Assembly (NCBI RefSeq): GCF_040362765.1
Contig: NZ_BAABWK010000001.1
Span: 1,155,501-1,219,500, forward strand
From: Pyruvatibacter sp. HU-CL02332
GTDB lineage: Bacteria; Pseudomonadota; Alphaproteobacteria; CGMCC-115125
Direction: 5' to 3'
Length of the DNA: 64,000 bases
The notes beneath the pieces were generated by a model. The model had not been told where the DNA came from and made no database searches. It saw only the letters and a list, made by a program, of their open reading frames with translations. A program made the translations under genes and the position numbers. Position 1 is the stretch's first letter. Each line of letters begins with the position of its first letter. Of the stretch, positions 1 through 64,000 are shown piece by piece.

Positions 1-2
1 CA

Positions 3-239
3 CGCGGCATTCGCAATACACTGCCCTTCATCACCCAGCGCTTGACCATGCAGGGATTCGTTGTGCTCGACTTCGTGCGTGAGTTTGGTCCTGCCGCCAT
101 GCAGATGGCCCAATGGATCAACGAGGACAAACTGCTCTACCGCGAAGAAGTGGTGGACGGCATCGAGAATGCACCGGCGGCGTATGCAGGCCTCTTCAAG
201 GGTGAGAATTTCGGTCGCCGCCTTATCAAAGTCTCCTAA
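3..239 (+). CDS. NADP-dependent oxidoreductase (MDR superfamily), C-terminal fragment
   Basis: The reading frame is open from the left edge of the window and ends at the TAA at 237-239, so only about the last 78 residues are present. The segment containing QRLTMQGFVVLDF, then a VDGIENAPAAYAGLFKGENFGRRLIKV-like tail (shown here only in outline), is the typical C-terminus of the zinc-independent medium-chain reductases of the leukotriene B4 12-hydroxydehydrogenase / CurA type. These reduce alpha,beta-unsaturated carbonyls with NADPH in the cytosol. The cofactor-binding Rossmann region lies outside the window. The Nudix gene starts 2 nt after this stop, so the two are probably co-transcribed. 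The family call is secure; the substrate is unknown. Confidence 0.85.
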   Translation, partial: RGIRNTLPFITQRLTMQGFVVLDFVREFGPAAMQMAQWINEDKLLYREEVVDGIENAPAAYAGLFKGENFGRRLIKVS

Positions 240-241
240 GC

Positions 242-856
242 ATGACCTCGGACCACGCCTTGCGTCGACAGATGCAGCAGAACCTGGCGTCCTTTGAGCC
301 AAACCTGCTGGCCCAGACGGATCTGAAACGAGCAAGCGTTGCGGTCATCACAACGCTTGATGAAACAGGTGATGATCCTGCATTCATTATCACCCGTCGG
401 GCGGCCAAGCTGCGGGGCCATGCGGGCCAATGGGCGTTTCCCGGTGGTCGGCTGGACGCCGGAGAATCATCGCTGGAAGGTGCAATCCGCGAAACCCAGG
501 AAGAACTTGGCCTGACGCTCACTGACGAACATCTTCTGGGGCAGCTCGATGATTACGAGACCCACTCTGGATATGCGATGTCTGCTTTTGTGTTCTGGGT
601 GACCAAAGCACAGATGACCGCAAACCCAGATGAGGTTGCGGCCATCCATCACTTTGAAATTGCATCCTTGGACCGACCGGATTCACCGGAGCTCTTGCCC
701 GGCCCAGATCCAGAAAGGCCCATAATCCGAATGCATGTGGGAGCGGTCGATATCCATGCACCGACCGGCGCCATTTTGCATCAGTTTCACGAGGTGGCAG
801 TCAAAGGCCTGAACACCCGCGTCGCCCATTTCGATCAACCCGATTGGGCGAGGTAA
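242..856 (+). CDS. Nudix hydrolase, CoA-pyrophosphatase-like
   Basis: A 204-residue cytosolic protein. The Nudix box GX5EX7REUXEEXGU is complete at residues 69-91 (G69, E75, R83, E84, E87, E88, G90), so the Mg-binding glutamates are intact. Just before it, residues 52-68 (RRAAKLRGHAGQWAFPG) match the extra motif seen upstream of the Nudix box in coenzyme A diphosphatases (NudL/PCD1 group). That suggests cleavage of CoA or acyl-CoA into phosphopantetheine and 3',5'-ADP. The ATG lies 2 nt after the oxidoreductase stop, suggesting coupling. The CoA specificity is inferred from the motif; another nucleoside diphosphate-X substrate remains possible. Confidence 0.85.
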   Translation: MTSDHALRRQMQQNLASFEPNLLAQTDLKRASVAVITTLDETGDDPAFIITRRAAKLRGHAGQWAFPGGRLDAGESSLEGAIRETQEELGLTLTDEHLLGQLDDYETHSGYAMSAFVFWVTKAQMTANPDEVAAIHHFEIASLDRPDSPELLPGPDPERPIIRMHVGAVDIHAPTGAILHQFHEVAVKGLNTRVAHFDQPDWAR

Positions 857-860
857 ACAC

Positions 861-1196
861 CTAGTCGGTGAATTCCCATTCGCCCAGATCGCACAGATCA
901 GAATCGTACTCGACATATTCAGAACCATCATCCCAGACGGCGCGAATGTCGTAGTTGCAGTTGGACTGACCGTCCGCAATCAACACCTCAATCTCGTTGC
1001 CGGCTGGCAGCACATAGCCGCTGGGAATGAGATTGTCTGTCCAGTAGTCATCGCCTGGGTCAGACACCTGAAACTCGATGATGTCCGCGCTGGACGCATT
1101 TATCAGCAAAAAGTCCAGATCTTCAGCTTGTGCCGGACCAGCGTAAACAAACGCAGCCAACGCTGAAACCGCAGCAAACTTAGTAAAACTTGTCAT
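861..1196 (-). CDS. Small secreted protein of unknown function
   Basis: I place the start at the ATG at 1196 because AAGGGGG lies about 7 nt upstream and a signal peptide follows directly (MTSFTKFAAVSALAAF, cleavage expected after AQA). The mature part is about 90 residues, acidic, with two cysteines (in QSNCNYDIRAVWDDG and SDLCDLGEW) that could form a disulfide. The pattern of an N-terminal 'LLINASS' strand, a central DDYW, then CxYDIRxxWDDG and DLC matches a family of small periplasmic proteins in Proteobacteria that databases often mislabel 'argininosuccinate lyase'. Its function is unknown. It is convergent with the Nudix gene (4 nt apart) and divergent from the GST operon. Confidence 0.75.
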   Translation of the reverse strand: MTSFTKFAAVSALAAFVYAGPAQAEDLDFLLINASSADIIEFQVSDPGDDYWTDNLIPSGYVLPAGNEIEVLIADGQSNCNYDIRAVWDDGSEYVEYDSDLCDLGEWEFTD

Positions 1197-1295
1197 TGGA
1201 AGTCCCCCTTTATGTGATGCACCCAAGCACCTGAACGAAACGCTACCTATGAATGACCATCATTACCAGCCGCCCAAATGGTATTTCGGGCCGCT

Positions 1296-1311
1296 TAGGA
1301 GTCGCCTCCTA
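1296..1311. promoter_or_regulatory. Inverted repeat between divergent genes
   Basis: TAGGAG-TCGC-CTCCTA, 6-bp perfect arms, lies in the 166-bp gap between the divergently transcribed secreted-protein gene and the GST operon. Its position fits an operator or a short RNA hairpin in the GST leader; there is no T-run, so it is not a terminator. The function is inferred from position only. Confidence 0.35.
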
Positions 1312-1362
1312 GCCCCCGTTCATTTATAAAACCCGATAAATTGACACTCAGGGAGCCAATAC

Positions 1363-1998
1363 ATGCCGATAACATTTTATGACTTCACCCCCGCCCCCAG
1401 CCCGCGCCGAGCTCGCATCCTGCTGGCCGAAAAGGGAATTGAAGTAGAAAACAAACAGATCGACATGATGCAGGGCGAGCAGCTCTCTGACGAATACAGG
1501 AAGATCAATCCCAGCTGCACCATTCCTGCCCTGCAGCTCGAAGACGGCACAATCCTGACGGACAATTCGGGCATTGCGGCCTGGGCAGACGCCTACAAGC
1601 CTGAAAATCCAATCGGCGGGTCCACACCTGCTGAAAGGGGCCTGGTCGCCAGCTGGAACGCGCGCATCGAGTTTGAAGGCCTGATGGCCGTCGCAGAAAT
1701 TCTGCGCAACACGTCTAAGGGCATGCAGGGCCGCGCCATGACCGGCCCCCTCAACCTTGAACAGATTCCAGCCCTCGCTGAGCGCGGCAAAAAACGTCTT
1801 CCGCTGTTCTATGACATGTTGAACGAACGCCTTGAGGGACGGGATTTCATTGCCATCGACACAATCTCCGTGGCCGATATCACTGCACTGGTCTGTGTTG
1901 ACTTTGGCGCGTGGGTGAAAGTCACACCAACGGAAGCCCACACAAACCTCAATCGCTGGCACGCTGCAATGTCGGCCCGCCCAAGTGCCAAGGCATAA
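1363..1998 (+). CDS. Glutathione S-transferase family protein
   Basis: A 211-residue soluble GST. Residues 1-80 form the thioredoxin-like domain: a PxSPRRARILLAEKGI-type N-terminal helix, the cis-proline region in CTIPALQLEDG (about residues 52-62), and the glutathione gamma-glutamyl-binding acidic/serine pair in TDNSGIAAW (about 66-74). The rest is the all-helical domain, ending in the usual ADITALVCVDF helix. It probably conjugates glutathione to electrophiles. An SD-like CAGGGAG lies 7 nt before the ATG. It is the first gene of an apparent four-gene operon (GST, GST, isomerase, DUF1330). The physiological substrate is not predictable. Confidence 0.88.
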   Translation: MPITFYDFTPAPSPRRARILLAEKGIEVENKQIDMMQGEQLSDEYRKINPSCTIPALQLEDGTILTDNSGIAAWADAYKPENPIGGSTPAERGLVASWNARIEFEGLMAVAEILRNTSKGMQGRAMTGPLNLEQIPALAERGKKRLPLFYDMLNERLEGRDFIAIDTISVADITALVCVDFGAWVKVTPTEAHTNLNRWHAAMSARPSAKA

Positions 1999-2002
1999 AT
2001 CC

Positions 2003-3031
2003 ATGACACTCAAAACACCTGTTACCCTCGCCGGCGCTCCGCCGTCGCCCTACACACGCAAAATGCTCAGTGTCCTGCGCTACCGGCACATCCCCTACCG
2101 CGTGATCTGGAAAAACCCACGCGAGATTGATGACCTGCCTCAGCCAAAAGTAGGTCTGTTGCCAACTTTCTATCTCGACAACGACGCCGGTGAAGTTGAA
2201 GCCGTCGTGGACTCGACACCGCTTATCACCCGCTTTGACGCTGAAGTTGCAGAACGTCGGGTCCGCCCGACGGAGCCTGCCATCCGCATGGTTGATGATC
2301 TGCTCGAAGACTATGGCGATGAATGGCTGACCAAGGCCATGTTCCACTACCGGTGGTACTATGACGCTGACATCAAGCAGGCTGGCGACGTTCTGCCCCG
2401 TGCCCGCATCCAGTCACCGAGCGAAGAACAGGCCAATGAGCTGGCAAAGATCTTCAGCGAACGACAGATTTCGCGGCTCTATGTGGTTGGCTCAAATGAT
2501 GTAACAGCCCCTGTGATTGAAGAGAGCTACCGCCGCATTGTGGAAGCCCTGCGGGCCCATCTCGTTGAGCACCCCTTCATCATGGGCAACCGTCCCGGTG
2601 CGGCTGACTTTGCTTTCTTTGGGCAGCTCACACAGCTTGCCCAATTTGACCCGACACCGCTGGCCGTCACACTTGAGTCAGCGCCCCGCGTCTATGCCTG
2701 GGTATTGCTGATGGAAGATCTGTCAGGCGAAGAACCAACCGAAGACGGGTGGTTTGCCGCCAATGCAGTGCCCGACACACTCAAGGCCATCCTGACCGAA
2801 GTCGGTCGCGTCTATGCACCGTTCCTTCTGGCGAATGCCAAGGCACTGGAAGCAGGCGCTGAGGAAGTGGACACCACCATTGCCGGTGCCCGCTGGACGC
2901 AGAAACCGTTCCCCTATCAAGGCAAATGCCTGATGGAGCTGCGCAAGAACTATGCTGCGCTGGACGCTAATGCCCGCACGGCATTTGATGCCATCATTGC
3001 CGGAACCGGCTGCGAATCCATTTTTGCCTGA
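2003..3031 (+). CDS. Glutathione S-transferase-like protein with extended C-terminal domain
   Basis: 342 residues from the ATG at 2003, 4 nt after the stop of the first GST. A GTG at 1985 would overlap the previous gene and was not used. Residues 9-90 show a GST N-terminal fold (PPSPYTRKMLSVLRYRHIPY, then LLPTFYLDNDAGEVEAVVDSTPL). The helical domain includes HPFIMGNRPGAADFAFFGQL, the standard helix-6 N-capping region (GxxxxAADF). It is about 120 residues longer than a usual GST; the extra C-terminal part (about 250-342) resembles nothing I recognise. Role inferred: detoxification or glutathione-dependent isomerisation together with the neighbouring acyl-CoA isomerase. Confidence 0.8.
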   Translation: MTLKTPVTLAGAPPSPYTRKMLSVLRYRHIPYRVIWKNPREIDDLPQPKVGLLPTFYLDNDAGEVEAVVDSTPLITRFDAEVAERRVRPTEPAIRMVDDLLEDYGDEWLTKAMFHYRWYYDADIKQAGDVLPRARIQSPSEEQANELAKIFSERQISRLYVVGSNDVTAPVIEESYRRIVEALRAHLVEHPFIMGNRPGAADFAFFGQLTQLAQFDPTPLAVTLESAPRVYAWVLLMEDLSGEEPTEDGWFAANAVPDTLKAILTEVGRVYAPFLLANAKALEAGAEEVDTTIAGARWTQKPFPYQGKCLMELRKNYAALDANARTAFDAIIAGTGCESIFA

Positions 3032-3060
3032 TCAGAAAAGTAACGTCTCAGGAGACTGTC

Positions 3061-3939
3061 ATGACAACAACCAATACCGAATGCTTTGAGGTCTCGATCG
3101 AGAACCGCATCGCACACATCAAGCTGAACCGGCCTGAAAAGCGCAACGCGATGATCCGTTCATTCTGGTCCGAGCTTCCCGGCATCATCAACAAGATCGA
3201 CACCGAGGCGGAAGCCCGCGTGATTGTCATCTCATCTACAGGCCCGCACTTCACAAGCGGACTTGATGTCTCCTCCTTTGGTGGATCCGAGATTTCACCG
3301 GGCGGCGCAGGCGACGATGAAAACGCAAAGCGCAAGGCCAAGCTCACAGCCGGGCAGGCGTTCTACAACAACGTCCTGGGCATGCAGGATTCGTTTTCAG
3401 CTCTGGAGAATTGCCGCATACCGGTGCTGGCAGCCATTCAGGGTGGCTGCATCGGTGGCGGTGTGGACCTCACAACCGCCTGCGACATGCGCTATTGCAC
3501 GGAAGATGCCTTCTTCACGATCTACGAAACAAAGATCGGCATGACCGCGGACGTCGGCACATTCCCGCGTATCGTCAAAATCATCCCTGAAGGCATCGTG
3601 CGCGAGCTGGCTTACACAGGTCGCCGCATTCACGCCGCTGAAGCCAAGGAAGTCGGCCTCGTAAACCGGGTCTTTGCTGACCAGGCAGCCATGCTGGACG
3701 GCGTGATGGAGATTGCCCGTGAAATTGCAGCCAACGCACCGCTTGCGGTCTCCGGTTGCAAGCGCCTCATCAACTATTCCCGTGACCACACCACGGCCGA
3801 CGCACTGGACTACATCGCCATCTGGAACGCCTCCATGCTGCAGACCAGCGAAATCATGGAAGCCATGACAGCCAACGCGGAGAAGCGTGAGGGCGACTTT
3901 GCAGAACTGCCACCCAAGCGCAGCCTTGGCGCCGCATAG
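3061..3939 (+). CDS. Crotonase-family enzyme, delta3,5-delta2,4-dienoyl-CoA isomerase-like
   Basis: A 292-residue crotonase. The oxyanion-hole segments are SGLDV (about 66-70) and GGCIGGGVDL (128-137). The three acidic residues known in mammalian ECH1 (Asp, Glu, Asp) are all placed here: D136 in GGVDL, E156 in IYETKIG and D164 in TADVG. This supports dienoyl-CoA isomerase activity, which moves double bonds when polyunsaturated acyl-CoAs are beta-oxidised, rather than simple hydratase activity. It lies 29 nt after the GST-like gene and 11 nt before the DUF1330 gene, in the same operon. The assignment is by motif comparison from memory. Confidence 0.85.
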   Translation: MTTTNTECFEVSIENRIAHIKLNRPEKRNAMIRSFWSELPGIINKIDTEAEARVIVISSTGPHFTSGLDVSSFGGSEISPGGAGDDENAKRKAKLTAGQAFYNNVLGMQDSFSALENCRIPVLAAIQGGCIGGGVDLTTACDMRYCTEDAFFTIYETKIGMTADVGTFPRIVKIIPEGIVRELAYTGRRIHAAEAKEVGLVNRVFADQAAMLDGVMEIAREIAANAPLAVSGCKRLINYSRDHTTADALDYIAIWNASMLQTSEIMEAMTANAEKREGDFAELPPKRSLGAA

Positions 3940-3950
3940 GAGTACGACAC

Positions 3951-4376
3951 ATGAAAATCGAAAACCGTGTCCTGCCCGACAAAGATCAGATTGAGACCAT
4001 GATCAATGATCCGGGTCCTGATGGTCCCATTGTCATGGTCAATCTTCTGAAGTTTCGTGAAAAGGCAGCCTATGCCGATGGCAGCAACCCGGACATGACC
4101 GGAAGAGAAGCCTACGCACATTACGGCGCAGGCGTTGCGCCGCTCATTGCCAAGCACGGCGGTCGGATGATCTATGCCGGCCCCGTCTCTTTCTTGATGC
4201 TCGGTCGTGCCGATGAAATGTGGGATCAGGTTGCGCTTGTAGAATATCCCAAGCGCGCCAGCCTCTTCGAAATGTCGACATCTGAAGCGTATCAGAAAAT
4301 CTCGCACCATCGCGATGCTGGTCTTGAGGGCCAGCTGAACATCGAGACAACCCCTGATTTCATTCTTCCCTCCTGA
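3951..4376 (+). CDS. DUF1330-type dimeric alpha-beta barrel protein
   Basis: 141 residues. The conserved pattern of DUF1330/ferredoxin-like small proteins is visible: GPIVMVNLLKFREKA near residues 25-39, YAHYGAGVAPLIAKHGGRMIYAG in the middle, and WDQVALVEYPKRASLFEM toward the end, where the strand-helix WxxxxxxxYP segment is typical. Members are cytosolic dimers of unknown reaction. It is the last gene of the GST/isomerase operon. No catalytic role can be given. Confidence 0.8.
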   Translation: MKIENRVLPDKDQIETMINDPGPDGPIVMVNLLKFREKAAYADGSNPDMTGREAYAHYGAGVAPLIAKHGGRMIYAGPVSFLMLGRADEMWDQVALVEYPKRASLFEMSTSEAYQKISHHRDAGLEGQLNIETTPDFILPS

Positions 4377-4461
4377 AATTGATCCTGTCTTAGGTCGTGC
4401 CCTGAGCTTCTCCTTGCGTTAGTCTTGCCCCGGCAGGGCTAACTCTTGGGGGCGGCATGAG

Positions 4462-5937
4462 ATGACATCCATCACGCAGGATGCATCACCACAAAAAGAA
4501 CGACTGGTTGAGACCGGCAAGGGGATGTTTGACGCAAACTTTCTCCTGAGTCTGGGGCTTGCGCTGATCGTATGGGCCATTCTGCGCACCCCCGAAGGCT
4601 GGCAGACTTTCCTGGGCGAAGCAGACCGCGAAGTGCTGCAGATCGCATTTGAACTCCGGGTCAACCAGACGGTCAAAGGCACCGGCCCGATCCTCTTTCT
4701 CAATCTCGACGAAAGCGTCTGGCAGTCCGATGAAACCGACGGGCCCGCCCTCGCCTATGCCCCGCGCAAGGTAGTGGCTGACATGCTCGAGGCCGCCTAC
4801 GGCATTCCCGGCTTCCCTCGCCCGAAAGTCGTCGTGGCCGATATTGATCTCTTCTGGCGCACACCCGAAGAGGAACAGGAATCCCGCATAGACGACATTC
4901 TCACCCGGTGGGGAGCAGATACCGAAGCACCATTGTTGGTGATGCAGCGCGAAGTCGTTGATGGTGATGGCCATCGGGACCAGCTCGCCCGCGCCCGAGG
5001 CTCAGCGCGCGAGCGTATTCTCGCCGATGCCCCTGCCCAGAATATCGTGTGGTCCGTGGCCCAGATCACCGGCGACGAAGTTGTCGGTGCTCGCTACATG
5101 GCTCACTACCTGTGCATCAAGACACAGGCCGGCACGGATATTGTGCCCACAACCCCGCTCTACGCCATCGCCGGACGAACGGCATCATCCGCACAGGAAG
5201 CCATTGCGCTGGTAAACCGCGCCGTCGAGCGCCCGCGTCAGTTCTGCCGCGGCGAGATCGATGATCCGAGCTTTAATCTGCAGCGCATCGACCGCGAACC
5301 CATCGTTTTTGCGGAGCAGGAAAGCTTCATCAACTATTCGGCCCATCCCGGCAATGACCCGGTCACGGAGCCATCCCTTTTGGCTGCAGACATGTTCTAT
5401 ATCCCCGCTGGCTTTGCCAATCCGCCGATGGTTTCAGGCCTTGCCTCGAGTAATGGCGTCGTCATCATCGGCTCCGCTGCGACCATGGCCAGGGATCGCC
5501 ACATGACGCCTTACGGCCTGATGGGCGGCAGTATGGTCATCGCCAATATGATCCGCGGCCTGGAAGAAGGGGGCGAAATACGGCGGCTTTACTGGCTTCT
5601 GGACGCAGTTTTGCTGACAATTTTCGTCAGCATGATTGTCGCATCCTTCTGGTACGCCCGCATTGCCCGCGACTGGATCGGCCCCACGTCACATTTACCA
5701 TTTTTGGCGCGAATGGCCCGGTTACCAGCGAAATTGCTGACAAACCCTGTTATTGTTAAGCTATTGATTGGGGTGGGGATTTTCTGGGTCAGTACATTTG
5801 CCAGCTATCTTCTGCTAGACAATGGAATATGGGTGAGTTTTGCAGCGCCTGCCTATGTGGCCGCTTTGAACGAAGCCCGCGAAGATTTTGAAGAATTGAT
5901 GGAGAGCTTGCGAAATGCGCGCAGCCAAGCAGCTTAG
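4462..5937 (+). CDS. CHASE2-domain membrane protein
   Basis: 491 residues. One membrane segment at about 27-41 is followed by a long extracytoplasmic domain (about 45-375), then two to three membrane segments (about 380-405, 433-456, 457-476) and a short coiled C-tail. The periplasmic part ends with GVVIIGSAATMARDRHMTPYG and GGSMVIANMIRGL, the conserved C-terminal core of CHASE2 sensory domains; 'VVVADIDLFW' and 'ILFLNLDESVW' match earlier strands. No kinase, cyclase or GGDEF output is attached, so it probably signals through a partner or acts as a membrane scaffold. It overlaps the next gene by 23 nt. It faces the TpsB-TpsA-CHAT operon; CHASE2 and CHAT proteins often share loci. The ligand is unknown. 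Confidence 0.8.
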   Translation: MTSITQDASPQKERLVETGKGMFDANFLLSLGLALIVWAILRTPEGWQTFLGEADREVLQIAFELRVNQTVKGTGPILFLNLDESVWQSDETDGPALAYAPRKVVADMLEAAYGIPGFPRPKVVVADIDLFWRTPEEEQESRIDDILTRWGADTEAPLLVMQREVVDGDGHRDQLARARGSARERILADAPAQNIVWSVAQITGDEVVGARYMAHYLCIKTQAGTDIVPTTPLYAIAGRTASSAQEAIALVNRAVERPRQFCRGEIDDPSFNLQRIDREPIVFAEQESFINYSAHPGNDPVTEPSLLAADMFYIPAGFANPPMVSGLASSNGVVIIGSAATMARDRHMTPYGLMGGSMVIANMIRGLEEGGEIRRLYWLLDAVLLTIFVSMIVASFWYARIARDWIGPTSHLPFLARMARLPAKLLTNPVIVKLLIGVGIFWVSTFASYLLLDNGIWVSFAAPAYVAALNEAREDFEELMESLRNARSQAA

Positions 5938-6826
5938 TTTTGCCGTTTCAGGTGCCATGGCACTTGGAGCCGTCGCCACGGGTTTCGTTGTCCCGACACT
6001 ACCTGCACATGCAGCTGTCGGGCCTTGCTCAACACCTACAGTTGCCTTCGTCAAAGACGTTCAGGGCAGTGACGATAGTGTGCGGATTGCACGCGGCGGC
6101 TCTGAAGGCCCTCTGGGTGTATTCTCGCCACTTTGCGAGGGTGACGTACTGAAGCTTGGATCATCCGCTGACCGGGTTGTGGTCGCTGTTGCCGGCGCTT
6201 CGCACCCACGTGAGTTCCGCGGGCCATCATCACACACCATCGGTGGCGCCGAGACCGCATCACAGTCCGTGTCTGAGATCATCGAAGGCCGTCTGCTTCC
6301 ACTCGGTGACCGCATGGTCGCTCAGGGGTTGGGACGGTCAGCAGAGGAATTCACTTTCGGTCTTCTCGACCTTGAAGCTGAATCTGCCCAGATCAAATCC
6401 GGCTTCCGCCCTCTGTGGGTGGGTTGGACCGGAGGTCAGGCTCCGTTCGAACTTCTTGTACTAGACCCGGATGATCGCATCTTTGCGTCCACCACCCTGT
6501 CCGACAAGTCCACCACCATTGCCGCTCGGGAAATTGTCCCCGGCCGCTATTCAATTGTCGTCAAAGACAGCTTTGGTCGCACAAACCAGACATTCTTCGA
6601 TGCGGTGGACACAGCGCCACCCGCACCCGAAGTAGAAGCCCCGAACTGGATGGGCCGCGATACGGCCGCCATGTTCTCCGCTTTCTGTGTGGCGTCAGAA
6701 GACCCGTTCACGTGGTCTTATGAAGCAGCCCAGATCCTCAACCAGGCATCAGACAATGGCCTGGACCGGGATGCAGCCCTTGCTCTGCTGGCCTCCGGCG
6801 ATACTGCTGCACTCTGCCCCCTTTAA
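5915..6826 (+). CDS. Secreted FecR-like protein of unknown function
   Basis: 303 residues with a clear signal peptide (MRAAKQLSFAVSGAMALG, cleavage expected after AHA near residue 33). The N-terminal mature part (VAFVKDVQGSDDSVRIARGG ... LCEGDVLKLGSSADRVVV) resembles the start of FecR-type domains, with 'G.V.V.RGG ... L..GD.L.....'. The middle, about residues 150-210, looks like a beta-sandwich (FELLVLDPDDRIFASTTL, PGRYSIVVKDSFGR). The C-terminus (about 230-303) is helical with cysteines in FCVASED and ALCPL. It starts inside the CHASE2 gene (23-nt overlap), so the two are translationally linked and probably work together in the periplasm. The domain naming is inference. Confidence 0.6.
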   Translation: MRAAKQLSFAVSGAMALGAVATGFVVPTLPAHAAVGPCSTPTVAFVKDVQGSDDSVRIARGGSEGPLGVFSPLCEGDVLKLGSSADRVVVAVAGASHPREFRGPSSHTIGGAETASQSVSEIIEGRLLPLGDRMVAQGLGRSAEEFTFGLLDLEAESAQIKSGFRPLWVGWTGGQAPFELLVLDPDDRIFASTTLSDKSTTIAAREIVPGRYSIVVKDSFGRTNQTFFDAVDTAPPAPEVEAPNWMGRDTAAMFSAFCVASEDPFTWSYEAAQILNQASDNGLDRDAALALLASGDTAALCPL

Positions 6827-6859
6827 GGCTTCGGCAGGCATTCACACCGACGCGGCAAC

Positions 6860-9800
6860 CTAGCTGCGCGCATCCAGCGCGTGGGTTGCATCACCAATCA
6901 CCACATAGGGCGCCCAGAAATAGGGGTGCGCTGTGTCGCTGGCATTCATCAATGATGCCTGCGCGTTTCTCAACGCCTCGTGCATGGGTGCACCGCGCGC
7001 TTCAGCAAAGAACTGCCGGGTGATGGCATCAGCTGCTTTGTCATCGGCAACCCAGTGGGTCGCCAGTACGGCGCGCGCACCTGCATAGATAAAGCTGCGA
7101 ACCAGACCATCAAGCTGCGCACCATCGAACAATGCTGCAAGTCCCTGCGCACCTTCTCCGGTCCGTGCTGTGTCACACGCCGCAAGGAAAACAAGGTCAG
7201 CGGATATTTCCATGTCGAGAATTTCTGTTGCCGACAGCAACGCATCCCCCTCACTGCCAAGACTTGTCAGCAGGGCAGGTTCGGTAATGCAGAAGCCATC
7301 TCCAAAGAAACCATGTGTCACAAAAACCAGAACCTGCTGATCCCCGATGGATGGATCATTGAGGATTGCCTGATCGGTGAAGGCTGACCCATCGACGGTT
7401 CGTCTGCGAAAAGAACTCGCAACGCCCGGCGCCAATGGCGTGAGCGGCGCCTGGAGGTTGTCCTGCCCGGCAAACACTCGCCCGCAACGTTCCGGACGCC
7501 CCGCTTCCACCATGCGCTGCGAATACCGGTTGATCCACGGATCCGTGGACCGTGGTGGTGTAGGCGGACCAAACACCGTCAAACCGCCTGGCGCGGATTT
7601 GCGCTCCGTCCGTCGTGTGGCAACAAAACTGCCTGCACTTGGGGAGGATATGAACGCATAGTCTTTCGCCAGAAACGCTATCTGGCTGTAGTCCCGGCTC
7701 CGCATGCTGCCTCCATCCAAAGGCAACTCCGTCACCAAAGCCGCCGGTGGCATGGACCCCAACGATCCGCGAGGAGAGAATATCAATGTTTCGACACCCG
7801 CCGATTTCATATCGGCATGGACGGGACCAAACACACCTTTGAAAAGGTCATGCGCCTGCGCCACCGCATAAGGCACCGTACCCCCACGTCTGCTGCGCAG
7901 TGTAAGGCGCAGTCGGCGCACCAGCTTGGCAGCCTCACCACTGGTCAGATCGGTTCTGAAGGGGCGCACCCGACCATCAAAAACCGCATAGCCAAACCCG
8001 CCGGACCGCGTTGCCGCAAAAGCAACAAATGCTTCCCCGGGCAGCACTGCTTCCACAAGGTCAGTTGCCGACGCGCCCTTGTTGACCAGCTGCATGTATT
8101 GGGGCTGCGCGCGACGCGCTGCATCCTCCGCCGCAAGAAGTTCCTGCTCAATCACATCCGTGGCTTCGCGTAGTTCGGCCAGGCGCACAGGATCCGCAGT
8201 GCCTGCTTCTTCCTGCAAACGCTTTTGCGCATCCGCCAGTGCGCGTTCCGCATCCTGCAGTTCACGTATTTCCGTCGCCGCATTGTCGTTTGCCAGACGG
8301 GCGGCAGCCTGGGCCATGGCCGCTGCAGCCCGCGGCTCGACCACATCTTCAAACGCATTGAGGAAATCAAGCGTTGCCTGCGCATTCCCGCCGTCTCCGG
8401 CGCGTCGAACCAGCAGATCAAGATACTCGCCTGCCCGGTCCGGAGACACGCCGAAGGATCCTTCGACGCTGGAGTAAAGATCAAAGGCCTCGCGATAGGA
8501 GACCAGTGCCTGTTCCTCACGGCCAGCTGCAGCCTGTGCCCGACCGAGACTCGACAGAAGCTGGGCCGTCAACAAAGAACGCGGCTCCCGGCTGCGCCAG
8601 TCTGCCAGAATAGACAGAAGCTGCGACTCCGCCGCCGATGCGCGGCCGTTTTTAAGGGCCGTGAGTGCACGCTTCTCGCCAATAAGGGCCCGCAACCAGG
8701 GCGCGGAGCCAGCCGGCGCGGCACTCACGCGCACATCCGCTTCATTCAGAGCATCAATCGCACCTTCACGACCGCGCAAATCAAGAATGGACGCAAGAAT
8801 GTAAGCACGGTGGGCTTTGAGGATGGTCGCCCGAATACCAGGCTCAAGCGCACTGTCTGAATATAATGGCGGGACTTCTTCACCACGACGCTGATTCACA
8901 AATTCTGCTGCACGCGGGCTGATAGTTGTCAGCTTGCCACCACTTTGCGCACTGTCGAATGCCGCAATAGCGCCCGTGGTTTGTGAGGAGAACGGCGATT
9001 GCGCCATTGCCAGTGCTTCACGCAATGCCCCTTTGTTGAGCAAGTGCACCGCCCGATAGTTCGTAAGTTTGTCGCTCAGCCAGGGTGTGCCCAGCGTCGC
9101 CGATGCGTCACGCGCATCGTCCAGCAAAGTTTCAGCTTCGGCAAAACGCCCCTGACTTGAAAGATTGAGAGCAAGATCAAGCGCGATGTCCGCACGCCGC
9201 ACCGGGTCTCCACCAAACAGCCCATCCTGAATGGACACGGCGCGGGCAAAGTCTTCAGCGGCCAGAGCAAACCGGAAGGAGGCGTTGCGCTTGTGCCCAC
9301 GCCGCCGCAAAACTTCCTGATCCTGCAAGGCAACAACTCCAGGCAGCCCCTCAACATCGCTAGCTGACAATTCGACAGGCGCTTCATTGCCAACAATGGC
9401 CGCCGCGCCACGTCGCATCACCGGCAGGAGGGCAGGCAAGCCGCGTCCGGCGCTAACCAGACCATTGCCCTGGTCGCGCACCGCTATGTCGCGGAACAAG
9501 TCCGCTGATGATGTTCCCGGACAAGTCAGGCCCGAGGATGCCAGCTGCAACTCTTCTTGGCTGACCGCTTCGCCCGTCACGCCTTGCCCGCGGACACAGC
9601 CTGACAGAAAGGTTTCAAGCTCTGATGTGCTTTGTTCAGGATAAACCTGAATGATACCGGCAGGCCGACGCCAGGACCCGCAGAACACGTCGTACTGCGC
9701 CCCGAGCCCTGCCAGCTGCATGTCGATGCGTCGGGTCGCACGGCACTGCTCCGCATCCGCACTCGTGCCAAGATCAAGAGCCTCCGGCAGCCCGCCAGAC

Positions 9801-9907
9801 GTGGTGGCAACGCCTCCAAAGCCAACACCCTCGCTGATGGATTCACAGCCAGCCAATGCAAGGCCCGCCACCAGCAGCACCGTCAATGATTTCTGTTTTG
9901 CGATCAT
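6860..9907 (-). CDS. CHAT-domain (caspase-like) TPR lipoprotein
   Basis: 1015 residues from the ATG at 9907, which overlaps the TpsA stop as ATGA. The signal peptide ends in a lipobox, LALAG-C21, predicting a lipid-anchored extracytoplasmic protein. Residues about 190-560 are helical repeats of TPR type (EQALVSYREAFDLYSSV and similar). About 565-625 is a Glu/Ala/Lys coiled coil. The last 350 residues are a CHAT peptidase domain with the caspase dyad: His865 in VFVTHGFFGDG and Cys911 in VFLAACDTARTGEGAQGL, followed by GARAVLATHWVADD and PYFWAPYVVIGD. Both catalytic residues are intact. Location and coupling suggest it processes or senses the TpsA exoprotein; that role is inference. Confidence 0.88.
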   Translation of the reverse strand: MIAKQKSLTVLLVAGLALAGCESISEGVGFGGVATTSGGLPEALDLGTSADAEQCRATRRIDMQLAGLGAQYDVFCGSWRRPAGIIQVYPEQSTSELETFLSGCVRGQGVTGEAVSQEELQLASSGLTCPGTSSADLFRDIAVRDQGNGLVSAGRGLPALLPVMRRGAAAIVGNEAPVELSASDVEGLPGVVALQDQEVLRRRGHKRNASFRFALAAEDFARAVSIQDGLFGGDPVRRADIALDLALNLSSQGRFAEAETLLDDARDASATLGTPWLSDKLTNYRAVHLLNKGALREALAMAQSPFSSQTTGAIAAFDSAQSGGKLTTISPRAAEFVNQRRGEEVPPLYSDSALEPGIRATILKAHRAYILASILDLRGREGAIDALNEADVRVSAAPAGSAPWLRALIGEKRALTALKNGRASAAESQLLSILADWRSREPRSLLTAQLLSSLGRAQAAAGREEQALVSYREAFDLYSSVEGSFGVSPDRAGEYLDLLVRRAGDGGNAQATLDFLNAFEDVVEPRAAAAMAQAAARLANDNAATEIRELQDAERALADAQKRLQEEAGTADPVRLAELREATDVIEQELLAAEDAARRAQPQYMQLVNKGASATDLVEAVLPGEAFVAFAATRSGGFGYAVFDGRVRPFRTDLTSGEAAKLVRRLRLTLRSRRGGTVPYAVAQAHDLFKGVFGPVHADMKSAGVETLIFSPRGSLGSMPPAALVTELPLDGGSMRSRDYSQIAFLAKDYAFISSPSAGSFVATRRTERKSAPGGLTVFGPPTPPRSTDPWINRYSQRMVEAGRPERCGRVFAGQDNLQAPLTPLAPGVASSFRRRTVDGSAFTDQAILNDPSIGDQQVLVFVTHGFFGDGFCITEPALLTSLGSEGDALLSATEILDMEISADLVFLAACDTARTGEGAQGLAALFDGAQLDGLVRSFIYAGARAVLATHWVADDKAADAITRQFFAEARGAPMHEALRNAQASLMNASDTAHPYFWAPYVVIGDATHALDARS

Positions 9908-12900
9908 GGTAGGCCAACCCCCCAAAGACCTTCATTGCCGGAGCCTGCTACGCCACCAAGATCCTCTTCCTCATCGTCATCGTCATCGTCGTCTTCAAAC
10001 CCGAAGAGTGTCGAGTTTGTCAGACTGCTGAGCGCGCTATTGCGCGACCGCGCACTTTCCTGCGCTTCGCGAAGGATGGCGATGGAGCAGCTGGATGAGT
10101 CTCCGATAACGCAAAGGTTGAGACGCAACTCACCATTCTGCGACAGCCCCGGGCCAAGAAGGTTTGGCTCCAAGCCGGCTTCAAAGCTGGTCACCCGCTC
10201 ACCGGTTGAGCGAATGACCGTCCCGAAGAGATTGACCCGCTCCGGGCCACCGCCGGTATTGACGATTGTGCCCTCGCCGGCCGGTGCCTCACCAAAGACA
10301 ACCCCAGCGCCGACAAAACTCGTTCCGGTGTTCAGTTGTACAATTTCGCCCGGCGCGAACAGACGCAATTGATCAGCGGCAATGAACACATGGTCCTGTG
10401 TACCATTGAACCGCGCGAGATCTGGCTCACCCAGCGTGGATAGATCAAGGTCACCACCTGCACGTTCAAACTCATCAAGAAACGCTTGCGTGCCGATCAC
10501 GATATCTTCCGAACTTTCCAGTCTCAAAGAGGCAAGACGGTCAGCGGCAGTATCCTTGCCAAGTGCGCCTGAGACCAGGATCAGACCCGGCCTGGCATTG
10601 GCAGCACCATCCACAAAACCCAGCTGAAGGTGAGGAAGGCCCGTGACGTTGCCCGCTGCAATGATGCGCGCATTCACGTCAGCGCCGAGGAAAAGGGACT
10701 GAAGAGCAGCAGGATCAAACGTCGCATCAAGCAACGCCAGATCGTTGGCACCTGCATTGATCTGAAGCTTTGAGGCAATAATCCGGGTTACTTCGGACGC
10801 ATCAAGGGTAAAGCCCTGTGGACGGCGCAGCGTAACCCCGTCCGTTCCCCCCGAACCGCCAATAATGATGGTGCGCCCGGTACCAGCCGGTGTCAGGTTG
10901 AATTGGTCGCCAGCACTGATCGTGCCGGTAAGGTCGAGATCAAGTACCACCAGCGACACATCTGTGTTTGACGCAATGCTGTTGATGACAGCCGACCCCG
11001 ACGGCGCTTCGATGAGCAAAATGCCACCCGTGGCCGCCACTGATCCCGCTACATGCACATTACCTGTCAGGGCTTGTAGCGTTGCCGTGCCGCCAACAGT
11101 CGAGGCCCCGGTCATGGTGCTTGACCCACCAACAAGAGACAGGTCGCCGCCGATCATGACATTGTTCAAAGTTGCAGCGCCGCCAATCGCGCGCGCCGTC
11201 AGACCTCCATTGGGTGCCACCACGGAGCTGGCACCACCGCCTGTCAATGCACCTGTCAGCGCTTCAAGATTTACTTGGCCCTGGGTAACCAGCGCCCCTG
11301 CGTAGTTCACCGCCGCACCGACAAGGGAAATACCCCCTGGCGCGTTGAGACCCTGGATCGAAACCGTACCAGCCGGTGCACGCAGATCAGCAGACCCCGC
11401 CGTCGTCGCCATATCGCCGCCGGTCGCTGTGATACCGCCGGTTGATGCATCAAGGTCAATGCCAGTCCCGGCCTGCACCGTCCCGGTCAGGCTGATGGAC
11501 CCCCCGTCAATATCCAGAAGACCCGGCGTCGAAATGTCACCAGCAGTAGCGGTCAGTGACGCAGGCCCTGCGCCCGCGTTGATGCTGCCCGTCACATCAA
11601 TGTCCTGAGCAACAAACGTGGCACCGGTCGCACCGGAAACCGACGTAACGTCTATATCGCCATTGACCGCACTCAGGGCAACGGTACCGCCCGCGGACGT
11701 CACAGCGCTATCCGCACTCACATTGCCAGTGGTTCCCGAGAGCGCCACACCACCAGCGCCATTGACCGGTCCATTCACAGTCACAGACGTGCCGGTGACG
11801 TCCACCACACCGCCTGAAGAAATGACCGTCACATCGGCTGTCAGGGCCACAGCACCCCCGGCTACAACCGGCCCGGAGAGCTGGATGCTGTCTCCATCAA
11901 TATCCATGGCCCCGGCAGCGGATATGTTGTTTGCGCCACCACCGGTCGCCGAAAGCGACGTAGCACCGTTCGCAGATTGCACAGATCCGCCTGCGCCCGT
12001 CAGGTCAACATCAGTACCAGAGATCGTGACACCAGCAGGACCTGTGACGTTGCCCACATCCACGGCGCCAAGCGTCGACACCACACGTACGGTCGTTGTG
12101 GCGGAAACGTCATCAACGTCGATCCCGTTGGAGGAGTCGACTGACACGCTGCCACCTGTGGCTGTCAGCGTGCCGCCATTCACAGGTCCGTTGGTTGCAT
12201 CAATATCGATGCTGGCACCTGTCGTTGCCCCCGAAAGATTGACCTGATGCGCATCAATGTCGATTGCACCCGCAGCAGAAATATTGCTCGCACCACCACC
12301 AGTCGCTGTCAGGTTTGCAGGCCCCGTCGTGACCTGCACAGACCCGCCTGCACCGGTCAGATCAATGTCGGTACCGGAGATATCTGCCTGCGTAACTGCC
12401 GAGACATCTCCCACATCAACAGATCCAGTTGATGAAACCACACGCACGGACGTCGTTGCCGAGACATTGTCGACGTCGATATTGCCAGTTGCGTCAACGG
12501 CAACAGCCCCACCCGTCGCTGCAATGCTGGTTGCCGTAACCGGGCCAGCGTCAGCATCAATATCGACCGACCCGCCCTGAATGCTCGTCGCACTCACCTG
12601 GTTGGCCGTCAGCGTAATCCCGGTGGACGCCTGAATGGCTTGAAGGACTGCATTGCCCGCATTGGCAACGACAGACACCAGACCACCGGTAGAGGTGATG
12701 GACCCATTGGTGGAAGCATTGCCCGTCGCCGCATCGATGGTGATGTCACCCGTCGCCGACATATTGCCACTCAGGGTGACCACATTGCCATCAATATCGA
12801 TCGCACCCGCCGACGAGATGTCGTTCGCACCACCGCCAGTTGCCGTCAAAGCTACAGTGCCAGCCGTGGCAACAACGTCACCATTGGTGCCCGTAAAATC

Positions 12901-15900
12901 AATGTCCGTTCCCGACACTGTCACACCCGCAGGGCCGGTAACATCCCCCACATCCACAGCCCCGGTGCTCGACACGACCCGAACTGTCGTGGTTGCGGAG
13001 ACGTTATCCACATCAACATTGCCGGTCGCGTCGATAGAGGCTGACCCGGCTGACGCGGTGATAGCATTGGCTGTGACCGCTCCATTGTCCGCATCAATGT
13101 CTATCGCAGTGCCCGTCAACGGACCTGACAGCACCACGGCATCGCCATCAATATCCATGGCACCCGCCGCTGAAATATTGTTCGCACCGCCCCCGGACGC
13201 GACAACCAATATGGTGCCACCGGTGGACTGCAAGCTGCCGCCCGCGCCAGTGAGATCGACATCCGTGGCTGAAATCGTGATGCCGGTTGCGCCGGTCACA
13301 TTGCCCACATCCACAGCGCCGGTCGTGGAAACAACCCGTGCTGTCGTCGTCGCCGAAACGTTGTCCACATCGACATCACCAGCGGCCTGCACCACAGCAG
13401 ACCCACCCGTCGCGGTGACACTCGTTGTCGTGACCGTGCCCACATCCGCGTCAATACCAACAGATGAACCTTGTACCGTCGTCGCTGAAATCTGGTTGGC
13501 TGCCAGCGTCACGCCGGTCAGAGCCTGGACGGCTTGCAGAACCGCATTGCCTGCATTGGCAATGACGGAAACCAGCCCACCCGTTGACGTGATCGAGCCG
13601 GTGGTGGATGCGTTGCCGGTCGCCGCATCAATGGTGATGTTGCCTGTAGCGGACGTGTTGCCGGCAAGCGTCACCGAGTTGCCATCGATATCAATGGCAC
13701 CTGCGGAGGAAATATTGTTCGCGCCGCCTCCCGACGCGGTCACCGAAACCGCGCCATTCGACGCCTGGACGTCACCATTGGTGCCGGTCAGATCAACATC
13801 CGTACCCGAAACCGTAACGCCGGTTGTGCTAGTGATGTCGCCCACATCAACAGCGCCGGCGCCAGACACAACCGAAGCTGTTGTGGTGGCAGAGACGTCA
13901 TCCACATCCACATCACCCGTCGCATCGACGGAGGCTGACCCGGCGGACGCGGTGATCGCATTGGCCGTGACCGTCCCATTATCCGCATCAATATCCACTG
14001 TTGTGCCGGTAACCGGTCCCGAGAGGGCAACCACATCACCATCAACATCAATGCCGCCAGCCGACGAGATGTTGTTCACACCGCCGCCAGACGCTGTAAC
14101 CGATACTGTTCCGCCGGTGGATTGCAGCGAGCCACCTGTGCCGGTCAGATCAACATCTGTGCCGGAAATGGTGATGCCGCCCGGGCTGGTGACATTGCCC
14201 ACGTCCACAGCTCCAGCACTCGATACGACTCGGGCTGTTGTGGTTGCGGAGACATTATCCACATCGACGTCGCCGGTAGCATCAATTGACGCTGATCCGG
14301 CTGAGGCTGTGACAGCGTTGGCCGTGACGGCCCCGTTGTCAGCATCAATATCTACCGCGGTCCCCGTCAGAGGCCCGGATAGCACCACGGCATCACCGTC
14401 AATATCGATTGCTCCAGCGGACGAAATATTGTTTGCCCCGCCCCCTGATGCTGTTACCGAAACCGCGCCGCCGGTCGACTGAAGCGAGCCACCAGTGCCC
14501 GTCAGGTCCACATCGGTTCCCGACACCGTGATCCCGCCCGGCCCCGTGACATTGCCCACATCAACGGCGCCAGCGCTGGAGACAACCCGTGCCGTCGTCG
14601 TGGCTGACATATCATCCACATCGACGTTCCCCGTCGCGTCAACGGACACAGCGCCAGCAGATGCCGTAATCGCATTTGCGGTGACAGTTCCGTTGTCGGC
14701 GTCGATATCAATGCTGGTACCTGTTGTCGCCCCGGAGAGCGAAACAACATCAGCGTCAATGTCGATTGCCCCGGTTGCCGAGATATTGTTCGCGCCGCCA
14801 CCTGTCGCCGTGACAGACACGGTCCCGCCTGTCGATTGGAGCGATCCGCCGGTGCCGGTCAGATCAACGTCGGTGCCCGACAACGTGATGTTGTTGTCAC
14901 TTGAGACGTTGCCAACCTTGAGGGTGCTGGCGGTAGATATCACTTCTGCTGACTGGCTGGCGGTGACGTCACCAACACCAACACTCCCGGTAGCGCCAAT
15001 GCGCACAAACTGGACGTTGAAGTCATCCGCTGTGACCGTTCCTGGCACAGCATCTATGGCCCAGGACGAAGTGGCGCCGGTCGCATTGCCGCTCAAGGTG
15101 ACATTGGTACCGACATCGATATCGACAATACCCGCACCCTTGGAGATGTCGCCGTTGGTGGCGGTCAGAGAGAGAGCCCCGTTGGTCGTACGCAGCACCG
15201 TTGTCGTGCCTGTCGTATTTCCGTTTGTCAGGTCGATATCGCGCCCTGAAACGGTAATACTTCCCTGGGCAATGAGTTCCGCTACGTCGATATTGCCGTT
15301 TGTGGCCTGAATGTTCACATCCCCGGCTGTGGCCTGGAGGTCGGCTGCGATCGTGACGTCACCGGTTGTGCCGGTGACACTGATGGCACCGGTGCTGCTG
15401 TTTGTGTTGCCGCCGGTGTTGAGTGGTCCTACGGCGTTCCCGATGGTTACTGCCGTGCCCTGCAAAGAAGCGGTTCCCGGCGCCACGATGGTCATGTTGT
15501 CCGTCTTGACGGCATCGGTGGCGGCTGCCCCCAAAACGCCGCCGGTGATATCCACGCCGCCAAGCAGCATGACATCACCCGACAGGGTCCCGACGTTCTG
15601 CGCTTCGACCAGCCCTTCCATATTGAGGAAGGCGCCACCGCCGACGCGGGACGCATCGGCAATGACGCGGCCCCCAATGGCCCGACCAGTAGATGTCTGA
15701 TGCACGACATCCCCACCGGCAGCTACGGTGGAAGATCCGCCATCAACGATGAAGTCGGTCACAAGCAACTCGTTGAACGCCGCACCATTATTGCGTGCCG
15801 TGCTGGCAAATTTGATGCGGAAGGCTTCCGCACCTCCCAGCAGCACATCACCGTGGGACGATGTGAGGTCACCCGAATTGGTGACCATCGGCGCCACCAG

Positions 15901-16449
15901 CGCGAGAAGTCCCGTCGTGTCGAGGTCCGCGCCATTGGCAACGATGATGGCTCCCGTGCCGCCGGCATCGGTAAAGGTGAACGTGCCGGTAGTCGGGTCA
16001 GTGGCCATGAAGGTGGCGTTGTCGATGTCCGCCGTCGTGGCCAGCAGCGCTCCCACATCAATATTTGCGTTGGCCCCGAAGGCCACACCGGCAGGATTGA
16101 GAATCCACACATGTCCGTTGGACTGGAGAATGCCGTCAATAGTGCTCTGCGCCAGTGGCCCGGTGACCTTGTTGAGCGCAATCGACTGGTTGTTCAGCTG
16201 GTTGAAGATAACCGTGTCGCCATTGTCGATATTGAAGCTGTCCCAGGTAATGACGCTCCTGGGGTCTGTCCCGGTGTTGATGGTCACGTCACCACCCGAC
16301 GGAGTGATGCTGCCGCCAGCGCCACCGGCAACAAAGGTGCCGTTGGCCGGTGTCGCCGACGCCGCCGACACCGCAAGGGCCGCCGTCGATACGCCAGCCA
16401 GCAGCCGCGCGAGTGTTTTGCGGATCAATGGAGTAGAGGACTTTGTCAT
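9904..16449 (-). CDS. TpsA-type exoprotein (filamentous haemagglutinin N-terminal domain), giant repeat protein
   Basis: 2181 residues. After a signal peptide (RLLAGVSTAALAVSAASA) comes the two-partner-secretion domain, about residues 33-270, with INQLNNQSIALNKVTG-like and GHVWILNPAGVAFGANANID segments, which bind the POTRA domains of TpsB. The middle, about residues 510-1470, is an array of 119- and 179-residue repeats rich in Asp, Gly, Thr and Val, predicted to extend a right-handed beta-helix; each unit holds a DIDADNG-type acidic loop. Residues about 2152-2163 are an almost pure Asp/Glu run near the C-terminus. The start overlaps the tpsB stop (ATGA) and the stop overlaps the CHAT start (ATGA). 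Probably a surface or released adhesin; its binding target is unknown. Confidence 0.93.
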   Translation of the reverse strand: MTKSSTPLIRKTLARLLAGVSTAALAVSAASATPANGTFVAGGAGGSITPSGGDVTINTGTDPRSVITWDSFNIDNGDTVIFNQLNNQSIALNKVTGPLAQSTIDGILQSNGHVWILNPAGVAFGANANIDVGALLATTADIDNATFMATDPTTGTFTFTDAGGTGAIIVANGADLDTTGLLALVAPMVTNSGDLTSSHGDVLLGGAEAFRIKFASTARNNGAAFNELLVTDFIVDGGSSTVAAGGDVVHQTSTGRAIGGRVIADASRVGGGAFLNMEGLVEAQNVGTLSGDVMLLGGVDITGGVLGAAATDAVKTDNMTIVAPGTASLQGTAVTIGNAVGPLNTGGNTNSSTGAISVTGTTGDVTIAADLQATAGDVNIQATNGNIDVAELIAQGSITVSGRDIDLTNGNTTGTTTVLRTTNGALSLTATNGDISKGAGIVDIDVGTNVTLSGNATGATSSWAIDAVPGTVTADDFNVQFVRIGATGSVGVGDVTASQSAEVISTASTLKVGNVSSDNNITLSGTDVDLTGTGGSLQSTGGTVSVTATGGGANNISATGAIDIDADVVSLSGATTGTSIDIDADNGTVTANAITASAGAVSVDATGNVDVDDMSATTTARVVSSAGAVDVGNVTGPGGITVSGTDVDLTGTGGSLQSTGGAVSVTASGGGANNISSAGAIDIDGDAVVLSGPLTGTAVDIDADNGAVTANAVTASAGSASIDATGDVDVDNVSATTTARVVSSAGAVDVGNVTSPGGITISGTDVDLTGTGGSLQSTGGTVSVTASGGGVNNISSAGGIDVDGDVVALSGPVTGTTVDIDADNGTVTANAITASAGSASVDATGDVDVDDVSATTTASVVSGAGAVDVGDITSTTGVTVSGTDVDLTGTNGDVQASNGAVSVTASGGGANNISSAGAIDIDGNSVTLAGNTSATGNITIDAATGNASTTGSITSTGGLVSVIANAGNAVLQAVQALTGVTLAANQISATTVQGSSVGIDADVGTVTTTSVTATGGSAVVQAAGDVDVDNVSATTTARVVSTTGAVDVGNVTGATGITISATDVDLTGAGGSLQSTGGTILVVASGGGANNISAAGAMDIDGDAVVLSGPLTGTAIDIDADNGAVTANAITASAGSASIDATGNVDVDNVSATTTVRVVSSTGAVDVGDVTGPAGVTVSGTDIDFTGTNGDVVATAGTVALTATGGGANDISSAGAIDIDGNVVTLSGNMSATGDITIDAATGNASTNGSITSTGGLVSVVANAGNAVLQAIQASTGITLTANQVSATSIQGGSVDIDADAGPVTATSIAATGGAVAVDATGNIDVDNVSATTSVRVVSSTGSVDVGDVSAVTQADISGTDIDLTGAGGSVQVTTGPANLTATGGGASNISAAGAIDIDAHQVNLSGATTGASIDIDATNGPVNGGTLTATGGSVSVDSSNGIDVDDVSATTTVRVVSTLGAVDVGNVTGPAGVTISGTDVDLTGAGGSVQSANGATSLSATGGGANNISAAGAMDIDGDSIQLSGPVVAGGAVALTADVTVISSGGVVDVTGTSVTVNGPVNGAGGVALSGTTGNVSADSAVTSAGGTVALSAVNGDIDVTSVSGATGATFVAQDIDVTGSINAGAGPASLTATAGDISTPGLLDIDGGSISLTGTVQAGTGIDLDASTGGITATGGDMATTAGSADLRAPAGTVSIQGLNAPGGISLVGAAVNYAGALVTQGQVNLEALTGALTGGGASSVVAPNGGLTARAIGGAATLNNVMIGGDLSLVGGSSTMTGASTVGGTATLQALTGNVHVAGSVAATGGILLIEAPSGSAVINSIASNTDVSLVVLDLDLTGTISAGDQFNLTPAGTGRTIIIGGSGGTDGVTLRRPQGFTLDASEVTRIIASKLQINAGANDLALLDATFDPAALQSLFLGADVNARIIAAGNVTGLPHLQLGFVDGAANARPGLILVSGALGKDTAADRLASLRLESSEDIVIGTQAFLDEFERAGGDLDLSTLGEPDLARFNGTQDHVFIAADQLRLFAPGEIVQLNTGTSFVGAGVVFGEAPAGEGTIVNTGGGPERVNLFGTVIRSTGERVTSFEAGLEPNLLGPGLSQNGELRLNLCVIGDSSSCSIAILREAQESARSRNSALSSLTNSTLFGFEDDDDDDDEEEDLGGVAGSGNEGLWGVGLP
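9970..10000 (-). repeat. Asp/Glu codon run near the TpsA C-terminus
   Basis: A stretch of repeated GAC/GAT and GAG/GAA codons encodes EDDDDDDDEEED, about 18 residues before the TpsA stop. Such trinucleotide runs can change length by slippage in steps of whole codons. The acidic patch is followed by a glycine-rich tail. Confidence 0.7.
12053..14912 (-). repeat. Length-exact tandem array in TpsA (357-bp and 537-bp units)
   Basis: The same landmark, the VDVGN-encoding site read on + as CCCACATC or a close variant, recurs at 14912 (degenerate), 14555, 14198, 13841, 13304, 12947, 12410 and 12053. In reading order the spacings are 357, 357, 357, 537, 357, 537 and 357 bp. The long unit equals the short unit plus exactly 180 bp, a 60-residue insert containing the ATGNASTTGSITSTGGLVSV-like segment. 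No unit has lost or gained a codon overall, although bases differ between copies. Confidence 0.85.
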
Positions 16450-18167
16450 CCGCCATGCCCCCCAAACAGACCCGAGACCGCGTCATACGCATCCTTGGCA
16501 ACGCGGCCGACATTCGTTGTCAAAGAGAACAGGACTCGCGGGCTTTGAACGCCCTCGCCCTGTCCGCGCGGCTCACGCATGGGTTCCGCGTAGACGATCT
16601 CAGCGCGTGCATACTCATCAACAGTTACCCGCATGCCGACACCGGATGACGCAAGCGTATGCTGTGCAACCGCAGCCTGATCCCGGTTCCAGTACTCGCC
16701 CACATCCAGGAATCCGAAGAATTCAACATGAGTGCGATCGTTGAAAGGGCGATGGCCAAGGCCGGTTAGCTCCACTGACCCGGCAACTGCCGCATCCCCC
16801 GTCGCAGCGCCGGGGTCATATCCGCGTACAATCGTGTAATTGCCGAAAGAGAACTCTTCCACGGCCATGAGCGGATCGCGCGCATGCTGCCCCATGCCGC
16901 GCAGGTCCAGGCGGAAGGTCTGGAATGTCGGCGTCGTGATGTTGGTTTCAGCAAGCAGTGACCATGCATTGGGTCGCGCCTCAGGCCGAGCAAGATTGGG
17001 CTCGCCACGTTTGCTGGCCCCCATGATGCCCACACCCTTACGGGCCTCAACCCAGGTATCGATGGACCACCCGTCCCAGCTGAACTCACTTTCAGCACCC
17101 AGATAGGCGGTGCGTGTCTTGTCGTTGCTCAAAAGAACAGTCTGGTTAAACAGCTCGCCTTTCAGGTCCGCATAATCCAGCCCGCCATAAAGATCGACCA
17201 GATTGGTCCTGTCCCGATAGATCGGGTGGCTGACTTCAAGCTTGCCCGTGTAGCTGCGCGAGGTCGCTCCAAGCGTCGCCACAACGCCGGTTGGCTCTGC
17301 TTCCCCATAGGTACCTTCAACCCGGACCTTGAGACCGCTGGCAGTCAGCCCACGCTCATAGGCCAGTTGACCGACAAACTGCTCGCCCCAGTCCCGGGTC
17401 GTGAAGAACGAGGCCTGGATTTCATCGCCATAGAGCGCCAGCCCGGGCACACGCACAAATCCGGTGATCCCCTCACGCCCCAGCGCTTCAGGCCCCCAAT
17501 TGTGCATATTGATGAGAAAGCGCGGCTCTTCACGCTTGGCTTCAGCAATGATCCGCATGGTGCCCGGCCCCTGCGTGCCGCGGGCAAGGGAGACATTGGC
17601 ATTCAAACCGGGAATATCCGAAAGGGCGGCAATAGCCTCTTCAACCGACGCCACGGGAACAGGCCCAAGATTGTTCAGCTTGGATAACTGAGCTTCCGCC
17701 TGACGCTTCGCCGTCGGCGACTCGCCTAAAACGACCACACCCTCAATCTGGCCTTCGATGACCTGCAGTTTGACCTGGCCGTCAGCCACACGCTGTGGCG
17801 GCAACACGACCCGCACATAGGGATACCCTTCGTCACGGAAGACGGCTTCCATGCCGGTCGCTATCCCGCGAAGCTCATCGAGTGTTACGTCCTGACCAAT
17901 CAGGCCATCTGCGGCCGCGAGCAGCATGTCATCGCTTACAGCACTTTCTTGCGGTAGCTCGCTGACGCGCTCAAGTTCAATCGATTTGAGGGTGAGGCGG
18001 GGCGCCTCCGCCGCCGGTGCGGTTATCTGAGCAGCAGCTTCAACGCGCGCTTGCTCAGCCGGCGGCACAGTGGCCCCGGCTGGCACTGCAGGCGTCGGCA
18101 ATACCGAACACCCGGCAGCCAACCCGGCCCACAAGACCGTTAGCGCCAAAAAGGCTAAAGCCCGCAC
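16446..18167 (-). CDS. TpsB outer-membrane transporter (ShlB/FhaC/HecB family)
   Basis: 573 residues from the GTG at 18167, chosen because GGGGGG lies 8 nt upstream and a compact signal peptide follows; a TTG at 18203 gives a longer form. POTRA-type segments lie at about 50-190 (LTLKSIELERVSELPQESAV, YPYVRVVLPPQRVADGQVKL). The rest is a 16-strand barrel with the conserved substrate-path motif VRGYDPG at 447-453. It exports TpsA through the outer membrane. Oddly, the signal peptide ends in a lipobox-like LAAG-C20, so the protein may be lipidated as well as barrel-inserted; classical FhaC is not lipidated. The stop overlaps the tpsA start as ATGA. It is the first gene of the TpsB-TpsA-CHAT operon. 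Confidence 0.9.
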   Translation of the reverse strand: MRALAFLALTVLWAGLAAGCSVLPTPAVPAGATVPPAEQARVEAAAQITAPAAEAPRLTLKSIELERVSELPQESAVSDDMLLAAADGLIGQDVTLDELRGIATGMEAVFRDEGYPYVRVVLPPQRVADGQVKLQVIEGQIEGVVVLGESPTAKRQAEAQLSKLNNLGPVPVASVEEAIAALSDIPGLNANVSLARGTQGPGTMRIIAEAKREEPRFLINMHNWGPEALGREGITGFVRVPGLALYGDEIQASFFTTRDWGEQFVGQLAYERGLTASGLKVRVEGTYGEAEPTGVVATLGATSRSYTGKLEVSHPIYRDRTNLVDLYGGLDYADLKGELFNQTVLLSNDKTRTAYLGAESEFSWDGWSIDTWVEARKGVGIMGASKRGEPNLARPEARPNAWSLLAETNITTPTFQTFRLDLRGMGQHARDPLMAVEEFSFGNYTIVRGYDPGAATGDAAVAGSVELTGLGHRPFNDRTHVEFFGFLDVGEYWNRDQAAVAQHTLASSGVGMRVTVDEYARAEIVYAEPMREPRGQGEGVQSPRVLFSLTTNVGRVAKDAYDAVSGLFGGHGG

Positions 18168-18514
18168 GAAAAATGCCCCCCAAGGACAAAGGCAACGCAA
18201 CAAAGTGCATCATGTGCAAATGCCGGACCGCCAACCCCAAATGTGGCGTTCCGACTTGCGTGCCTTCCAAGTCCAGAAATCTAGAGGGTTTCAGCGCGAA
18301 TCTCACTGAAAAAGTTACTAACTTCTTAATACTGTGCCGAAACCGGACACAGCCGGTCTGCCCCACGCTGACCACCTGTGATCCAAAACGGCTCATTCGG
18401 TTTCCCCGGCCAGGGGCGTTTATTTGAGATAGGGCACCGCAACTGCTCGCAAGGGAGCGCGCGAAGTCGCTATAGTCCCCCCAAACCAACACCAGATATC
18501 GCGGAGACGACCCC
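18168..18514. promoter_or_regulatory. Divergent regulatory gap upstream of the tpsB operon
   Basis: This 347-bp gap separates the tpsB operon (-) from the TerB-like gene (+). It holds a perfect 13-nt palindrome AAGTTA-C-TAACTT at 18312-18324 and a second inverted repeat ACCGG-ACACAG-CCGGT at 18342-18357, both about 145-190 nt upstream of the tpsB start. They are candidate operators. A TATAGT at 18471 could be the -10 box of the TerB-like gene, but no convincing -35 is seen. No ORF here looks real. Confidence 0.45.
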
Positions 18515-18949
18515 ATGATCGACGCCCTCAAACAGCTGCTTGGAGGTGGATCAGACCTGCCGGATGAAACTACTGTCGCAGTTGGATTGTTGCTGGAAGT
18601 CATCCGCATGGATGATGACTTTGATGCAGCCGAGCGTGCCGCTGTGGCGCGGACCTTGTCGCGGCGGTTTGGAATGTCTGAAAGCGAGGCCGGGCGCATG
18701 GTGGTTGAAGCAACAACGAAACCCCGCACAACTTACGATGACAACCAACTTCTCAAGTCGGTGAACCAGCATTTTTCACTCGAGCAGAAGACCGCTTTGG
18801 TAGAGATGCTGTGGGAAATTGCCTTGGCGGATGGCGAGCTGCACCGGTTTGAAAACCACGCGATTTTGGCAATTGCCAACCAACTTGGCATGGGCCAGGC
18901 CGAACTCAATGCGACCCAGGCAACTGCCAAAGCTCGTTTAGCGGCGTAG
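18515..18949 (+). CDS. TerB-family protein (COG4103-like)
   Basis: 144 residues, all alpha-helical and acidic. Two TerB-type halves are visible: VAVGLLLEVIRMDDDFDAAE at about 22-41 and LVEMLWEIALADGELHRFE at about 93-111, each with the 'D..F...E' or 'ADG.....E' acidic cluster that binds metal in TerB folds. This small single-domain form is common and has no known function; tellurite resistance should not be assumed because no other ter gene is present. It is monocistronic and convergent with the DUF2817 gene. Confidence 0.82.
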   Translation: MIDALKQLLGGGSDLPDETTVAVGLLLEVIRMDDDFDAAERAAVARTLSRRFGMSESEAGRMVVEATTKPRTTYDDNQLLKSVNQHFSLEQKTALVEMLWEIALADGELHRFENHAILAIANQLGMGQAELNATQATAKARLAA

Positions 18950-18971
18950 ATCTGGCACATCTTAATGACAA

Positions 18972-20063
18972 CTAAGTTGCGTTAATAGCCTGTCGGACCG
19001 CGATTCGAGTCTGATCGACCACCGTTGTGCGCCAGCCGGCATCATCAGGGTAAAACGCCTCCCGCATCTTCTGCTTGATGGCGGGGGCAAGGCTACCCGT
19101 TGGATCGCTGTGTTCAACAAGCCAGTTGTCCAACCGCAACGCCACCAGCACCGAAACCGGGTCCTGCGTGCCATACTCCAGGGCAATTCCCGCAGCATCC
19201 ATATCCGGTGAAACCGCGTCGAAAAAAGCGCCGCCGATATCACCGGCGACTACAGCAGACACGCTGTCGCCGCCTGCCAGATCGGTGACGTCTTCACCCC
19301 AGACGCTTTGGGCCCTTTTGACGTCGCTCGACGTCCCAAGCCCCAGTTTTTCGCCATGACCAAACGGGCCAAGACCGGTGTGGATATCAATAAAGCGAAT
19401 CCGCGTCGCCTTGGCAGCAAGGCTCTGCATCAACTCCCTGACCATGCTGTTGGACCATGAGGGTGCTGTCCCCCCAAAAAACAGCCCGTCCGGGCGGGTG
19501 TACTGCCCCCCACTCACAGCCTGCCGAAAGGCATCCATCCCGTGGGCACCAATCCACTGCAGCACTTCAAGATCCCAATGCTCCGGGCGATCGCCATAGT
19601 CCGCCGGCGCAATAATCGGGTGGATGGCTTCATAGGCTGCACTGTCAGGATAGCTGGAAGCGTGATTTACAAAATTCCGGTTGAGGTCGACATTATTCTC
19701 ATTCACACGCCGTTGGTGTGAAAAGCCATACGGATTGACCGCGTGCACGAGAACGACCCGGGTATCCGAGGGCAAGACGCCAAACAGGCCCTCCTGCACC
19801 AAGGCGGTCTGGCAGCCTGATCCACAATACCCCTCAATACCGTGCGTCCCCGATGTAACAAGGATCACGCTGGACGCATCCTTTGGCCCCTTTGAGGCAA
19901 TGTCAGCGTAGAGCGCTTCTCCATCGCGACCGCTCGCAGTGGTATTCTGAACGGCCTCCAGCTCAAATCCGGCAGCCTCGCAGACAGACAGAAACTTTGC
20001 TCGGGCTTCAGAGTAGGACGCCGAAAAACAAGCCTCCACGCTAGGCGTGCTTGCGTCGGACAT
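18972..20063 (-). CDS. DUF2817 family M14-like metallohydrolase
   Basis: 363 residues without a signal peptide. Zinc-ligand motifs of the carboxypeptidase/succinylglutamate-desuccinylase fold are in place: H74 and E77 in TSGTHGIEGYCG, the NPYGFSHQRRVNENNVDLNRN segment at 110-130 (substrate-carboxylate-binding Asn-Arg), and H228 in FIDIHTGLG. A GIALEYGT segment near 290 supplies the expected C-terminal glutamate. The reaction is probably removal of an amide- or ester-linked group; the substrate is unknown. It starts 6 nt after the alkyl-sulfatase gene stops, so the two form an operon and may act on related compounds. Confidence 0.8.
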   Translation of the reverse strand: MSDASTPSVEACFSASYSEARAKFLSVCEAAGFELEAVQNTTASGRDGEALYADIASKGPKDASSVILVTSGTHGIEGYCGSGCQTALVQEGLFGVLPSDTRVVLVHAVNPYGFSHQRRVNENNVDLNRNFVNHASSYPDSAAYEAIHPIIAPADYGDRPEHWDLEVLQWIGAHGMDAFRQAVSGGQYTRPDGLFFGGTAPSWSNSMVRELMQSLAAKATRIRFIDIHTGLGPFGHGEKLGLGTSSDVKRAQSVWGEDVTDLAGGDSVSAVVAGDIGGAFFDAVSPDMDAAGIALEYGTQDPVSVLVALRLDNWLVEHSDPTGSLAPAIKQKMREAFYPDDAGWRTTVVDQTRIAVRQAINAT

Positions 20064-20069
20064 CAGTGT

Positions 20070-21992
20070 CTAACTCCAGGCTGGGCGCGGCGTCACAATC
20101 GGCCAACGCGGGTTGAATTTGTCGAAGAATCCCGCCAGCTCAGCAAAAGCCAGCGCTTCACCTTCTATCTCAAGCTTACCTTCTCCCATCAGAGTCGCAG
20201 CATCCCTGACTTGAAGCATCAACAGTTTGAAATCCAGGGTCGCCAATTTGAGGGTCGCCGTAGGGCTGGGGTTCGAGCGCCCCGGGAAATAGTTGAGCAC
20301 GCAATTCTCCAGAGTCAGCTCATAGCTCTCCTTGGTGTCCGTAAACTCGAAGTTGAAGGCAAAAGTCTTTCCGTCCGCCTTGGGCCCATTGAGCCGAACA
20401 GCCATCGCCTGAAACAGGTTTTCAAGCGGCATACCGGCAGCCATGCCCTCACTGACCTGCAGTGGACGCCCTTCCGGCACGCCATGACGTAGCTCGAGCG
20501 CACCACACAGATAGAAATTCCGCCACGGCCCGGATTCAGCCTGATACCCCAGCTGCTCAAGGGCATCTGCTGCCAGCAATTTCGCCTCGGTGTTGGTCTC
20601 GTCCGCCATGATTACGTGGTTCAACACCTCCGCCACCCAGCGATAATCACCTTCATCAAACGACTGCCTGGCCTGCGCAATCACGTTGTCGGCGCCGCCC
20701 ATGAATTTCACATAGCGGGCACCGGCAGCAGTGGGCGGGTGAGGGAAAAGATTGGCCGGATTGCCATCAAAGTGGCCCAGATACTTGACGTAGACAGCCT
20801 TCGCGTTGGCTGCGAGCGCCCCGTAATAGTCGCGGTTGTAGAATTCTTTGGCCAGCGACGCAGGCAATTCAAGCTGCTCAGCGACCTCTTCCTTGTTGTA
20901 GCCAAGGTTCGCCAGACGCAGCGACTGGTCATGCACATATTTGTAGAGATCACGCTGCTTTTTGAGATAGTCCACCGCCCGCTCACGGCCCCAGATGGGC
21001 CAGTGGTGTGAGGCAAACTCGACTTCCAGCCGATCGCCGAACAGATCAATGCTTTCATTGATCTGAGCAGACCAGGCCAGCGCGTCGCGCACCTGCGCAC
21101 CGCGCGGCGTATAGACATTGTGCATGTGGTGAGACGTAATCTCCGACATGCAAAGCGCTTTGAACTGCGGGAAATAGAAGACCATTTCCGCAGGCGCTTC
21201 GGTGCCTGGGGTCATTTGGAATTCAATTTCAATCCCGTCCAGCACCCGTGTTTCACCGGTTTCACAGATCTCGTCATTGGGCGGCACAAATCCGGTTGTC
21301 CCCATGGAGAGGGCCGCACCAAGGCCGGTGGTCAAAAACGCTTTTGGGTCCGGCTTGAGCAGATTGCCGTACATGTACGTCGCACGCCGCTGCATGACCG
21401 GGCCGGCCAGCACGTTTTCGGACAGGGATTCCTGCGTGAACCCGACCGGTGTCACCAGCGGTATCTTGCCCGAGGCCACATCAGCAGGATCGACCACACC
21501 CAAAGTGCCCGCAAAATGGTCTGCGTGACTGTGGGTAATGATGATGGCCTTGACTGGCCGTTCTCCAAGCTCCCTGTTGGCAAGGGCAAGAGCGGCAGCC
21601 GAGGATTCAGACGATGTGAGCGGATCAATCACAATCCAGCCCGTTTCGCCCTTGATGAGGGTCATATTGGCAATATCGAAGCTGCGGACCTGATAAATGC
21701 CCGGCACCACTTCAAAAAGGCCATGATTGAGGCCATTGAGCTGCGCCATGCGCCACAGGCTTGGATTTGCCGTGGCCGGGGCCTCACCCTCCAGAAACTT
21801 CACCGCCTCAAGGTCATAGGTCGTCTTGCCGTCGCTCTCGCGCGTAATGGTGATGGGATCAATCGTCGCGATGAACCCACGACCGGCATCCTCAAAACTC
21901 TGACGATCTGAAAAATCCAGTACACCGTCCATGACAGCTGCATTGGCTGCGGCTGTAATGAGACTTGCTTCTTTTGGATTTGTGTCCGACAT
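20070..21992 (-). CDS. Alkyl sulfatase, metallo-beta-lactamase fold with SCP2-like C-terminus
   Basis: 640 residues from the ATG at 21992, preceded by GAGAGGAT. The upstream in-frame start at 22052 would add 20 unlikely residues. The metal-binding HSHADH is at 154-159, with further ligands in the region MSEITSHHMHNVYTPRG and VEFASHHWPIWG. The middle is the helical dimerisation domain of SdsA1-type enzymes (YNKEEVAEQLELP...). The last 130 residues look like a sterol-carrier-protein-2 fold. SdsA1-like enzymes cleave primary alkyl sulfates to alcohol and sulfate. Classical SdsA1 is secreted, but no export signal is seen here, so a cytosolic role is likely. It is co-transcribed with the DUF2817 gene. 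Confidence 0.88.
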   Translation of the reverse strand: MSDTNPKEASLITAAANAAVMDGVLDFSDRQSFEDAGRGFIATIDPITITRESDGKTTYDLEAVKFLEGEAPATANPSLWRMAQLNGLNHGLFEVVPGIYQVRSFDIANMTLIKGETGWIVIDPLTSSESSAAALALANRELGERPVKAIIITHSHADHFAGTLGVVDPADVASGKIPLVTPVGFTQESLSENVLAGPVMQRRATYMYGNLLKPDPKAFLTTGLGAALSMGTTGFVPPNDEICETGETRVLDGIEIEFQMTPGTEAPAEMVFYFPQFKALCMSEITSHHMHNVYTPRGAQVRDALAWSAQINESIDLFGDRLEVEFASHHWPIWGRERAVDYLKKQRDLYKYVHDQSLRLANLGYNKEEVAEQLELPASLAKEFYNRDYYGALAANAKAVYVKYLGHFDGNPANLFPHPPTAAGARYVKFMGGADNVIAQARQSFDEGDYRWVAEVLNHVIMADETNTEAKLLAADALEQLGYQAESGPWRNFYLCGALELRHGVPEGRPLQVSEGMAAGMPLENLFQAMAVRLNGPKADGKTFAFNFEFTDTKESYELTLENCVLNYFPGRSNPSPTATLKLATLDFKLLMLQVRDAATLMGEGKLEIEGEALAFAELAGFFDKFNPRWPIVTPRPAWS

Positions 21993-22090
21993 CCCTTGAT
22001 CCTCTCCCAAAAACACGCCGCATTTTGTGTTGTTTGCAGCGCGCGCGTTCACATTTTCTGCCAGTATGCGCGACCCGTAGCGTCTCCGCC

Positions 22091-22681
22091 ATGAGTTTGA
22101 TGACAGACATTAGCCAACCCCCGAAAAAACCGTCTCCGCTGAAGTTTATTTGGCAGTTCATTCGCAACCCGAAGAGCGTTGGCGCTATTGCACCGTCCGG
22201 TGCAGTCCTGTCTCGCAAGATGGCAACTGGCCTCGACGCGAACTCGAAGGTGCTGGAGTTGGGCGGCGGCACCGGCACACTGACACGCGGCATCGCGAAT
22301 GCAGGTGTCAGCGGCAATAACCTGACAGTGATCGAAATGAACCCGGACTTCATTCGCTCACTTATCGAGCAGTTCCCCGGCGCACGCATTGTCGATCATT
22401 CGGCTTTTGAAATTGAGACGCTGCCCGAAGAGGTCTGCGACCTCGACGCTATTGTCAGCGGCCTGCCGCTGGTGAACATGTCTCGCGACAACCATCGCGC
22501 GATCATGCGCGGCGCCTTCACCCGGCTGAAATCAGGAGGGTGCTACAGGCAATTTACCTACCGGCCGCGTTGCCCGATCGGCCCTGATGTCCTGGATGAG
22601 TTCGATCTCAAAGCGACCTATGAAGCGATGGCGCTGCGCAATATTCCACCAGCCTTCGTCTACAGGATCGAGCGCGCCTAG
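22091..22681 (+). CDS. Class I SAM-dependent methyltransferase, phospholipid N-methyltransferase (PmtA)-like
   Basis: 196 residues from the ATG at 22091; a second ATG at 22100 is also possible. The longer frame from 21965 runs into the divergent sulfatase promoter and was not used. The SAM-binding motif I is VLELGGGTGTLTRGI, motif II is LTVIEMNPDF, and DAIVSGLPLVNM is the post-motif segment. The start FIWQFIRNPKSVGAIAPSG is characteristic of PmtA-like enzymes, which methylate phosphatidylethanolamine toward phosphatidylcholine at the inner membrane. The fit is good, but rRNA adenine dimethylase-like relatives share the fold. Confidence 0.8.
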   Translation: MSLMTDISQPPKKPSPLKFIWQFIRNPKSVGAIAPSGAVLSRKMATGLDANSKVLELGGGTGTLTRGIANAGVSGNNLTVIEMNPDFIRSLIEQFPGARIVDHSAFEIETLPEEVCDLDAIVSGLPLVNMSRDNHRAIMRGAFTRLKSGGCYRQFTYRPRCPIGPDVLDEFDLKATYEAMALRNIPPAFVYRIERA

Positions 22682-23607
22682 ATACCATTCGCCTTGAAGA
22701 AGGCAGATAGCTTGCCAGCCAGTTCATCCTGTTTGGTCGCAGAGAAGAAGTGCCCGCCCGTATAGGTATGGACGTCTGCGGCTTCGTAATTGCTGATTGC
22801 AGCCTGAACGCTTGTTGGCGAAATTTCAGGATCATCCGTCGCGTACACGAACTGCGTCGGGATGTTGGCCGCAGCAATGGTCGCGTGATCATCCAGCCGG
22901 CTGGACATGGCATCGCCCGTCAACATGGACATCAGCAGGCGTTGGGTGCCCTGCACTTCAAACTGCGTCTTGAAGTGATCCACCACCCGCCGCTGCTCTT
23001 CGGTTTCAACGCCAAAGCTCTCACCACGATCAATGATCGCAGGCACCAAGACCATGCGGCCGACCAGAGGTTTGATCAGCGGCAGACTGGCAAGCTGCAG
23101 CAACCCACTGCGAGGTGATTCAATCAGCGGCACCTGGAAGCCAAGACCGGTCACACGATTAGGGTGAGCTGCCGCAAACCGCGCAATGACGGCGCCCCCG
23201 AATGACACGCCATACAAAGCGGCATTCTCGATCTCAAGGTGGTCCAGCAGGCCAAGCAGCTGCGTGTGCATCAACTCAACCGAAAGCTCTGCATCAGGCC
23301 GGTCGGAGAACCCCCGGCCATACTGGTCATAGGCAATGACGCGGTACCCGGCATCCAGAAACGGCTGATAGTAAGCCTCATAGGCAACAGACCCCAGCGT
23401 CGCGCCGTGCACAATCACCAACGGAGCTGCATCCTTTGGGCCCATGTCCTTATAGGCCGTGACGCCGGTAGTAAGGGCAACAGTCTCGTATCCGGAACCC
23501 GCACGGAATTCTTCTGCGGTCATCGTCTCGCGATCTGCCAGCGCATACGCAATAGCAACACCAACAACGATTACCGCCAGAACGCCGATGATCCAGAACT
23601 TCCACAT
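22678..23607 (-). CDS. Membrane-anchored alpha/beta hydrolase
   Basis: 309 residues. One N-terminal membrane helix (about 4-23, WIIGVLAVIVVGVAIAYAL) anchors a hydrolase domain on the outer face of the inner membrane. The nucleophile elbow is GVSFGG (Ser about 135). Asp lies in YATDDPEIS and His in TGGHFF near the C-terminus, completing the triad. 'IVHGATLGS' forms the oxyanion loop and 'YDQYGRGFSDRP' is the usual strand-5 segment. The substrate is unknown (ester, lactone or epoxide). It has a strong RBS, GGAGG, 8 nt before the ATG. It lies 30 nt downstream of the thiolase gene and its last bases overlap the convergent methyltransferase stop. Confidence 0.85.
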   Translation of the reverse strand: MWKFWIIGVLAVIVVGVAIAYALADRETMTAEEFRAGSGYETVALTTGVTAYKDMGPKDAAPLVIVHGATLGSVAYEAYYQPFLDAGYRVIAYDQYGRGFSDRPDAELSVELMHTQLLGLLDHLEIENAALYGVSFGGAVIARFAAAHPNRVTGLGFQVPLIESPRSGLLQLASLPLIKPLVGRMVLVPAIIDRGESFGVETEEQRRVVDHFKTQFEVQGTQRLLMSMLTGDAMSSRLDDHATIAAANIPTQFVYATDDPEISPTSVQAAISNYEAADVHTYTGGHFFSATKQDELAGKLSAFFKANGI

Positions 23608-23637
23608 AGAGGTTGCCTCCTGGCCTGAGCTGCGTTG

Positions 23638-24825
23638 CTAGTTCAGCATCTCAAGGGCAATAGCGGTTGCTTCGCCGCCACCGATGCAAAGAGAAGCAAC
23701 GCCCTTTTTCTGACCCCGATTGCGCAACGCATTCATGAGCGTGACCATGATCCGCGCGCCAGATGCGCCAAGCGGATGTCCAAGCGCACAGGCGCCACCA
23801 TTCACATTGACCTTGTCGTGGGGCAGGCCGAGGTCATGCATCGCTGCCATGGCAACAACAGCAAAGGCTTCATTCACCTCAAAGAGATCGACGTCATCCG
23901 TTGACCAGCCAGCGCGGTCAATGACCTTCTCAATGGCCTTGACCGGCGCCGTCGTGAACCACTCAGGCGCGTGTGAATTCGTCGCGTGCGCCCGAATAGC
24001 AGCGATGGGCTTGAGACCGCGCTTTTCAGCTTCTGACTGACGCATCATGACAAATGCCGCAGCGCCATCTGAAATGGAACTGGAGTTTGCGGCCGTTACC
24101 GTGCCGTCCTTGCGGAAGGCTGGACGCAAATTGGGGATCTTTTCCGGTGATGCCTTGAACGGTTGCTCATCCGCCGAGATCGTCACCTCACCCTTGCGGG
24201 TCTTGATGGTCAGCGGTGCAATTTCGCCGTCAAAGCTGCCGTCTTCGTTCGCAGTTTTGGCGCGCTTGAGGCTTTCAATCGCATAGGCGTCCTGCGCCTC
24301 GCGCGTGAACTGGTACTTCTCGGCAGTGTCTTCCGCGAAAGTGCCCATGGCACGGCCTTCTTCATAGGCGTCTTCCAGACCATCCAGGAACATATGGTCT
24401 TTCACTTCACCATGGCCGATGCGCATGCCGCCGCGGGCATTGGGCAACAGATAGGGAGCATTGGTCATGCTCTCCATACCACCAGCAACCACAATATCCG
24501 CGGACCCGACCAGAATGCCGTCATGGGCCAGCATGGCGGCTTTCATGCCCGAGCCACACACCTTGTTGATCGTTGTAGCGCCTGCTTCGTCCGGGATACC
24601 TGCGCGGCGTGACGCCTGGCGGGCTGGTGCCTGACCGGTCCCGGCCGGAAGCACCAGACCCATAATCACTTCATCCACCTGATCAGCCTCAAGGCCCGCA
24701 TCTTCAAGAGCGGCTTTGATGGCATGGGTCCCAAGATCAGGCGCACTGACACCAGACAGATCACCCTGAAACCCGCCCATGGGCGTGCGCTTGGCACCAA
24801 CGATTACAACGGGATCTTTTTCCAT
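23638..24825 (-). CDS. Acetyl-CoA C-acyltransferase (thiolase)
   Basis: 395 residues from the ATG at 24825, with AGAGAG upstream; the longer frame to 24951 is rejected because it lacks an RBS and any homology-like sequence. The catalytic nucleophile is Cys90 in NKVCGSGMKA. His350 lies in GGACALGHPLGASGAR and the second Cys380 in CIGGGEATAI. The length matches biosynthetic/degradative thiolases of the AtoB type. The enzyme either condenses two acetyl-CoA or performs the last step of beta-oxidation; sequence inspection does not settle direction. It is probably co-transcribed with the downstream alpha/beta hydrolase. Confidence 0.92.
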   Translation of the reverse strand: MEKDPVVIVGAKRTPMGGFQGDLSGVSAPDLGTHAIKAALEDAGLEADQVDEVIMGLVLPAGTGQAPARQASRRAGIPDEAGATTINKVCGSGMKAAMLAHDGILVGSADIVVAGGMESMTNAPYLLPNARGGMRIGHGEVKDHMFLDGLEDAYEEGRAMGTFAEDTAEKYQFTREAQDAYAIESLKRAKTANEDGSFDGEIAPLTIKTRKGEVTISADEQPFKASPEKIPNLRPAFRKDGTVTAANSSSISDGAAAFVMMRQSEAEKRGLKPIAAIRAHATNSHAPEWFTTAPVKAIEKVIDRAGWSTDDVDLFEVNEAFAVVAMAAMHDLGLPHDKVNVNGGACALGHPLGASGARIMVTLMNALRNRGQKKGVASLCIGGGEATAIALEMLN

Positions 24826-24901
24826 GGGGCTTGCTCTCTTCTTTGAAGATGGTCTGTCGATGTCGGCATCAAGGCCGAGACATATCAATATGGGCGCGGT
24901 T

Positions 24902-25750
24902 TTAGCGTATGGCGCCGGTGATTGAAAACGTAAAGCTGTCGTCCCGATCAATCACCACATGAGCCCGCGCGGGCATTTCGTCCCAAATACGCAGGGTCAA
25001 TCGCTCATAATGCGCCACAAACCGGCGCACCGCGGCTTCATCCATGGTGGGTTTGTCAGGTTCAGCGGCAGCAAGCCCCGCTTCCTGCTTGATACGCGAC
25101 TGAACAACACTCTCGATCCCCGCCACACGGATCAAAATGAGTGGATCAAGGTCGCACCAGGTAGGCCAGTAGTCATTGGCAAGTGCTTCATTCCACCATC
25201 GCCACCAAACGCCATCCGGGTCTTCCGAGGCTTCAAGATCGTTGATCGCTCCCCGCCAGCCATCCAGTGCCTGCGGTTGAGCCCCTACGCACCAGCCTTC
25301 AAACAAAACCACATCCGGACACCCGACATAGCTGTCCCATTGGTCCACCGGCAGGCGATCATCATCGAGCTTTGAAAAAACCGGCAACGCCGTCGTCTCC
25401 TGCGGTCCAGCAGATGCGACAGCCGCAAGTGTTGATGAGTAAAGACCCATGTCATGGGTACCCGGCACACCGCGAGTGGCACAAAGCGAATGGACCTCAC
25501 GGCCAAGCTGGTTGCGATCAGCTTTGGGTAGATAAAAATCATCAAGCGACAGGGTGAGCGCCCGCCTGCCACGCGCCGCCAGTTCATATTCCAGGGCATG
25601 GGCAAGCGTGGTCTTGCCAGACCCCTGTGCACCACAGATGCCGGCAACCACAAGACCATTTGGCCCAGGTCTCGTAGTCATCAACCGATCAGCAAGTGCT
25701 GGCAACAGGGCTGTCAGGCTCGGATCAATAAGTGTATTGCCCCCGGTCAC
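24902..25750 (-). CDS. P-loop kinase, D-glycerate 3-kinase-like
   Basis: 282 residues from the GTG at 25750, which overlaps the MAPEG stop as GTGA; a GTG at 25777 is the longer alternative. The Walker A motif GAQGSGKT is at 40-47. LTLSLDDFYLPKADRNQL, TRGVPGTHDM and VVLFEGWCVG follow in the order seen in the plant glycerate kinase / yeast Tda10 group of the phosphoribulokinase/uridine-kinase superfamily. The predicted reaction is ATP-dependent phosphorylation of D-glycerate to 3-phosphoglycerate in the cytosol. The substrate comes from family resemblance; pantothenate- or uridine-like substrates are less likely. Confidence 0.8.
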   Translation of the reverse strand: MTGGNTLIDPSLTALLPALADRLMTTRPGPNGLVVAGICGAQGSGKTTLAHALEYELAARGRRALTLSLDDFYLPKADRNQLGREVHSLCATRGVPGTHDMGLYSSTLAAVASAGPQETTALPVFSKLDDDRLPVDQWDSYVGCPDVVLFEGWCVGAQPQALDGWRGAINDLEASEDPDGVWWRWWNEALANDYWPTWCDLDPLILIRVAGIESVVQSRIKQEAGLAAAEPDKPTMDEAAVRRFVAHYERLTLRIWDEMPARAHVVIDRDDSFTFSITGAIR

Positions 25751-26139
25751 GCGACCGTCTGATAGGCCGCGAAGCACATGGCAAAACCGGCAACATAGGT
25801 TCCAAGCGCGCCAACGGCCTTAAACACATGTGGCTTTTCAAGGGTCTTGCAGGTGAGAAATCCGAGCACCACAAGATAACGACTGACGGCAGCGACAATC
25901 ATCGCCCAGCCAACCCACGCCGCAACATCCTGCGTGCCAAGGTAAAGGATCAGAATGGCAAGGACCGGCACATACTCGGCGGTGTTGCCATGCGCGCGCA
26001 CCGCTTTATTCAGCCCGCTCGTCGGGTCGGTTTCAACGCCCGTCATGACGTCGGTTCGCCCGCGTTGGATCGAGACCCAGAACCCGAGCAGAAAAATCAG
26101 AAGCGCCATTGCAACGACGCACAGAACAGCAGTGCCCAT
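25747..26139 (-). CDS. MAPEG-family membrane protein
   Basis: 130 residues with four predicted membrane helices. The family signature RAHGNTAEYVP is present at about residues 48-58, matching the RAHxNxxE glutathione-binding motif of MAPEG proteins. These are glutathione-dependent transferases or peroxidases of the inner membrane; the bacterial members are poorly characterised. The stop overlaps the kinase GTG start, so the two genes are translationally coupled for no obvious metabolic reason. Confidence 0.88.
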   Translation of the reverse strand: MGTAVLCVVAMALLIFLLGFWVSIQRGRTDVMTGVETDPTSGLNKAVRAHGNTAEYVPVLAILILYLGTQDVAAWVGWAMIVAAVSRYLVVLGFLTCKTLEKPHVFKAVGALGTYVAGFAMCFAAYQTVA

Positions 26140-26222
26140 ATCAGAAATCCCCCTTGCAGTTGTGCCGTTAAGCCGACACTTGGCCTGAGACTAACATGCA
26201 AGGGCCAGCAAAGTTAAAAGGT

Positions 26223-27464
26223 CTATTCGTTGAACAGGCGACGCGTCCCCATGGACTCAATGGCTTCAGCTATGCGCGACACCGCAATGCGATAAGCCGC
26301 AGATCGCAGATCCGTATCATCACGCATTGCCCGGCTTGAAACGGCATGCGCCATACGCTCCATCCTGGCATCCAGATCAGCAAACACCTTGTCCCGACCC
26401 ATCTGTTCGCCAGAGCGGTTCTGCACCCATTCAAGATAGGACACACTGACACCACCTGAGTTCGCCAGAATATCCGGCACCACATGGACACCGCGTTCCG
26501 TCAATCGATCAGCGCCCTCCACCGTGCATGCCTGATTGGAAACTTCGACCACAACGCGCGCTGCCACATGGTCCGCGTTCTTTCCATCAATCCAGCCACC
26601 CAGTGCTGCAGGAACAAGGACATCTGCCTCAACCCGGCGCAGATCATTGTGCGCCACAGTGTCAGCAAAACCCTTCAGGCTTCCGGTCTTTGCCTTGTAG
26701 CGCTCCGCCTCGCGGGGATCCAACCCGTCAGCCGAATAGACAGCGCCGGAAGAATCCGACAGGGCCACAATGCGGAAACCCGCCTCGTGCATGTCATTGG
26801 CAAACTGCGCACCCGCGTTGCCAAACCCCTGAACGGCAAAACTGGCATCATCTGAAAGGTCAAGATGATCCTTTAGCGCCATCACCACCTTCGCAGCGCC
26901 CCGTCCGGTTGCCTCTGCACGACCTTCGATACCACCCAGCACAATGGGCTTTCCGGTGATACTGGCGGTCTGAGCAGTACCTTCCAAAGCAGCTAACTCA
27001 TCAGCCATCCATGCCAGAACCGTCCCGTTGGTATTGACGTCAGGCGCCGGCACATCGCGGCCAACACCAAGGTCATGACGCAACGCACGCACATATCCAC
27101 GTGCCACGCGCTCCAGCTCATGGCGGCTCAGATCACCTGGATCAACCGCCACGCCACCCTTGCCGCCACCAAATGGCAGCCCTGCCAGCGCTGTCTTGAA
27201 CGTCATCAAAAAAGCCAGTGTGTTGACTTCTTCTGCATCAACGGAAGGGTGAAACCGAATACCGCCCTTGGCAGGCCCAAGAGCATTTGAGTAAATGGTC
27301 CGCCATGCAGGAAAGGTCTGAAGAGATCCATCACCCATACGAACATTAATGCTTGCAGCAACGGACCGCTTGGGATGCCGCAGTACCTCACGCACATCTT
27401 CATTGAGGTCTAGCGCCTCAGCAGCGCGCTCCAGGAAAGTGCAAACATCAAGAGAAGAAGACAT
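26223..27464 (-). CDS. gdhA: Glu/Leu/Phe/Val family dehydrogenase (glutamate dehydrogenase)
   Basis: 413 residues, the length of NAD(P)-dependent GDHs of the hexameric small-subunit class. Catalytic and substrate lysines are visible: K66 in NALGPAKGGIRFHP, K90 and K102 in FKTALAGLPFGGGKGG. PAPDVNTNGTVLAWM and the Rossmann signature VQGFGNAGAQFA follow. It interconverts glutamate and 2-oxoglutarate plus ammonium in the cytosol. The glutamate-type side-chain lysine and the FGGGKGG region favour glutamate over leucine or phenylalanine. It is monocistronic and divergent from the RND efflux operon. The coenzyme choice cannot be read with confidence. Confidence 0.88.
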   Translation of the reverse strand: MSSSLDVCTFLERAAEALDLNEDVREVLRHPKRSVAASINVRMGDGSLQTFPAWRTIYSNALGPAKGGIRFHPSVDAEEVNTLAFLMTFKTALAGLPFGGGKGGVAVDPGDLSRHELERVARGYVRALRHDLGVGRDVPAPDVNTNGTVLAWMADELAALEGTAQTASITGKPIVLGGIEGRAEATGRGAAKVVMALKDHLDLSDDASFAVQGFGNAGAQFANDMHEAGFRIVALSDSSGAVYSADGLDPREAERYKAKTGSLKGFADTVAHNDLRRVEADVLVPAALGGWIDGKNADHVAARVVVEVSNQACTVEGADRLTERGVHVVPDILANSGGVSVSYLEWVQNRSGEQMGRDKVFADLDARMERMAHAVSSRAMRDDTDLRSAAYRIAVSRIAEAIESMGTRRLFNE

Positions 27465-27549
27465 GAAAAACGCTCCGATCTACTGCTAGGGGCTTTCATA
27501 TGGGTCTGAGACGAGTGGACGCCACTCACAAGAATTTGTCATTTCCGCA

Positions 27550-27577
27550 TTGAGCAAGAGGTGGCGTACACTAGGAT
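27550..27577 (+). promoter_or_regulatory. Sigma70-like promoter for the RND operon
   Basis: TTGAGC (27550-27555), a 16-bp spacer and TAGGAT (27572-27577) give a housekeeping-type promoter. Its expected start near 27584 lies downstream of the ATGs at 27561 and 27576, so those cannot be used from this transcript. This supports the adaptor start at 27675. By inspection only. Confidence 0.4.
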
Positions 27578-27674
27578 GAATCCCCATGAGCCTGTTTCCA
27601 GCACAGACGCGTCGGCGTTTTACATAGGGTGCTTTGTCACAGGTCGAGCCAATCGCCGGAAACGTTTGAAAGCC

Positions 27675-28784
27675 ATGCAGCGCTCACTCCGTCAAACCAC
27701 ATCCGTCCTCGTAGCTTGCATCGCAATGGCTGCACTGTCGCCTGCCTTGGCTCAGGGACGCGGCGGCCCGGCTCAGGTCTTTGTGCAGGAAGCAACCACA
27801 AGCCGGTTCGTGGATCGCATTGAAGCCATCGGCACCCTGCGGGCAAATGAAACCGTTGAAATCACAGCGACCGTTACCGACACAGTAACGGGTGTCTACT
27901 TTGACGATGGCGCGAGGGTCGGCGTTGGCGACACACTTCTGACCATGGCGGACGGCGAAGAACGCGCCCTGCTTGAAGAAGAAAACGCCGCAGCAGAAGA
28001 AGCCCGCCGACAGTTGAACCGCGCCAGAACACTTGTGGGACAGGGTTCCATCTCTCGCTCGGTCATGGACGAACGCAACAGGGCCTACGAGACCGCCGTC
28101 GCGCGCAGACGCGCGCTCCAATCCCGCTTGAAAGACCGCGTCATCTCAGCCCCCTTTGACGGCGTGGTTGGACTGCGCCGCATCTCGGTCGGCGCCCTCG
28201 TCACACCGGGTGACATCATCACTCGCATCCATGATGACGGCGTCATGAAGCTCGATTTTTCTGTGCCCTCCACTTTTCTATCGTCACTAAAGCCGGGCAT
28301 TGCCATTCGCGCCAAAGCCCGCGCCCTTGAAGGCCGGGAGTTTGAGGGCGAAATTTCCAGCCTCGATAATGAAATCGACCCGGTCACACGCTCCATCATC
28401 GTGCGCGCCCTGCTCCAGAACGAAGATCGCGTGCTGCGCCCAGGCCTCCTCATGTCCGTTGAGCTTCTACGCAACCCGCGCGAGGCCGTTTCCATTCCCG
28501 AAGAAGCAATTGTTCCCATTGCGCGCGAGACCTACGCATTTGTGGCGGTTGAAAAAGATGGCGTCATGATTGCCGAGCGCCGCCGCATCACGATCGGTGC
28601 GCGCCGTCCCGGCGAGGTGGAAGTGATTGAAGGGCTGAGTGCAGGTGAAGCCATCGTGACCCGTGGCGCAGGCCAGTTGCAGCCAGATCAGGCAATCATT
28701 GTTCGGGCGAATGGCACACAGGGCGACACGCTGGAAAACCTTCTGGGTTCAGACGCTGCGACCAACACACCTGCTGACGGATAA
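27675..28784 (+). CDS. RND efflux periplasmic adaptor (membrane fusion protein)
   Basis: 369 residues from the ATG at 27675, where a signal peptide begins (SVLVACIAMAALSPALAQG). Domains in order: lipoyl half (IEAIGTLRANETVEITATV), alpha-hairpin (about 90-140, LLEEENAAAEEARRQLNRAR), second lipoyl half (APFDGVVGLRRISVGALV), beta-barrel and membrane-proximal parts. The adaptor bridges the inner-membrane pump encoded next (19 nt downstream) and an outer-membrane channel. No channel gene is in this operon; the NodT-type protein at 42273-43718 could serve. No lipobox is present, so anchoring may be by the pump alone. Confidence 0.9.
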   Translation: MQRSLRQTTSVLVACIAMAALSPALAQGRGGPAQVFVQEATTSRFVDRIEAIGTLRANETVEITATVTDTVTGVYFDDGARVGVGDTLLTMADGEERALLEEENAAAEEARRQLNRARTLVGQGSISRSVMDERNRAYETAVARRRALQSRLKDRVISAPFDGVVGLRRISVGALVTPGDIITRIHDDGVMKLDFSVPSTFLSSLKPGIAIRAKARALEGREFEGEISSLDNEIDPVTRSIIVRALLQNEDRVLRPGLLMSVELLRNPREAVSIPEEAIVPIARETYAFVAVEKDGVMIAERRRITIGARRPGEVEVIEGLSAGEAIVTRGAGQLQPDQAIIVRANGTQGDTLENLLGSDAATNTPADG

Positions 28785-28803
28785 GCAAACAGGACACACT
28801 GCC

Positions 28804-31800
28804 ATGTTTCTCTCCGACCTTTCCGTTACGCGACCCGTTTTCGGCATGGTGCTGGGGATGCTGCTGGTTGTCTTCGGCATCGTGTCGTTCACACAGCTCC
28901 CCTTGCGCCAGTACCCGGACATCGATCCACCCGTCGTCACCGTTGAAACCAGTTATCCCGGTGCCGCGGCTTCAATCGTTGAATCACGGATCACCGAAAT
29001 CATCGAAGACCGAATCTCCGGCATTGAAGGTGTGGACTTCATTCAAAGCAGCAGCGAAGACGGCGAGAGCAACGTCACCATACAGTTCAAGACAGGCCGG
29101 GATGTGGATGCCGCCGCCAATGATGTTCGCGACCGCGTGTCCAGAATCCTCAACAACCTGCCCGAAGAAGCCAATCCACCGGAAGTCCAGAAGCGTGACG
29201 CCAATCAGGATGTGATCGTCTGGCTGTCGCTCTCCAGTCCGGAAATGTCCGTTCTGGAACTCACGGACTTTGCTGAGCGATATGTATTGGATCGCTTCTC
29301 GGTACTGCCCGGTGTCGCGCGTGTGCGACTGTCAGGTGCCAAGAGCTATGCCATGCGTATCTGGCTGGATCGTCTGGAAATGGCAGCACGCGGCCTCACA
29401 GCTTCAGATGTCGAACGCGCGCTGCGCGCTGAGAATGTCGAGCTTCCGGCAGGTAGCGTCGAAAGCCTGGAACGGCAATTCACAGTGCGGGTCGCCCGCT
29501 CCTTCAACGACGCTGACGACTTTTCCCACCTTGTGCTGGCACGCGGCGACGACGGCTATCTTGTGCGCTTGGGCGATATTGCGAGGGTAGAGCGCGCGGC
29601 TGCGGAGGATCGCACATTCTTCAGAGGCAATACGTTGCCGCGCGTCGGCATTGGCATCGTGAAGCAATCCACCGCCAACACAATTGATGTGGCGCGTGGT
29701 GCCAAGGCTGAGGCAGACCGCCTCAACCCAACACTGCCCGAAGGCATGTCCGTCACGGTAAGCTTTGACACATCTATTTTCGTCGAAGGTGCAATCAACG
29801 AAGTCTATAAGACGCTGGCCATCGCCATGGTTCTTGTGGTGCTGGTGATCCTTGCTTTCCTCGGCAATCTGCGCGCCATGCTGGTGCCCGCTGTCACCGT
29901 CCCGATCTCGATCATCGCAAGCTTCACGCTTGTTCTGATCCTTGGCTTTTCTATCAACCTGCTGACTTTGCTCGCACTGGTGCTTGCCATCGGATTGGTG
30001 GTTGATGACAGCATCGTGGTGCTTGAGAACATTCAACGCCGAATGGATGAGCTGAAAGAAACGCCCCTGGTGGCAGCTTTTGAGGGAACCCGCCAGGTCG
30101 GTTTCGCCGTCATTGCCACGACCATGGTGCTCATTTCGGTTTTCGTACCCATCGCATTCACCGAAGGGGACATCGGACGACTGTTCGCCGAGTTCGCCCT
30201 GACCATGGCTGCAGCCGTCGCGATCTCAAGCCTCGTTGCCCTCACCATCTCCCCAATGATCGCTTCAAAGATCCTCAAGCCCAACAAGTCGGACAGCGGC
30301 ATCGGTGTTCGTGTGGAGGCACTGCTCCTGTCTTCCCGCGACTGGTACGCAGGCGCCCTTGAATGGTCTCTGTCACGCCCATTGATCGTCGGCGGCGTGT
30401 TCGTGGTTCTTCTGGGTGGCACTGTGGGACTGTTCGGTCTTCTCCCTAGCGAGTACTCCCCGCGCGAAGACAGAGGTGCGTTCTTCATTATCGTCAACGG
30501 CCCTCAGGGGGCAACGCACGACTACATGAGTGAATACATGGACGAGATCGAGGCTAGGCTGGTGCCCTATCTCGAGAACGAAGAAATGCACACGCTGCTC
30601 GTCCGCAGTCCGCGCAGCTTCGGCAACATCACCAGCTTCAACACAGGCATTGTCATCTGCGTTCTGAATGACTGGTCAGACCGCCGATCTGCTTTTGTGA
30701 TTATTGATGAGGTGCGCCAGAGACTTTCCGATTTGCCGGGTGTCCGCGCCTTCCCGGTGATGAGCCGTGGCTTTGGTGGCGGTTCCAGCAAGCCTGTGCA
30801 GTTCGTTATCGGTGGCGGCACCTATGATGAAATTGCCCAGTGGCGGGACATCATTCTCGAAGAGCTGGAAACCAACAATCCGGGATTGGGCGGCCTTGAC
30901 TGGGACTACAAGGAAACCCAGCCACAAGTGGAAGTCGATGTAGACTATGACCGCGCTGCGGAGCTTGGCGTCACGGTGTCGGAGATCGGCAGAACCCTTG
31001 AGACCATGCTCGGCTCCCGCCGCGTCACAACCTACATCGATGGCGGCGAGGAGTATGACGTCATCCTTGAAGGAGAACGCGACGCCCAGCGCACGCCGAC
31101 CGACATGCAGAACATTTATGTTCGCTCCACACGCAGCGACAGGCTGATCCCGCTGTCAAACCTCGTAACGATCCGGGAGTTTGCCGGGTCCACAACCCTC
31201 AATCGCTACAACCGCGTCCGCGCGATAACACTCGAAGCCAATCTGGAAGACGGGCTGTCACTGGGAGGTGCCATCACACATCTCAATCAGATCGTTGACG
31301 ACAAACTCCCCGAGACCGTGGTCGTTGACTACAAAGGCGAGTCCCGCGATTTCTTTGCAGCGGGTGGCGCACTGCTATTCGTCTTCCTGCTTGGTATCGC
31401 AATTGTGTTCCTGGTGCTGTCCGCTCAGTTTGAGAGCTTTGTGCATCCGCTCATCATCATGCTGACTGTACCGGTCGTCATCGGTGGCGGGTTACTCGGC
31501 CTGTGGCTTACAGGCTCCAGTCTCAACATCTACAGCCAGATTGGCCTTGTCATGCTGGTCGGCCTTGCCGCCAAGAATGGCATTCTGATTGTGGAGTTCG
31601 CTAACCAGCTACGCGATCAGGGTGTCGAGTTTGCCGACGCCTTGCGCGAAGCATCCATCACGCGCTTCCGTCCCATCCTGATGACCGGCATCACGACGGC
31701 GGCCGGAACCTTTCCCTTGATACTGGGATCAGGTGCAGGCGCCGAGACGCGTGCCGTCATCGGCATCGTGGTGCTGGCAGGCGTCCTCACATCAGTAGCG

Positions 31801-31917
31801 CTGACACTCTTTGTGGTGCCGGTGGCCTACAACATCATGGCGCGCAATACAGGCTCACCCGGTGACGTACGCCGCCGCCTGTTCCGCGAGCGTCCGTCTA
31901 GTCAGCCTGCCGAGTAA
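28804..31917 (+). CDS. RND multidrug efflux permease (HAE1 family)
   Basis: 1037 residues from the ATG at 28804; an upstream in-frame extension overlaps the adaptor gene and was discarded. N-terminal FLSDLSVTRPVFGMVLGMLL and the YPDIDPPVVTVETSYPGA segment are standard for AcrB/MexF-like pumps. Proton-relay residues are present: D401 and D402 in LVVDDSIVVLEN, K924 in GLAAKNGILIVEF. Twelve membrane helices and two large periplasmic loops are expected. It is a proton-driven trimeric exporter for hydrophobic compounds, solvents or drugs. It forms an operon with the adaptor. The 3' end overlaps the convergent MMPL gene by 20 bp. Confidence 0.93.
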   Translation: MFLSDLSVTRPVFGMVLGMLLVVFGIVSFTQLPLRQYPDIDPPVVTVETSYPGAAASIVESRITEIIEDRISGIEGVDFIQSSSEDGESNVTIQFKTGRDVDAAANDVRDRVSRILNNLPEEANPPEVQKRDANQDVIVWLSLSSPEMSVLELTDFAERYVLDRFSVLPGVARVRLSGAKSYAMRIWLDRLEMAARGLTASDVERALRAENVELPAGSVESLERQFTVRVARSFNDADDFSHLVLARGDDGYLVRLGDIARVERAAAEDRTFFRGNTLPRVGIGIVKQSTANTIDVARGAKAEADRLNPTLPEGMSVTVSFDTSIFVEGAINEVYKTLAIAMVLVVLVILAFLGNLRAMLVPAVTVPISIIASFTLVLILGFSINLLTLLALVLAIGLVVDDSIVVLENIQRRMDELKETPLVAAFEGTRQVGFAVIATTMVLISVFVPIAFTEGDIGRLFAEFALTMAAAVAISSLVALTISPMIASKILKPNKSDSGIGVRVEALLLSSRDWYAGALEWSLSRPLIVGGVFVVLLGGTVGLFGLLPSEYSPREDRGAFFIIVNGPQGATHDYMSEYMDEIEARLVPYLENEEMHTLLVRSPRSFGNITSFNTGIVICVLNDWSDRRSAFVIIDEVRQRLSDLPGVRAFPVMSRGFGGGSSKPVQFVIGGGTYDEIAQWRDIILEELETNNPGLGGLDWDYKETQPQVEVDVDYDRAAELGVTVSEIGRTLETMLGSRRVTTYIDGGEEYDVILEGERDAQRTPTDMQNIYVRSTRSDRLIPLSNLVTIREFAGSTTLNRYNRVRAITLEANLEDGLSLGGAITHLNQIVDDKLPETVVVDYKGESRDFFAAGGALLFVFLLGIAIVFLVLSAQFESFVHPLIIMLTVPVVIGGGLLGLWLTGSSLNIYSQIGLVMLVGLAAKNGILIVEFANQLRDQGVEFADALREASITRFRPILMTGITTAAGTFPLILGSGAGAETRAVIGIVVLAGVLTSVALTLFVVPVAYNIMARNTGSPGDVRRRLFRERPSSQPAE

Positions 31918-34273
31918 TCTTGCGCGGCGCCAATCCTTCAAGCAGCCAGGCAAGTGCCGGCAGCAGCGTGACGGCTCCCACCATGTTCACCAGGAACATG
32001 AAGGACAGCAACAGCCCCATATCCGCCTGAAACTTGAGCGCTGAGAACGCCCAGCTTGCCACGCCGATTGACAGTGTCAGGCCGGTGAACACCACCGCCA
32101 TGCCGGTTTCCTGCATGGCCTGCGGGAACGCATCCTGCAGACGAATGCCTGCCTCCAGCCGGAACTGCAGCCGGTTGTAGATGTAAAAGGCGTAGTCCAC
32201 GCCGATGCCAACGGCGAGCACCAGCACCGGCAGCGTTGACGACTTAAGACCAATACCCAGCTCCGTCATGAACCAGTAGCCCATGAAGGTGGCTACCAGC
32301 AGGGGCGCACAGCAGCAGATGATCGCGCGCCAGTCACGATAGGCAAACCCTACAAGCACAATGATCGCACCGAAAACATAGAGCAGCATCGGCAACTCAT
32401 TCTCGCTGATCACCTCATTGGTTGCTGCAATGATGCCTGCATTGCCGGTTGCCAGCCGCAGTGTCAGCCCTTCAACAGGGTAATCTGCAATGTAGCTTTC
32501 AGCTGCAGCCACTACGCGCTCAACCGTTTCAGCCTTGTGGTCCGTAAGGAACGCAATCACCGGCATCACATTACATCGGCGATTTATAAGGCCGGTGCTG
32601 GATGGAATGGGTGATGTAATGAGACCAAGCGTTGTCGGGTTACGCGGCAGGTGCGACCAGCGAAGGTCATCCTCCATCCAAAGGCGCATATTGTTGCGCG
32701 CAACGGTAGCCGTGGACACGACGGCAGCAACACCCGGCACATTGTTGAGGTGCCAGCCATAGTCTTCCAGCGCCTTCATGTAAGTGTGGTCGATGCACGC
32801 TTCTCCAGGAAGCTCTGCCACGGTGATGAAGGCGTCAAGCGAGATGGCGAAGTTGTCAGTTACAAAATTTACATCCTGATTGTAGCGGGCATCTTCCCGC
32901 AGCTCCGGCAGGCCTGCATGAAGGTCGCCCACATGTCGGTCACGCGACTGATAGATCGACACAACAAACAAAACCGCACCCAGCAGCAAAATGAGTTTTG
33001 CAGGTCCTGGACGCGCCACGCCGCCCAGCTTTTTCATCAGGCTCGCGCGCGACGCACGCAGCTTGGAAATCTGCGCGACAAAATTGGCGCGCGGTTTCAT
33101 GTATGAGGCCAGCAGGGGCAGCATGATGAGGTTGGAGATGATCTTGAGCGCAATACCCACCGTGGCGACAATCGCCATTTCCTGAATGATGGGGATAGGC
33201 ACGAGTGCCAGAGTGAGGAAACCGACAAGGTCGGTGATCAGCGCCATGGAACCCGGCAGGAACAACCGACTGAAGGTCGACCGCGCAGCCGTCTCCGCCG
33301 TCGCACCATCAATCAGCTCACTGGTGAACAGATTGATCTGCTGCACCCCGTGACTGACACCGATGGCATAGACAAGGAAAGGCACAAGGATGGCCAGCGG
33401 GTCGAGACCATAGCCCAGCAAATAGAGGGCCCCGAACTGCCAGACCACAGACACGAGCGAGCTGCCGACAGCCAGCAGCATGAGCTGGAATGAACGCGCA
33501 TAAAGATAAACAGCGATGGCCGTGAGGATGAGCGCCAGGCCCATGAAATAGACGACGCCGGCCGCCCCGTCCGCAATGTCGCCAATACCTTTGGCAAACC
33601 CGATGATGCGGATGGTGGTTTTATCGTCTTCAAACTTGCCGCGCAGTCCGATTTCAAGCTGATGGGCCAGTTCGATGTAATCCAGTCGCTCGCCCGTAAT
33701 CGGGTTGATCTCTGCAAGTTCAAACCGGATGAGAACCGCGCTGTTGTCATGTGCCACATACTGGCCTGCAAATCCGCCGCGTACAGTGTCAACGCGAATG
33801 CGTTCAAGGGCTTCGGCAGTGATGCGTTCACGGGTCACGTTGGCAGGGATCAGGTTGTAGGCCTTGAAGCCTTCCTCATTGATTTCCATCACCCGCGTAT
33901 TTGGGGTCCACATGGAGCGGATGGTGGCGCGGTCGACACCGGGCAAATAGAAAACTTCGTCAGAGATATCGTAGTAGCGCTGGAAAAATTCCGGCGTCCA
34001 CACGTCCCCGTCATTGGCCTCGACCGCCACGATCACCGCATTGGCACCAGGAAGCTTCTCCCGGTAATCCGAAAAGGTCTCGATATAGGGATGCTCGGAT
34101 GGCAACTGCTTCAGGAAGCCGGCATCGATTGCCAGCCCACTTGCCAGATATCCACTGATAAGCGTCAGGAGAACGAAGAAACCAAGAATGGTTCCACGAA
34201 AGGCGAACAAAAATCGTTCAGCCCCAGCAACAAACCCGGCGAGGGGACCCGGCGAAGCGGAAGAAGGCGACAT
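31898..34273 (-). CDS. RND superfamily exporter, MMPL/HAE3-type
   Basis: 791 residues from the ATG at 34273; GAGG lies 6 nt upstream, whereas the ATG at 34279 has no room for an RBS. One membrane segment at about 28-48 precedes a periplasmic loop, then five helices, a repeat of that layout, and no cytoplasmic C-domain. SGxVYFxGLALILTAIAVYLY, AIGVSHGVQQI and VGIGVDYAFYIYNRL are typical of the HAE3/MMPL branch, which moves lipids, hopanoids, sterols or wax-like molecules across the cell envelope. Here the two halves are similar, as expected from internal duplication. No partner gene is adjacent, so the substrate is open. Confidence 0.88.
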   Translation of the reverse strand: MSPSSASPGPLAGFVAGAERFLFAFRGTILGFFVLLTLISGYLASGLAIDAGFLKQLPSEHPYIETFSDYREKLPGANAVIVAVEANDGDVWTPEFFQRYYDISDEVFYLPGVDRATIRSMWTPNTRVMEINEEGFKAYNLIPANVTRERITAEALERIRVDTVRGGFAGQYVAHDNSAVLIRFELAEINPITGERLDYIELAHQLEIGLRGKFEDDKTTIRIIGFAKGIGDIADGAAGVVYFMGLALILTAIAVYLYARSFQLMLLAVGSSLVSVVWQFGALYLLGYGLDPLAILVPFLVYAIGVSHGVQQINLFTSELIDGATAETAARSTFSRLFLPGSMALITDLVGFLTLALVPIPIIQEMAIVATVGIALKIISNLIMLPLLASYMKPRANFVAQISKLRASRASLMKKLGGVARPGPAKLILLLGAVLFVVSIYQSRDRHVGDLHAGLPELREDARYNQDVNFVTDNFAISLDAFITVAELPGEACIDHTYMKALEDYGWHLNNVPGVAAVVSTATVARNNMRLWMEDDLRWSHLPRNPTTLGLITSPIPSSTGLINRRCNVMPVIAFLTDHKAETVERVVAAAESYIADYPVEGLTLRLATGNAGIIAATNEVISENELPMLLYVFGAIIVLVGFAYRDWRAIICCCAPLLVATFMGYWFMTELGIGLKSSTLPVLVLAVGIGVDYAFYIYNRLQFRLEAGIRLQDAFPQAMQETGMAVVFTGLTLSIGVASWAFSALKFQADMGLLLSFMFLVNMVGAVTLLPALAWLLEGLAPRKITRQAD

Positions 34274-34441
34274 AAGCATCCTCGAGGAAAATTGGCGGAG
34301 ACCGTCCGCTCCTTATGTGCTCGCATATCGCAGACGCCGTCACAAGACCCGCACATCATCTGGAGTTTTGCGCGCACCTCAGATTCATGGCCAACTGGCT
34401 GGGAAACATGATTCTTAACCATGCTTGGGAGGCGGCGCATC

Positions 34442-35536
34442 ATGGCTGATGACGACGCAACAAACGGCCAGCTCATTGCCGCCATGACGGCGCTCCTGCC
34501 ACCCCTGTTGGCTGCCATGGACACATTGGACTACGTCGCCCGCAAGCTGCACCCGCCACAAGTAGATGACTTGATTAGCCATGTTGCAGGTGTGGATATG
34601 GCAGTGAGGGACGCTCGGCCGCAATTCGAAGCAGCTCCCTGGCCTGAACATCTCTTTCCAGTGCGCGACAGGGTGCTCAAGGCAGCCGAAGAAGTTCTCA
34701 TGGCCTATGGCGAACTCGCGGCAGCCGGCAATGCGGAGAACGCCATTCTTGAATGTTACAAATCCCTGCGCCACGCATCGCGGGCCAGTGAGGCAATCTA
34801 CCCCGTCTCCGCCATTCTGCCTCCCGTCAGCCGGTTCTTTCTGGAAGCCTCCGTGCGGGACAACAAGGAAAAGATCGAGGCACTCTCGTCTGGCGCAGAC
34901 AGGGACAATACGGGCGTCATCGAAGCCAGCAACGCGCGCGACCAGCGCGGAGGGTTTTCTCTTTATGTGCCGGAGGACTATGACGAGGCACGCGCCTACC
35001 CGGTCATCATGGCGCTGCACGGCGGTTCAGGCCATGGCAGGGCATTTTTGTGGACATGGCTGCGCGAAGCCAGAAGCCGCGGCGCCATCCTCATATCGCC
35101 AACGTCCCGCGGCGACACCTGGTCACTGATGGGCCCGGACGAAGACACGCCCAACCTGGAAGCGATGCTTACTCATGTGCGCGAACGCTGGAACATCAAC
35201 CCTGCAAAAATGCTGCTCACCGGCATGAGCGACGGCGGCACATTCTCCTATGTGACGGGCCTGCGTGACGAAAGCCCCTTCACTCACCTCGCCCCCATGT
35301 CGACAGCCTTTCACCCCATGCTGGGTGAGATGGCCTCACCCGGGCGCCTCAAGGACCTGCCCGTTTATGTCATTCACGGAGCGCTGGACTGGATGTTCCC
35401 ATCCAAGTTTGCGGAAATGGCCGCACAGACACTCACCGCAGGCGGCGCCAACGTGGAACTGGAAATACTGGCCGACCTGTCTCACACCTATCCGCGTGAA
35501 ATGAATGCGCGCGTGATGGACTGGTTCTTGTCCTAA
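34442..35536 (+). CDS. Alpha/beta hydrolase, phospholipase/carboxylesterase-like
   Basis: 364 residues from the ATG at 34442 (GGGAGG 10 nt upstream). The first 140 residues are helical and family-unknown. The rest is an esterase: oxyanion GGFSLYVPEDYDEARAYP and IMALHGGSGHG, nucleophile Ser263 in GMSDGG, Asp316 in HGALDWMFPS and His348 in DLSHTYPRE. There is no signal peptide, so it acts in the cytosol. The layout with an N-terminal helical part is seen in some depolymerase- or phospholipase-annotated hydrolases. The substrate is unknown. It ends at a strong bidirectional terminator. Confidence 0.82.
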   Translation: MADDDATNGQLIAAMTALLPPLLAAMDTLDYVARKLHPPQVDDLISHVAGVDMAVRDARPQFEAAPWPEHLFPVRDRVLKAAEEVLMAYGELAAAGNAENAILECYKSLRHASRASEAIYPVSAILPPVSRFFLEASVRDNKEKIEALSSGADRDNTGVIEASNARDQRGGFSLYVPEDYDEARAYPVIMALHGGSGHGRAFLWTWLREARSRGAILISPTSRGDTWSLMGPDEDTPNLEAMLTHVRERWNINPAKMLLTGMSDGGTFSYVTGLRDESPFTHLAPMSTAFHPMLGEMASPGRLKDLPVYVIHGALDWMFPSKFAEMAAQTLTAGGANVELEILADLSHTYPREMNARVMDWFLS

Positions 35537-35550
35537 GCCCCAAAAACAAA

Positions 35551-35586
35551 AACGCCGCAGCTCCTGTAGGAGGCTGCGGCGTTTTC
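35551..35586. terminator. Bidirectional rho-independent terminator
   Basis: AACGCCGCAG-CTCC, loop TGTA, GGAGG-CTGCGGCGTT forms a 14-bp stem with one bulge, flanked by an A-rich tract on the left and TTTTC on the right. It separates the convergent esterase (+) and CYP153 (-) genes and can serve both. Confidence 0.85.
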
Positions 35587-35605
35587 ATATCGGATAGCAT
35601 CCGGC

Positions 35606-36868
35606 TTATTTCGGAATACGCACTGGCATGTAGGTGTAACCCTTCACGAAGCAGCCCGGTGAGCGTGTCGGCTCGGCCATGAGTTCGATCTTCGGGAACC
35701 GCTTCAGGATTTCTTCCCACAGGATCATGATCTGCAACTCGCCAAGACGGTTGCCAACGCAGCGGTGAATGCCATAGCCGAATGACATCTGACGACGGGC
35801 ATTCGCGCGATCAATGATCACATCATTCGCGTTTTCAAAAACCGTCTTGTCGCGATTGCCTGACACGTACCACATGGCAACCTTGTCGCCCTTCTTGATC
35901 ATCTTGCCGCCAAGCTCGAAGTCTTCAAGCGCGGTGCGGCGCATGTGAGCAAGCGGTGTCTGCCAGCGGATGATTTCAGATGACAGGTTGGGGATCAGAC
36001 CCGGGTCAGCAATGAGCTTGTCGTATTCCTTCGGGAACTTGTTGAGCGCATAGACGCTGCCCGTCATGGAATTGCGGGTCGTGTCATTGCCGCCCACGAT
36101 CAGCAGAATGATGTTCCCCAGATATTCCATGGGGTCCATGTTCTTCGTCGCCTCACCACGCGTCAGCATGGTGATGAGATCATTGCCTGGCTTGTCTGAG
36201 TTGACGCGCTGGTTCCACAATTCAGTGAAGTAAGCGAGGCACTCAAGCAGGTGGCCTTTCCACTCTTCCTCACCGCCTTCAAGTGTATTGGCATCGGTCG
36301 TGACCATGTCCGACCAGAAGGTCAGCTTGCGCCGGTCTTCAAACGGGAAGTCAAAGAGCGTGGCGAGCATCATGGTGGTCAGCTCGATGGACACATTGTC
36401 CACCCAGTCAAACGTTTCGCCGCGCGGCAGTGAATCCAGCACCATGCCGGTACGTTCACGGATCAGCGGTTCCCACGACTTGAGATTGTTGGGCGCCACA
36501 ATCGGCTGAACCGTCTTGCGTTGTTCATCATGCTTTGGCTGGTCCATCGCGATGAACATGGGCAGCTGGAAATCTTCCGGCCCATCAAAAAGCGTGATGC
36601 CGCCGTGTTCCCAGCTTGAGGAAAACACCTGGTGATTGGTGTCTACCGCCATGATGTGTTCGTAGCTGCTGACCGCCCAATACTCACCGAACTCTTCGTC
36701 GAAGCACTTGTGAACCGGCGCTTCCTCACGAAGGCGCTCGAAATATGGCCAGATCACATCATTCTGGAATAGATCGCGCTGCGCGGGATTGAACTCATTC
36801 AAAGGCATGCTCCAGGCACGCTCGGTATGATCAATCTCGGTCTGCGGTTCGGCAACGGCCTGGGACAT
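35606..36868 (-). CDS. Cytochrome P450, CYP153 type (paralogue 1, last in the row)
   Basis: 420 residues. The heme loop FGYGIHRCVGNRLGELQ carries the axial Cys370, and the I-helix GGNDTTRNSMTG holds the oxygen-activating acid/Thr pair. The 'NRLGELQ' after the Cys and the 'GGNDTTRNSM' helix are hallmarks of CYP153 enzymes, which hydroxylate the terminal carbon of medium-chain n-alkanes or fatty acids. It is soluble, with electrons from a ferredoxin and reductase not encoded here. Its closest relative in the window is paralogue 2, with which it shares the 'MVTTDxxTLxGG' loop. There are 81 nt to the gene upstream. It ends at the terminator at 35551. Confidence 0.92.
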   Translation of the reverse strand: MSQAVAEPQTEIDHTERAWSMPLNEFNPAQRDLFQNDVIWPYFERLREEAPVHKCFDEEFGEYWAVSSYEHIMAVDTNHQVFSSSWEHGGITLFDGPEDFQLPMFIAMDQPKHDEQRKTVQPIVAPNNLKSWEPLIRERTGMVLDSLPRGETFDWVDNVSIELTTMMLATLFDFPFEDRRKLTFWSDMVTTDANTLEGGEEEWKGHLLECLAYFTELWNQRVNSDKPGNDLITMLTRGEATKNMDPMEYLGNIILLIVGGNDTTRNSMTGSVYALNKFPKEYDKLIADPGLIPNLSSEIIRWQTPLAHMRRTALEDFELGGKMIKKGDKVAMWYVSGNRDKTVFENANDVIIDRANARRQMSFGYGIHRCVGNRLGELQIMILWEEILKRFPKIELMAEPTRSPGCFVKGYTYMPVRIPK

Positions 36869-36888
36869 GATCTCTTCTTTCCTGATAG

Positions 36889-36923
36889 TGACGACGCGTC
36901 ATTTTTAAGTGAGGGCGCGCCCT
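36889..36923. promoter_or_regulatory. Palindromes upstream of CYP153 paralogue 1
   Basis: TGACG-ACG-CGTCA (36889-36901) followed by T5 and the perfect 12-nt palindrome AGGGCGCGCCCT (36912-36923) lie 20-55 nt upstream of the ATG at 36868. On the minus strand the first contains AAAAATGACGC, a word that also starts the large palindrome in front of paralogue 4 at 41049. Candidate operator or promoter element. Confidence 0.4.
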
Positions 36924-36949
36924 GTAGATTTCAACCTAATTCACAAAGA

Positions 36950-38212
36950 TTAAGCGGGAATACGCACCGGCATGTACGTGTAGCCTTTGACGAAGCAGCC
37001 CGGTGTGCGCGTTGGCTCTTCCATCAGCTCGATCTTGGGGAAACGCTTGAGAATCTCTTCCCACAGAATCTTGATCTGAAGCTCGCCAAGGCGATTGCCG
37101 ACACAGCGATGGATGCCATAGCCAAAGGACATCTGACGACGGGCATTAGGCCGGTCGATGATGATGTCGTCAGCATTTTCAAAAACGTCCGCATCCCGGT
37201 TGCCGGACACGTACCACATGGCCACCTTGTCGCCCTTCTTGATCATCGTGCCATTCAGCTCGATGTCTTCAAGGGCCGTGCGGCGCATGTGGGCCAACGG
37301 CGTCTGCCAGCGAATGATCTCTGACGACAGATTGGGGATCAGGCTTGGATCCGCGATCAGCTTGTCATACTCACCGGGGAACTTGTTCAGCCCATAGACG
37401 CTGGCCGTCATGGAGTTACGGGTCGTGTCATTGCCGCCCACGATGAGCAGGATGATGTTCCCCAGATACTCCATCGGGTCCATGTTCTTGGTGGACTCCC
37501 CACGGGTCAGCATAGTGATCAGGTCATTGCCTGGTGTGTCGGAGTTGATGCGCTCATTCCAAAGGCCGGTGAAGTACTCCAGGCATGCCAGAAGATGGCC
37601 GCGTTTTTCCTCAACGCCGCCTTTCAGAGTCTTGGGATCCGTCGTCACCATGTCGGACCAGAAGGTCAGCTTGCGGCGTTCCTCAAACGGGAAATCAAAC
37701 AGGGTGGCCAGCATCATGGTGGTCAGCTCAATCGATACATTGTCCACCCAGTCAAACGTTTCGCCGCGCGGCAATGAATCCAGAACAAAGCCGGTGCGCT
37801 CGCGAATGAGACCTTCCCAGTTCTTCAGATTGTTGGGCGCCACGATCGGCTGAACGGTAATGCGCTGCTGGTCGTGCTTGGGCGGGTCCATGGCAATGAA
37901 CATCGGCAGACGGAAATCCTCCGCTGCATCAAAAAGCGTGATGCCGCCATGGGTCCAGTCTGAGGAAAACACGTGGTGGTTTGTGTCCACCGCCATGATG
38001 TCTTCGTAGCGCGTGACGGACCAGTACTCGCCAAAGTCCTCATCATAGGCCTTGTGAACCGGCGCTTCCTTACGCAGGCGTTCAAAGTACGGCCAGATCA
38101 CGTCATTCCGAAACAGGTCCCGCCGCGCTGGGTTGATCTCATTGAGCGGCATGCTCCATGCGCGCTCGGCATGATCGATATCAGTCTGCGGTTCAGCAAC
38201 GGCCTGAGACAT
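36950..38212 (-). CDS. Cytochrome P450, CYP153 type (paralogue 2)
   Basis: 420 residues from the ATG at 38212, supported by AAAGGAAAG upstream and by the MSQAVAEPQTDIDH start shared with paralogue 1; the longer frame to 38335 crosses into the upstream P450 and is rejected. The heme Cys370 lies in GYGIHRCVGNRL and the I-helix in GGNDTTRNSMTA. It shares the WxHGGITLFD loop and the MVTTD loop with paralogue 1. The N-terminal half keeps WPYFERLRKEAPVHK, as in paralogues 3 and 4. Same predicted function: terminal hydroxylation of alkanes or fatty acids. 79 nt separate it from paralogue 3. Confidence 0.92.
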   Translation of the reverse strand: MSQAVAEPQTDIDHAERAWSMPLNEINPARRDLFRNDVIWPYFERLRKEAPVHKAYDEDFGEYWSVTRYEDIMAVDTNHHVFSSDWTHGGITLFDAAEDFRLPMFIAMDPPKHDQQRITVQPIVAPNNLKNWEGLIRERTGFVLDSLPRGETFDWVDNVSIELTTMMLATLFDFPFEERRKLTFWSDMVTTDPKTLKGGVEEKRGHLLACLEYFTGLWNERINSDTPGNDLITMLTRGESTKNMDPMEYLGNIILLIVGGNDTTRNSMTASVYGLNKFPGEYDKLIADPSLIPNLSSEIIRWQTPLAHMRRTALEDIELNGTMIKKGDKVAMWYVSGNRDADVFENADDIIIDRPNARRQMSFGYGIHRCVGNRLGELQIKILWEEILKRFPKIELMEEPTRTPGCFVKGYTYMPVRIPA

Positions 38213-38236
38213 GAACTCTACTTTCCTTTGATGCAA

Positions 38237-38263
38237 CGGCGCCCTCATGGACTGAGGACGCCG
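38237..38263. repeat. Hairpin between CYP153 paralogues 2 and 3
   Basis: CGGCGCCCTCA-TGGAC-TGAGGACGCCG, 11-bp arms with one mismatch, sits 25 nt upstream of the paralogue 2 start. There is no T-run, so it is more likely an intercistronic RNA stem or operator than a terminator. Confidence 0.4.
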
Positions 38264-38291
38264 CGCCAAACTTACAAAATGTGTGTGCCAG

Positions 38292-39548
38292 TTAGGCGGG
38301 AATGCGAACTGGCATATAGGTGTAGCCCTTAACAAAGGGAGAGCGGGTGCGGGTCGGCTCTTCCATCACTTCGATCTTCGGGAAACGCTTCAGCAGCTCT
38401 TCCCAGAGGATCTTGATCTGAAGTTCGCCAAGGCGATTGCCCACACAGCGATGGATGCCATACCCAAATGACATCTGACGGCGGGCATTCGGGCGGTCGA
38501 TGATCACGTCATCCGCATTCTCAAAAATTGCGGTGTCCCGATTGCCGGAGACATACCACATGGCAACCTTGTCACCCTTCTTGATCATCTGGCCATTCAG
38601 CTCAATGTCTTCGAGCGCCGTACGCCGCATGTGAGCGAGTGGTGTCTGCCAGCGAATGATTTCTGACGAAAGGTTGGGGATCAGGCTTGGGTCTGCAATC
38701 AGCTTGTCGTACTCGCCGGCAAACTTGTTGAGCGCATAGACGCTGCCTGTCATGGAGTTGCGGGTCGTATCATTGCCGCCAACGATCAGCAGAATGATGT
38801 TCCCCAAATATTCCATGGGATCCATGTTCTTGGTGGATTCGCCACTGGCCAGCATGCTGATGAGATCATTGCCTGGCGTATCGGAGTTCACCCGATCGTT
38901 CCAAAGGCCGGTAAAGGCCTCAAGGCATTCCATCAGCTCGCCACGCCACTGCTCTTCACTCTTGTAGATTTCCGGGTTGTCGCGACCGGTCGCCACGTCA
39001 GACCAACGGGTCAGGCGGCGGCGCTCTTCAAACGGGAAATCAAACAGCGTTGCCAACATCATGGTGGTGAGTTCGATGGACACCTTGTCCACCCAGTCAA
39101 AGGTTTCACCGCGCGGCAGTTCATCCAGGATCAGACCCGTGCGCTCACGAATGAGACCTTCCCAGTTCTGCAGGTTCTTGGGCGCAACGATGGGCTGCAC
39201 CGTAATGCGCTGTTTGTCGTGCTTGGGTGGGTCCATGGCGATGAACATCGGCGCCTTGAAGTCTTCCAACGGGTCCGCCAGCGTGATGGCACCTTCAGAG
39301 GAAAAGACATGATGGTTGGTATCCACCGCCATGATGTCTTCGTAGCGCGTCACAGACCAGTAATCGCCGAATTCGTCCGAATGCCCCTTATGGACGGGCG
39401 CCTCTTTGCGCAGCCGCTCGAAATAGGGCCAGATGGCATCGTCCTGAAAGAGCGCGCCATCAGCAACATTGATGTCTTCAAGAGGCATGCTCCAGGCACG
39501 TTCTTGATGGTCGATTGTGGAAGATGTTTCGACGGCGGCCTGTGACAT
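38292..39548 (-). CDS. Cytochrome P450, CYP153 type (paralogue 3)
   Basis: 418 residues, RBS AGAGGA 5 nt before the ATG. The heme ligand is Cys368; GGNDTTRNSM and FGYGIHRCVGNRLGELQ are intact. It groups with paralogue 4 by the VATGRxNPEI loop, which replaces MVTTD in paralogues 1 and 2. It also lacks four residues after VFSS, where the other copies have (W/S)xHGG. That shortens the loop near the B-C region, which is known in P450s to contact substrate, so its chain-length preference may differ. Sequence divergence between pairs is clear, so this is an old duplication rather than an assembly artefact. Confidence 0.92.
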   Translation of the reverse strand: MSQAAVETSSTIDHQERAWSMPLEDINVADGALFQDDAIWPYFERLRKEAPVHKGHSDEFGDYWSVTRYEDIMAVDTNHHVFSSEGAITLADPLEDFKAPMFIAMDPPKHDKQRITVQPIVAPKNLQNWEGLIRERTGLILDELPRGETFDWVDKVSIELTTMMLATLFDFPFEERRRLTRWSDVATGRDNPEIYKSEEQWRGELMECLEAFTGLWNDRVNSDTPGNDLISMLASGESTKNMDPMEYLGNIILLIVGGNDTTRNSMTGSVYALNKFAGEYDKLIADPSLIPNLSSEIIRWQTPLAHMRRTALEDIELNGQMIKKGDKVAMWYVSGNRDTAIFENADDVIIDRPNARRQMSFGYGIHRCVGNRLGELQIKILWEELLKRFPKIEVMEEPTRTRSPFVKGYTYMPVRIPA

Positions 39549-39568
39549 GGGTGTTCCTCTTGATTGAT

Positions 39569-39607
39569 GGCGTCAGACGCCCGGGACCATGCGACATGGC
39601 ACCGGGC
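39569..39607. repeat. Hairpins between CYP153 paralogues 3 and 4
   Basis: A perfect GGCGTC-A-GACGCC (39569-39581) overlaps the start of a second stem, GCCCGGGACCATG-CGA-CATGGCACCGGGC (39579-39607, 11 of 13 pairs). They lie just 3' of the paralogue 4 stop and upstream of the paralogue 3 RBS. No T-run follows. Confidence 0.4.
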
Positions 39608-39626
39608 GGTCTTGTCGTTTCAACGG

Positions 39627-40892
39627 CTAGGCAGGAATGCGAACCGGCATGTAGGTGTAGCCCTTCACAAAGACGGACTTCGTGCGTGTCGGCTCTTCCA
39701 TCACTTCAATCTTCGGGAAGCGCTTGAGAATTTCTTCCCACAGAATCTTGATCTGCAGCTCGCCCAACCGGTTACCCACGCAACGGTGGATGCCATACCC
39801 AAATGCCATCTGGCGGCGGGCATTTGGACGATCGATGATCACCTTGTCCGCGTCTTCAAACACACTCTCATCGCGGTTGCCTGACACGTACCACATGGCC
39901 ACCTTGTCGCCCTTCTTGATGTGAGCACCGTTCAGAACGATGTCCTCAAGAGCCGTCCGGCGCATATGCGCCAGCGGCGTCTGCCAGCGAATGATCTCGG
40001 ACGAAAGGTTCGGGATCAGATCCGGGTTGGCGATCAGCTTGTCATACTCACCAGCAAACTTGTTGAGGGCATAGACGCTGGCCGTCATGGAGTTGCGGGT
40101 CGTGTCATTGCCACCAACGATGAGCAGGATGATGTTTCCCAAATACTCCATCGGGTCCATGTTCTTCGTGGACTCGCCACGGGTCAGCATGGTGATGAGA
40201 TCATTGCCCGGCGTATCGGAATTGATGCGTTCATTCCAGATGCCTGTAAAGGCTTCAAGGCACTCCAGCAGTTCCGCGCGCCACTGCTCATCGTCAGCAA
40301 CAATCTCCGGGTTGTTACGACCAGTTGCCACATCAGACCAGCGCGTGAGTTTGCGGCGCTGTTCGAACGGGAAGTCGAACAGGGTCGCAAGCATCATGGT
40401 TGTGAGTTCGACGGAGACATTGTCCACCCAGTCGAACACTTCACCGCGGGGCAGCGCATCGAGAATCTGACCGGTACGTTCGCGGATCAGGCCTTCCCAG
40501 TTCTTCAGATTGTTTGGCGCCACAATCGGCTGCACCGTGATGCGCTGCTGATCATGCTTGGGTGGGTCCATCGCAATGAACATGGGCAACTGAAAATCAG
40601 AGATCTGATCGAACAGAGTGATGCCACCATGTTCCCAGCTGGACGAGAACACATGGTGGTTGGTGTCCACCGCCATGATGTCTTCGTAGCGGGTCACAGA
40701 CCAGTACTCACCGAAGTCGGGGGAGTAGGCTTTGTGGACCGGAGCTTCCTTACGCAGGCGCTCGAAATACGGCCAGATGGCATCCGCCTGGAAAATGTCC
40801 GGATCAGCGATATTGATGTCCTTGAGCGGCATGCTCCACGCACGCTCTGTGTGATCAATCTCTGCTTCAGGTTGGATAGCTGCCTGCGACAT
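39627..40892 (-). CDS. Cytochrome P450, CYP153 type (paralogue 4, first in the row)
   Basis: 421 residues from the ATG at 40892, with GGAGGAAA about 8 nt upstream; the frame from 40919 adds nine unlikely residues. The heme ligand is Cys371, the I-helix GGNDTTRNSMTA. It retains the SWEHGGITLFDQ loop missing in paralogue 3 but shares the VATGRNNPEI loop with it. It is the 5'-most member of the four-gene row, 78 nt before paralogue 3, and so nearest the likely promoter region at 40893-41090. Predicted role: n-alkane or fatty-acid omega-hydroxylation. Confidence 0.92.
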   Translation of the reverse strand: MSQAAIQPEAEIDHTERAWSMPLKDINIADPDIFQADAIWPYFERLRKEAPVHKAYSPDFGEYWSVTRYEDIMAVDTNHHVFSSSWEHGGITLFDQISDFQLPMFIAMDPPKHDQQRITVQPIVAPNNLKNWEGLIRERTGQILDALPRGEVFDWVDNVSVELTTMMLATLFDFPFEQRRKLTRWSDVATGRNNPEIVADDEQWRAELLECLEAFTGIWNERINSDTPGNDLITMLTRGESTKNMDPMEYLGNIILLIVGGNDTTRNSMTASVYALNKFAGEYDKLIANPDLIPNLSSEIIRWQTPLAHMRRTALEDIVLNGAHIKKGDKVAMWYVSGNRDESVFEDADKVIIDRPNARRQMAFGYGIHRCVGNRLGELQIKILWEEILKRFPKIEVMEEPTRTKSVFVKGYTYMPVRIPA

Positions 40893-41048
40893 GAACCGTT
40901 TCCTCCGGTTGGTTGGCACTCATACGAATGCCGACATGACAAACGACCCCGCCTCCCCGTTTGTTTCCACGAGGTAAGCCGAGCGTGCCGCATGTGACCT
41001 GCGGCCAGTTGGGAAAAGAGTAACGCAGCGGAAATCGAGGTTCTATAA

Positions 41049-41072
41049 AAAAATGACGCGGGCGTCATTTTT
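41049..41072. promoter_or_regulatory. 24-nt palindrome upstream of the CYP153 row
   Basis: AAAAATGACG-CGGG-CGTCATTTTT, perfect 10-bp arms (11 if the inner C-G pair is counted), lies 157 nt upstream of the first CYP153 start. It could be an operator or a second terminator-like hairpin, because T5 follows on either strand. It shares AAAAATGACGC with the element near 36889. Confidence 0.5.
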
Positions 41073-41093
41073 GCTGCACCGCAAAACAACCCA

Positions 41094-41136
41094 CAAAAAA
41101 GGCGGGCTTTTCCTACAAAAAGACCCGCCTTCTGCC
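41094..41136 (-). terminator. Rho-independent terminator of the nitronate monooxygenase gene
   Basis: On the minus strand AAGGCGGG ... CCCGCCTT (41131-41124 and 41106-41099) forms an 8-bp G/C-rich stem extended by A/T pairs, followed by a T-run (A-run at 41094-41100 on +). It starts 23 nt after the stop at 41159. Confidence 0.8.
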
Positions 41137-41158
41137 GATTTTTGCGTGTTGAGCCGAT

Positions 41159-42136
41159 CTAGGCGGCGCGGAAGCCCGCCAGACGCTCTGCGATAATCTC
41201 GTCGGCTTCCTTCATGATCCGATCCACAAGCTCTTTGCAGGTCGGAATGTCATGGATAAGCCCGGCAACCATGCCACAGCTCCAGCCGCCCGCATCCATC
41301 TGGCCGTCTTTCATGATTTTTGGATAAACGCCGGCCACTTCTTCGGCGATGTCGCCAAAGCTGAGCTTGTCGCCCATTTCCTGTTCCTTCTGCAGAAGAC
41401 GCTCAACCGCATCATTGTTGAGCACCCGTTCGGTGTTCCGAAGGGGGCGCATGATCAGGCGCGTGTCGAGTTCGCTTGCAGCAATCAGGGCCTGCTTCAC
41501 ATTCTCATGCACGGGCGCTTCCTGTGTGGCGATGAAACGTGTGCCCATGTTCATGCCTTCAGCACCCATGGCCATGGACGCAACAAGGCTGCGGCCGTCT
41601 GCCATGCCGCCTGACGATACGAATGGGATTTTGAGCTCTTCTGCGGCCCGTGGCAGCAAGATGAAGTTGGGCACATCGTCTTCACCCGGATGACCACCGC
41701 ACTCAAAGCCATCAACACTTACAGCGTCACATCCAATGGCTTCAGCCTTGAGAGCGTGGCGCACAGATGTGCATTTGTGGATGACCTTGATGTCCGCTTC
41801 CTTGAGGGCGGGAAGCCACTTGGCTGGATTGTTGCCAGCCGTTTCAACAGCTTTGACACCGCTCTTGATGATGACATCAACAAATCCTGGATAGTCAGGA
41901 GGCGTTACGGCTGGGAGGAACGTCAGGTTCACACCAAAAGGCTTGTCGGTCATGCCTTTGCAGCGCTCGATTTCCGCAGCCAGTTTTTCAGGCGTGCCCT
42001 GCGTCAGGCCAGTGATGATGCCAAGACCACCTGCATTGGAAACAGCAGCAGCCATTTCCGCAAAGCCCACATAATGCATGCCGCCCTGAATGATCGGATG
42101 CTCAATACCAAAGAGTTCTGTAATACGCGTGCGCAT
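41159..42136 (-). CDS. Nitronate monooxygenase / enoyl-reductase-like FMN enzyme
   Basis: 325 residues from the ATG at 42136 (GGGGCGG 6 nt upstream), the conserved N-terminus of the family: RITELFGIEHPIIQGGMHYV. The TIM barrel shows AVSNAGGLGIITGL, GVNLTFLPAV and the active-site segment VSVDGFECGGHPGEDD with its His. FVSSGGMADGRSLVASMAMGAEGMNMGTRF is the FMN-phosphate loop. It oxidises nitronates or propionate-3-nitronate with O2 in the cytosol; some relatives are fatty-acid enoyl reductases. It has its own terminator and is not part of the P450 row. Confidence 0.88.
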   Translation of the reverse strand: MRTRITELFGIEHPIIQGGMHYVGFAEMAAAVSNAGGLGIITGLTQGTPEKLAAEIERCKGMTDKPFGVNLTFLPAVTPPDYPGFVDVIIKSGVKAVETAGNNPAKWLPALKEADIKVIHKCTSVRHALKAEAIGCDAVSVDGFECGGHPGEDDVPNFILLPRAAEELKIPFVSSGGMADGRSLVASMAMGAEGMNMGTRFIATQEAPVHENVKQALIAASELDTRLIMRPLRNTERVLNNDAVERLLQKEQEMGDKLSFGDIAEEVAGVYPKIMKDGQMDAGGWSCGMVAGLIHDIPTCKELVDRIMKEADEIIAERLAGFRAA

Positions 42137-42272
42137 GTTCGCCGCCCCATATGTTTTTGAAGACTGGTTCACGGCATGCTGAAACACGCCATCTCATGGC
42201 GCATTTTGGCCATCCCGGCGCGAAAAGCTAGAGCGTTCTTTTTTAAAACTGCGGAAGGGTATGAGAGATCCG

Positions 42273-43718
42273 CTAGAGGCCTGCAGCACTGGCCATTTCA
42301 GCAGGGCCATTGCTCCAACCGCCGCCCAGTGCCCGGAACAGGCCGATCTGGAACTGGGTTGTGTTTGCCTGCGACTGGGCAAGCGTGATGTCTGCATCTG
42401 CCAGCGTCCGCTCGGCATCCAGCACGGTAATGAAATCGTCAGCCCCCAACTCGTAGCGCGATTGCGCCATACGGGCGGACTGAGCTGCCGCATCGCGAGC
42501 CAGCGTCAAAGCAGCCTGCCGTTCGAGCTCCGCTGCATAGTTCTGCAACGCCGTTTCAGTTTCTTCCAGCGCAACCAGAACAGCCTGGTCAAACTCCGCC
42601 AGCGCCTGGGCCATACCGGCTTCCGCCGCCGCAATCCGAGCACGACCGGCCCAGATGTTCGGGAACGTCCATGAGATCAAAGGGCCAAACGAAAATGAAA
42701 CAGCACCATCCTCCTTGAGGCTGGCAATCTGAAGGGCTGTCGTATCAATTGAGCCGCCAAGAGATATCTGCGGGTAGAGTTCTGCCGTCGCAACGCCAAC
42801 ACGTGCTGCAGCAGCCTTCAGAGCATTCTCCGCCTCACGCACATCTGGACGTCGCGCAATCAGGCCCGCACCGTCACCTACCGGAATGGTCGCCGCGACA
42901 ATCGGCGCTCGCGTGCAATCCGTTGCTGCCTCCACCATCGCTGCAGGTGGCTGGCCCACAAGCGTTGCCAGACGGAAGCGTGCATTTTCACGATCCGCTT
43001 TCAACTGTGGCAGCGAGGCTTTGGTGTTTTCTACATTCACCTGCGCACGAACAATATCGAGCTTGGTGCCTTGACCGCCTTCGGTCAGCTGACGTGTCAG
43101 ATCCACCGTACGCGTTTGAAGGTTCAGGGTATTCTCTGTTACGGCAATCTGCTGATTGGCAGAACAGATATCCGCATAGGCCCGAGCCGTTTCAGCGGCA
43201 ATCGTAATGCGCGATGTGTGCAGCGCTGATTCAGCGGCCTGCGCATCAGCACGCGCTGCGGCAACTGAATTGCGAACACGGCCAAACAGATCAATCTCGT
43301 AAGAGAGGCTGAAGCCGGACGTATAGGAAAGGTCTTCCTTGTTGGCTTTCTGCGTTGCCTGTTGCGCTGCATCACGTTCATAGGTAGCGCCTGCATTAAT
43401 ATCCGTAGACGGAAGGTATGCACTACGGCTCTCGCCAAGCGCTGCAAGCACACGGTCGAGATTGGCAAACGCAGCCTTTAGGCTGTTGTTTTCGGATAGG
43501 GCCTTGGTGATGTACCCATCAAGCTCCGGGTCATCATAAAGACGCCACCAATTGGTGTCGGGGGCTTCTGGAGAAACAGGTGCAATTGCAGCAGTCACGA
43601 ATTCGCTCTGGGCAATCGGCGTAGTCGCGACGGTGGATTTGGGAACGTCCGGCGCAAATGAGCACGCGGCCAAAGCCGCACTTGCCACACCACATGCCAC
43701 TTTTGAACACGTACCCAT
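42273..43718 (-). CDS. Outer-membrane efflux lipoprotein (NodT/TolC family)
   Basis: 481 residues. The signal peptide ends at the lipobox ALAA-C19, predicting lipidation. Two homologous halves of about 200 residues carry long amphipathic helices and beta-strands, such as NWWRLYDDPELDGYITKALSENN at the start of the first half, YEIDLFGRVRNSVAAARADAQAAES and GLIARRPDVREAENALKAAAARVG. That is the standard pattern of RND/MFS outer-membrane channels. It would trimerise and dock with an adaptor and pump. No pump is adjacent; the RND pair at 27675-31917 lacks a channel gene and is a plausible partner. This pairing is inference. Confidence 0.9.
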   Translation of the reverse strand: MGTCSKVACGVASAALAACSFAPDVPKSTVATTPIAQSEFVTAAIAPVSPEAPDTNWWRLYDDPELDGYITKALSENNSLKAAFANLDRVLAALGESRSAYLPSTDINAGATYERDAAQQATQKANKEDLSYTSGFSLSYEIDLFGRVRNSVAAARADAQAAESALHTSRITIAAETARAYADICSANQQIAVTENTLNLQTRTVDLTRQLTEGGQGTKLDIVRAQVNVENTKASLPQLKADRENARFRLATLVGQPPAAMVEAATDCTRAPIVAATIPVGDGAGLIARRPDVREAENALKAAAARVGVATAELYPQISLGGSIDTTALQIASLKEDGAVSFSFGPLISWTFPNIWAGRARIAAAEAGMAQALAEFDQAVLVALEETETALQNYAAELERQAALTLARDAAAQSARMAQSRYELGADDFITVLDAERTLADADITLAQSQANTTQFQIGLFRALGGGWSNGPAEMASAAGL

Positions 43719-43821
43719 TGCCTGCTCTCCTGAACGCCACCCTTCGGATGGCAGAATTTCAGGAAGAACAGTGCCTTATTCTGGTTAACACGACCCTTAT
43801 TGGGGCCTGACGGCGCCAGCC

Positions 43822-44619
43822 CTACTCGACGGAGCCCACGGCAATCCAGTCAACCCGACAATCAGAAATTGTTGAGGCCCCGGCAGCCCGAATGGTCAGA
43901 TCAAACTTGTTTTCAGTGATGCTGCCAGCTTCAAACGCAAGAATGACATTTGGCTCGCGGTAATAGGCTTCCAGGAGGTTTGGCGCCAAAAACACTTTGG
44001 GAGGGGAGGTGAACCCGGACTCAAAAGACACCGTCCGGGTCATGACTTCTTCCCAGCTATCTTCTGTCGGCCGATAGGCATGACCGCATTCAAATGAGCC
44101 TGCCTGGAGCCGGGACGCCATGAGCTTGTCGGCCAGCACGGACTGGACGGCCCCGGACCCAGCAACGGCAGCCGCCACCTTATCGAGCTTGCGATCCAGG
44201 TCCTCAGCGGCCGAAATCATGCGCTCGGCTTTAGCTGCTTTCTTGGCCAGCTTTCGGTAGGCCGCAGCAATGTCTTCCGCTTCATCACGGAGCTGCTCCT
44301 GCTGGCCACGCAGACTGGAGACTTCACGTTGGGCAAACCGTACTTCGTCAGTAATGCTCTCAGCCTGACGAAGCAAAAACTCGCTCAAAACCTCGCGATT
44401 GTCACCACCACCGCCGCCACCGTCAGCGTAGAGATTGCGCCAGTCCCAGGTGCCCTGATTTACCCAGAAGAAGAAGCCAAGGCCGCCTGCCAGCACGACA
44501 AGCAGCAAGAAGCTCAGCACACCAAACGTACCACCGCTATTGCGGTTGGTCCGCCCACGCACTTCAGCGTCAATCAGTCCACGCAATGCGGCGCGCTGTT
44601 CGTCAGAAAATTCAGCCAT
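43822..44619 (-). CDS. Membrane-anchored coiled-coil protein with H-type lectin domain
   Basis: 265 residues. A cytosolic N-terminus (1-30) is followed by one membrane helix at about 32-53, a glycine hinge (67-72), a coiled coil (about 75-150) and a C-terminal domain at about 172-265. The last domain ends RVSFESGFTSPPKVFLAPN-like, ILAFEAGSITENKFDLTIRA and DCRVDWIAVG; the F-x-x-x-PPxV start and the closing VxWIAVG are the signature of H-type lectins, known as N-acetylgalactosamine-binding domains in snails and Dictyostelium. RBS GAGG precedes the ATG. It is divergent from the nfrA-like gene, so it sits beside a predicted amino-sugar polysaccharide locus. Lectin activity is inferred. Confidence 0.72.
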   Translation of the reverse strand: MAEFSDEQRAALRGLIDAEVRGRTNRNSGGTFGVLSFLLLVVLAGGLGFFFWVNQGTWDWRNLYADGGGGGGDNREVLSEFLLRQAESITDEVRFAQREVSSLRGQQEQLRDEAEDIAAAYRKLAKKAAKAERMISAAEDLDRKLDKVAAAVAGSGAVQSVLADKLMASRLQAGSFECGHAYRPTEDSWEEVMTRTVSFESGFTSPPKVFLAPNLLEAYYREPNVILAFEAGSITENKFDLTIRAAGASTISDCRVDWIAVGSVE

Positions 44620-44938
44620 GCCCTGCCTCAGCCATTTGCCGGTTCATCTACATGAAGATTTACCGATTTCTATCCGATTGGACGGTCGCATACATCGCAT
44701 CCGCCGCAAGGCACCCACTGGCAAGACCTATACCGCAAATACGACGAGCGTGTGCCCATCGTTCTGTTTACGGATTGTTAATCCGAATGCACGTGTCGGC
44801 ACAGCAACACTCTGCTCGTTGGTTAACCGATTTGTCTTAGGTTTCAGCGCAATCTGCCAATTCAGGCTATGATGCCCACGACCCGGCTAGACAATTGCAT
44901 GGTTGCGGGAAATAGCTCTTTTGCGGGAACAACACCTG
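44620..44938. promoter_or_regulatory. Divergent control region, lectin gene / nfrA-like gene
   Basis: This 319-bp gap holds a perfect inverted repeat CGGATT-GTT-AATCCG (44771-44785) and a palindrome GGTTAACC (44821-44828), both placed to act as operators for the divergent lectin and nfrA-like genes. A TATGAT at 44868-44873 could be a -10 box for nfrA, though no good -35 box is seen at the right distance. No ORF in the gap looks real. Confidence 0.4.
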
Positions 44939-46591
44939 ATGACGTCACGACCCACCATTGCATTTCGCAACGCAGGCATCGCCATTCTGGCAGCCGGTGT
45001 CTTGCTGCCGGCAACACTTTCAGCAGCAACGCCTGATCAGCCCAATCAAATGGTTGTTGCCCAGGCCGAAATTGGCCAGACGCTCATCGCGGATGGCGAC
45101 AAAGCATGGCAGGCAGGAAATCCGACACAGGCCGCAGACCTGTATAGCCGCGCCGTGGAAACAGGAAACCTCACCTCAGCCCAGCGCGCCTATGCCTTAA
45201 GAGCCCTTGGCTTCGTCTCCGCCGAGATCGGCAATCCTGACGAGGCAGCCCGCGCCTTCAAGGCATCCTTGAACATTGAGGACAATCCGGGCGCTGCCTT
45301 GGGTTTGGCTGTCTCACTTCGCCAGGCAGGCGATACCGCAGGCGCGAACGCAGCCCTTGCCAAGGTAGACCGGCGGGTCCTCACGACGGACCAGTTACCA
45401 TTCTATCTCGACGAGAAAGCATCTGCGTCTCTACCGGGAAACCCTCAGGCAGCCATCACCGCTCTTGAAGAAGCCGTCAGTCTGAACGAAAGCGTCTACC
45501 GGCGTGTTCGCCTGTCTCAGCTTTATCGCCAGACAGGTGACACCACAAAGGCTCAGGCAAATCTCGAAAAAGCAGAAGCCGCCCTGGCCGCACAGCCTGG
45601 CGCTGCGGCGGATGTTGCATATGCAGCCTTGACGTCCGGCGACGACGCGGCTGCGGCCCGCTATTTTGAGCAAGCACGCGCGGGCGGTGGGCTCACATCC
45701 AACGGCCTTGCCGATTACGGCTATGCCCTCAAGCGCCAGGGCGATCTGGATGGCTCAACGGAACTCTTCCGCGATGCCATTGATACCCATGACGCCAGCC
45801 CGGACGCACAGGACGCATCTGGCAAGCGCCGCTTGTTCCGCCTGCGCCGTGAAGTCTCGTACACCGAACGGACCTGGTACGCGGATGCATTCCTGTCCTT
45901 CCGTGACAACTCAGTGGATCTGGTCAGCGCGCCGGAAGCCGGCGAAAGCGACAGCTTTGCAGGCTGGGAAGTCGGCTACATTGCGCCACAGATCGGCAGC
46001 ATGAAACACCGCGCCCTCACCCTGTTCACCCGTGGTTTCACGGGGTTTGAAGGCGACACACTCAATACACGCGACGAATCCCTGCAGCTGGGTGTCGGCG
46101 CCCGATTCCGTCCCCTGACTGACCATAATCTGGTTTTCACCGTCGAACGGCTAATTTCCGTTGGCGATGCGGCACGCGATGCCTGGCTTCTGGTTGCCGG
46201 TTATTCTCTGGCTGACGGCTTGGATATTGATCCCGTGCTCAACGACTGGGAAAGCTGGAACGTCTATGCCGACGTGGCTTACATCCCTGACGACCCCCGC
46301 TTTGTTGCGACCAACTTGGAAGGCTGGTACGGCCATAGCTTCAAGCTGAGTGAGTCAGTCGTGTTGACGCCCCATGTGGTGGCAGCTGCCAGATACTCAG
46401 ACGACAAGTTCGACACCAACCGTGTTGTTGAAGCGGGCCCCGGTGTTGGCCTGCGCTACTGGTTCAATGAAGACAAGTACACCGGGCCGCGGTCATATTT
46501 CGACTTCAAGGTTCAGTACCGCTACGCGTTCGTCAACGAAGATGATCGTGACGATGGCGCATTCGTTGGAACGGCCATTCTTCACTACTGA
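44939..46591 (+). CDS. NfrA-like outer-membrane protein, TPR plus beta-barrel
   Basis: 550 residues from the ATG at 44939; the TTG at 44903 adds 12 residues before the signal peptide (FRNAGIAILAAGVLLPATLS, cleavage near residue 29). About 40-270 are TPR units (DKAWQAGNPTQAADLYSRAV and so on). About 285-550 form a beta-barrel with alternating strands and a final aromatic residue (FVGTAILHY), the outer-membrane targeting signal. This matches the C-terminal part of NfrA, the E. coli phage N4 adsorption protein, which has the same TPR-then-barrel order but is longer. With NfrB and WecB in the same locus it is probably the exporter of an N-acetylmannosamine-type polysaccharide. Confidence 0.8.
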   Translation: MTSRPTIAFRNAGIAILAAGVLLPATLSAATPDQPNQMVVAQAEIGQTLIADGDKAWQAGNPTQAADLYSRAVETGNLTSAQRAYALRALGFVSAEIGNPDEAARAFKASLNIEDNPGAALGLAVSLRQAGDTAGANAALAKVDRRVLTTDQLPFYLDEKASASLPGNPQAAITALEEAVSLNESVYRRVRLSQLYRQTGDTTKAQANLEKAEAALAAQPGAAADVAYAALTSGDDAAAARYFEQARAGGGLTSNGLADYGYALKRQGDLDGSTELFRDAIDTHDASPDAQDASGKRRLFRLRREVSYTERTWYADAFLSFRDNSVDLVSAPEAGESDSFAGWEVGYIAPQIGSMKHRALTLFTRGFTGFEGDTLNTRDESLQLGVGARFRPLTDHNLVFTVERLISVGDAARDAWLLVAGYSLADGLDIDPVLNDWESWNVYADVAYIPDDPRFVATNLEGWYGHSFKLSESVVLTPHVVAAARYSDDKFDTNRVVEAGPGVGLRYWFNEDKYTGPRSYFDFKVQYRYAFVNEDDRDDGAFVGTAILHY

Positions 46592-46612
46592 TCCAAATAA
46601 AAATCGGATCCG

Positions 46613-47155
46613 CTACTCGCCGAGCGTTTTTTGCGCCAGCTCACGCTCGGCTTGTGTCAGCCCGCCGGCAGCAAGAGCTGCCGCGTAGTCCACGCGCGCT
46701 GCCACCACTTCACCTGCAACATCACGGGCAATCGCGCGATATAAAATCGCGCGTCCACTGGTCGCATCACGCGCGGCAGCCTCACTGGCAAACTCGGCTG
46801 CTTGGGCTGTCCTGCCTGATTGAATCGCAGCCTGTGACGAGATGATCCAGACCTGCGCTCGATCCGGATTGGTTGCACGTGCCCGGGCCAGATAGACTTC
46901 CGCTTCTGCGTACTGACCATCCGCCATCAGCCCATAGGCCCGATGGATAAATGGATAACTCTTGAAGTCCGCCATGGTCGTCGTGGGAAAAGGCGCGGCC
47001 TGCTCATCGGTCAAGGTCTGCGCGCGCATTACCGACAGATCCGGAATCCACATTTCCTTCGTGGCGAACCAGATACCCACGGCGCCAAAGACCATGAAGG
47101 CCGTCAGCACCAACGAAGCCTTGATACGTGCCCGGCGTTTTTCACTGGGAGACAT
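46613..47155 (-). CDS. Single-span TPR membrane protein of the Nfr-like locus
   Basis: 180 residues. One N-terminal membrane helix (about 13-30, SLVLTAFMVFGAVGIWFAT) is followed by a periplasmic region with at least two TPR-like helix pairs (YGLMADGQYAEAEVYLARARATNP at about 74-97, then AAIQSGRTAQAAEFASEAAARD and later ARVDYAAALAAG). I recognise no named family. It begins 2 nt after the NfrB-like stop and is the last gene of the wecB-nfrB operon, so it may link the inner-membrane synthase to the TPR part of the NfrA-like protein. That role is inference. Confidence 0.72.
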   Translation of the reverse strand: MSPSEKRRARIKASLVLTAFMVFGAVGIWFATKEMWIPDLSVMRAQTLTDEQAAPFPTTTMADFKSYPFIHRAYGLMADGQYAEAEVYLARARATNPDRAQVWIISSQAAIQSGRTAQAAEFASEAAARDATSGRAILYRAIARDVAGEVVAARVDYAAALAAGGLTQAERELAQKTLGE

Positions 47156-47157
47156 CT

Positions 47158-49521
47158 TTAGCGCGCCCCCTCTAGCTCTTTTTGAACCTGCTTGACCTGA
47201 GACGCCGGGATAAGCCCAAGCTCAACAGCGACACTCAGGATATCAAGCGGTGGATGCGGCTGCAGGTCCAGTGCATCACTCAACTGGGCTTTGGATATGG
47301 CTCCGGATGACACAAGCGCGTCACCGATCAGCTGGACATTGTCGCCTCGTAGCGCCAGCGCATTGGTCAATGCGTCATGTGACACGAGCCCAAGGCGCAC
47401 CAGCACGTCACCAAGCAGCACGTGGCGGCGCCGCATATGCCGCCACAAACGTTCGATACCGTCATGATCAACCATCTGCAAACGCCGCAGAAGAACCGCG
47501 TCTTTGATTTCCCGATCGATGGGTGTGTGATCCCACGCATAACGCAGCCCGAACGCCACATCGCTGCGCGGTGCAATCACAATGCTGATACGACGGACAG
47601 AGGAGAGGCCGGCGCGCAGTGCCTCAATCTGATCCTTCGAGAGAGGCTCCGCAGCAGCCAGCTTCAATTCACCGTTGGAGAGCGACACAGGCACGACTGC
47701 AAACCGAGCCGCATCACGCGGAGACAGCTCCGCAAGCGCCTCAGCCTGAACCTTGAGCGCATCAAATCCTTCAAACGCTACCCCCGCCTGCTCAGCAAAC
47801 GCATTGGCCAGACTGTCTTCGTCCACCAGGGCCTGATCAAGAAGCGATAACCCAAAGGGGCGATAGGAATCCTGTTGCTTGGCCAGCGCTGTCTCTACAT
47901 CTGCTGCTGCAATGGCGCCCCAATAGGTCAGCACCTCACCAATCTTGGGTTTGCCCTGCTTCAGTTCGGCAAGAGATGGATAGGCATGGGTTGTCTTGTC
48001 CCATGTCAGCCGCTGGCCGGAAATCCGGTACCAGAGATACTGCTTGAGGGCGCGCAAGCTGGCACGGAAGCCGATCCAGTTCGCCACCACCGCCCGCAAT
48101 GGAGACAGCGGCACATAGATCAGTCCGTGCGTTCGCCCGACAAACCACGCGCGATGGAACAGCCTGTTGAGCAGAAAGAACAGATTGGCGGCGATGATGT
48201 ACCAGACCCAGCTGCCCGGTTCGATCAGTGGCGGCATCTGCCACAGATCCGGAATGTAATTGAGCGCCAGATAGTAGGCCGCAATCTGCAGAACAATTGC
48301 ATAACCAATAATGGCTGCTGGAGCGGTGATCATGCCCTTACGATCACGATACAGGAAGTACAGATCCTGCCACCGGCCTTGCCAGCCAAGTTGTTCCCAC
48401 CCCAGAAACGAAATGCCAAGCGTCCACCGGGCCTTCTGGCGGATGGAGGCCCACATCTGATCCGGGAAGAACTCCTTGGTGGAGACGATCTCGCGCTTTG
48501 TCCGCATGACCTTGCGGCCAGTGATCCAGCTGGCCCGTTCACGGGGCACTTCAGCCCAGTAGCGAACAAAAGCGCCGGGCATATCAAGGTCATGCAGGCG
48601 CATGGCGATGTCATAGTCTTCCGTCAGACTGTCCGTGTTAAACGGCTGATCATCGGTCGCAGCAGACAGGGCGATAAGCGCGTTACGTGAAAAGGCGCTA
48701 GCAACACCGGCGCTCGGCACGATGCCCGTCATCGCTTCGCGCACCAGCAGGTCCTTGTTATGCCACTCGGCAAACTCGTCCATGTAATGGCAGGCCACCA
48801 TGTCCAGCGGATCCCGGTTCATGGAGAATACCGGCAACTGCATGAAGTCGCGTGATGGCAGCACCCAGTTGATCACCCTCAAGGAGAGTGGGTTCACCAC
48901 ATCCTCGGAGTCCTGCATGACAAAGCCATCGAACTTCTCACCAGTTTCTTCTTCGTACAGAAAAATCCGCTGTACGATCCAATTGAGGCAATCGGCCTTG
49001 CTGGTGGGTCCTGGGTGTCCGACCTCTGCGCGGTGCACATTGGGGTAGCGCGCAGCCATACGATCCACTTCACGTGCCGAATCCGGATCGTTGGAATAGG
49101 TACCTGCGAAAATATGGAAGTTGTCGTAATCGACCGTGTTGATGGTGTTGGAGATCATCCGCGCGATCACATCGCTCTCGTCCCATGCGGGCACGATGAT
49201 AGCGAGCTTGAGCTGCGGCACAGCCTTCAGGCTCTTCAGCTTGCGCGGTAGCTCATGCGGATCCTTGTCACCCAGCCGCTTTAATCTCAGCCACCAGTAA
49301 TAAAGGTCGATAAAGAGGTCTTCCGCACCGCTGACAAAAATCACCAGTGCTATCGTCAGCATCAAGAACTTGATGACAAACCAAAGGACGGCAAACGCCT
49401 CTACAAGGTCGAAGCCGAAAGACTGGGAGGCAAGATAGGACCAGTCGAGCAGAAACACCCACTCGATACCGAGCAGGATGTTGCTGACCATGTCCTGGAA
49501 CGCACTAAGCGTTTCCGCCAT
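47158..49521 (-). CDS. NfrB-like glycosyltransferase with C-terminal MshEN domains
   Basis: 787 residues; the start ATG at 49521 overlaps the wecB stop as TGATG. Membrane helices lie at about 43-65, 400-422 and 438-455. The family-2 transferase domain has PAWDE (111-115), DSED (204-207), TEDYD (300-304) and QKARW (362-366), the polymerising-synthase set seen in cellulose synthase and NfrB. From about 525 there are MshEN-type repeats: KIGEVLTYWGAI at 526, a second half at 555 spaced as in known c-di-GMP binders but with PFG instead of R-L-G, and two to three further helices with LGDVLVRLG and IGDALVSSG. It probably polymerises N-acetylmannosamine under c-di-GMP control; the altered second motif makes binding uncertain. 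Confidence 0.87.
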   Translation of the reverse strand: MAETLSAFQDMVSNILLGIEWVFLLDWSYLASQSFGFDLVEAFAVLWFVIKFLMLTIALVIFVSGAEDLFIDLYYWWLRLKRLGDKDPHELPRKLKSLKAVPQLKLAIIVPAWDESDVIARMISNTINTVDYDNFHIFAGTYSNDPDSAREVDRMAARYPNVHRAEVGHPGPTSKADCLNWIVQRIFLYEEETGEKFDGFVMQDSEDVVNPLSLRVINWVLPSRDFMQLPVFSMNRDPLDMVACHYMDEFAEWHNKDLLVREAMTGIVPSAGVASAFSRNALIALSAATDDQPFNTDSLTEDYDIAMRLHDLDMPGAFVRYWAEVPRERASWITGRKVMRTKREIVSTKEFFPDQMWASIRQKARWTLGISFLGWEQLGWQGRWQDLYFLYRDRKGMITAPAAIIGYAIVLQIAAYYLALNYIPDLWQMPPLIEPGSWVWYIIAANLFFLLNRLFHRAWFVGRTHGLIYVPLSPLRAVVANWIGFRASLRALKQYLWYRISGQRLTWDKTTHAYPSLAELKQGKPKIGEVLTYWGAIAAADVETALAKQQDSYRPFGLSLLDQALVDEDSLANAFAEQAGVAFEGFDALKVQAEALAELSPRDAARFAVVPVSLSNGELKLAAAEPLSKDQIEALRAGLSSVRRISIVIAPRSDVAFGLRYAWDHTPIDREIKDAVLLRRLQMVDHDGIERLWRHMRRRHVLLGDVLVRLGLVSHDALTNALALRGDNVQLIGDALVSSGAISKAQLSDALDLQPHPPLDILSVAVELGLIPASQVKQVQKELEGAR

Positions 49522-50717
49522 CAAGAGGCGGATCGCCGACCAGTACCATCCTTGGCACCATCCGGCCCTTCTGTTTCACCGCTACGAACAACACGCAAAG
49601 CACCAACCTCGCGCGCCAGCAGCGAGGCAATGCGTTCACCCGCCTTACCATCACCAAACGGGTTGCCGCCCTGCGCCATGACCTGGCGGTCCGTTTCATG
49701 AGTGAGCAGGTGGATCGCCAGTGTTTCGATATCATCACGGTCAGTGCCGACAAGTTTTGCAACACCAGCGTCCAGCGCTTCGGTGCGCTCGGTTACCTTG
49801 CGCATCACAAGCGTGGGCACACCCAACGTCGCGGCCTCTTCCTGCACACCGCCTGAGTCAGTCAGGACAAGCGACGAGCGACGCAATACGGATACAAAGT
49901 CTCCATAGGCAAGCGGAGGCGTCAGTCGCACACCCGGATGCGTATCGAGAACAGCCGCGAGTGGGTCCCGCACAACAGGGTTGGGGTGCACCGGCAAGAT
50001 GATTTCAGCATCAGGGACGGCATCGGATATAGACGCAACGGCGCGCGCAATGCCCTCAATCTGCTTGCCCCAGCTTTCCCTGCGATGGGTCGTAACAAGC
50101 ACAAGCCGCTTGCCTTCCTGCGGTGCCTTAAGCGTTTCAGGCCATGCTGGCAGCGTCGGGAGGACGCTCAGCAAAGCGTCGACAACAGTATTGCCTGTGA
50201 CGTGGATTCGCCTGTCGGAAAATCCTTCAGCGCGCAGGTTTGCAGCGGCGTTTTCGGTGGGCGCAAAATGGAGCTGTGCCAGACGGGCAATGATGACCCG
50301 AATGCTTTCCTCCGGGTTTGGATGGTCAAAATCAAACGAGCGCAGACCTGCTTCCACATGGGCCACAGGAATGCCCCGGGCAGCAGCAGCAAGGGCACCA
50401 GCAAGAGCAGACGAGGTGTCGCCTTGAACAATCACAAGCTCCGGATCAGACGTGACCAGCGCTGGTGCCAGAGCGGCAACAGTTGCCCCGACTTGAGCCG
50501 ATACGCCCGCAGGCACATCCGTCAGCTCAACAGTCATGTCCGGTTTGACGCCGAAATCAGCAAATGCCTGATCAGCCAGAGAACTGTGCTGGCCAGTGGC
50601 GATCCACGTTGGCGCAAAAATTTCGGGGCGTTTCGCCAACGCGGCATAGACCGGCGCCAGCTTGAGGATCTCAGGCCGGGTACCACTGATAATGCTTATG
50701 CGATGAACTGCTGCCAC
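49521..50717 (-). CDS. wecB: UDP-N-acetylglucosamine 2-epimerase (non-hydrolysing)
   Basis: 398 residues from the GTG at 50717 (GGGA 5 nt upstream); the TTG at 50759 is the longer alternative. GTRPEILKLAPV, QGDTSSALAGALAA, HVEAGLRS, NPEESIR, TGNTVVDALLSV, TTHRRES and DSGGVQEEA are the UDP-binding and catalytic segments, and the catalytic Asp, Glu, Glu, Arg and His of E. coli WecB are all kept. It converts UDP-GlcNAc to UDP-ManNAc in the cytosol. First gene of a tightly packed operon with the NfrB-like synthase and the TPR protein, so it is probably a dedicated supplier for that polymer rather than a general cell-wall enzyme. Confidence 0.92.
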   Translation of the reverse strand: MAAVHRISIISGTRPEILKLAPVYAALAKRPEIFAPTWIATGQHSSLADQAFADFGVKPDMTVELTDVPAGVSAQVGATVAALAPALVTSDPELVIVQGDTSSALAGALAAAARGIPVAHVEAGLRSFDFDHPNPEESIRVIIARLAQLHFAPTENAAANLRAEGFSDRRIHVTGNTVVDALLSVLPTLPAWPETLKAPQEGKRLVLVTTHRRESWGKQIEGIARAVASISDAVPDAEIILPVHPNPVVRDPLAAVLDTHPGVRLTPPLAYGDFVSVLRRSSLVLTDSGGVQEEAATLGVPTLVMRKVTERTEALDAGVAKLVGTDRDDIETLAIHLLTHETDRQVMAQGGNPFGDGKAGERIASLLAREVGALRVVRSGETEGPDGAKDGTGRRSAS

Positions 50718-51073
50718 GTTGTCCCAATCTCGTCCTGCCTCGGACGCGTTTTCGCCCAAAGGTAATCAAACCCTTAACTTTCGGTCTCCAGAGACCACAT
50801 CCCGCCTGTCTGGAACATGAACGGCAGTTCAGACCGGCAAAAAAGCCTGCTGAGGCAGGGGTTTTGGCTTTCGATTGTGACCTGTCAGCCGCACTTGAAT
50901 GACCCAGAATGGGACACTTGCGATTGAACAAGCCCAATTTGAGCAAAACCCCGCCTCAAATCGGATTTCCCCTCTGACACAGCAAGAGATACGCCGCTTT
51001 TCTCATCCACATGTCGGGTTTCTGCGTATCCTGAAGCAGTGATTTAACAACGAGCTATGAGCGCCCTATCTCC
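50718..51073. promoter_or_regulatory. Divergent control region, wecB operon / crtY; two hairpins
   Basis: 356 bp with no credible ORF. Two structures lie on the minus-strand side toward wecB. CCTGC-CTCA-GCAGG followed by CTTTTTT (stem at 50846-50859, T-run just downstream on -) resembles an intrinsic terminator about 125 nt before the wecB start. ATTTGAG and CTCAAAT (50937-50943 and 50955-50961) form a second inverted repeat. Together they could make a wecB leader with attenuation, or end a short RNA. No clear crtY promoter was seen. Confidence 0.4.
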
Positions 51074-52264
51074 GTGTCCGCTTCCCCACATTTGCCAAAC
51101 CTCAAATACGACCTGCTGCTGGCAGGGGCGGGAATGGCAAATGCTTTGATCGTACGGGCCCTCAAAGTCTCTCACCCCGATTTGACAATTGGGATGGTGG
51201 ACCGGAACCCGCAGCCCGACCCCAGCCACACCTGGTCTTTCCACACCAGTGACATTTCTGACAGTGCACGCGCCTGGCTTGACCCGCTGATAGCCTATGA
51301 GTGGCATGGGCAGGATGTCCGTTTTCCCGGACATGCCCGCGCGCTGAAAACCGGCTACGCCAGCATCAGCGAAGAAAAACTCCGCAATCAGCTTGTACGA
51401 GACATGGAAGCAACGCCGATCCTCGAAGGCGAAGTTGCCTCTTTGGATGAGGAAGGCGTGACACTCAAGGGCGGACGCCGCATCGACGCCCACGCCGTCA
51501 TCGACGGACGTGGCCAGAAAGCGAACAATTCACTGACCATTCGATTCCAGAAATTCGTTGGCCAGGAACTGGAGCTTGAAGAGCCACACGGGCTGACCCG
51601 CCCCGTCATCATGGACGCCACGGTTCCACAGGAAGACGGCTACCGCTTCTTCTACCTGTTGCCCCACACACCGACCTCATTGTTGGTGGAGGACACCCGA
51701 TACTCCGACGGCGCTGAGTTGAACGACGACGTATTTCGCGATACCATTGAGGACTACGCCACCGGCAAAGGGTGGAGGATTAAGACAATCCTGCGCGAAG
51801 AGCGCGGTGTGCTCCCAATCGCCCTTGGTGGCAATTTTGATACTTTCTGGGAAGAGACCCCGAAGGGCACAGGCAGAAGCGGACTGGCCGCAGCCCTCTT
51901 TCACCCCGTGACCGGCTACTCGCTCCCGGACAATGTGCGTCTGGCGCAGGCGATTGCCGCTCTGCCACACATCACATCACAAACTGTCGCGCAGACAACC
52001 CACGCCCACGCCAAGGCCGCCTGGGACAAGCGCGGATTTTATCGCCTGCTGAACCGCATGCTGTTTGACGCCGCGCGCCCGCAGGATAGGTACAAGGTTC
52101 TGGAGCGCTTCTACCGCCTGCCCGAACCTCTCATCGCCCGGTTTTACGCTGGAACGACAACACTGCCTGACAAGGCCCGCATTCTCACAGGCAAGCCGCC
52201 CGTCCCCATCATGGCTGCGATGCGCTGCCTCAAGGAACCTAAGCCCGGAGTATCACAGACATGA
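51074..52264 (+). CDS. crtY: Lycopene beta-cyclase
   Basis: 396 residues from a GTG at 51074; no strong RBS, and no better in-frame start. An NAD(P)/FAD-type Rossmann motif LLLAGAGMANAL lies at 14-26. VDRNPQPDPSHTWSFHTSD, the family's DxNP...HTWSFH segment, follows, then INDGRGQKANN-like VIDGRGQ, FFYLLPHTPTSLLVEDT, and GYSLPDNVRLAQAI near residue 280. The enzyme forms both beta-rings of beta-carotene from lycopene, at the inner membrane. Its stop overlaps the crtI start (ATGA), so crtY-crtI-crtB form one operon that faces the crtE/crtW/crtZ operon. Confidence 0.93.
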   Translation: MSASPHLPNLKYDLLLAGAGMANALIVRALKVSHPDLTIGMVDRNPQPDPSHTWSFHTSDISDSARAWLDPLIAYEWHGQDVRFPGHARALKTGYASISEEKLRNQLVRDMEATPILEGEVASLDEEGVTLKGGRRIDAHAVIDGRGQKANNSLTIRFQKFVGQELELEEPHGLTRPVIMDATVPQEDGYRFFYLLPHTPTSLLVEDTRYSDGAELNDDVFRDTIEDYATGKGWRIKTILREERGVLPIALGGNFDTFWEETPKGTGRSGLAAALFHPVTGYSLPDNVRLAQAIAALPHITSQTVAQTTHAHAKAAWDKRGFYRLLNRMLFDAARPQDRYKVLERFYRLPEPLIARFYAGTTTLPDKARILTGKPPVPIMAAMRCLKEPKPGVSQT

Positions 52265-53775
52265 ATATCGCAACGCCTTCATCAAAGAAGGCCGTCGTTA
52301 TAGGTGCAGGATTCGGGGGCATTGCCCTCGCCATTCGTCTGCAGTCAGCAGGCTTTCAGACAACGCTGCTTGAAAAGCGCGACAAGCCCGGTGGACGAGC
52401 CTACGTCTATGAGGATCAGGGTTTTACGTTTGATGCAGGCCCCACGGTCATCACAGACCCATCCGCACTCGAGGAGTTGTTCGCACTCTCCGGCCGTAAG
52501 ATGGAAGACTATGTGACCCTTCTACCGGTTGACCCGCTCTACCGCCTGGAATGGGAAGACGGCACAAGCTTCAATTACACAAACGATTCCGACGAGCTGT
52601 TCCGTCAGATCAACAAGCTGAACCCCAAGGACGTGGACGGCTACAAGCGGTTTCTGGATTACTCCCGGGAGCTGATGGAAGAGGGCTACATCAAGCTGGG
52701 CCACGTGCCGTTCCTCAATTTCCGCTCCATGATCAAGGCCGCACCACAACTGGCCCGCCTGCAAGCCTGGCGCAGCGTGTACTCAAAGGTTTCAAGTTTC
52801 GTCGAAGATGAGCACCTGCGTCAGGCGTTCAGCTTCCACTCGCTGTTGGTCGGCGGCAATCCGTTTGAGACATCCGCCATCTATGCGTTGATCCACGCAC
52901 TGGAGCGTGAATGGGGCGTTTGGTTTGCCAAAGGCGGCACCGGCGCACTGGTGAGCGGCATGCTTGATCTGTTCAAGGATCTGGGCGGCGAGCTCTATCT
53001 AAACGCGGACGTTGCGGAGATCACCACATCCGGCACCAGGACAACCGGCGTGACCTTGAAAGACGGCACCCACTTTGTCGCCGACATGGTCGCCAGCAAT
53101 GCAGACGTGGTTCACACCTACGAAAAAATGCTTGGCCACACAGACCGCGGACGCAAGGAAGCTGCCCGCCTCAAGTCCAAACGCTTCTCCATGTCGCTCT
53201 TTGTCATCTATTTCGGCGCCAGCAAGCCTTACGAAGATATTCAGCATCACACCGTCATCTTCGGGCCGCGTTATCGCGAGCTGATCGGTGAAATCTTCAA
53301 GGGCAAGGAACTGGCCGACGACTTTTCCCTGTATCTCCATGCCCCAACGCGCACGGATCCGTCGCTGGCGCCAGAAGGGCATGGATGTTTCTACGTATTG
53401 TCACCCGTGCCGCATTTGGGACACGCCGACATCGACTGGGATGTGGAAGGCCCCAAATACCGCGACCGCATTCTGGGCTATCTCGACAAGCACTACATGC
53501 CCGGCCTGATGGACAATCTCGTCACGACACGTCACTTCACACCAAACGATTTCCGCGATGAGCTGAACTCCTACAATGGTTCCGCTTTCTCGCTGGAACC
53601 GGTACTGACCCAGTCAGCATGGTTCCGCAGCCACAACCGTGATGACAAGCTGCAAGGCATGTACATCGTCGGTGCAGGCACGCATCCAGGTGCCGGTATT
53701 CCAGGGGTTGTGGGGTCTGCCAAAGCAACCGCGCGTATCGTTCTGGAAGACTTCGACATGGAGCCTGTGGCCTAG
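52261..53775 (+). CDS. crtI: Phytoene desaturase
   Basis: 504 residues, the size of bacterial four-step CrtI. FAD-binding GAGFGG at 15-20 is followed by LLEKRDKPGGRAYVYEDQGFTFDAGPTVITDP, here noted by its G-G-R and DAGPT landmarks. Near the C-terminus is MYIVGAGTHPGAGIPGVVGS (about 460-480), the CrtI signature. It desaturates phytoene to lycopene at the membrane. The ATG overlaps the crtY stop. The next gene, crtB, begins 18 nt downstream. Confidence 0.96.
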   Translation: MNIATPSSKKAVVIGAGFGGIALAIRLQSAGFQTTLLEKRDKPGGRAYVYEDQGFTFDAGPTVITDPSALEELFALSGRKMEDYVTLLPVDPLYRLEWEDGTSFNYTNDSDELFRQINKLNPKDVDGYKRFLDYSRELMEEGYIKLGHVPFLNFRSMIKAAPQLARLQAWRSVYSKVSSFVEDEHLRQAFSFHSLLVGGNPFETSAIYALIHALEREWGVWFAKGGTGALVSGMLDLFKDLGGELYLNADVAEITTSGTRTTGVTLKDGTHFVADMVASNADVVHTYEKMLGHTDRGRKEAARLKSKRFSMSLFVIYFGASKPYEDIQHHTVIFGPRYRELIGEIFKGKELADDFSLYLHAPTRTDPSLAPEGHGCFYVLSPVPHLGHADIDWDVEGPKYRDRILGYLDKHYMPGLMDNLVTTRHFTPNDFRDELNSYNGSAFSLEPVLTQSAWFRSHNRDDKLQGMYIVGAGTHPGAGIPGVVGSAKATARIVLEDFDMEPVA

Positions 53776-53793
53776 CGCCAGGAAAACCAGACC

Positions 53794-54747
53794 ATGGATG
53801 ACGTCGTCGCCGAAGCCCGCACCACGATCCAGCAGGGCTCCAAGTCCTTTGCCGGCGCTGCCGCCCTGTTTGGGCGCGACATGCGCGAAAGCGCCTACAT
53901 GCTCTATGCATGGTGCCGCTACTGCGATGATGTAATCGACGGTCAGGAACTCGGTTTTGCGAAGGCCGAGGAAGACACGAGCGATCCCCACGCCCGCTTT
54001 GAGATGCTGTTGGAGCGCACCCGTGCCGCCTATCGCGGCGAGCCGGTGAATGATCCGGTATTCACGTCGTTCCAGCGCGTGGTGCAAAAGCATGATGTAC
54101 CAGAGCAATATCCACTGGATCTGCTGCGCGGCTTTCATATGGATGTGGCGGAACACACCTACGCCACCCCAGCAGACACATTGACCTATGGCTACTACGT
54201 GGCGGGGGCAGTGGGCGTCATGATGGCAATGGTCATGGGTGTGCGCGACGAGCATATTCTTGACCGTGCCTGCGACCTCGGCATCGGTTTTCAGCTCACC
54301 AATATTTCGCGCGACATCATTGATGACGCCCGCATTGAGCGCATCTATCTGCCAAAGAGCTGGCTGGAAGAAGAGGGCGTTGCCTATTCCACGGCGGCTA
54401 TTCTTGATCCAGACAACCGTCCTGCCATCGCCCGCGTCGCCCGCAGGCTGGTGATGGAAGCAGAGCCCTACTACGCATCATCCGTTTATGGCATTGCCCA
54501 TCTGCCGTTTCGCGCCGCATGGGCCATCGCCACGGCAAAACGCATCTATCGCCGTATCGGCATGGAGGTGCTGGCCAAGGGCGAACAGGCCTGGGACGAC
54601 CGTGCGGGAACCTCAACGCTACAGAAAATTGGCTATGTGTTCCTGGGATTGGGCGATGCAATCGTGTCGCGCTTTCGCAAATCGGCGACAGGCACCAACC
54701 GCACCGGGCTCTGGACCCGCGCTACGGATCTCGAGGCTGTTGACTAG
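53794..54747 (+). CDS. crtB: Phytoene synthase
   Basis: 317 residues. The first aspartate-rich motif is YCDDVIDGQE (D45, D46, D49) and the second is NISRDIIDDARIERIYLP (D about 175). FQLTNI and RRLVMEAEPYYASS are standard squalene/phytoene synthase segments. It joins two geranylgeranyl diphosphates into phytoene, supplied by crtE on the other strand. The stop overlaps the crtZ stop by 4 bp in a convergent arrangement. Confidence 0.95.
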   Translation: MDDVVAEARTTIQQGSKSFAGAAALFGRDMRESAYMLYAWCRYCDDVIDGQELGFAKAEEDTSDPHARFEMLLERTRAAYRGEPVNDPVFTSFQRVVQKHDVPEQYPLDLLRGFHMDVAEHTYATPADTLTYGYYVAGAVGVMMAMVMGVRDEHILDRACDLGIGFQLTNISRDIIDDARIERIYLPKSWLEEEGVAYSTAAILDPDNRPAIARVARRLVMEAEPYYASSVYGIAHLPFRAAWAIATAKRIYRRIGMEVLAKGEQAWDDRAGTSTLQKIGYVFLGLGDAIVSRFRKSATGTNRTGLWTRATDLEAVD

Positions 54748-55217
54748 GCAGCCTTCTTGCTCGCTCTAAGTTGCTCTCGGAGTTTGTCCGGGTCCGGTGC
54801 ATATACAAATCCGAACGACACACATCCCTCCCGCGTATGCACCGCATGATGAAGATGGTGACTTTCCACCAGCCGCCCTAGATAGCCACCCTTGGGGTGG
54901 TATCTGAAAGGCCAGCGTTGATGCACCAGCCCATCATGGGCCAGATAATACAGCACGCCATAGGCAGTGATACCGGCAGCCACCCACCAAAGCGGCAACC
55001 ACAGATAGGTACCCGCCAGGAAAAGCAGGATCGAGAACCCGGCAAAGACGAGCGAATACAAATCGTTCTTCTCAAACCATCCGTTGCGGGCACGGTGATG
55101 GCTTTCGTGCCACGCCCAGCCCCAGCCATGCATGATGTTCTTATGTGCCCACCAGGCAAACAGCTCCATAGCTGCAATGGTGCCAAGCACAATTGCCAGA
55201 GGGCCAAACATACTCAT
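54744..55217 (-). CDS. crtZ: Beta-carotene 3-hydroxylase (fatty acid hydroxylase superfamily)
   Basis: 157 residues, the usual CrtZ size. Di-iron histidine motifs: HKNIMH (25-30), HESHH (37-41), then HDGLVHQRW near 97 and ESHHLHHAVH near 120. Three to four membrane helices. It adds 3-hydroxyl groups to beta-ionone rings, giving zeaxanthin from beta-carotene or astaxanthin from canthaxanthin. The ATG overlaps the crtW stop as ATGA. Confidence 0.94.
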   Translation of the reverse strand: MSMFGPLAIVLGTIAAMELFAWWAHKNIMHGWGWAWHESHHRARNGWFEKNDLYSLVFAGFSILLFLAGTYLWLPLWWVAAGITAYGVLYYLAHDGLVHQRWPFRYHPKGGYLGRLVESHHLHHAVHTREGCVSFGFVYAPDPDKLREQLRASKKAA

Positions 55218-56002
55218 GCTGCGCGAGCCTCCCCGTTATGAGCCACAAGCGACACCCGGCGAACCGCAGGTAGACGCCACCATGGTTCGTTTGGATGATG
55301 GTGGTGCTCGAGATGGTAGCCGAAGTGAAAACAGGTCAACAGCGACAACACCGGCGGCAGATCAACGCTGCGGGCCCGATGGTCATCTTCAAACGGTTCG
55401 CCCGCAATCGGGCGGTGCGGCTGATAGGTACCAAAATAGAAAAGCTGCAAAGACGACAGCAGCGCGGGCAGCGCCCAGAACACCAGCAGATTGACAATCG
55501 GCGCCCCGATCACGAACACATAGACCGCAAGAATGGCCGTGAGAATGCCAAACTCCTTCAGCCCGAAATAGTATCGAAAGAAGCCGTAGTACCAGGCCAC
55601 AAAGCTGTTGGGATTTTCAAAATTGTAGTCGGGATCATCGGCAGTCCCCGGCCTTGCGTGATGCCGCATATGTTCCCTGGCCAGGGCCTCAAACGAGAAC
55701 CCCGCGTAGATCAGCAGGCAGAACCTCGCTATGCCACGGTTCAGCCCCGGTCGGAACGGCGCTATGGACCCGTGCATACCGTCATGGGCAACAATGAAAA
55801 GCCCGACCGACAGCACGGTCTCGGTTGCCACTAACACGGGTGCCAGCCATACCCACACGCCGGAAAGCGGCAAAATGAATACGGCCGCAACGTGCACTAC
55901 GAGCCAGGGCACAATGACTACGGCAGACACAGCAAGACCCATCACCGTCTGCCGGTTTCGCGATAGCTTGGGCAGCCGCCCGTCACGGAGCGGATTCGTC
56001 AT
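55214..56002 (-). CDS. crtW: Beta-carotene 4-ketolase
   Basis: 262 residues from the ATG at 56002, overlapping the ABC permease stop as ATGA; the longer frame to 56080 is rejected. Histidine motifs of the membrane di-iron desaturase fold: HDGMH (73-77), HMRHH (111-115) with HHARPGTADDPDYNF, and HLEHHHHP (230-237). The trio with FGTYQPHRP and the ending CFHFGYHLEHH...NEPWWRLP is characteristic of CrtW rather than fatty-acid desaturases. It adds 4-keto groups to beta-rings. With crtZ it allows astaxanthin-type products. Confidence 0.93.
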   Translation of the reverse strand: MTNPLRDGRLPKLSRNRQTVMGLAVSAVVIVPWLVVHVAAVFILPLSGVWVWLAPVLVATETVLSVGLFIVAHDGMHGSIAPFRPGLNRGIARFCLLIYAGFSFEALAREHMRHHARPGTADDPDYNFENPNSFVAWYYGFFRYYFGLKEFGILTAILAVYVFVIGAPIVNLLVFWALPALLSSLQLFYFGTYQPHRPIAGEPFEDDHRARSVDLPPVLSLLTCFHFGYHLEHHHHPNEPWWRLPAVRRVSLVAHNGEARAA

Positions 56003-57108
56003 GCAGCGCGCTCCTTCACCCGGGTAGCGATCCACGAAAACAACAAAGCCACCAACGAGAACCCGGCAAGCAGCATCCATGTGCGCTCAAGGTCCGGGGC
56101 GGCAACATCCCTGAACAGGACTGCCTGATAGGCGTCAATGACCCAGCCTGTCGGGGTCATTGCGCCAAGGTCCTGTATCCACTCTGGCATCATATAGCGC
56201 GGCACCATGGACCCGCCCACCGCTGACATAACCAGCACAATGGCGTTGCCCGTCGCAAGCGCCTGTGCCCGCGTGGCAGCAACAGACACAATCGCCATGG
56301 CAAGCCCGGCAGCTGATGTCGCTGCAAGAAGCGTCGTCACCGCAAAAGTCCCAAACGCATCCCAGACCATGACTTCATAGCCAAGCCAGGCAACCGCGAA
56401 AACCACAATCGCCTGCATGGCCCCCTGCCCGGTCAAGAACAGGTATTTGCCAGCAACCAGGGCTCCGGCGCCACCACGTGTGAGCATCAGGCGATCGACA
56501 ATACCGCTCGCGCGGTCCTCGATCATGCCCACCGCCCCCTGAAGCGCGGCAAAGAACAGAAACATGATGGTAATGGCCCCGGCATAGTAGGTGACAGCAG
56601 GGTCACGCTCCCCCTCCGCCGCCGCCTGGATGTCAACGACCGGAGGTGACACAGACCCTGGCACCGCGTCACCCAGTGCCCGCTGCACAGCTGCAGCGGC
56701 CAACGCGCCGGCGATTGGTTTGGCATCGTCCGCCAGAACAACGACGGGAGGTGCGCCCGGTTCCCGTGGACCTGGCACTAAGACAGGTCCCACCACAACA
56801 ATTGCCGCATCTGCTTGGCCGGACAGCACCATGTCGCGCGCCGTCGCCCGCGACATGCCGTCTGCTGGTGCGCCGCCCTGTGCAAAACGTAGCTCTGCGT
56901 CGCTTGAAAGAGCACCCCCGATGGCTGTGCCCTGTTCGGACTGCGTGGTATCGGCGAACACCACCTTGATCTCAAGTCCGTCGCCTTGCGTGCCTGAAAA
57001 CACCGCAGCAAAAATCACAAAAATGAGCGCAGGCAGGACGAACGCCATGATGAGAGCACCGCGATCTCTCAACAACCCGATGAGGCTGGTGTATGCGATG
57101 ACGAACAC
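55999..57108 (-). CDS. ABC-2 type transporter permease in the carotenoid operon
   Basis: 369 residues. The GTG start at 57108 shares one base with the ATPase stop (TAGTG) and its own stop overlaps crtW. One N-terminal membrane helix (about 10-36) is followed by an extracytoplasmic domain at about 40-170 with acidic and glycine-rich stretches, then five helices (about 185-210, 225-250, 255-285, 295-315, 340-362). The segment VGMIEDRASGIVDRLMLTRGGAGALVAGK, here abbreviated, is the coupling-helix region of ABC-2 exporters. The substrate is unknown. Its fixed place between crtE and crtW suggests export of, or envelope remodelling for, a carotenoid-type product. Confidence 0.85.
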   Translation of the reverse strand: MFVIAYTSLIGLLRDRGALIMAFVLPALIFVIFAAVFSGTQGDGLEIKVVFADTTQSEQGTAIGGALSSDAELRFAQGGAPADGMSRATARDMVLSGQADAAIVVVGPVLVPGPREPGAPPVVVLADDAKPIAGALAAAAVQRALGDAVPGSVSPPVVDIQAAAEGERDPAVTYYAGAITIMFLFFAALQGAVGMIEDRASGIVDRLMLTRGGAGALVAGKYLFLTGQGAMQAIVVFAVAWLGYEVMVWDAFGTFAVTTLLAATSAAGLAMAIVSVAATRAQALATGNAIVLVMSAVGGSMVPRYMMPEWIQDLGAMTPTGWVIDAYQAVLFRDVAAPDLERTWMLLAGFSLVALLFSWIATRVKERAA

Positions 57109-58052
57109 TATGCCACCTCACTTTCACCAGTCAGGTCCGCATACAGGCTATCAAGCCCCGGCTGGCGCACTCGCATTTCGCGAAGTCTGGCACCGGCTGC
57201 AGACAATTCCGCCGTCAATTGATCAACACTCGGTCCCGTCGAAGACATCCGTCCGCGCCAATGGCGTCCTTCTTCCAACGACTTGAAACCGTGACGGAGC
57301 AGAAGCGCTTCAGCTTTGCTCTGCGCTGGTTCCCCTAGCAAAAGGACCAGCTCCTGATCATCACCAAAGCGCGCGGCAACCAACGCATCCGGGGCCCCGG
57401 ATTCAACGATACGCCCCTCAATGATGATACCCACAGTGCTGGCAACAGACGCTGCCTGATCAAGATCGTGAGTTGTAATAAGAACGGACATACCGCTCTC
57501 TGCCAGGGAGCGCAGGACGGCATTGATGCTGTTACGCGCATCAAGGTCAACACCCACAGTCGGTTCATCCAGCACAAGAAGTTTAGGTGAGTGCAGCAAA
57601 GCTGACGCAATATTTGCCCGTCGTTTGTAGCCGCCCGACAGAGTCTCGACACGCTGGTCAAGGCGGTCTTGCAATCCTGTTGACGTTACCGCGTGATCAA
57701 TCATTGCAGTCAGACGCACGCCTCGAACACCAGCAAGCCGCCCGAACACCGACAGATTCTCCGCAACTGTCATGTAGGGGTAAAGTGCAATGTCCTGTGG
57801 AACGAGTCCGATGCATCCACGGGCAGCCCTTGATCTGGCAGGGTTGCGTCCATCCACCAAAACGGTGCCGCCGTTTGGCCTGAGCCGCCCACAAAGCGTC
57901 CGGATGAGCGTGGACTTTCCTGCACCATTGGGGCCCAGCAAAGCGAACACATCGCCGGATCGGACCATAAGACCAATCTTGTTCAGGGCAACACGCTCAC
58001 CATAGCGATAGGAGACGTTGTCGATTTCAAGAACGGGGACAGGTTTGGTCAC
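57108..58052 (-). CDS. ABC transporter ATP-binding protein in the carotenoid operon
   Basis: 314 residues from the GTG at 58052 (AGGC 6 nt upstream), 10 nt after the crtE stop; the longer frame to 58154 would lie inside crtE. Walker A GPNGAGKS (40-47), Q-loop VPQDIALYPYMT, signature LSGGYKRR, Walker B LLVLDEPTVGVD and the H-loop TTHDLDQA are all intact. After about residue 230 it carries a 70-residue C-terminal extension of the type found in ABC-2 drug/lipid exporters (DrrA/NatA-like). It pairs with the permease next to it. Confidence 0.9.
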   Translation of the reverse strand: MTKPVPVLEIDNVSYRYGERVALNKIGLMVRSGDVFALLGPNGAGKSTLIRTLCGRLRPNGGTVLVDGRNPARSRAARGCIGLVPQDIALYPYMTVAENLSVFGRLAGVRGVRLTAMIDHAVTSTGLQDRLDQRVETLSGGYKRRANIASALLHSPKLLVLDEPTVGVDLDARNSINAVLRSLAESGMSVLITTHDLDQAASVASTVGIIIEGRIVESGAPDALVAARFGDDQELVLLLGEPAQSKAEALLLRHGFKSLEEGRHWRGRMSSTGPSVDQLTAELSAAGARLREMRVRQPGLDSLYADLTGESEVA

Positions 58053-58062
58053 GAGATGCCTG

Positions 58063-59037
58063 TTACGTCTTGAGCGCTGCATCGAAGACGAAACCGCACA
58101 GGTGCCGCATATCCGGGGACGGCCCGACACCTGCCTCAAACGCTTCAAGCGCATGGTCTATGTGATGGCGTACCGCCGCGCGAGCGGCTTCCATACCTTC
58201 AACGCGAGCAAGCGTCGGTTTGCCACCATCCTGATCTTTGTCTTTTCCTGTACCAGCAACCGAGGTCACATCCACATCAAGGATGTCGTCAAGGGTCTGA
58301 AAGGCGAGGCCAAGATGATTGCCAAAGTCATCCAGATGCTTCAACTGATCGTCCATGTTGGCTGCATCACCGGTGAGCGCACCCGCTTGCGCTGCAAGTG
58401 AGAACAATGCACCGGTCTTGCGACGGTTGACAGTTTCAATGTCTGCAGGACTGGCACCCGCCGCACCGTTGACGTCATATTCCTGCCCACCGGCAAGCCC
58501 CTCTGGTCCTATCGCCTGCGTGAAAAGTGTCGCCATCCAGGTGCGGTGCTCCGCATCAATGCCGGAAAGGCCTGCAACAATCCCGTAGGCCTGGTTCATA
58601 ACCGATATGGCCGCCAGAATGCCCGTTGCATCACCATAGACACGATGTGTGGTCGCCCGACCGCGACGCAGTTCGGCATTGTCCATTGCGGGGAGATCAT
58701 CAATCACCAACGAGGCAGCGTGAACCATTTCGACGGCACACCCTGCATCAAGCGCGGCGGCTTCGTTCCCGCCGCATTGGCGTGCCACCAGCCCGGTGAT
58801 CACCGGGCGCAAACGCTTGCCAGGAGACAAGACGCTGTAGCGCATCGCAGCATGAAGCTGCGACGGCGCACGATCTTCTGGCGGCAACAGGTCCGCCAGT
58901 CTCGTTTCAATTCTCTCTCGAAATGCTGCGATCATTGCAAGCGTAGCGTCCAAGTCGTCTACTGACGCAGAACCTGCTTCATCAGCCAGACCGAGATGTG
59001 ACGTTGCAATCGACAAAGACGCAGCAGCTCCTGGCAC
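58063..59037 (-). CDS. crtE: Geranylgeranyl diphosphate synthase
   Basis: 324 residues from the GTG at 59037, with GGAG 7 nt upstream. The first aspartate-rich motif DDLPAMD (113-119) is of the DDx4D type and the second is DDILD (250-254) in AFQTLDDILDVD; GKRLRP (73-78) and GGQEYD (183-188) are also present. It condenses isopentenyl units to C20 geranylgeranyl diphosphate, the crtB substrate, in the cytosol. It is the first gene of the operon crtE-ABC ATPase-ABC permease-crtW-crtZ, all overlapping or within 10 nt. The residues before the first motif suit a C15/C20 product, so farnesyl diphosphate synthase is the main alternative. Confidence 0.9.
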   Translation of the reverse strand: MPGAAASLSIATSHLGLADEAGSASVDDLDATLAMIAAFRERIETRLADLLPPEDRAPSQLHAAMRYSVLSPGKRLRPVITGLVARQCGGNEAAALDAGCAVEMVHAASLVIDDLPAMDNAELRRGRATTHRVYGDATGILAAISVMNQAYGIVAGLSGIDAEHRTWMATLFTQAIGPEGLAGGQEYDVNGAAGASPADIETVNRRKTGALFSLAAQAGALTGDAANMDDQLKHLDDFGNHLGLAFQTLDDILDVDVTSVAGTGKDKDQDGGKPTLARVEGMEAARAAVRHHIDHALEAFEAGVGPSPDMRHLCGFVFDAALKT

Positions 59038-59059
59038 GTGACCGCTCCAAACAAATCCG

Positions 59060-59080
59060 AACCTGGAAAAATCGCAGGTT
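59060..59080. promoter_or_regulatory. Inverted repeat upstream of crtE
   Basis: AACCTG, 9-nt loop, CAGGTT: 6-bp perfect arms, about 23 nt upstream of the crtE GTG. It lies where a repressor of the crtE operon would act. Position-based inference only. Confidence 0.35.
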
Positions 59081-59179
59081 TCCTACCCATCCATTATGTA
59101 CGACCTGGATAGGAGATCGGATTGCAGCACTGAGACCAGGATAGGCCACGCCGGGCGGTCACCCACGAGTGTGACACGC

Positions 59180-59210
59180 AAAAACGGGCCTGTCTTGGTA
59201 AACAGACCCG
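59180..59210 (-). terminator. Rho-independent terminator after the acyl-CoA dehydrogenase gene
   Basis: CGGGTCTGT (minus strand) pairs with ACAGGCCCG across an 8-nt loop, 9 bp with one mismatch, followed by a T5 run (A5 at 59180-59184 on +). It starts about 27 nt after the stop at 59237 and separates this gene from crtE. Confidence 0.75.
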
Positions 59211-59236
59211 CTCATACACACATCCCAGGTGCGGCT

Positions 59237-60364
59237 TTAAAACATCAAGTCCGCGAGCTTTTTGCGCTGATAGGCAGCGTCACCATGCTGGCTGTCACCC
59301 CAAAAGGCGCGGCGGCGATAAAGCTGGGCGTCACAGTCATAAGTGAAACCAAACCCACCATGGAACTGAATGGCCCGGTCCGCGGCAAAACTCATGGCAG
59401 TCGCCGCCTGTGCCTTGGCCATGCGGGTAGCGATTTCGCCCTCGCCCTGCTCCGAGAAACTGTGCGCTGCCGCATAAACATGGCTGCGGGCCTGCTCATA
59501 GGCGATCAACGCATCCACTGCGGGATGCTTCAGAGCCTGATAGGAGCCGATGAGCTTGCCGAACTGTTTGCGGGTTTTGAGATAATCGACCGTGTAGTCG
59601 ATGCAGCTGGCGGTGCCGCCACACATCTCAGCGGCCACCAACAGGCTCGTCACTAGGTCGATATGCGCCAGTGTCTGCACCGCGGTAGCGCCACTCAGCA
59701 GCTGGTCCGCCGATACGCGAACGCCATCAAGTGTGACTTTGTAAGAGCGGCGCGTCTCATCAATGACAACTTCCCGCGTCAGTGCATCAGCACCCAACGC
59801 GTCCTTCGCCACAATGACCAAAGCAGGCGCGCCATCAAGGGAAACAGACACCAGCAACCACGCAGCAGCCGCAGCATCAGCCACAAGTACCTTGGTGCCC
59901 GACAAAAGGAGCTCATCGCCGTCACGTGTTGCTGTGCAGGCTGCTTTGGTGAGATCCCAATCGCCTGAACCTTCCACGAGAGCAACAGCTGCCGGCGTAC
60001 CCGCGCACAGGTCCGGCAACAGCGTATTCTTCTGGGCGTCCGTCCCGCCATGCAGCAAGCCTTGGGCCGCGATGGTTGTTGAGAGGAACGGGCCACCCAT
60101 CAGTGCCCGGCCCATCTGTTCAACCACCGGCACCACTTCTGCGAGGCTCAGACCCACGCCGCCAAACTCTTCCGGCACCGCAATGGCGAGCCAGCCAAGC
60201 TCCGACAACTCGTTCCACACAGCCGGGTCATGACCGGTTTCGTCATCGATCAATGAGCGCACTTTGTCGACGGGCGATTTTTCGCGGCAGAAGCGCTGGG
60301 CAACCTCCAGAAGTTCCGCCTGTTCATCGGAAAACCCGATGGATCCATTGTTGCTGAATGTCAT
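59237..60364 (-). CDS. Acyl-CoA dehydrogenase family protein (smaller partner)
   Basis: 375 residues. N-terminal helical domain (FSDEQAELLEVAQRFCREKSP), flat beta domain (AVALVEGSGDWDLTKAACT), and C-terminal helices with TRKQFGKLIGSYQALKHPAVD and HGGFGFTYDCDAQLYRRR, a family landmark. It removes hydrogens at C2-C3 of an acyl-CoA, passing electrons to ETF. Paired acyl-CoA dehydrogenase genes such as this one and its upstream neighbour often form heteromers in sterol or branched-acid degradation. It sits 19 nt after the larger partner, with a terminator downstream. Confidence 0.88.
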   Translation of the reverse strand: MTFSNNGSIGFSDEQAELLEVAQRFCREKSPVDKVRSLIDDETGHDPAVWNELSELGWLAIAVPEEFGGVGLSLAEVVPVVEQMGRALMGGPFLSTTIAAQGLLHGGTDAQKNTLLPDLCAGTPAAVALVEGSGDWDLTKAACTATRDGDELLLSGTKVLVADAAAAAWLLVSVSLDGAPALVIVAKDALGADALTREVVIDETRRSYKVTLDGVRVSADQLLSGATAVQTLAHIDLVTSLLVAAEMCGGTASCIDYTVDYLKTRKQFGKLIGSYQALKHPAVDALIAYEQARSHVYAAAHSFSEQGEGEIATRMAKAQAATAMSFAADRAIQFHGGFGFTYDCDAQLYRRRAFWGDSQHGDAAYQRKKLADLMF

Positions 60365-60383
60365 TTTCTAGAACCTGCGCTTC

Positions 60384-61598
60384 TTATGATTTCGGCAGGC
60401 CGAGCACATGCTCGCCCACAATATTGTGCTGGATCTCGCTGGTGCCGCCGCCAATGGTGGCCGAGAACGAATTGAGATAGCCACGCTGCCAGACGCCATG
60501 CTCATGGGCATCCACGTCGCCCACATAGTAGGCCGCACGTGTGCCCTGGAGGCGCGTCGCAAACTCAGCCATGTGCTGCATGAACTCGGTTGAGGCGAGT
60601 TTCGAAGACAGGGGAATGGAAAGTGGGCGATCCTGATTGAGCGGCGCCAATCCTGTACGCGCAGACGAGAGGCGCAGTGAACGGCTCTGCATCAGGAGAC
60701 CAACCAGCTCATCCCGAATGAGCGGGTCTTCAATGGCAGGCTTGCCGTTGTAGTTTGCCGTCTTGGCCAGCTCCACAACTTCCGTAATGTCTGGATATGT
60801 CATGACATATCCACCCGGCTGGCCACCGCGGGCGCCGCGCTCATATTCAAGGGTGCGCATGGCTACTTTCCAGCCTTCGCCTTCTTCACCCATCAGGCAA
60901 TCACCTGGAATGCGCGCTTCGTTGAAGAAGGTCTGCGTAAATCCGTACTCACCGGTGAGCTTGCGGATTGGCGTCGTTTCAATGCCCGGTGCATCCATGG
61001 GAGCCAGAAAGAAGGACAGACCCTTGTACTTGGTAGGTGCATCCGGATTGGTGCGCGCCAGAAGGATCATGTACTTGGCGAAATTGCCTTGGGTCGTCCA
61101 GATTTTCGAGCCATTGATGACCCACTCATCACCATCACGCACAGCCTTGGTCTGCGCATTGCCAAGGTCCGAGCCGTGGTCAGGTTCGGAGAAACCCTGA
61201 CACCAGATATCTTCCGCAGACAGAATATTCTTGATGTAACGCGCCCGCTCTTCTTCGGTGCCCATATCCAGGATCAACGGCCCGGCCCAGTTAAGACCAA
61301 TCGCATTGAGCATGATCGGACCACTTGCGCGGCCCATCTCCTTGGTCGCGATGTTCTGAAACACCTCAGGCAGACCGCGCCCGCCATACTGCTCGGGCCA
61401 GTTGGACCCCAGATAACCGGCAGCCCAGACCTTGTTCTGCCATTCGCGCAGAAAATCAAACTGCTCCTGTGTACCCACTTCCATGAAGGTCAGTGGCAGC
61501 ATGAAGCCGGGATCCTTGGGCGTGTTCTCGGTGAACCAGGCCCGCGCATCGTCGCGGTACTCGTCCAATTCGCGTTGGGTAGGATTGCTCACAATCAT
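60384..61598 (-). CDS. Acyl-CoA dehydrogenase family protein (larger partner)
   Basis: 404 residues. GYLGSNWPEQYGGRGLPEVFQ and WCQGFSEPDHGSDLGNAQTKAV are the FAD/substrate segments; the likely catalytic Glu lies in RTLEYERGARGG at about 254, and IGGGTSEIQHNIVGEHVLGLP is the C-terminal FAD-binding signature. The long-substrate branch 'SEPDxGSDLG' and the E-Y-E-R-G region are typical of FadE/IvD-like enzymes that act on long or branched acyl-CoA. It is 7 nt downstream of the acyl-CoA carboxylase gene, so the three genes form one operon for degradation of an acid needing a carboxylation step. Confidence 0.9.
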   Translation of the reverse strand: MIVSNPTQRELDEYRDDARAWFTENTPKDPGFMLPLTFMEVGTQEQFDFLREWQNKVWAAGYLGSNWPEQYGGRGLPEVFQNIATKEMGRASGPIMLNAIGLNWAGPLILDMGTEEERARYIKNILSAEDIWCQGFSEPDHGSDLGNAQTKAVRDGDEWVINGSKIWTTQGNFAKYMILLARTNPDAPTKYKGLSFFLAPMDAPGIETTPIRKLTGEYGFTQTFFNEARIPGDCLMGEEGEGWKVAMRTLEYERGARGGQPGGYVMTYPDITEVVELAKTANYNGKPAIEDPLIRDELVGLLMQSRSLRLSSARTGLAPLNQDRPLSIPLSSKLASTEFMQHMAEFATRLQGTRAAYYVGDVDAHEHGVWQRGYLNSFSATIGGGTSEIQHNIVGEHVLGLPKS

Positions 61599-61605
61599 GT
61601 CTCCG

Positions 61606-63999
61606 TTACCAGGTATCTACAAAGGGACGGCGGCGCTGTCGGGATGCGGCTTCAACGGGCACCGTCTTGATGCCGTTGACAATCCATTTGCGCGTCTCAA
61701 TCGGGTCAATCACCGCGTCAATTTCGTGGAGCGTTGAAACGCTCAGGGCCTTGCCGTGCTCGTAATAGGCCGCAAGAAGTTTCTCAAACAGGGCATCGCG
61801 TGCCTCGGGACTTTCAGCAGCCGCCAGTTCTTTTGAATAGCCAAGCCGCACAGCGCCTTCGAGGCCCATGCCGCCATATTCCCCCGTAGGCCAGGAGATC
61901 AGGAATACCGGCGACGTAAAGCTGCCCCCGGCCATTGCCTGTGCACCAAGCCCATAGCCCTTGCGCAGACAGATCATGAAGAGCGGCACTGAAATGCTCG
62001 CGCCCGTTACCAGCATTGACGATGCACGGCGCACGGTCGCCAGCTCCTCATGGTCTGGCCCGACCATGAAGCCCGGCGTGTCACACAAGGACAACAACGG
62101 AATGCCGAAGGCATCACACAGCTGCATGAAGCGTCCGGCTTTTTCGGAAGCCTCTGCATCAATGGCACCACCCAGATGGTGCGGATCATTGGCAAACAGG
62201 CCAAACGGGCGGCCTTCAATGCGCACAAGCGACGTGATCATCCCGCGCCCATAGCCTTCGCGCAGCTCAAGCACTGAACCTTCGTCGGCAATAAGAGAGA
62301 TGGCGTCACGCATATTGTAAACGCGCTTGCGGTCTTCGGGGATCACATGGCGCAGCTTGCGCTGGTCGGCACATGTCCAGGTGTCAGTACTTCCCTGAAA
62401 GAACGCCAGCAGCTGCTTGGCCTGCGCCACCGCATGGGCTTCATCATCCGCCACCAGATCAACAACGCCATTGTTGGCCTGTACGTCTATGGGCCCGACT
62501 TCGTCCGGCGCGTAGGTGCCAAGACCTCCACCTTCAATCATGGCAGGCCCGCCCATGCCAATGGCGCTGGACTTGGTGGCAATCGTCACATCCGCACAGC
62601 CGAAAATGACGGCATTGCCCGCAAAGCAGCGACCATTGTTGATGGCAACGCGAGGCGCCGCGCCCGAAGACGCCGCAAAAGTCGCAAAGGTTTTTACGTC
62701 GAGACCAGTTGCCGACACATTGCGCACATCCGTATCACCGGGGCGGCCACCGCCACCCTCGGTGAAGAACATCACCGGCACATGCCACTTGTCGGCAAGC
62801 TCCAGCACGCGGTCAGTCTTCTTGTGGTTGAAGTAACCCTGCGTCCCGGCCAGCACCGTGTAGTCATAGGCCAGCACCGCGGCACGGCTTGTGGTCTCGT
62901 CAAAGGTGTTGCCGTTGATGGCCCCAAAGCCCGCCACCATACCGTCGCCCGGCGTGTTGGCGATCAAGTCATCCAAATCGCGCCGGTTGCGCTGGGCCGC
63001 CAGCACCATCTGCCCGTATTCAAGAAAGCTGTCCTCGTCGCACAGGTCAGATACGTTTTCGCGCGCCGTGCGGAAGCCAAGCTTGTGGCGCTTGGCAACT
63101 GCAGCCTGCCGCTCATGGTCCAATGTCTTGTTGATGCGCGCGTGCAACTCAGCGAGATCCGGTCGGATGTAATCAAGATCAATATCGGCAGTCGCGGCGT
63201 CTTGTGTGCCTGCGTCATCCGTCGGGTCGATGAAGAGAACAGCTGAACCTTCGTCCAGAACATGGCCAGGTTCTGCCGCCAGTACGCGAACGGTACCCGC
63301 GCGCGGCGCTGTTACACCGTGCTGCATCTTCATGGCTTCAAGCACAGCCACTTCCTGCCCTGCCGTTACCTGCTCGCCTTCAGCAACCATGATGGAAACA
63401 AGCAAGCCCTGAAGTGGGGCTGCGGCGCCAATTGTGCCGTCCGGCGCATCCATCTGGACCATCGTCTGCGTGGCTGCGACCGGAGCATCTGTGTCAACAG
63501 TCCGCACGCCATCATCATTTGCTGCGGACGCAGCAAGTGCAGCACCATTGCGCTCAATCAACCGGGTGTCGACCTGCCAGTTTGAAACCTCATCACTGGC
63601 CAGTAACGCCCGCAGGAATGTCTGGTTGGTATCCACGCCACCGATGGCGAATTCGCCAACTGCCCTATGCGCCTGACGCATCAAGCCCGGCCAGTCCTGA
63701 TCACTTCGTCGAATGATGAGCTTGGCCAGCAATGAGTCGAACTGCGGATTGGTCGCGTAACCGGCAAAGCCGTGACTATCGACGCGAATGCCCTGCCCAC
63801 CGGGTGCATCAAACCGTGTCAGCGTGCCGCCGGCAGGCCGCACAGCGCCGTCAGCTTCCATGCTCTCCGTATTGACGCGCAGCTGCACAGCCGACGCCGT
63901 CGGCACTGGTAGTGCATCAAGTCCGCAGTCAGCAACGCTCTCGCCCGACGCCAGACGGAACTGCAGCGCAACCAGATCAAGCCCGGTGATTTCTTCCGT
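61606..63999 (-). CDS. Single-chain biotin-dependent acyl-CoA carboxylase, C-terminal part
   Basis: The frame is open to the right edge, so the N-terminus is missing. The first residues (TEEITGLDLVALQFRLASGE) are the C-terminal section of a biotin carboxylase domain. A biotinyl domain follows with EAMKMQHG, the lysine being the biotin site. The C-terminal 500 residues are a carboxyltransferase of propionyl/methylcrotonyl-CoA type (GGGGRPGDTDVRN, GGPAMIEGGGLG, ARxEDxKRVYNMRD-like and SLCDTPGFMVG). All three activities lie on one polypeptide, as in the long-chain acyl-CoA carboxylase group. The likely substrate is an acyl-CoA; its chain length cannot be read. Confidence 0.85.
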   Translation of the reverse strand, partial: TEEITGLDLVALQFRLASGESVADCGLDALPVPTASAVQLRVNTESMEADGAVRPAGGTLTRFDAPGGQGIRVDSHGFAGYATNPQFDSLLAKLIIRRSDQDWPGLMRQAHRAVGEFAIGGVDTNQTFLRALLASDEVSNWQVDTRLIERNGAALAASAANDDGVRTVDTDAPVAATQTMVQMDAPDGTIGAAAPLQGLLVSIMVAEGEQVTAGQEVAVLEAMKMQHGVTAPRAGTVRVLAAEPGHVLDEGSAVLFIDPTDDAGTQDAATADIDLDYIRPDLAELHARINKTLDHERQAAVAKRHKLGFRTARENVSDLCDEDSFLEYGQMVLAAQRNRRDLDDLIANTPGDGMVAGFGAINGNTFDETTSRAAVLAYDYTVLAGTQGYFNHKKTDRVLELADKWHVPVMFFTEGGGGRPGDTDVRNVSATGLDVKTFATFAASSGAAPRVAINNGRCFAGNAVIFGCADVTIATKSSAIGMGGPAMIEGGGLGTYAPDEVGPIDVQANNGVVDLVADDEAHAVAQAKQLLAFFQGSTDTWTCADQRKLRHVIPEDRKRVYNMRDAISLIADEGSVLELREGYGRGMITSLVRIEGRPFGLFANDPHHLGGAIDAEASEKAGRFMQLCDAFGIPLLSLCDTPGFMVGPDHEELATVRRASSMLVTGASISVPLFMICLRKGYGLGAQAMAGGSFTSPVFLISWPTGEYGGMGLEGAVRLGYSKELAAAESPEARDALFEKLLAAYYEHGKALSVSTLHEIDAVIDPIETRKWIVNGIKTVPVEAASRQRRRPFVDTW

Positions 64000-64000
64000 C

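Follow-up and report, generated by a model that had tools for sequence, protein, structure and literature searches.

The genes considered here lie in a window of 64,000 nucleotides, the whole stretch of DNA that was analysed, and occupy its positions 43822-50717. They encode a polysaccharide synthase of the NfrB family with its putative precursor enzyme and exporter, and a membrane-anchored protein carrying an H-type lectin fold (hereafter the H-fold protein, encoded by the lectin gene). The features, with the evidence by which each was recognised, are as follows.

43822-44619, minus strand: lectin gene, H-type-fold protein of 265 aa (PF09458, AlphaFold and Foldseek)
44620-44938, no strand: divergent intergenic region between the lectin gene and nfrA, probable bidirectional control region (conservation in the sister species)
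44939-46591, plus strand: NfrA-like protein with a signal peptide, about eight TPRs and a predicted 12-stranded C-terminal barrel (NfrA_C, AlphaFold and Foldseek)
46613-47155, minus strand: membrane-anchored TPR protein of 180 aa, probable detached N-terminal domain of NfrA (alignment and profile)
47158-49524, minus strand: NfrB, a GT2 synthase with TM helices and two MshEN motif pairs (NF012033, NF053729 and the match to E. coli NfrB)
49521-50717, minus strand: WecB/NfrC, a non-hydrolysing UDP-GlcNAc 2-epimerase (TIGR00236)
43800-59236, no strand: island of about 15.4 kb holding the lectin, nfr and carotenoid genes among others (comparison with the related genome G002)

All five genes named in an earlier sequence-only reading are present at their positions, and their families are secure by Pfam and NCBI profile matches. 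That reading had also placed wecB, nfrB and the TPR gene in one overlapping operon, which holds for wecB and nfrB (overlap of 4 bp) but not for nfrB and the TPR gene, which are 2 bp apart. The nfrA gene is convergent to this operon and lies outside it, and the lectin gene is in turn divergent from nfrA. Compared with their counterparts in the sister species (G001), the five genes show protein identities of 96-97% and dN/dS values of 0.025-0.040 (0.031 for the lectin gene), from which it follows that all are maintained; the pattern indicates purifying selection on each of them and excludes chance ORFs. Elsewhere in the window, an overlapping operon at 6860-18203 on the minus strand encodes a ShlB/FhaC-type outer-membrane transporter (16446-18203), a two-partner-secretion exoprotein of 2181 aa (9904-16449) and a TPR-CHAT (caspase-like) protein of 1021 aa (6860-9925), the CHAT protein being a seemingly unusual partner. 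At 35606-40919 on the minus strand, four cytochrome P450 genes of close similarity lie in tandem, apparently the product of duplication, and several copies are also found in G001 and G002.

The synthase shares 35% identity with E. coli NfrB over 758 aa (E 4e-150) and scores 679 bits with NF012033, while its c-di-GMP motif is matched by NF053729 in three stretches (E 9e-22) and its MshEN domain by PF05157 (E 1.1e-9). GT2 motifs are found at D205 (DxD-type), TED301-303 and QKARW363-367. In E. coli NfrB, mutations have been made at the transferase residues D169, D267 and W330, and at G491, L490 and L537 (PMC8669469). Of these, D169, D267, W330 and G491 correspond to D205, D303, W367 and G529 here, and the MshEN positions L490 and L537 have changed to Ile and Phe, respectively. 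An NfrB profile of eight proteins also matches c-di-GMP-binding domains in the PDB, namely those of MshE (5htl) and PilB/PilF. WecB scores 386 bits with TIGR00236 (cut-off 210), and the gene begins at the corresponding codon in the sister species.

The NfrA open reading frame spans 44903-46591 on the plus strand and matches PF13283 (NfrA_C) with an E value of 3.3e-37; the ATG at 44939 is the likelier start, and MTSRPTIAFRNAGIAILAAGVLLPATLSA reads as a clean signal peptide. Identity to E. coli NfrA is 23% (E 3e-13). The AlphaFold model (pLDDT 82) consists of about eight TPRs followed by twelve strands, and Foldseek aligns it along both parts with E. coli BcsC (9b8a and 9b8h; E 1.5e-9 for 9b8a). 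The protein thus shares with exporters of the BcsC/PgaA type a periplasmic TPR superhelix joined to an outer-membrane barrel, but differs from BcsC in its twelve predicted strands, in belonging to the NfrA_C family and in an NF008520 score far below the cut-off.

Homology, catalytic and c-di-GMP residues, linkage to WecB and the barrel model all agree with the Nfr core that had been proposed for this locus, and there is good support for regarding wecB, nfrB and nfrA as a genuine, c-di-GMP-gated exopolysaccharide system of the Nfr type. Among 89 other nfrB loci (80 relatives from genome contigs and nine from class-wide sampling), wecB lies within the locus in 72 and a recognisable nfrA in 80, and the set of wecB, nfrB and nfrA is therefore an ordinary one. 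Linkage of NfrB and WecB has been described as frequent, with occasional alphaproteobacterial members (PMC8669469). The clusters of Maricaulis, Glycocaulis, Brevundimonas and their relatives have the same gene set and order, with NfrB proteins 44-52% identical to the one described here; they differ in that the recognised nfrA always lies on the nfrB strand and in that their genomes have no H-lectin. In all 80 loci with a recognisable nfrA it is on the same strand as nfrB, and the inverted nfrA of the present locus is unparalleled among them.

Compared with the E. coli system of NfrB, NfrA, YbcH and WecB, whose exported glycan serves phage N4 as its receptor (PMC8669469, PMC8669472), the locus has the same WecB, the same GT2-MshEN synthase with the experimentally tested residues and the same NfrA_C outer-membrane barrel with TPRs, but wecB abuts nfrB, NfrA is divided between two proteins with the barrel gene inverted, and an H-type-fold membrane protein is found instead of YbcH. 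No YbcH homologue was detected among the locus genes compared, and the H-fold protein, having no sequence similarity to YbcH, was rejected as a candidate homologue. Since YbcH of E. coli, an anchored periplasmic protein, is dispensable for N4 infection (PMC8669469), its presence is no essential criterion for an Nfr system. The E. coli polymer and its sugar were themselves inferred from genetics (PMC8669472); by analogy, WecB should supply UDP-ManNAc here and NfrB should polymerise it.

The division of NfrA emerges from comparison with a single-chain NfrA of 798 aa from another alphaproteobacterium (G006; L023:12013-14409). Over 119 aa, the TPR protein matches this chain's residues 71-189 with 39% identity, including an F-x-x-Y/F-P motif ahead of the TPRs, and the NfrA of the present locus aligns with residues 313-796. 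A profile of the NfrA N-terminus built from eight other NfrA proteins, without that of G006, finds the TPR protein at 2.3e-5, again including an F-x-x-Y-P motif as in NfrA of the E. coli type, and this locus's own NfrA only at 0.07. What had been described as a TPR membrane protein is most simply read as the N-terminal module of NfrA on an anchor of its own. It might instead be a generic TPR protein, unrelated to NfrA and following nfrB by chance, as TPRs match easily and other alphaproteobacteria have short NfrA proteins (562-570 aa) in which no additional N-terminal module is obvious, so that the long chain of G006 could be a fusion. We consider this unlikely in view of the motif-bearing match to G006 and the independent profile, and a fusion in G006 would couple the two proteins functionally just as a fission here would. 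As some short NfrA proteins seem to have no such module, either event may lie behind the difference between the two forms, and both tie the TPR protein to NfrA. A second two-ORF layout, in the order nfrB, TPR ORF and short nfrA on one strand, is found in Brevundimonas aveniformis, and pairwise comparison of its TPR ORF with the TPR protein described here detects no similarity.

In the H-fold protein, an Arg-rich N-terminus is followed by a single TM helix at about residues 32-52 (hydropathy 2.4 at 32-35), a long coiled coil at about 73-152 and an H_lectin domain at 170-263 (PF09458; E 4.7e-12, 46.3 bits against a cut-off of 24). The best Foldseek matches to the model of this domain are the agglutinins of Helix pomatia and H. 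aspersa (HPA and HAA), with a TMt of 0.76 and 3.0 Å against 2ccv. The profile and the HPA-like fold together bear out the earlier description of a protein that ends in an H-type lectin domain. With a single N-terminal TM helix and an Arg-rich N-terminus, the coiled coil and the lectin domain should, by positive-inside logic, face the periplasm, and on this anatomy the protein would not be a surface protein. The domain has two cysteines, Cys178 and Cys254, and two are also found in the nearest relative (G232), which would fit an oxidising compartment. The coiled coil suggests an oligomer, whose state is a guess given the low confidence of the AlphaFold monomer model beyond the lectin domain.

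The argument on the sugar site is based on conservation among solved H-type lectin structures, for which four sugar-binding lectins (HAA, discoidin I, discoidin II and SLL-2) were aligned. Positions 64, 84 and 90 of HAA, reportedly sugar contacts in the HPA structure of Sanchez et al. 2006, are Arg, Trp and Tyr or Trp in all four, but Ile, Ala and Ser in the H-fold protein, from which the loop near HAA Gly25-Asp27 is also missing. The protein thus shares with these lectins the H-type beta-sandwich and the PF09458 profile, and differs from them in the lost Arg, Trp and aromatic residue and in its fusion to a TM helix and a coiled coil. The same residues are lost in the G232 relative, whose genome has no nfrB. 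Such losses are not general to bacteria, as the small H-lectins of an alphaproteobacterial family, f23, keep Arg and Trp. From its sequence the H-fold protein cannot be called a lectin of the GalNAc type, and its domain may bind a glycan at another place. A possible origin of the domain in phage fibres was checked against PHROGs, with no usable match.

These features bear directly on the proposal, made from the sequence alone, that the protein is a true lectin whose ligand is the ManNAc/GlcNAc-type polymer of the neighbouring genes, either nascent or at the surface, and which thereby retains this polymer. The Pfam match and the HPA-like fold speak for it, as do the position beside an N-acetyl-sugar polymer system and a periplasmic stalk that could meet a passing chain. 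The shared Arg64, Trp84 and Tyr/Trp90 (HAA numbering) and the Gly25-Asp27 loop are nevertheless gone, the identical losses are seen in a genome without nfrB, and the gene is unlinked to nfr genes outside the genus, while the predicted periplasmic topology argues against retention at the surface. We therefore regard this proposal as very improbable; the protein is unlikely to bind the polymer in the canonical way, and the designation of a self-binding glycan lectin is unsupported.

Linkage of H-type lectin genes to nfr genes, which had been expected elsewhere, was found in only two sister species, and in the other genomes examined the two do not even occur together. In a set of 385 genomes from the class, H-lectin matches occur in 10 and NfrB in 11, and both are present only in this genome and its sister. 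No H-lectin was detected in a whole-genome search of 50 other nfrB-bearing genomes with a model that gave no positive in that run, but otherwise finds the present lectin gene; no NfrB was found in 33 H-lectin genomes outside the genus, whereas the controls G000, G001 and G006 were all recovered. A scan of genome contigs with the lectin protein confirmed a relative in none. These surveys cover sampled and partly incomplete genomes. In the four genomes of the order that were examined, the lectin gene and nfrB are present or absent together.

Membrane-anchored H-fold proteins also occur in other Pseudomonadota (G436, G439, G481, G505, G534 and others; L132-L141 and L146-L153). They resemble the present protein in an N-terminal TM helix, a coil, here short, a C-terminal H-fold and, in most, the absence of the Trp, and differ from it in genomes without nfrB and in frequent neighbours resembling spermidine synthase genes (5 of the 8 loci fetched). 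Coiled-coil H-lectins with a membrane anchor repeatedly lie beside such a gene in a different class of the phylum (L146-L153). H-lectins of family f23, of 116-137 aa, are widespread in one alphaproteobacterial family (L031-L034, L129-L131, L135, L137 and L138), and in G156 one of them (L033) directly follows genes that read as ATP synthase.

Comparison with a third species of the genus (G002; L045) places the whole locus in an island. In that species, an efflux outer-membrane gene directly follows an acyl-CoA dehydrogenase gene, and the counterparts in the window, at 42273-43718 and 59237-60364, are separated by about 15.4 kb containing the lectin and nfr genes, crtY, crtI, crtB, a hydroxylase-like ORF, crtW, an ABC transporter and a prenyl diphosphate synthase gene. 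The genes at 59-64 kb were also considered as RND efflux genes; this was rejected, as they are genes of acyl-CoA metabolism. Neither G002 nor the incomplete G003 contains nfrB, the lectin gene or crtY. No match of at least 11 bp was found between the ends of the island, only one inverted match of 10 bp, and hence no integration mechanism is proposed. The lectin gene probably came or went together with the nfr genes, gain and loss being indistinguishable with four genomes; as the carotenoid genes moved too, joint function gains little support from this.

The intergenic region between the lectin gene and nfrA measures 283 bp (44620-44902), or 319 bp if nfrA starts at the likelier ATG, and contains an open frame of 110 codons. 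In a single pairwise comparison of the two sister species, 44620-44902 is 95.1% identical, compared with 89% for the genes themselves, 71-74% for third codon positions, 62% for the 21-bp gap between nfrA and the TPR gene, 90% for the region between the lectin and efflux genes and 81% for the divergent region between wecB and crtY (Fisher P 4e-8 for the last against the lectin-nfrA region). Rfam gave only a sub-threshold match over 43700-51100, inside the lectin gene and probably due to chance, and none in the intergenic region; folding of its two strands revealed no clear structured RNA (z -0.3 and -1.6), and scans of the region detected neither a sigma-70 consensus site nor a full CtrA site (TTAA-N7-TTAA). 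A 15-bp inverted repeat at 44771-44785 (CGGATT-GTT-AATCCG), with one arm base differing in the sister species, is a candidate regulator site. The simplest reading of this conservation is a dense shared control region, through which the H-fold protein and the barrel would be expressed in step; the same stretch might just as well contain two promoters that work independently.

We consider it about evenly balanced that the locus is an otherwise ordinary Nfr system, newly arranged and with a split NfrA, to which a co-regulated periplasmic H-fold accessory, non-canonical as regards sugar binding, has been added. A role for the H-fold protein in the Nfr system is suggested, modestly, by its adjacency to the nfr genes in two sister species and by the conserved divergent region. 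The main rival to the accessory role is that the protein is a passenger, or serves instead the efflux gene at 42273-43718, the carotenoid and ABC transporter genes or some function in envelope biogenesis. In its favour, linkage and genome co-occurrence with nfr are absent elsewhere, and proteins of the same TM-coil-H-lectin build occur in genomes without nfrB, five of eight loci fetched lying beside a spermidine-synthase-like gene; the lectin gene, moreover, is the outermost of the island and shares its strand with the efflux gene, which lies downstream after a gap of 103 bp. Yet the region shared with nfrA is better conserved than that towards the efflux gene (95% against 90%) and far better than synonymous sites, and the sequence upstream of the efflux gene (to 43799) is retained in G003, which has no lectin gene. 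We regard the passenger role as possible, but rather doubtful. That an H-fold protein without the sugar site was recruited, in one small genus, into a split-NfrA export machine and is co-regulated with its barrel is a tentative proposal, somewhat short of probable.

Under the accessory reading, WecB would convert UDP-GlcNAc to UDP-ManNAc, and c-di-GMP, acting through the MshEN motifs, would activate NfrB to polymerise the sugar across the inner membrane. The polymer would then pass the periplasm along the TPRs and exit through the NfrA barrel, the synthase operon supplying the N-terminal TPR module as a separate inner-membrane-anchored protein and the inverted gene supplying the TPR-barrel part. 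The H-fold protein would be a periplasmic coiled coil anchored in the inner membrane, probably oligomeric, with a control region in common with nfrA; it would most likely serve the export path as an auxiliary scaffold or tether, in a position like that of E. coli YbcH.

Nfr is a recently recognised, c-di-GMP-controlled glycan pathway, in which the polymer, the mechanism of NfrA and the auxiliary parts are poorly defined. That NfrA is naturally divided, with a TPR module in the inner membrane produced alongside the synthase and a TPR-barrel module apart from it, suggests the region of NfrA that contacts NfrB, and the H-fold protein is, at modest strength, a candidate auxiliary factor of Nfr export. 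To our knowledge, no part of a bacterial glycan secretion system with an H-type fold has been described earlier; if the proposal is true, the H-fold protein would be the first such component.
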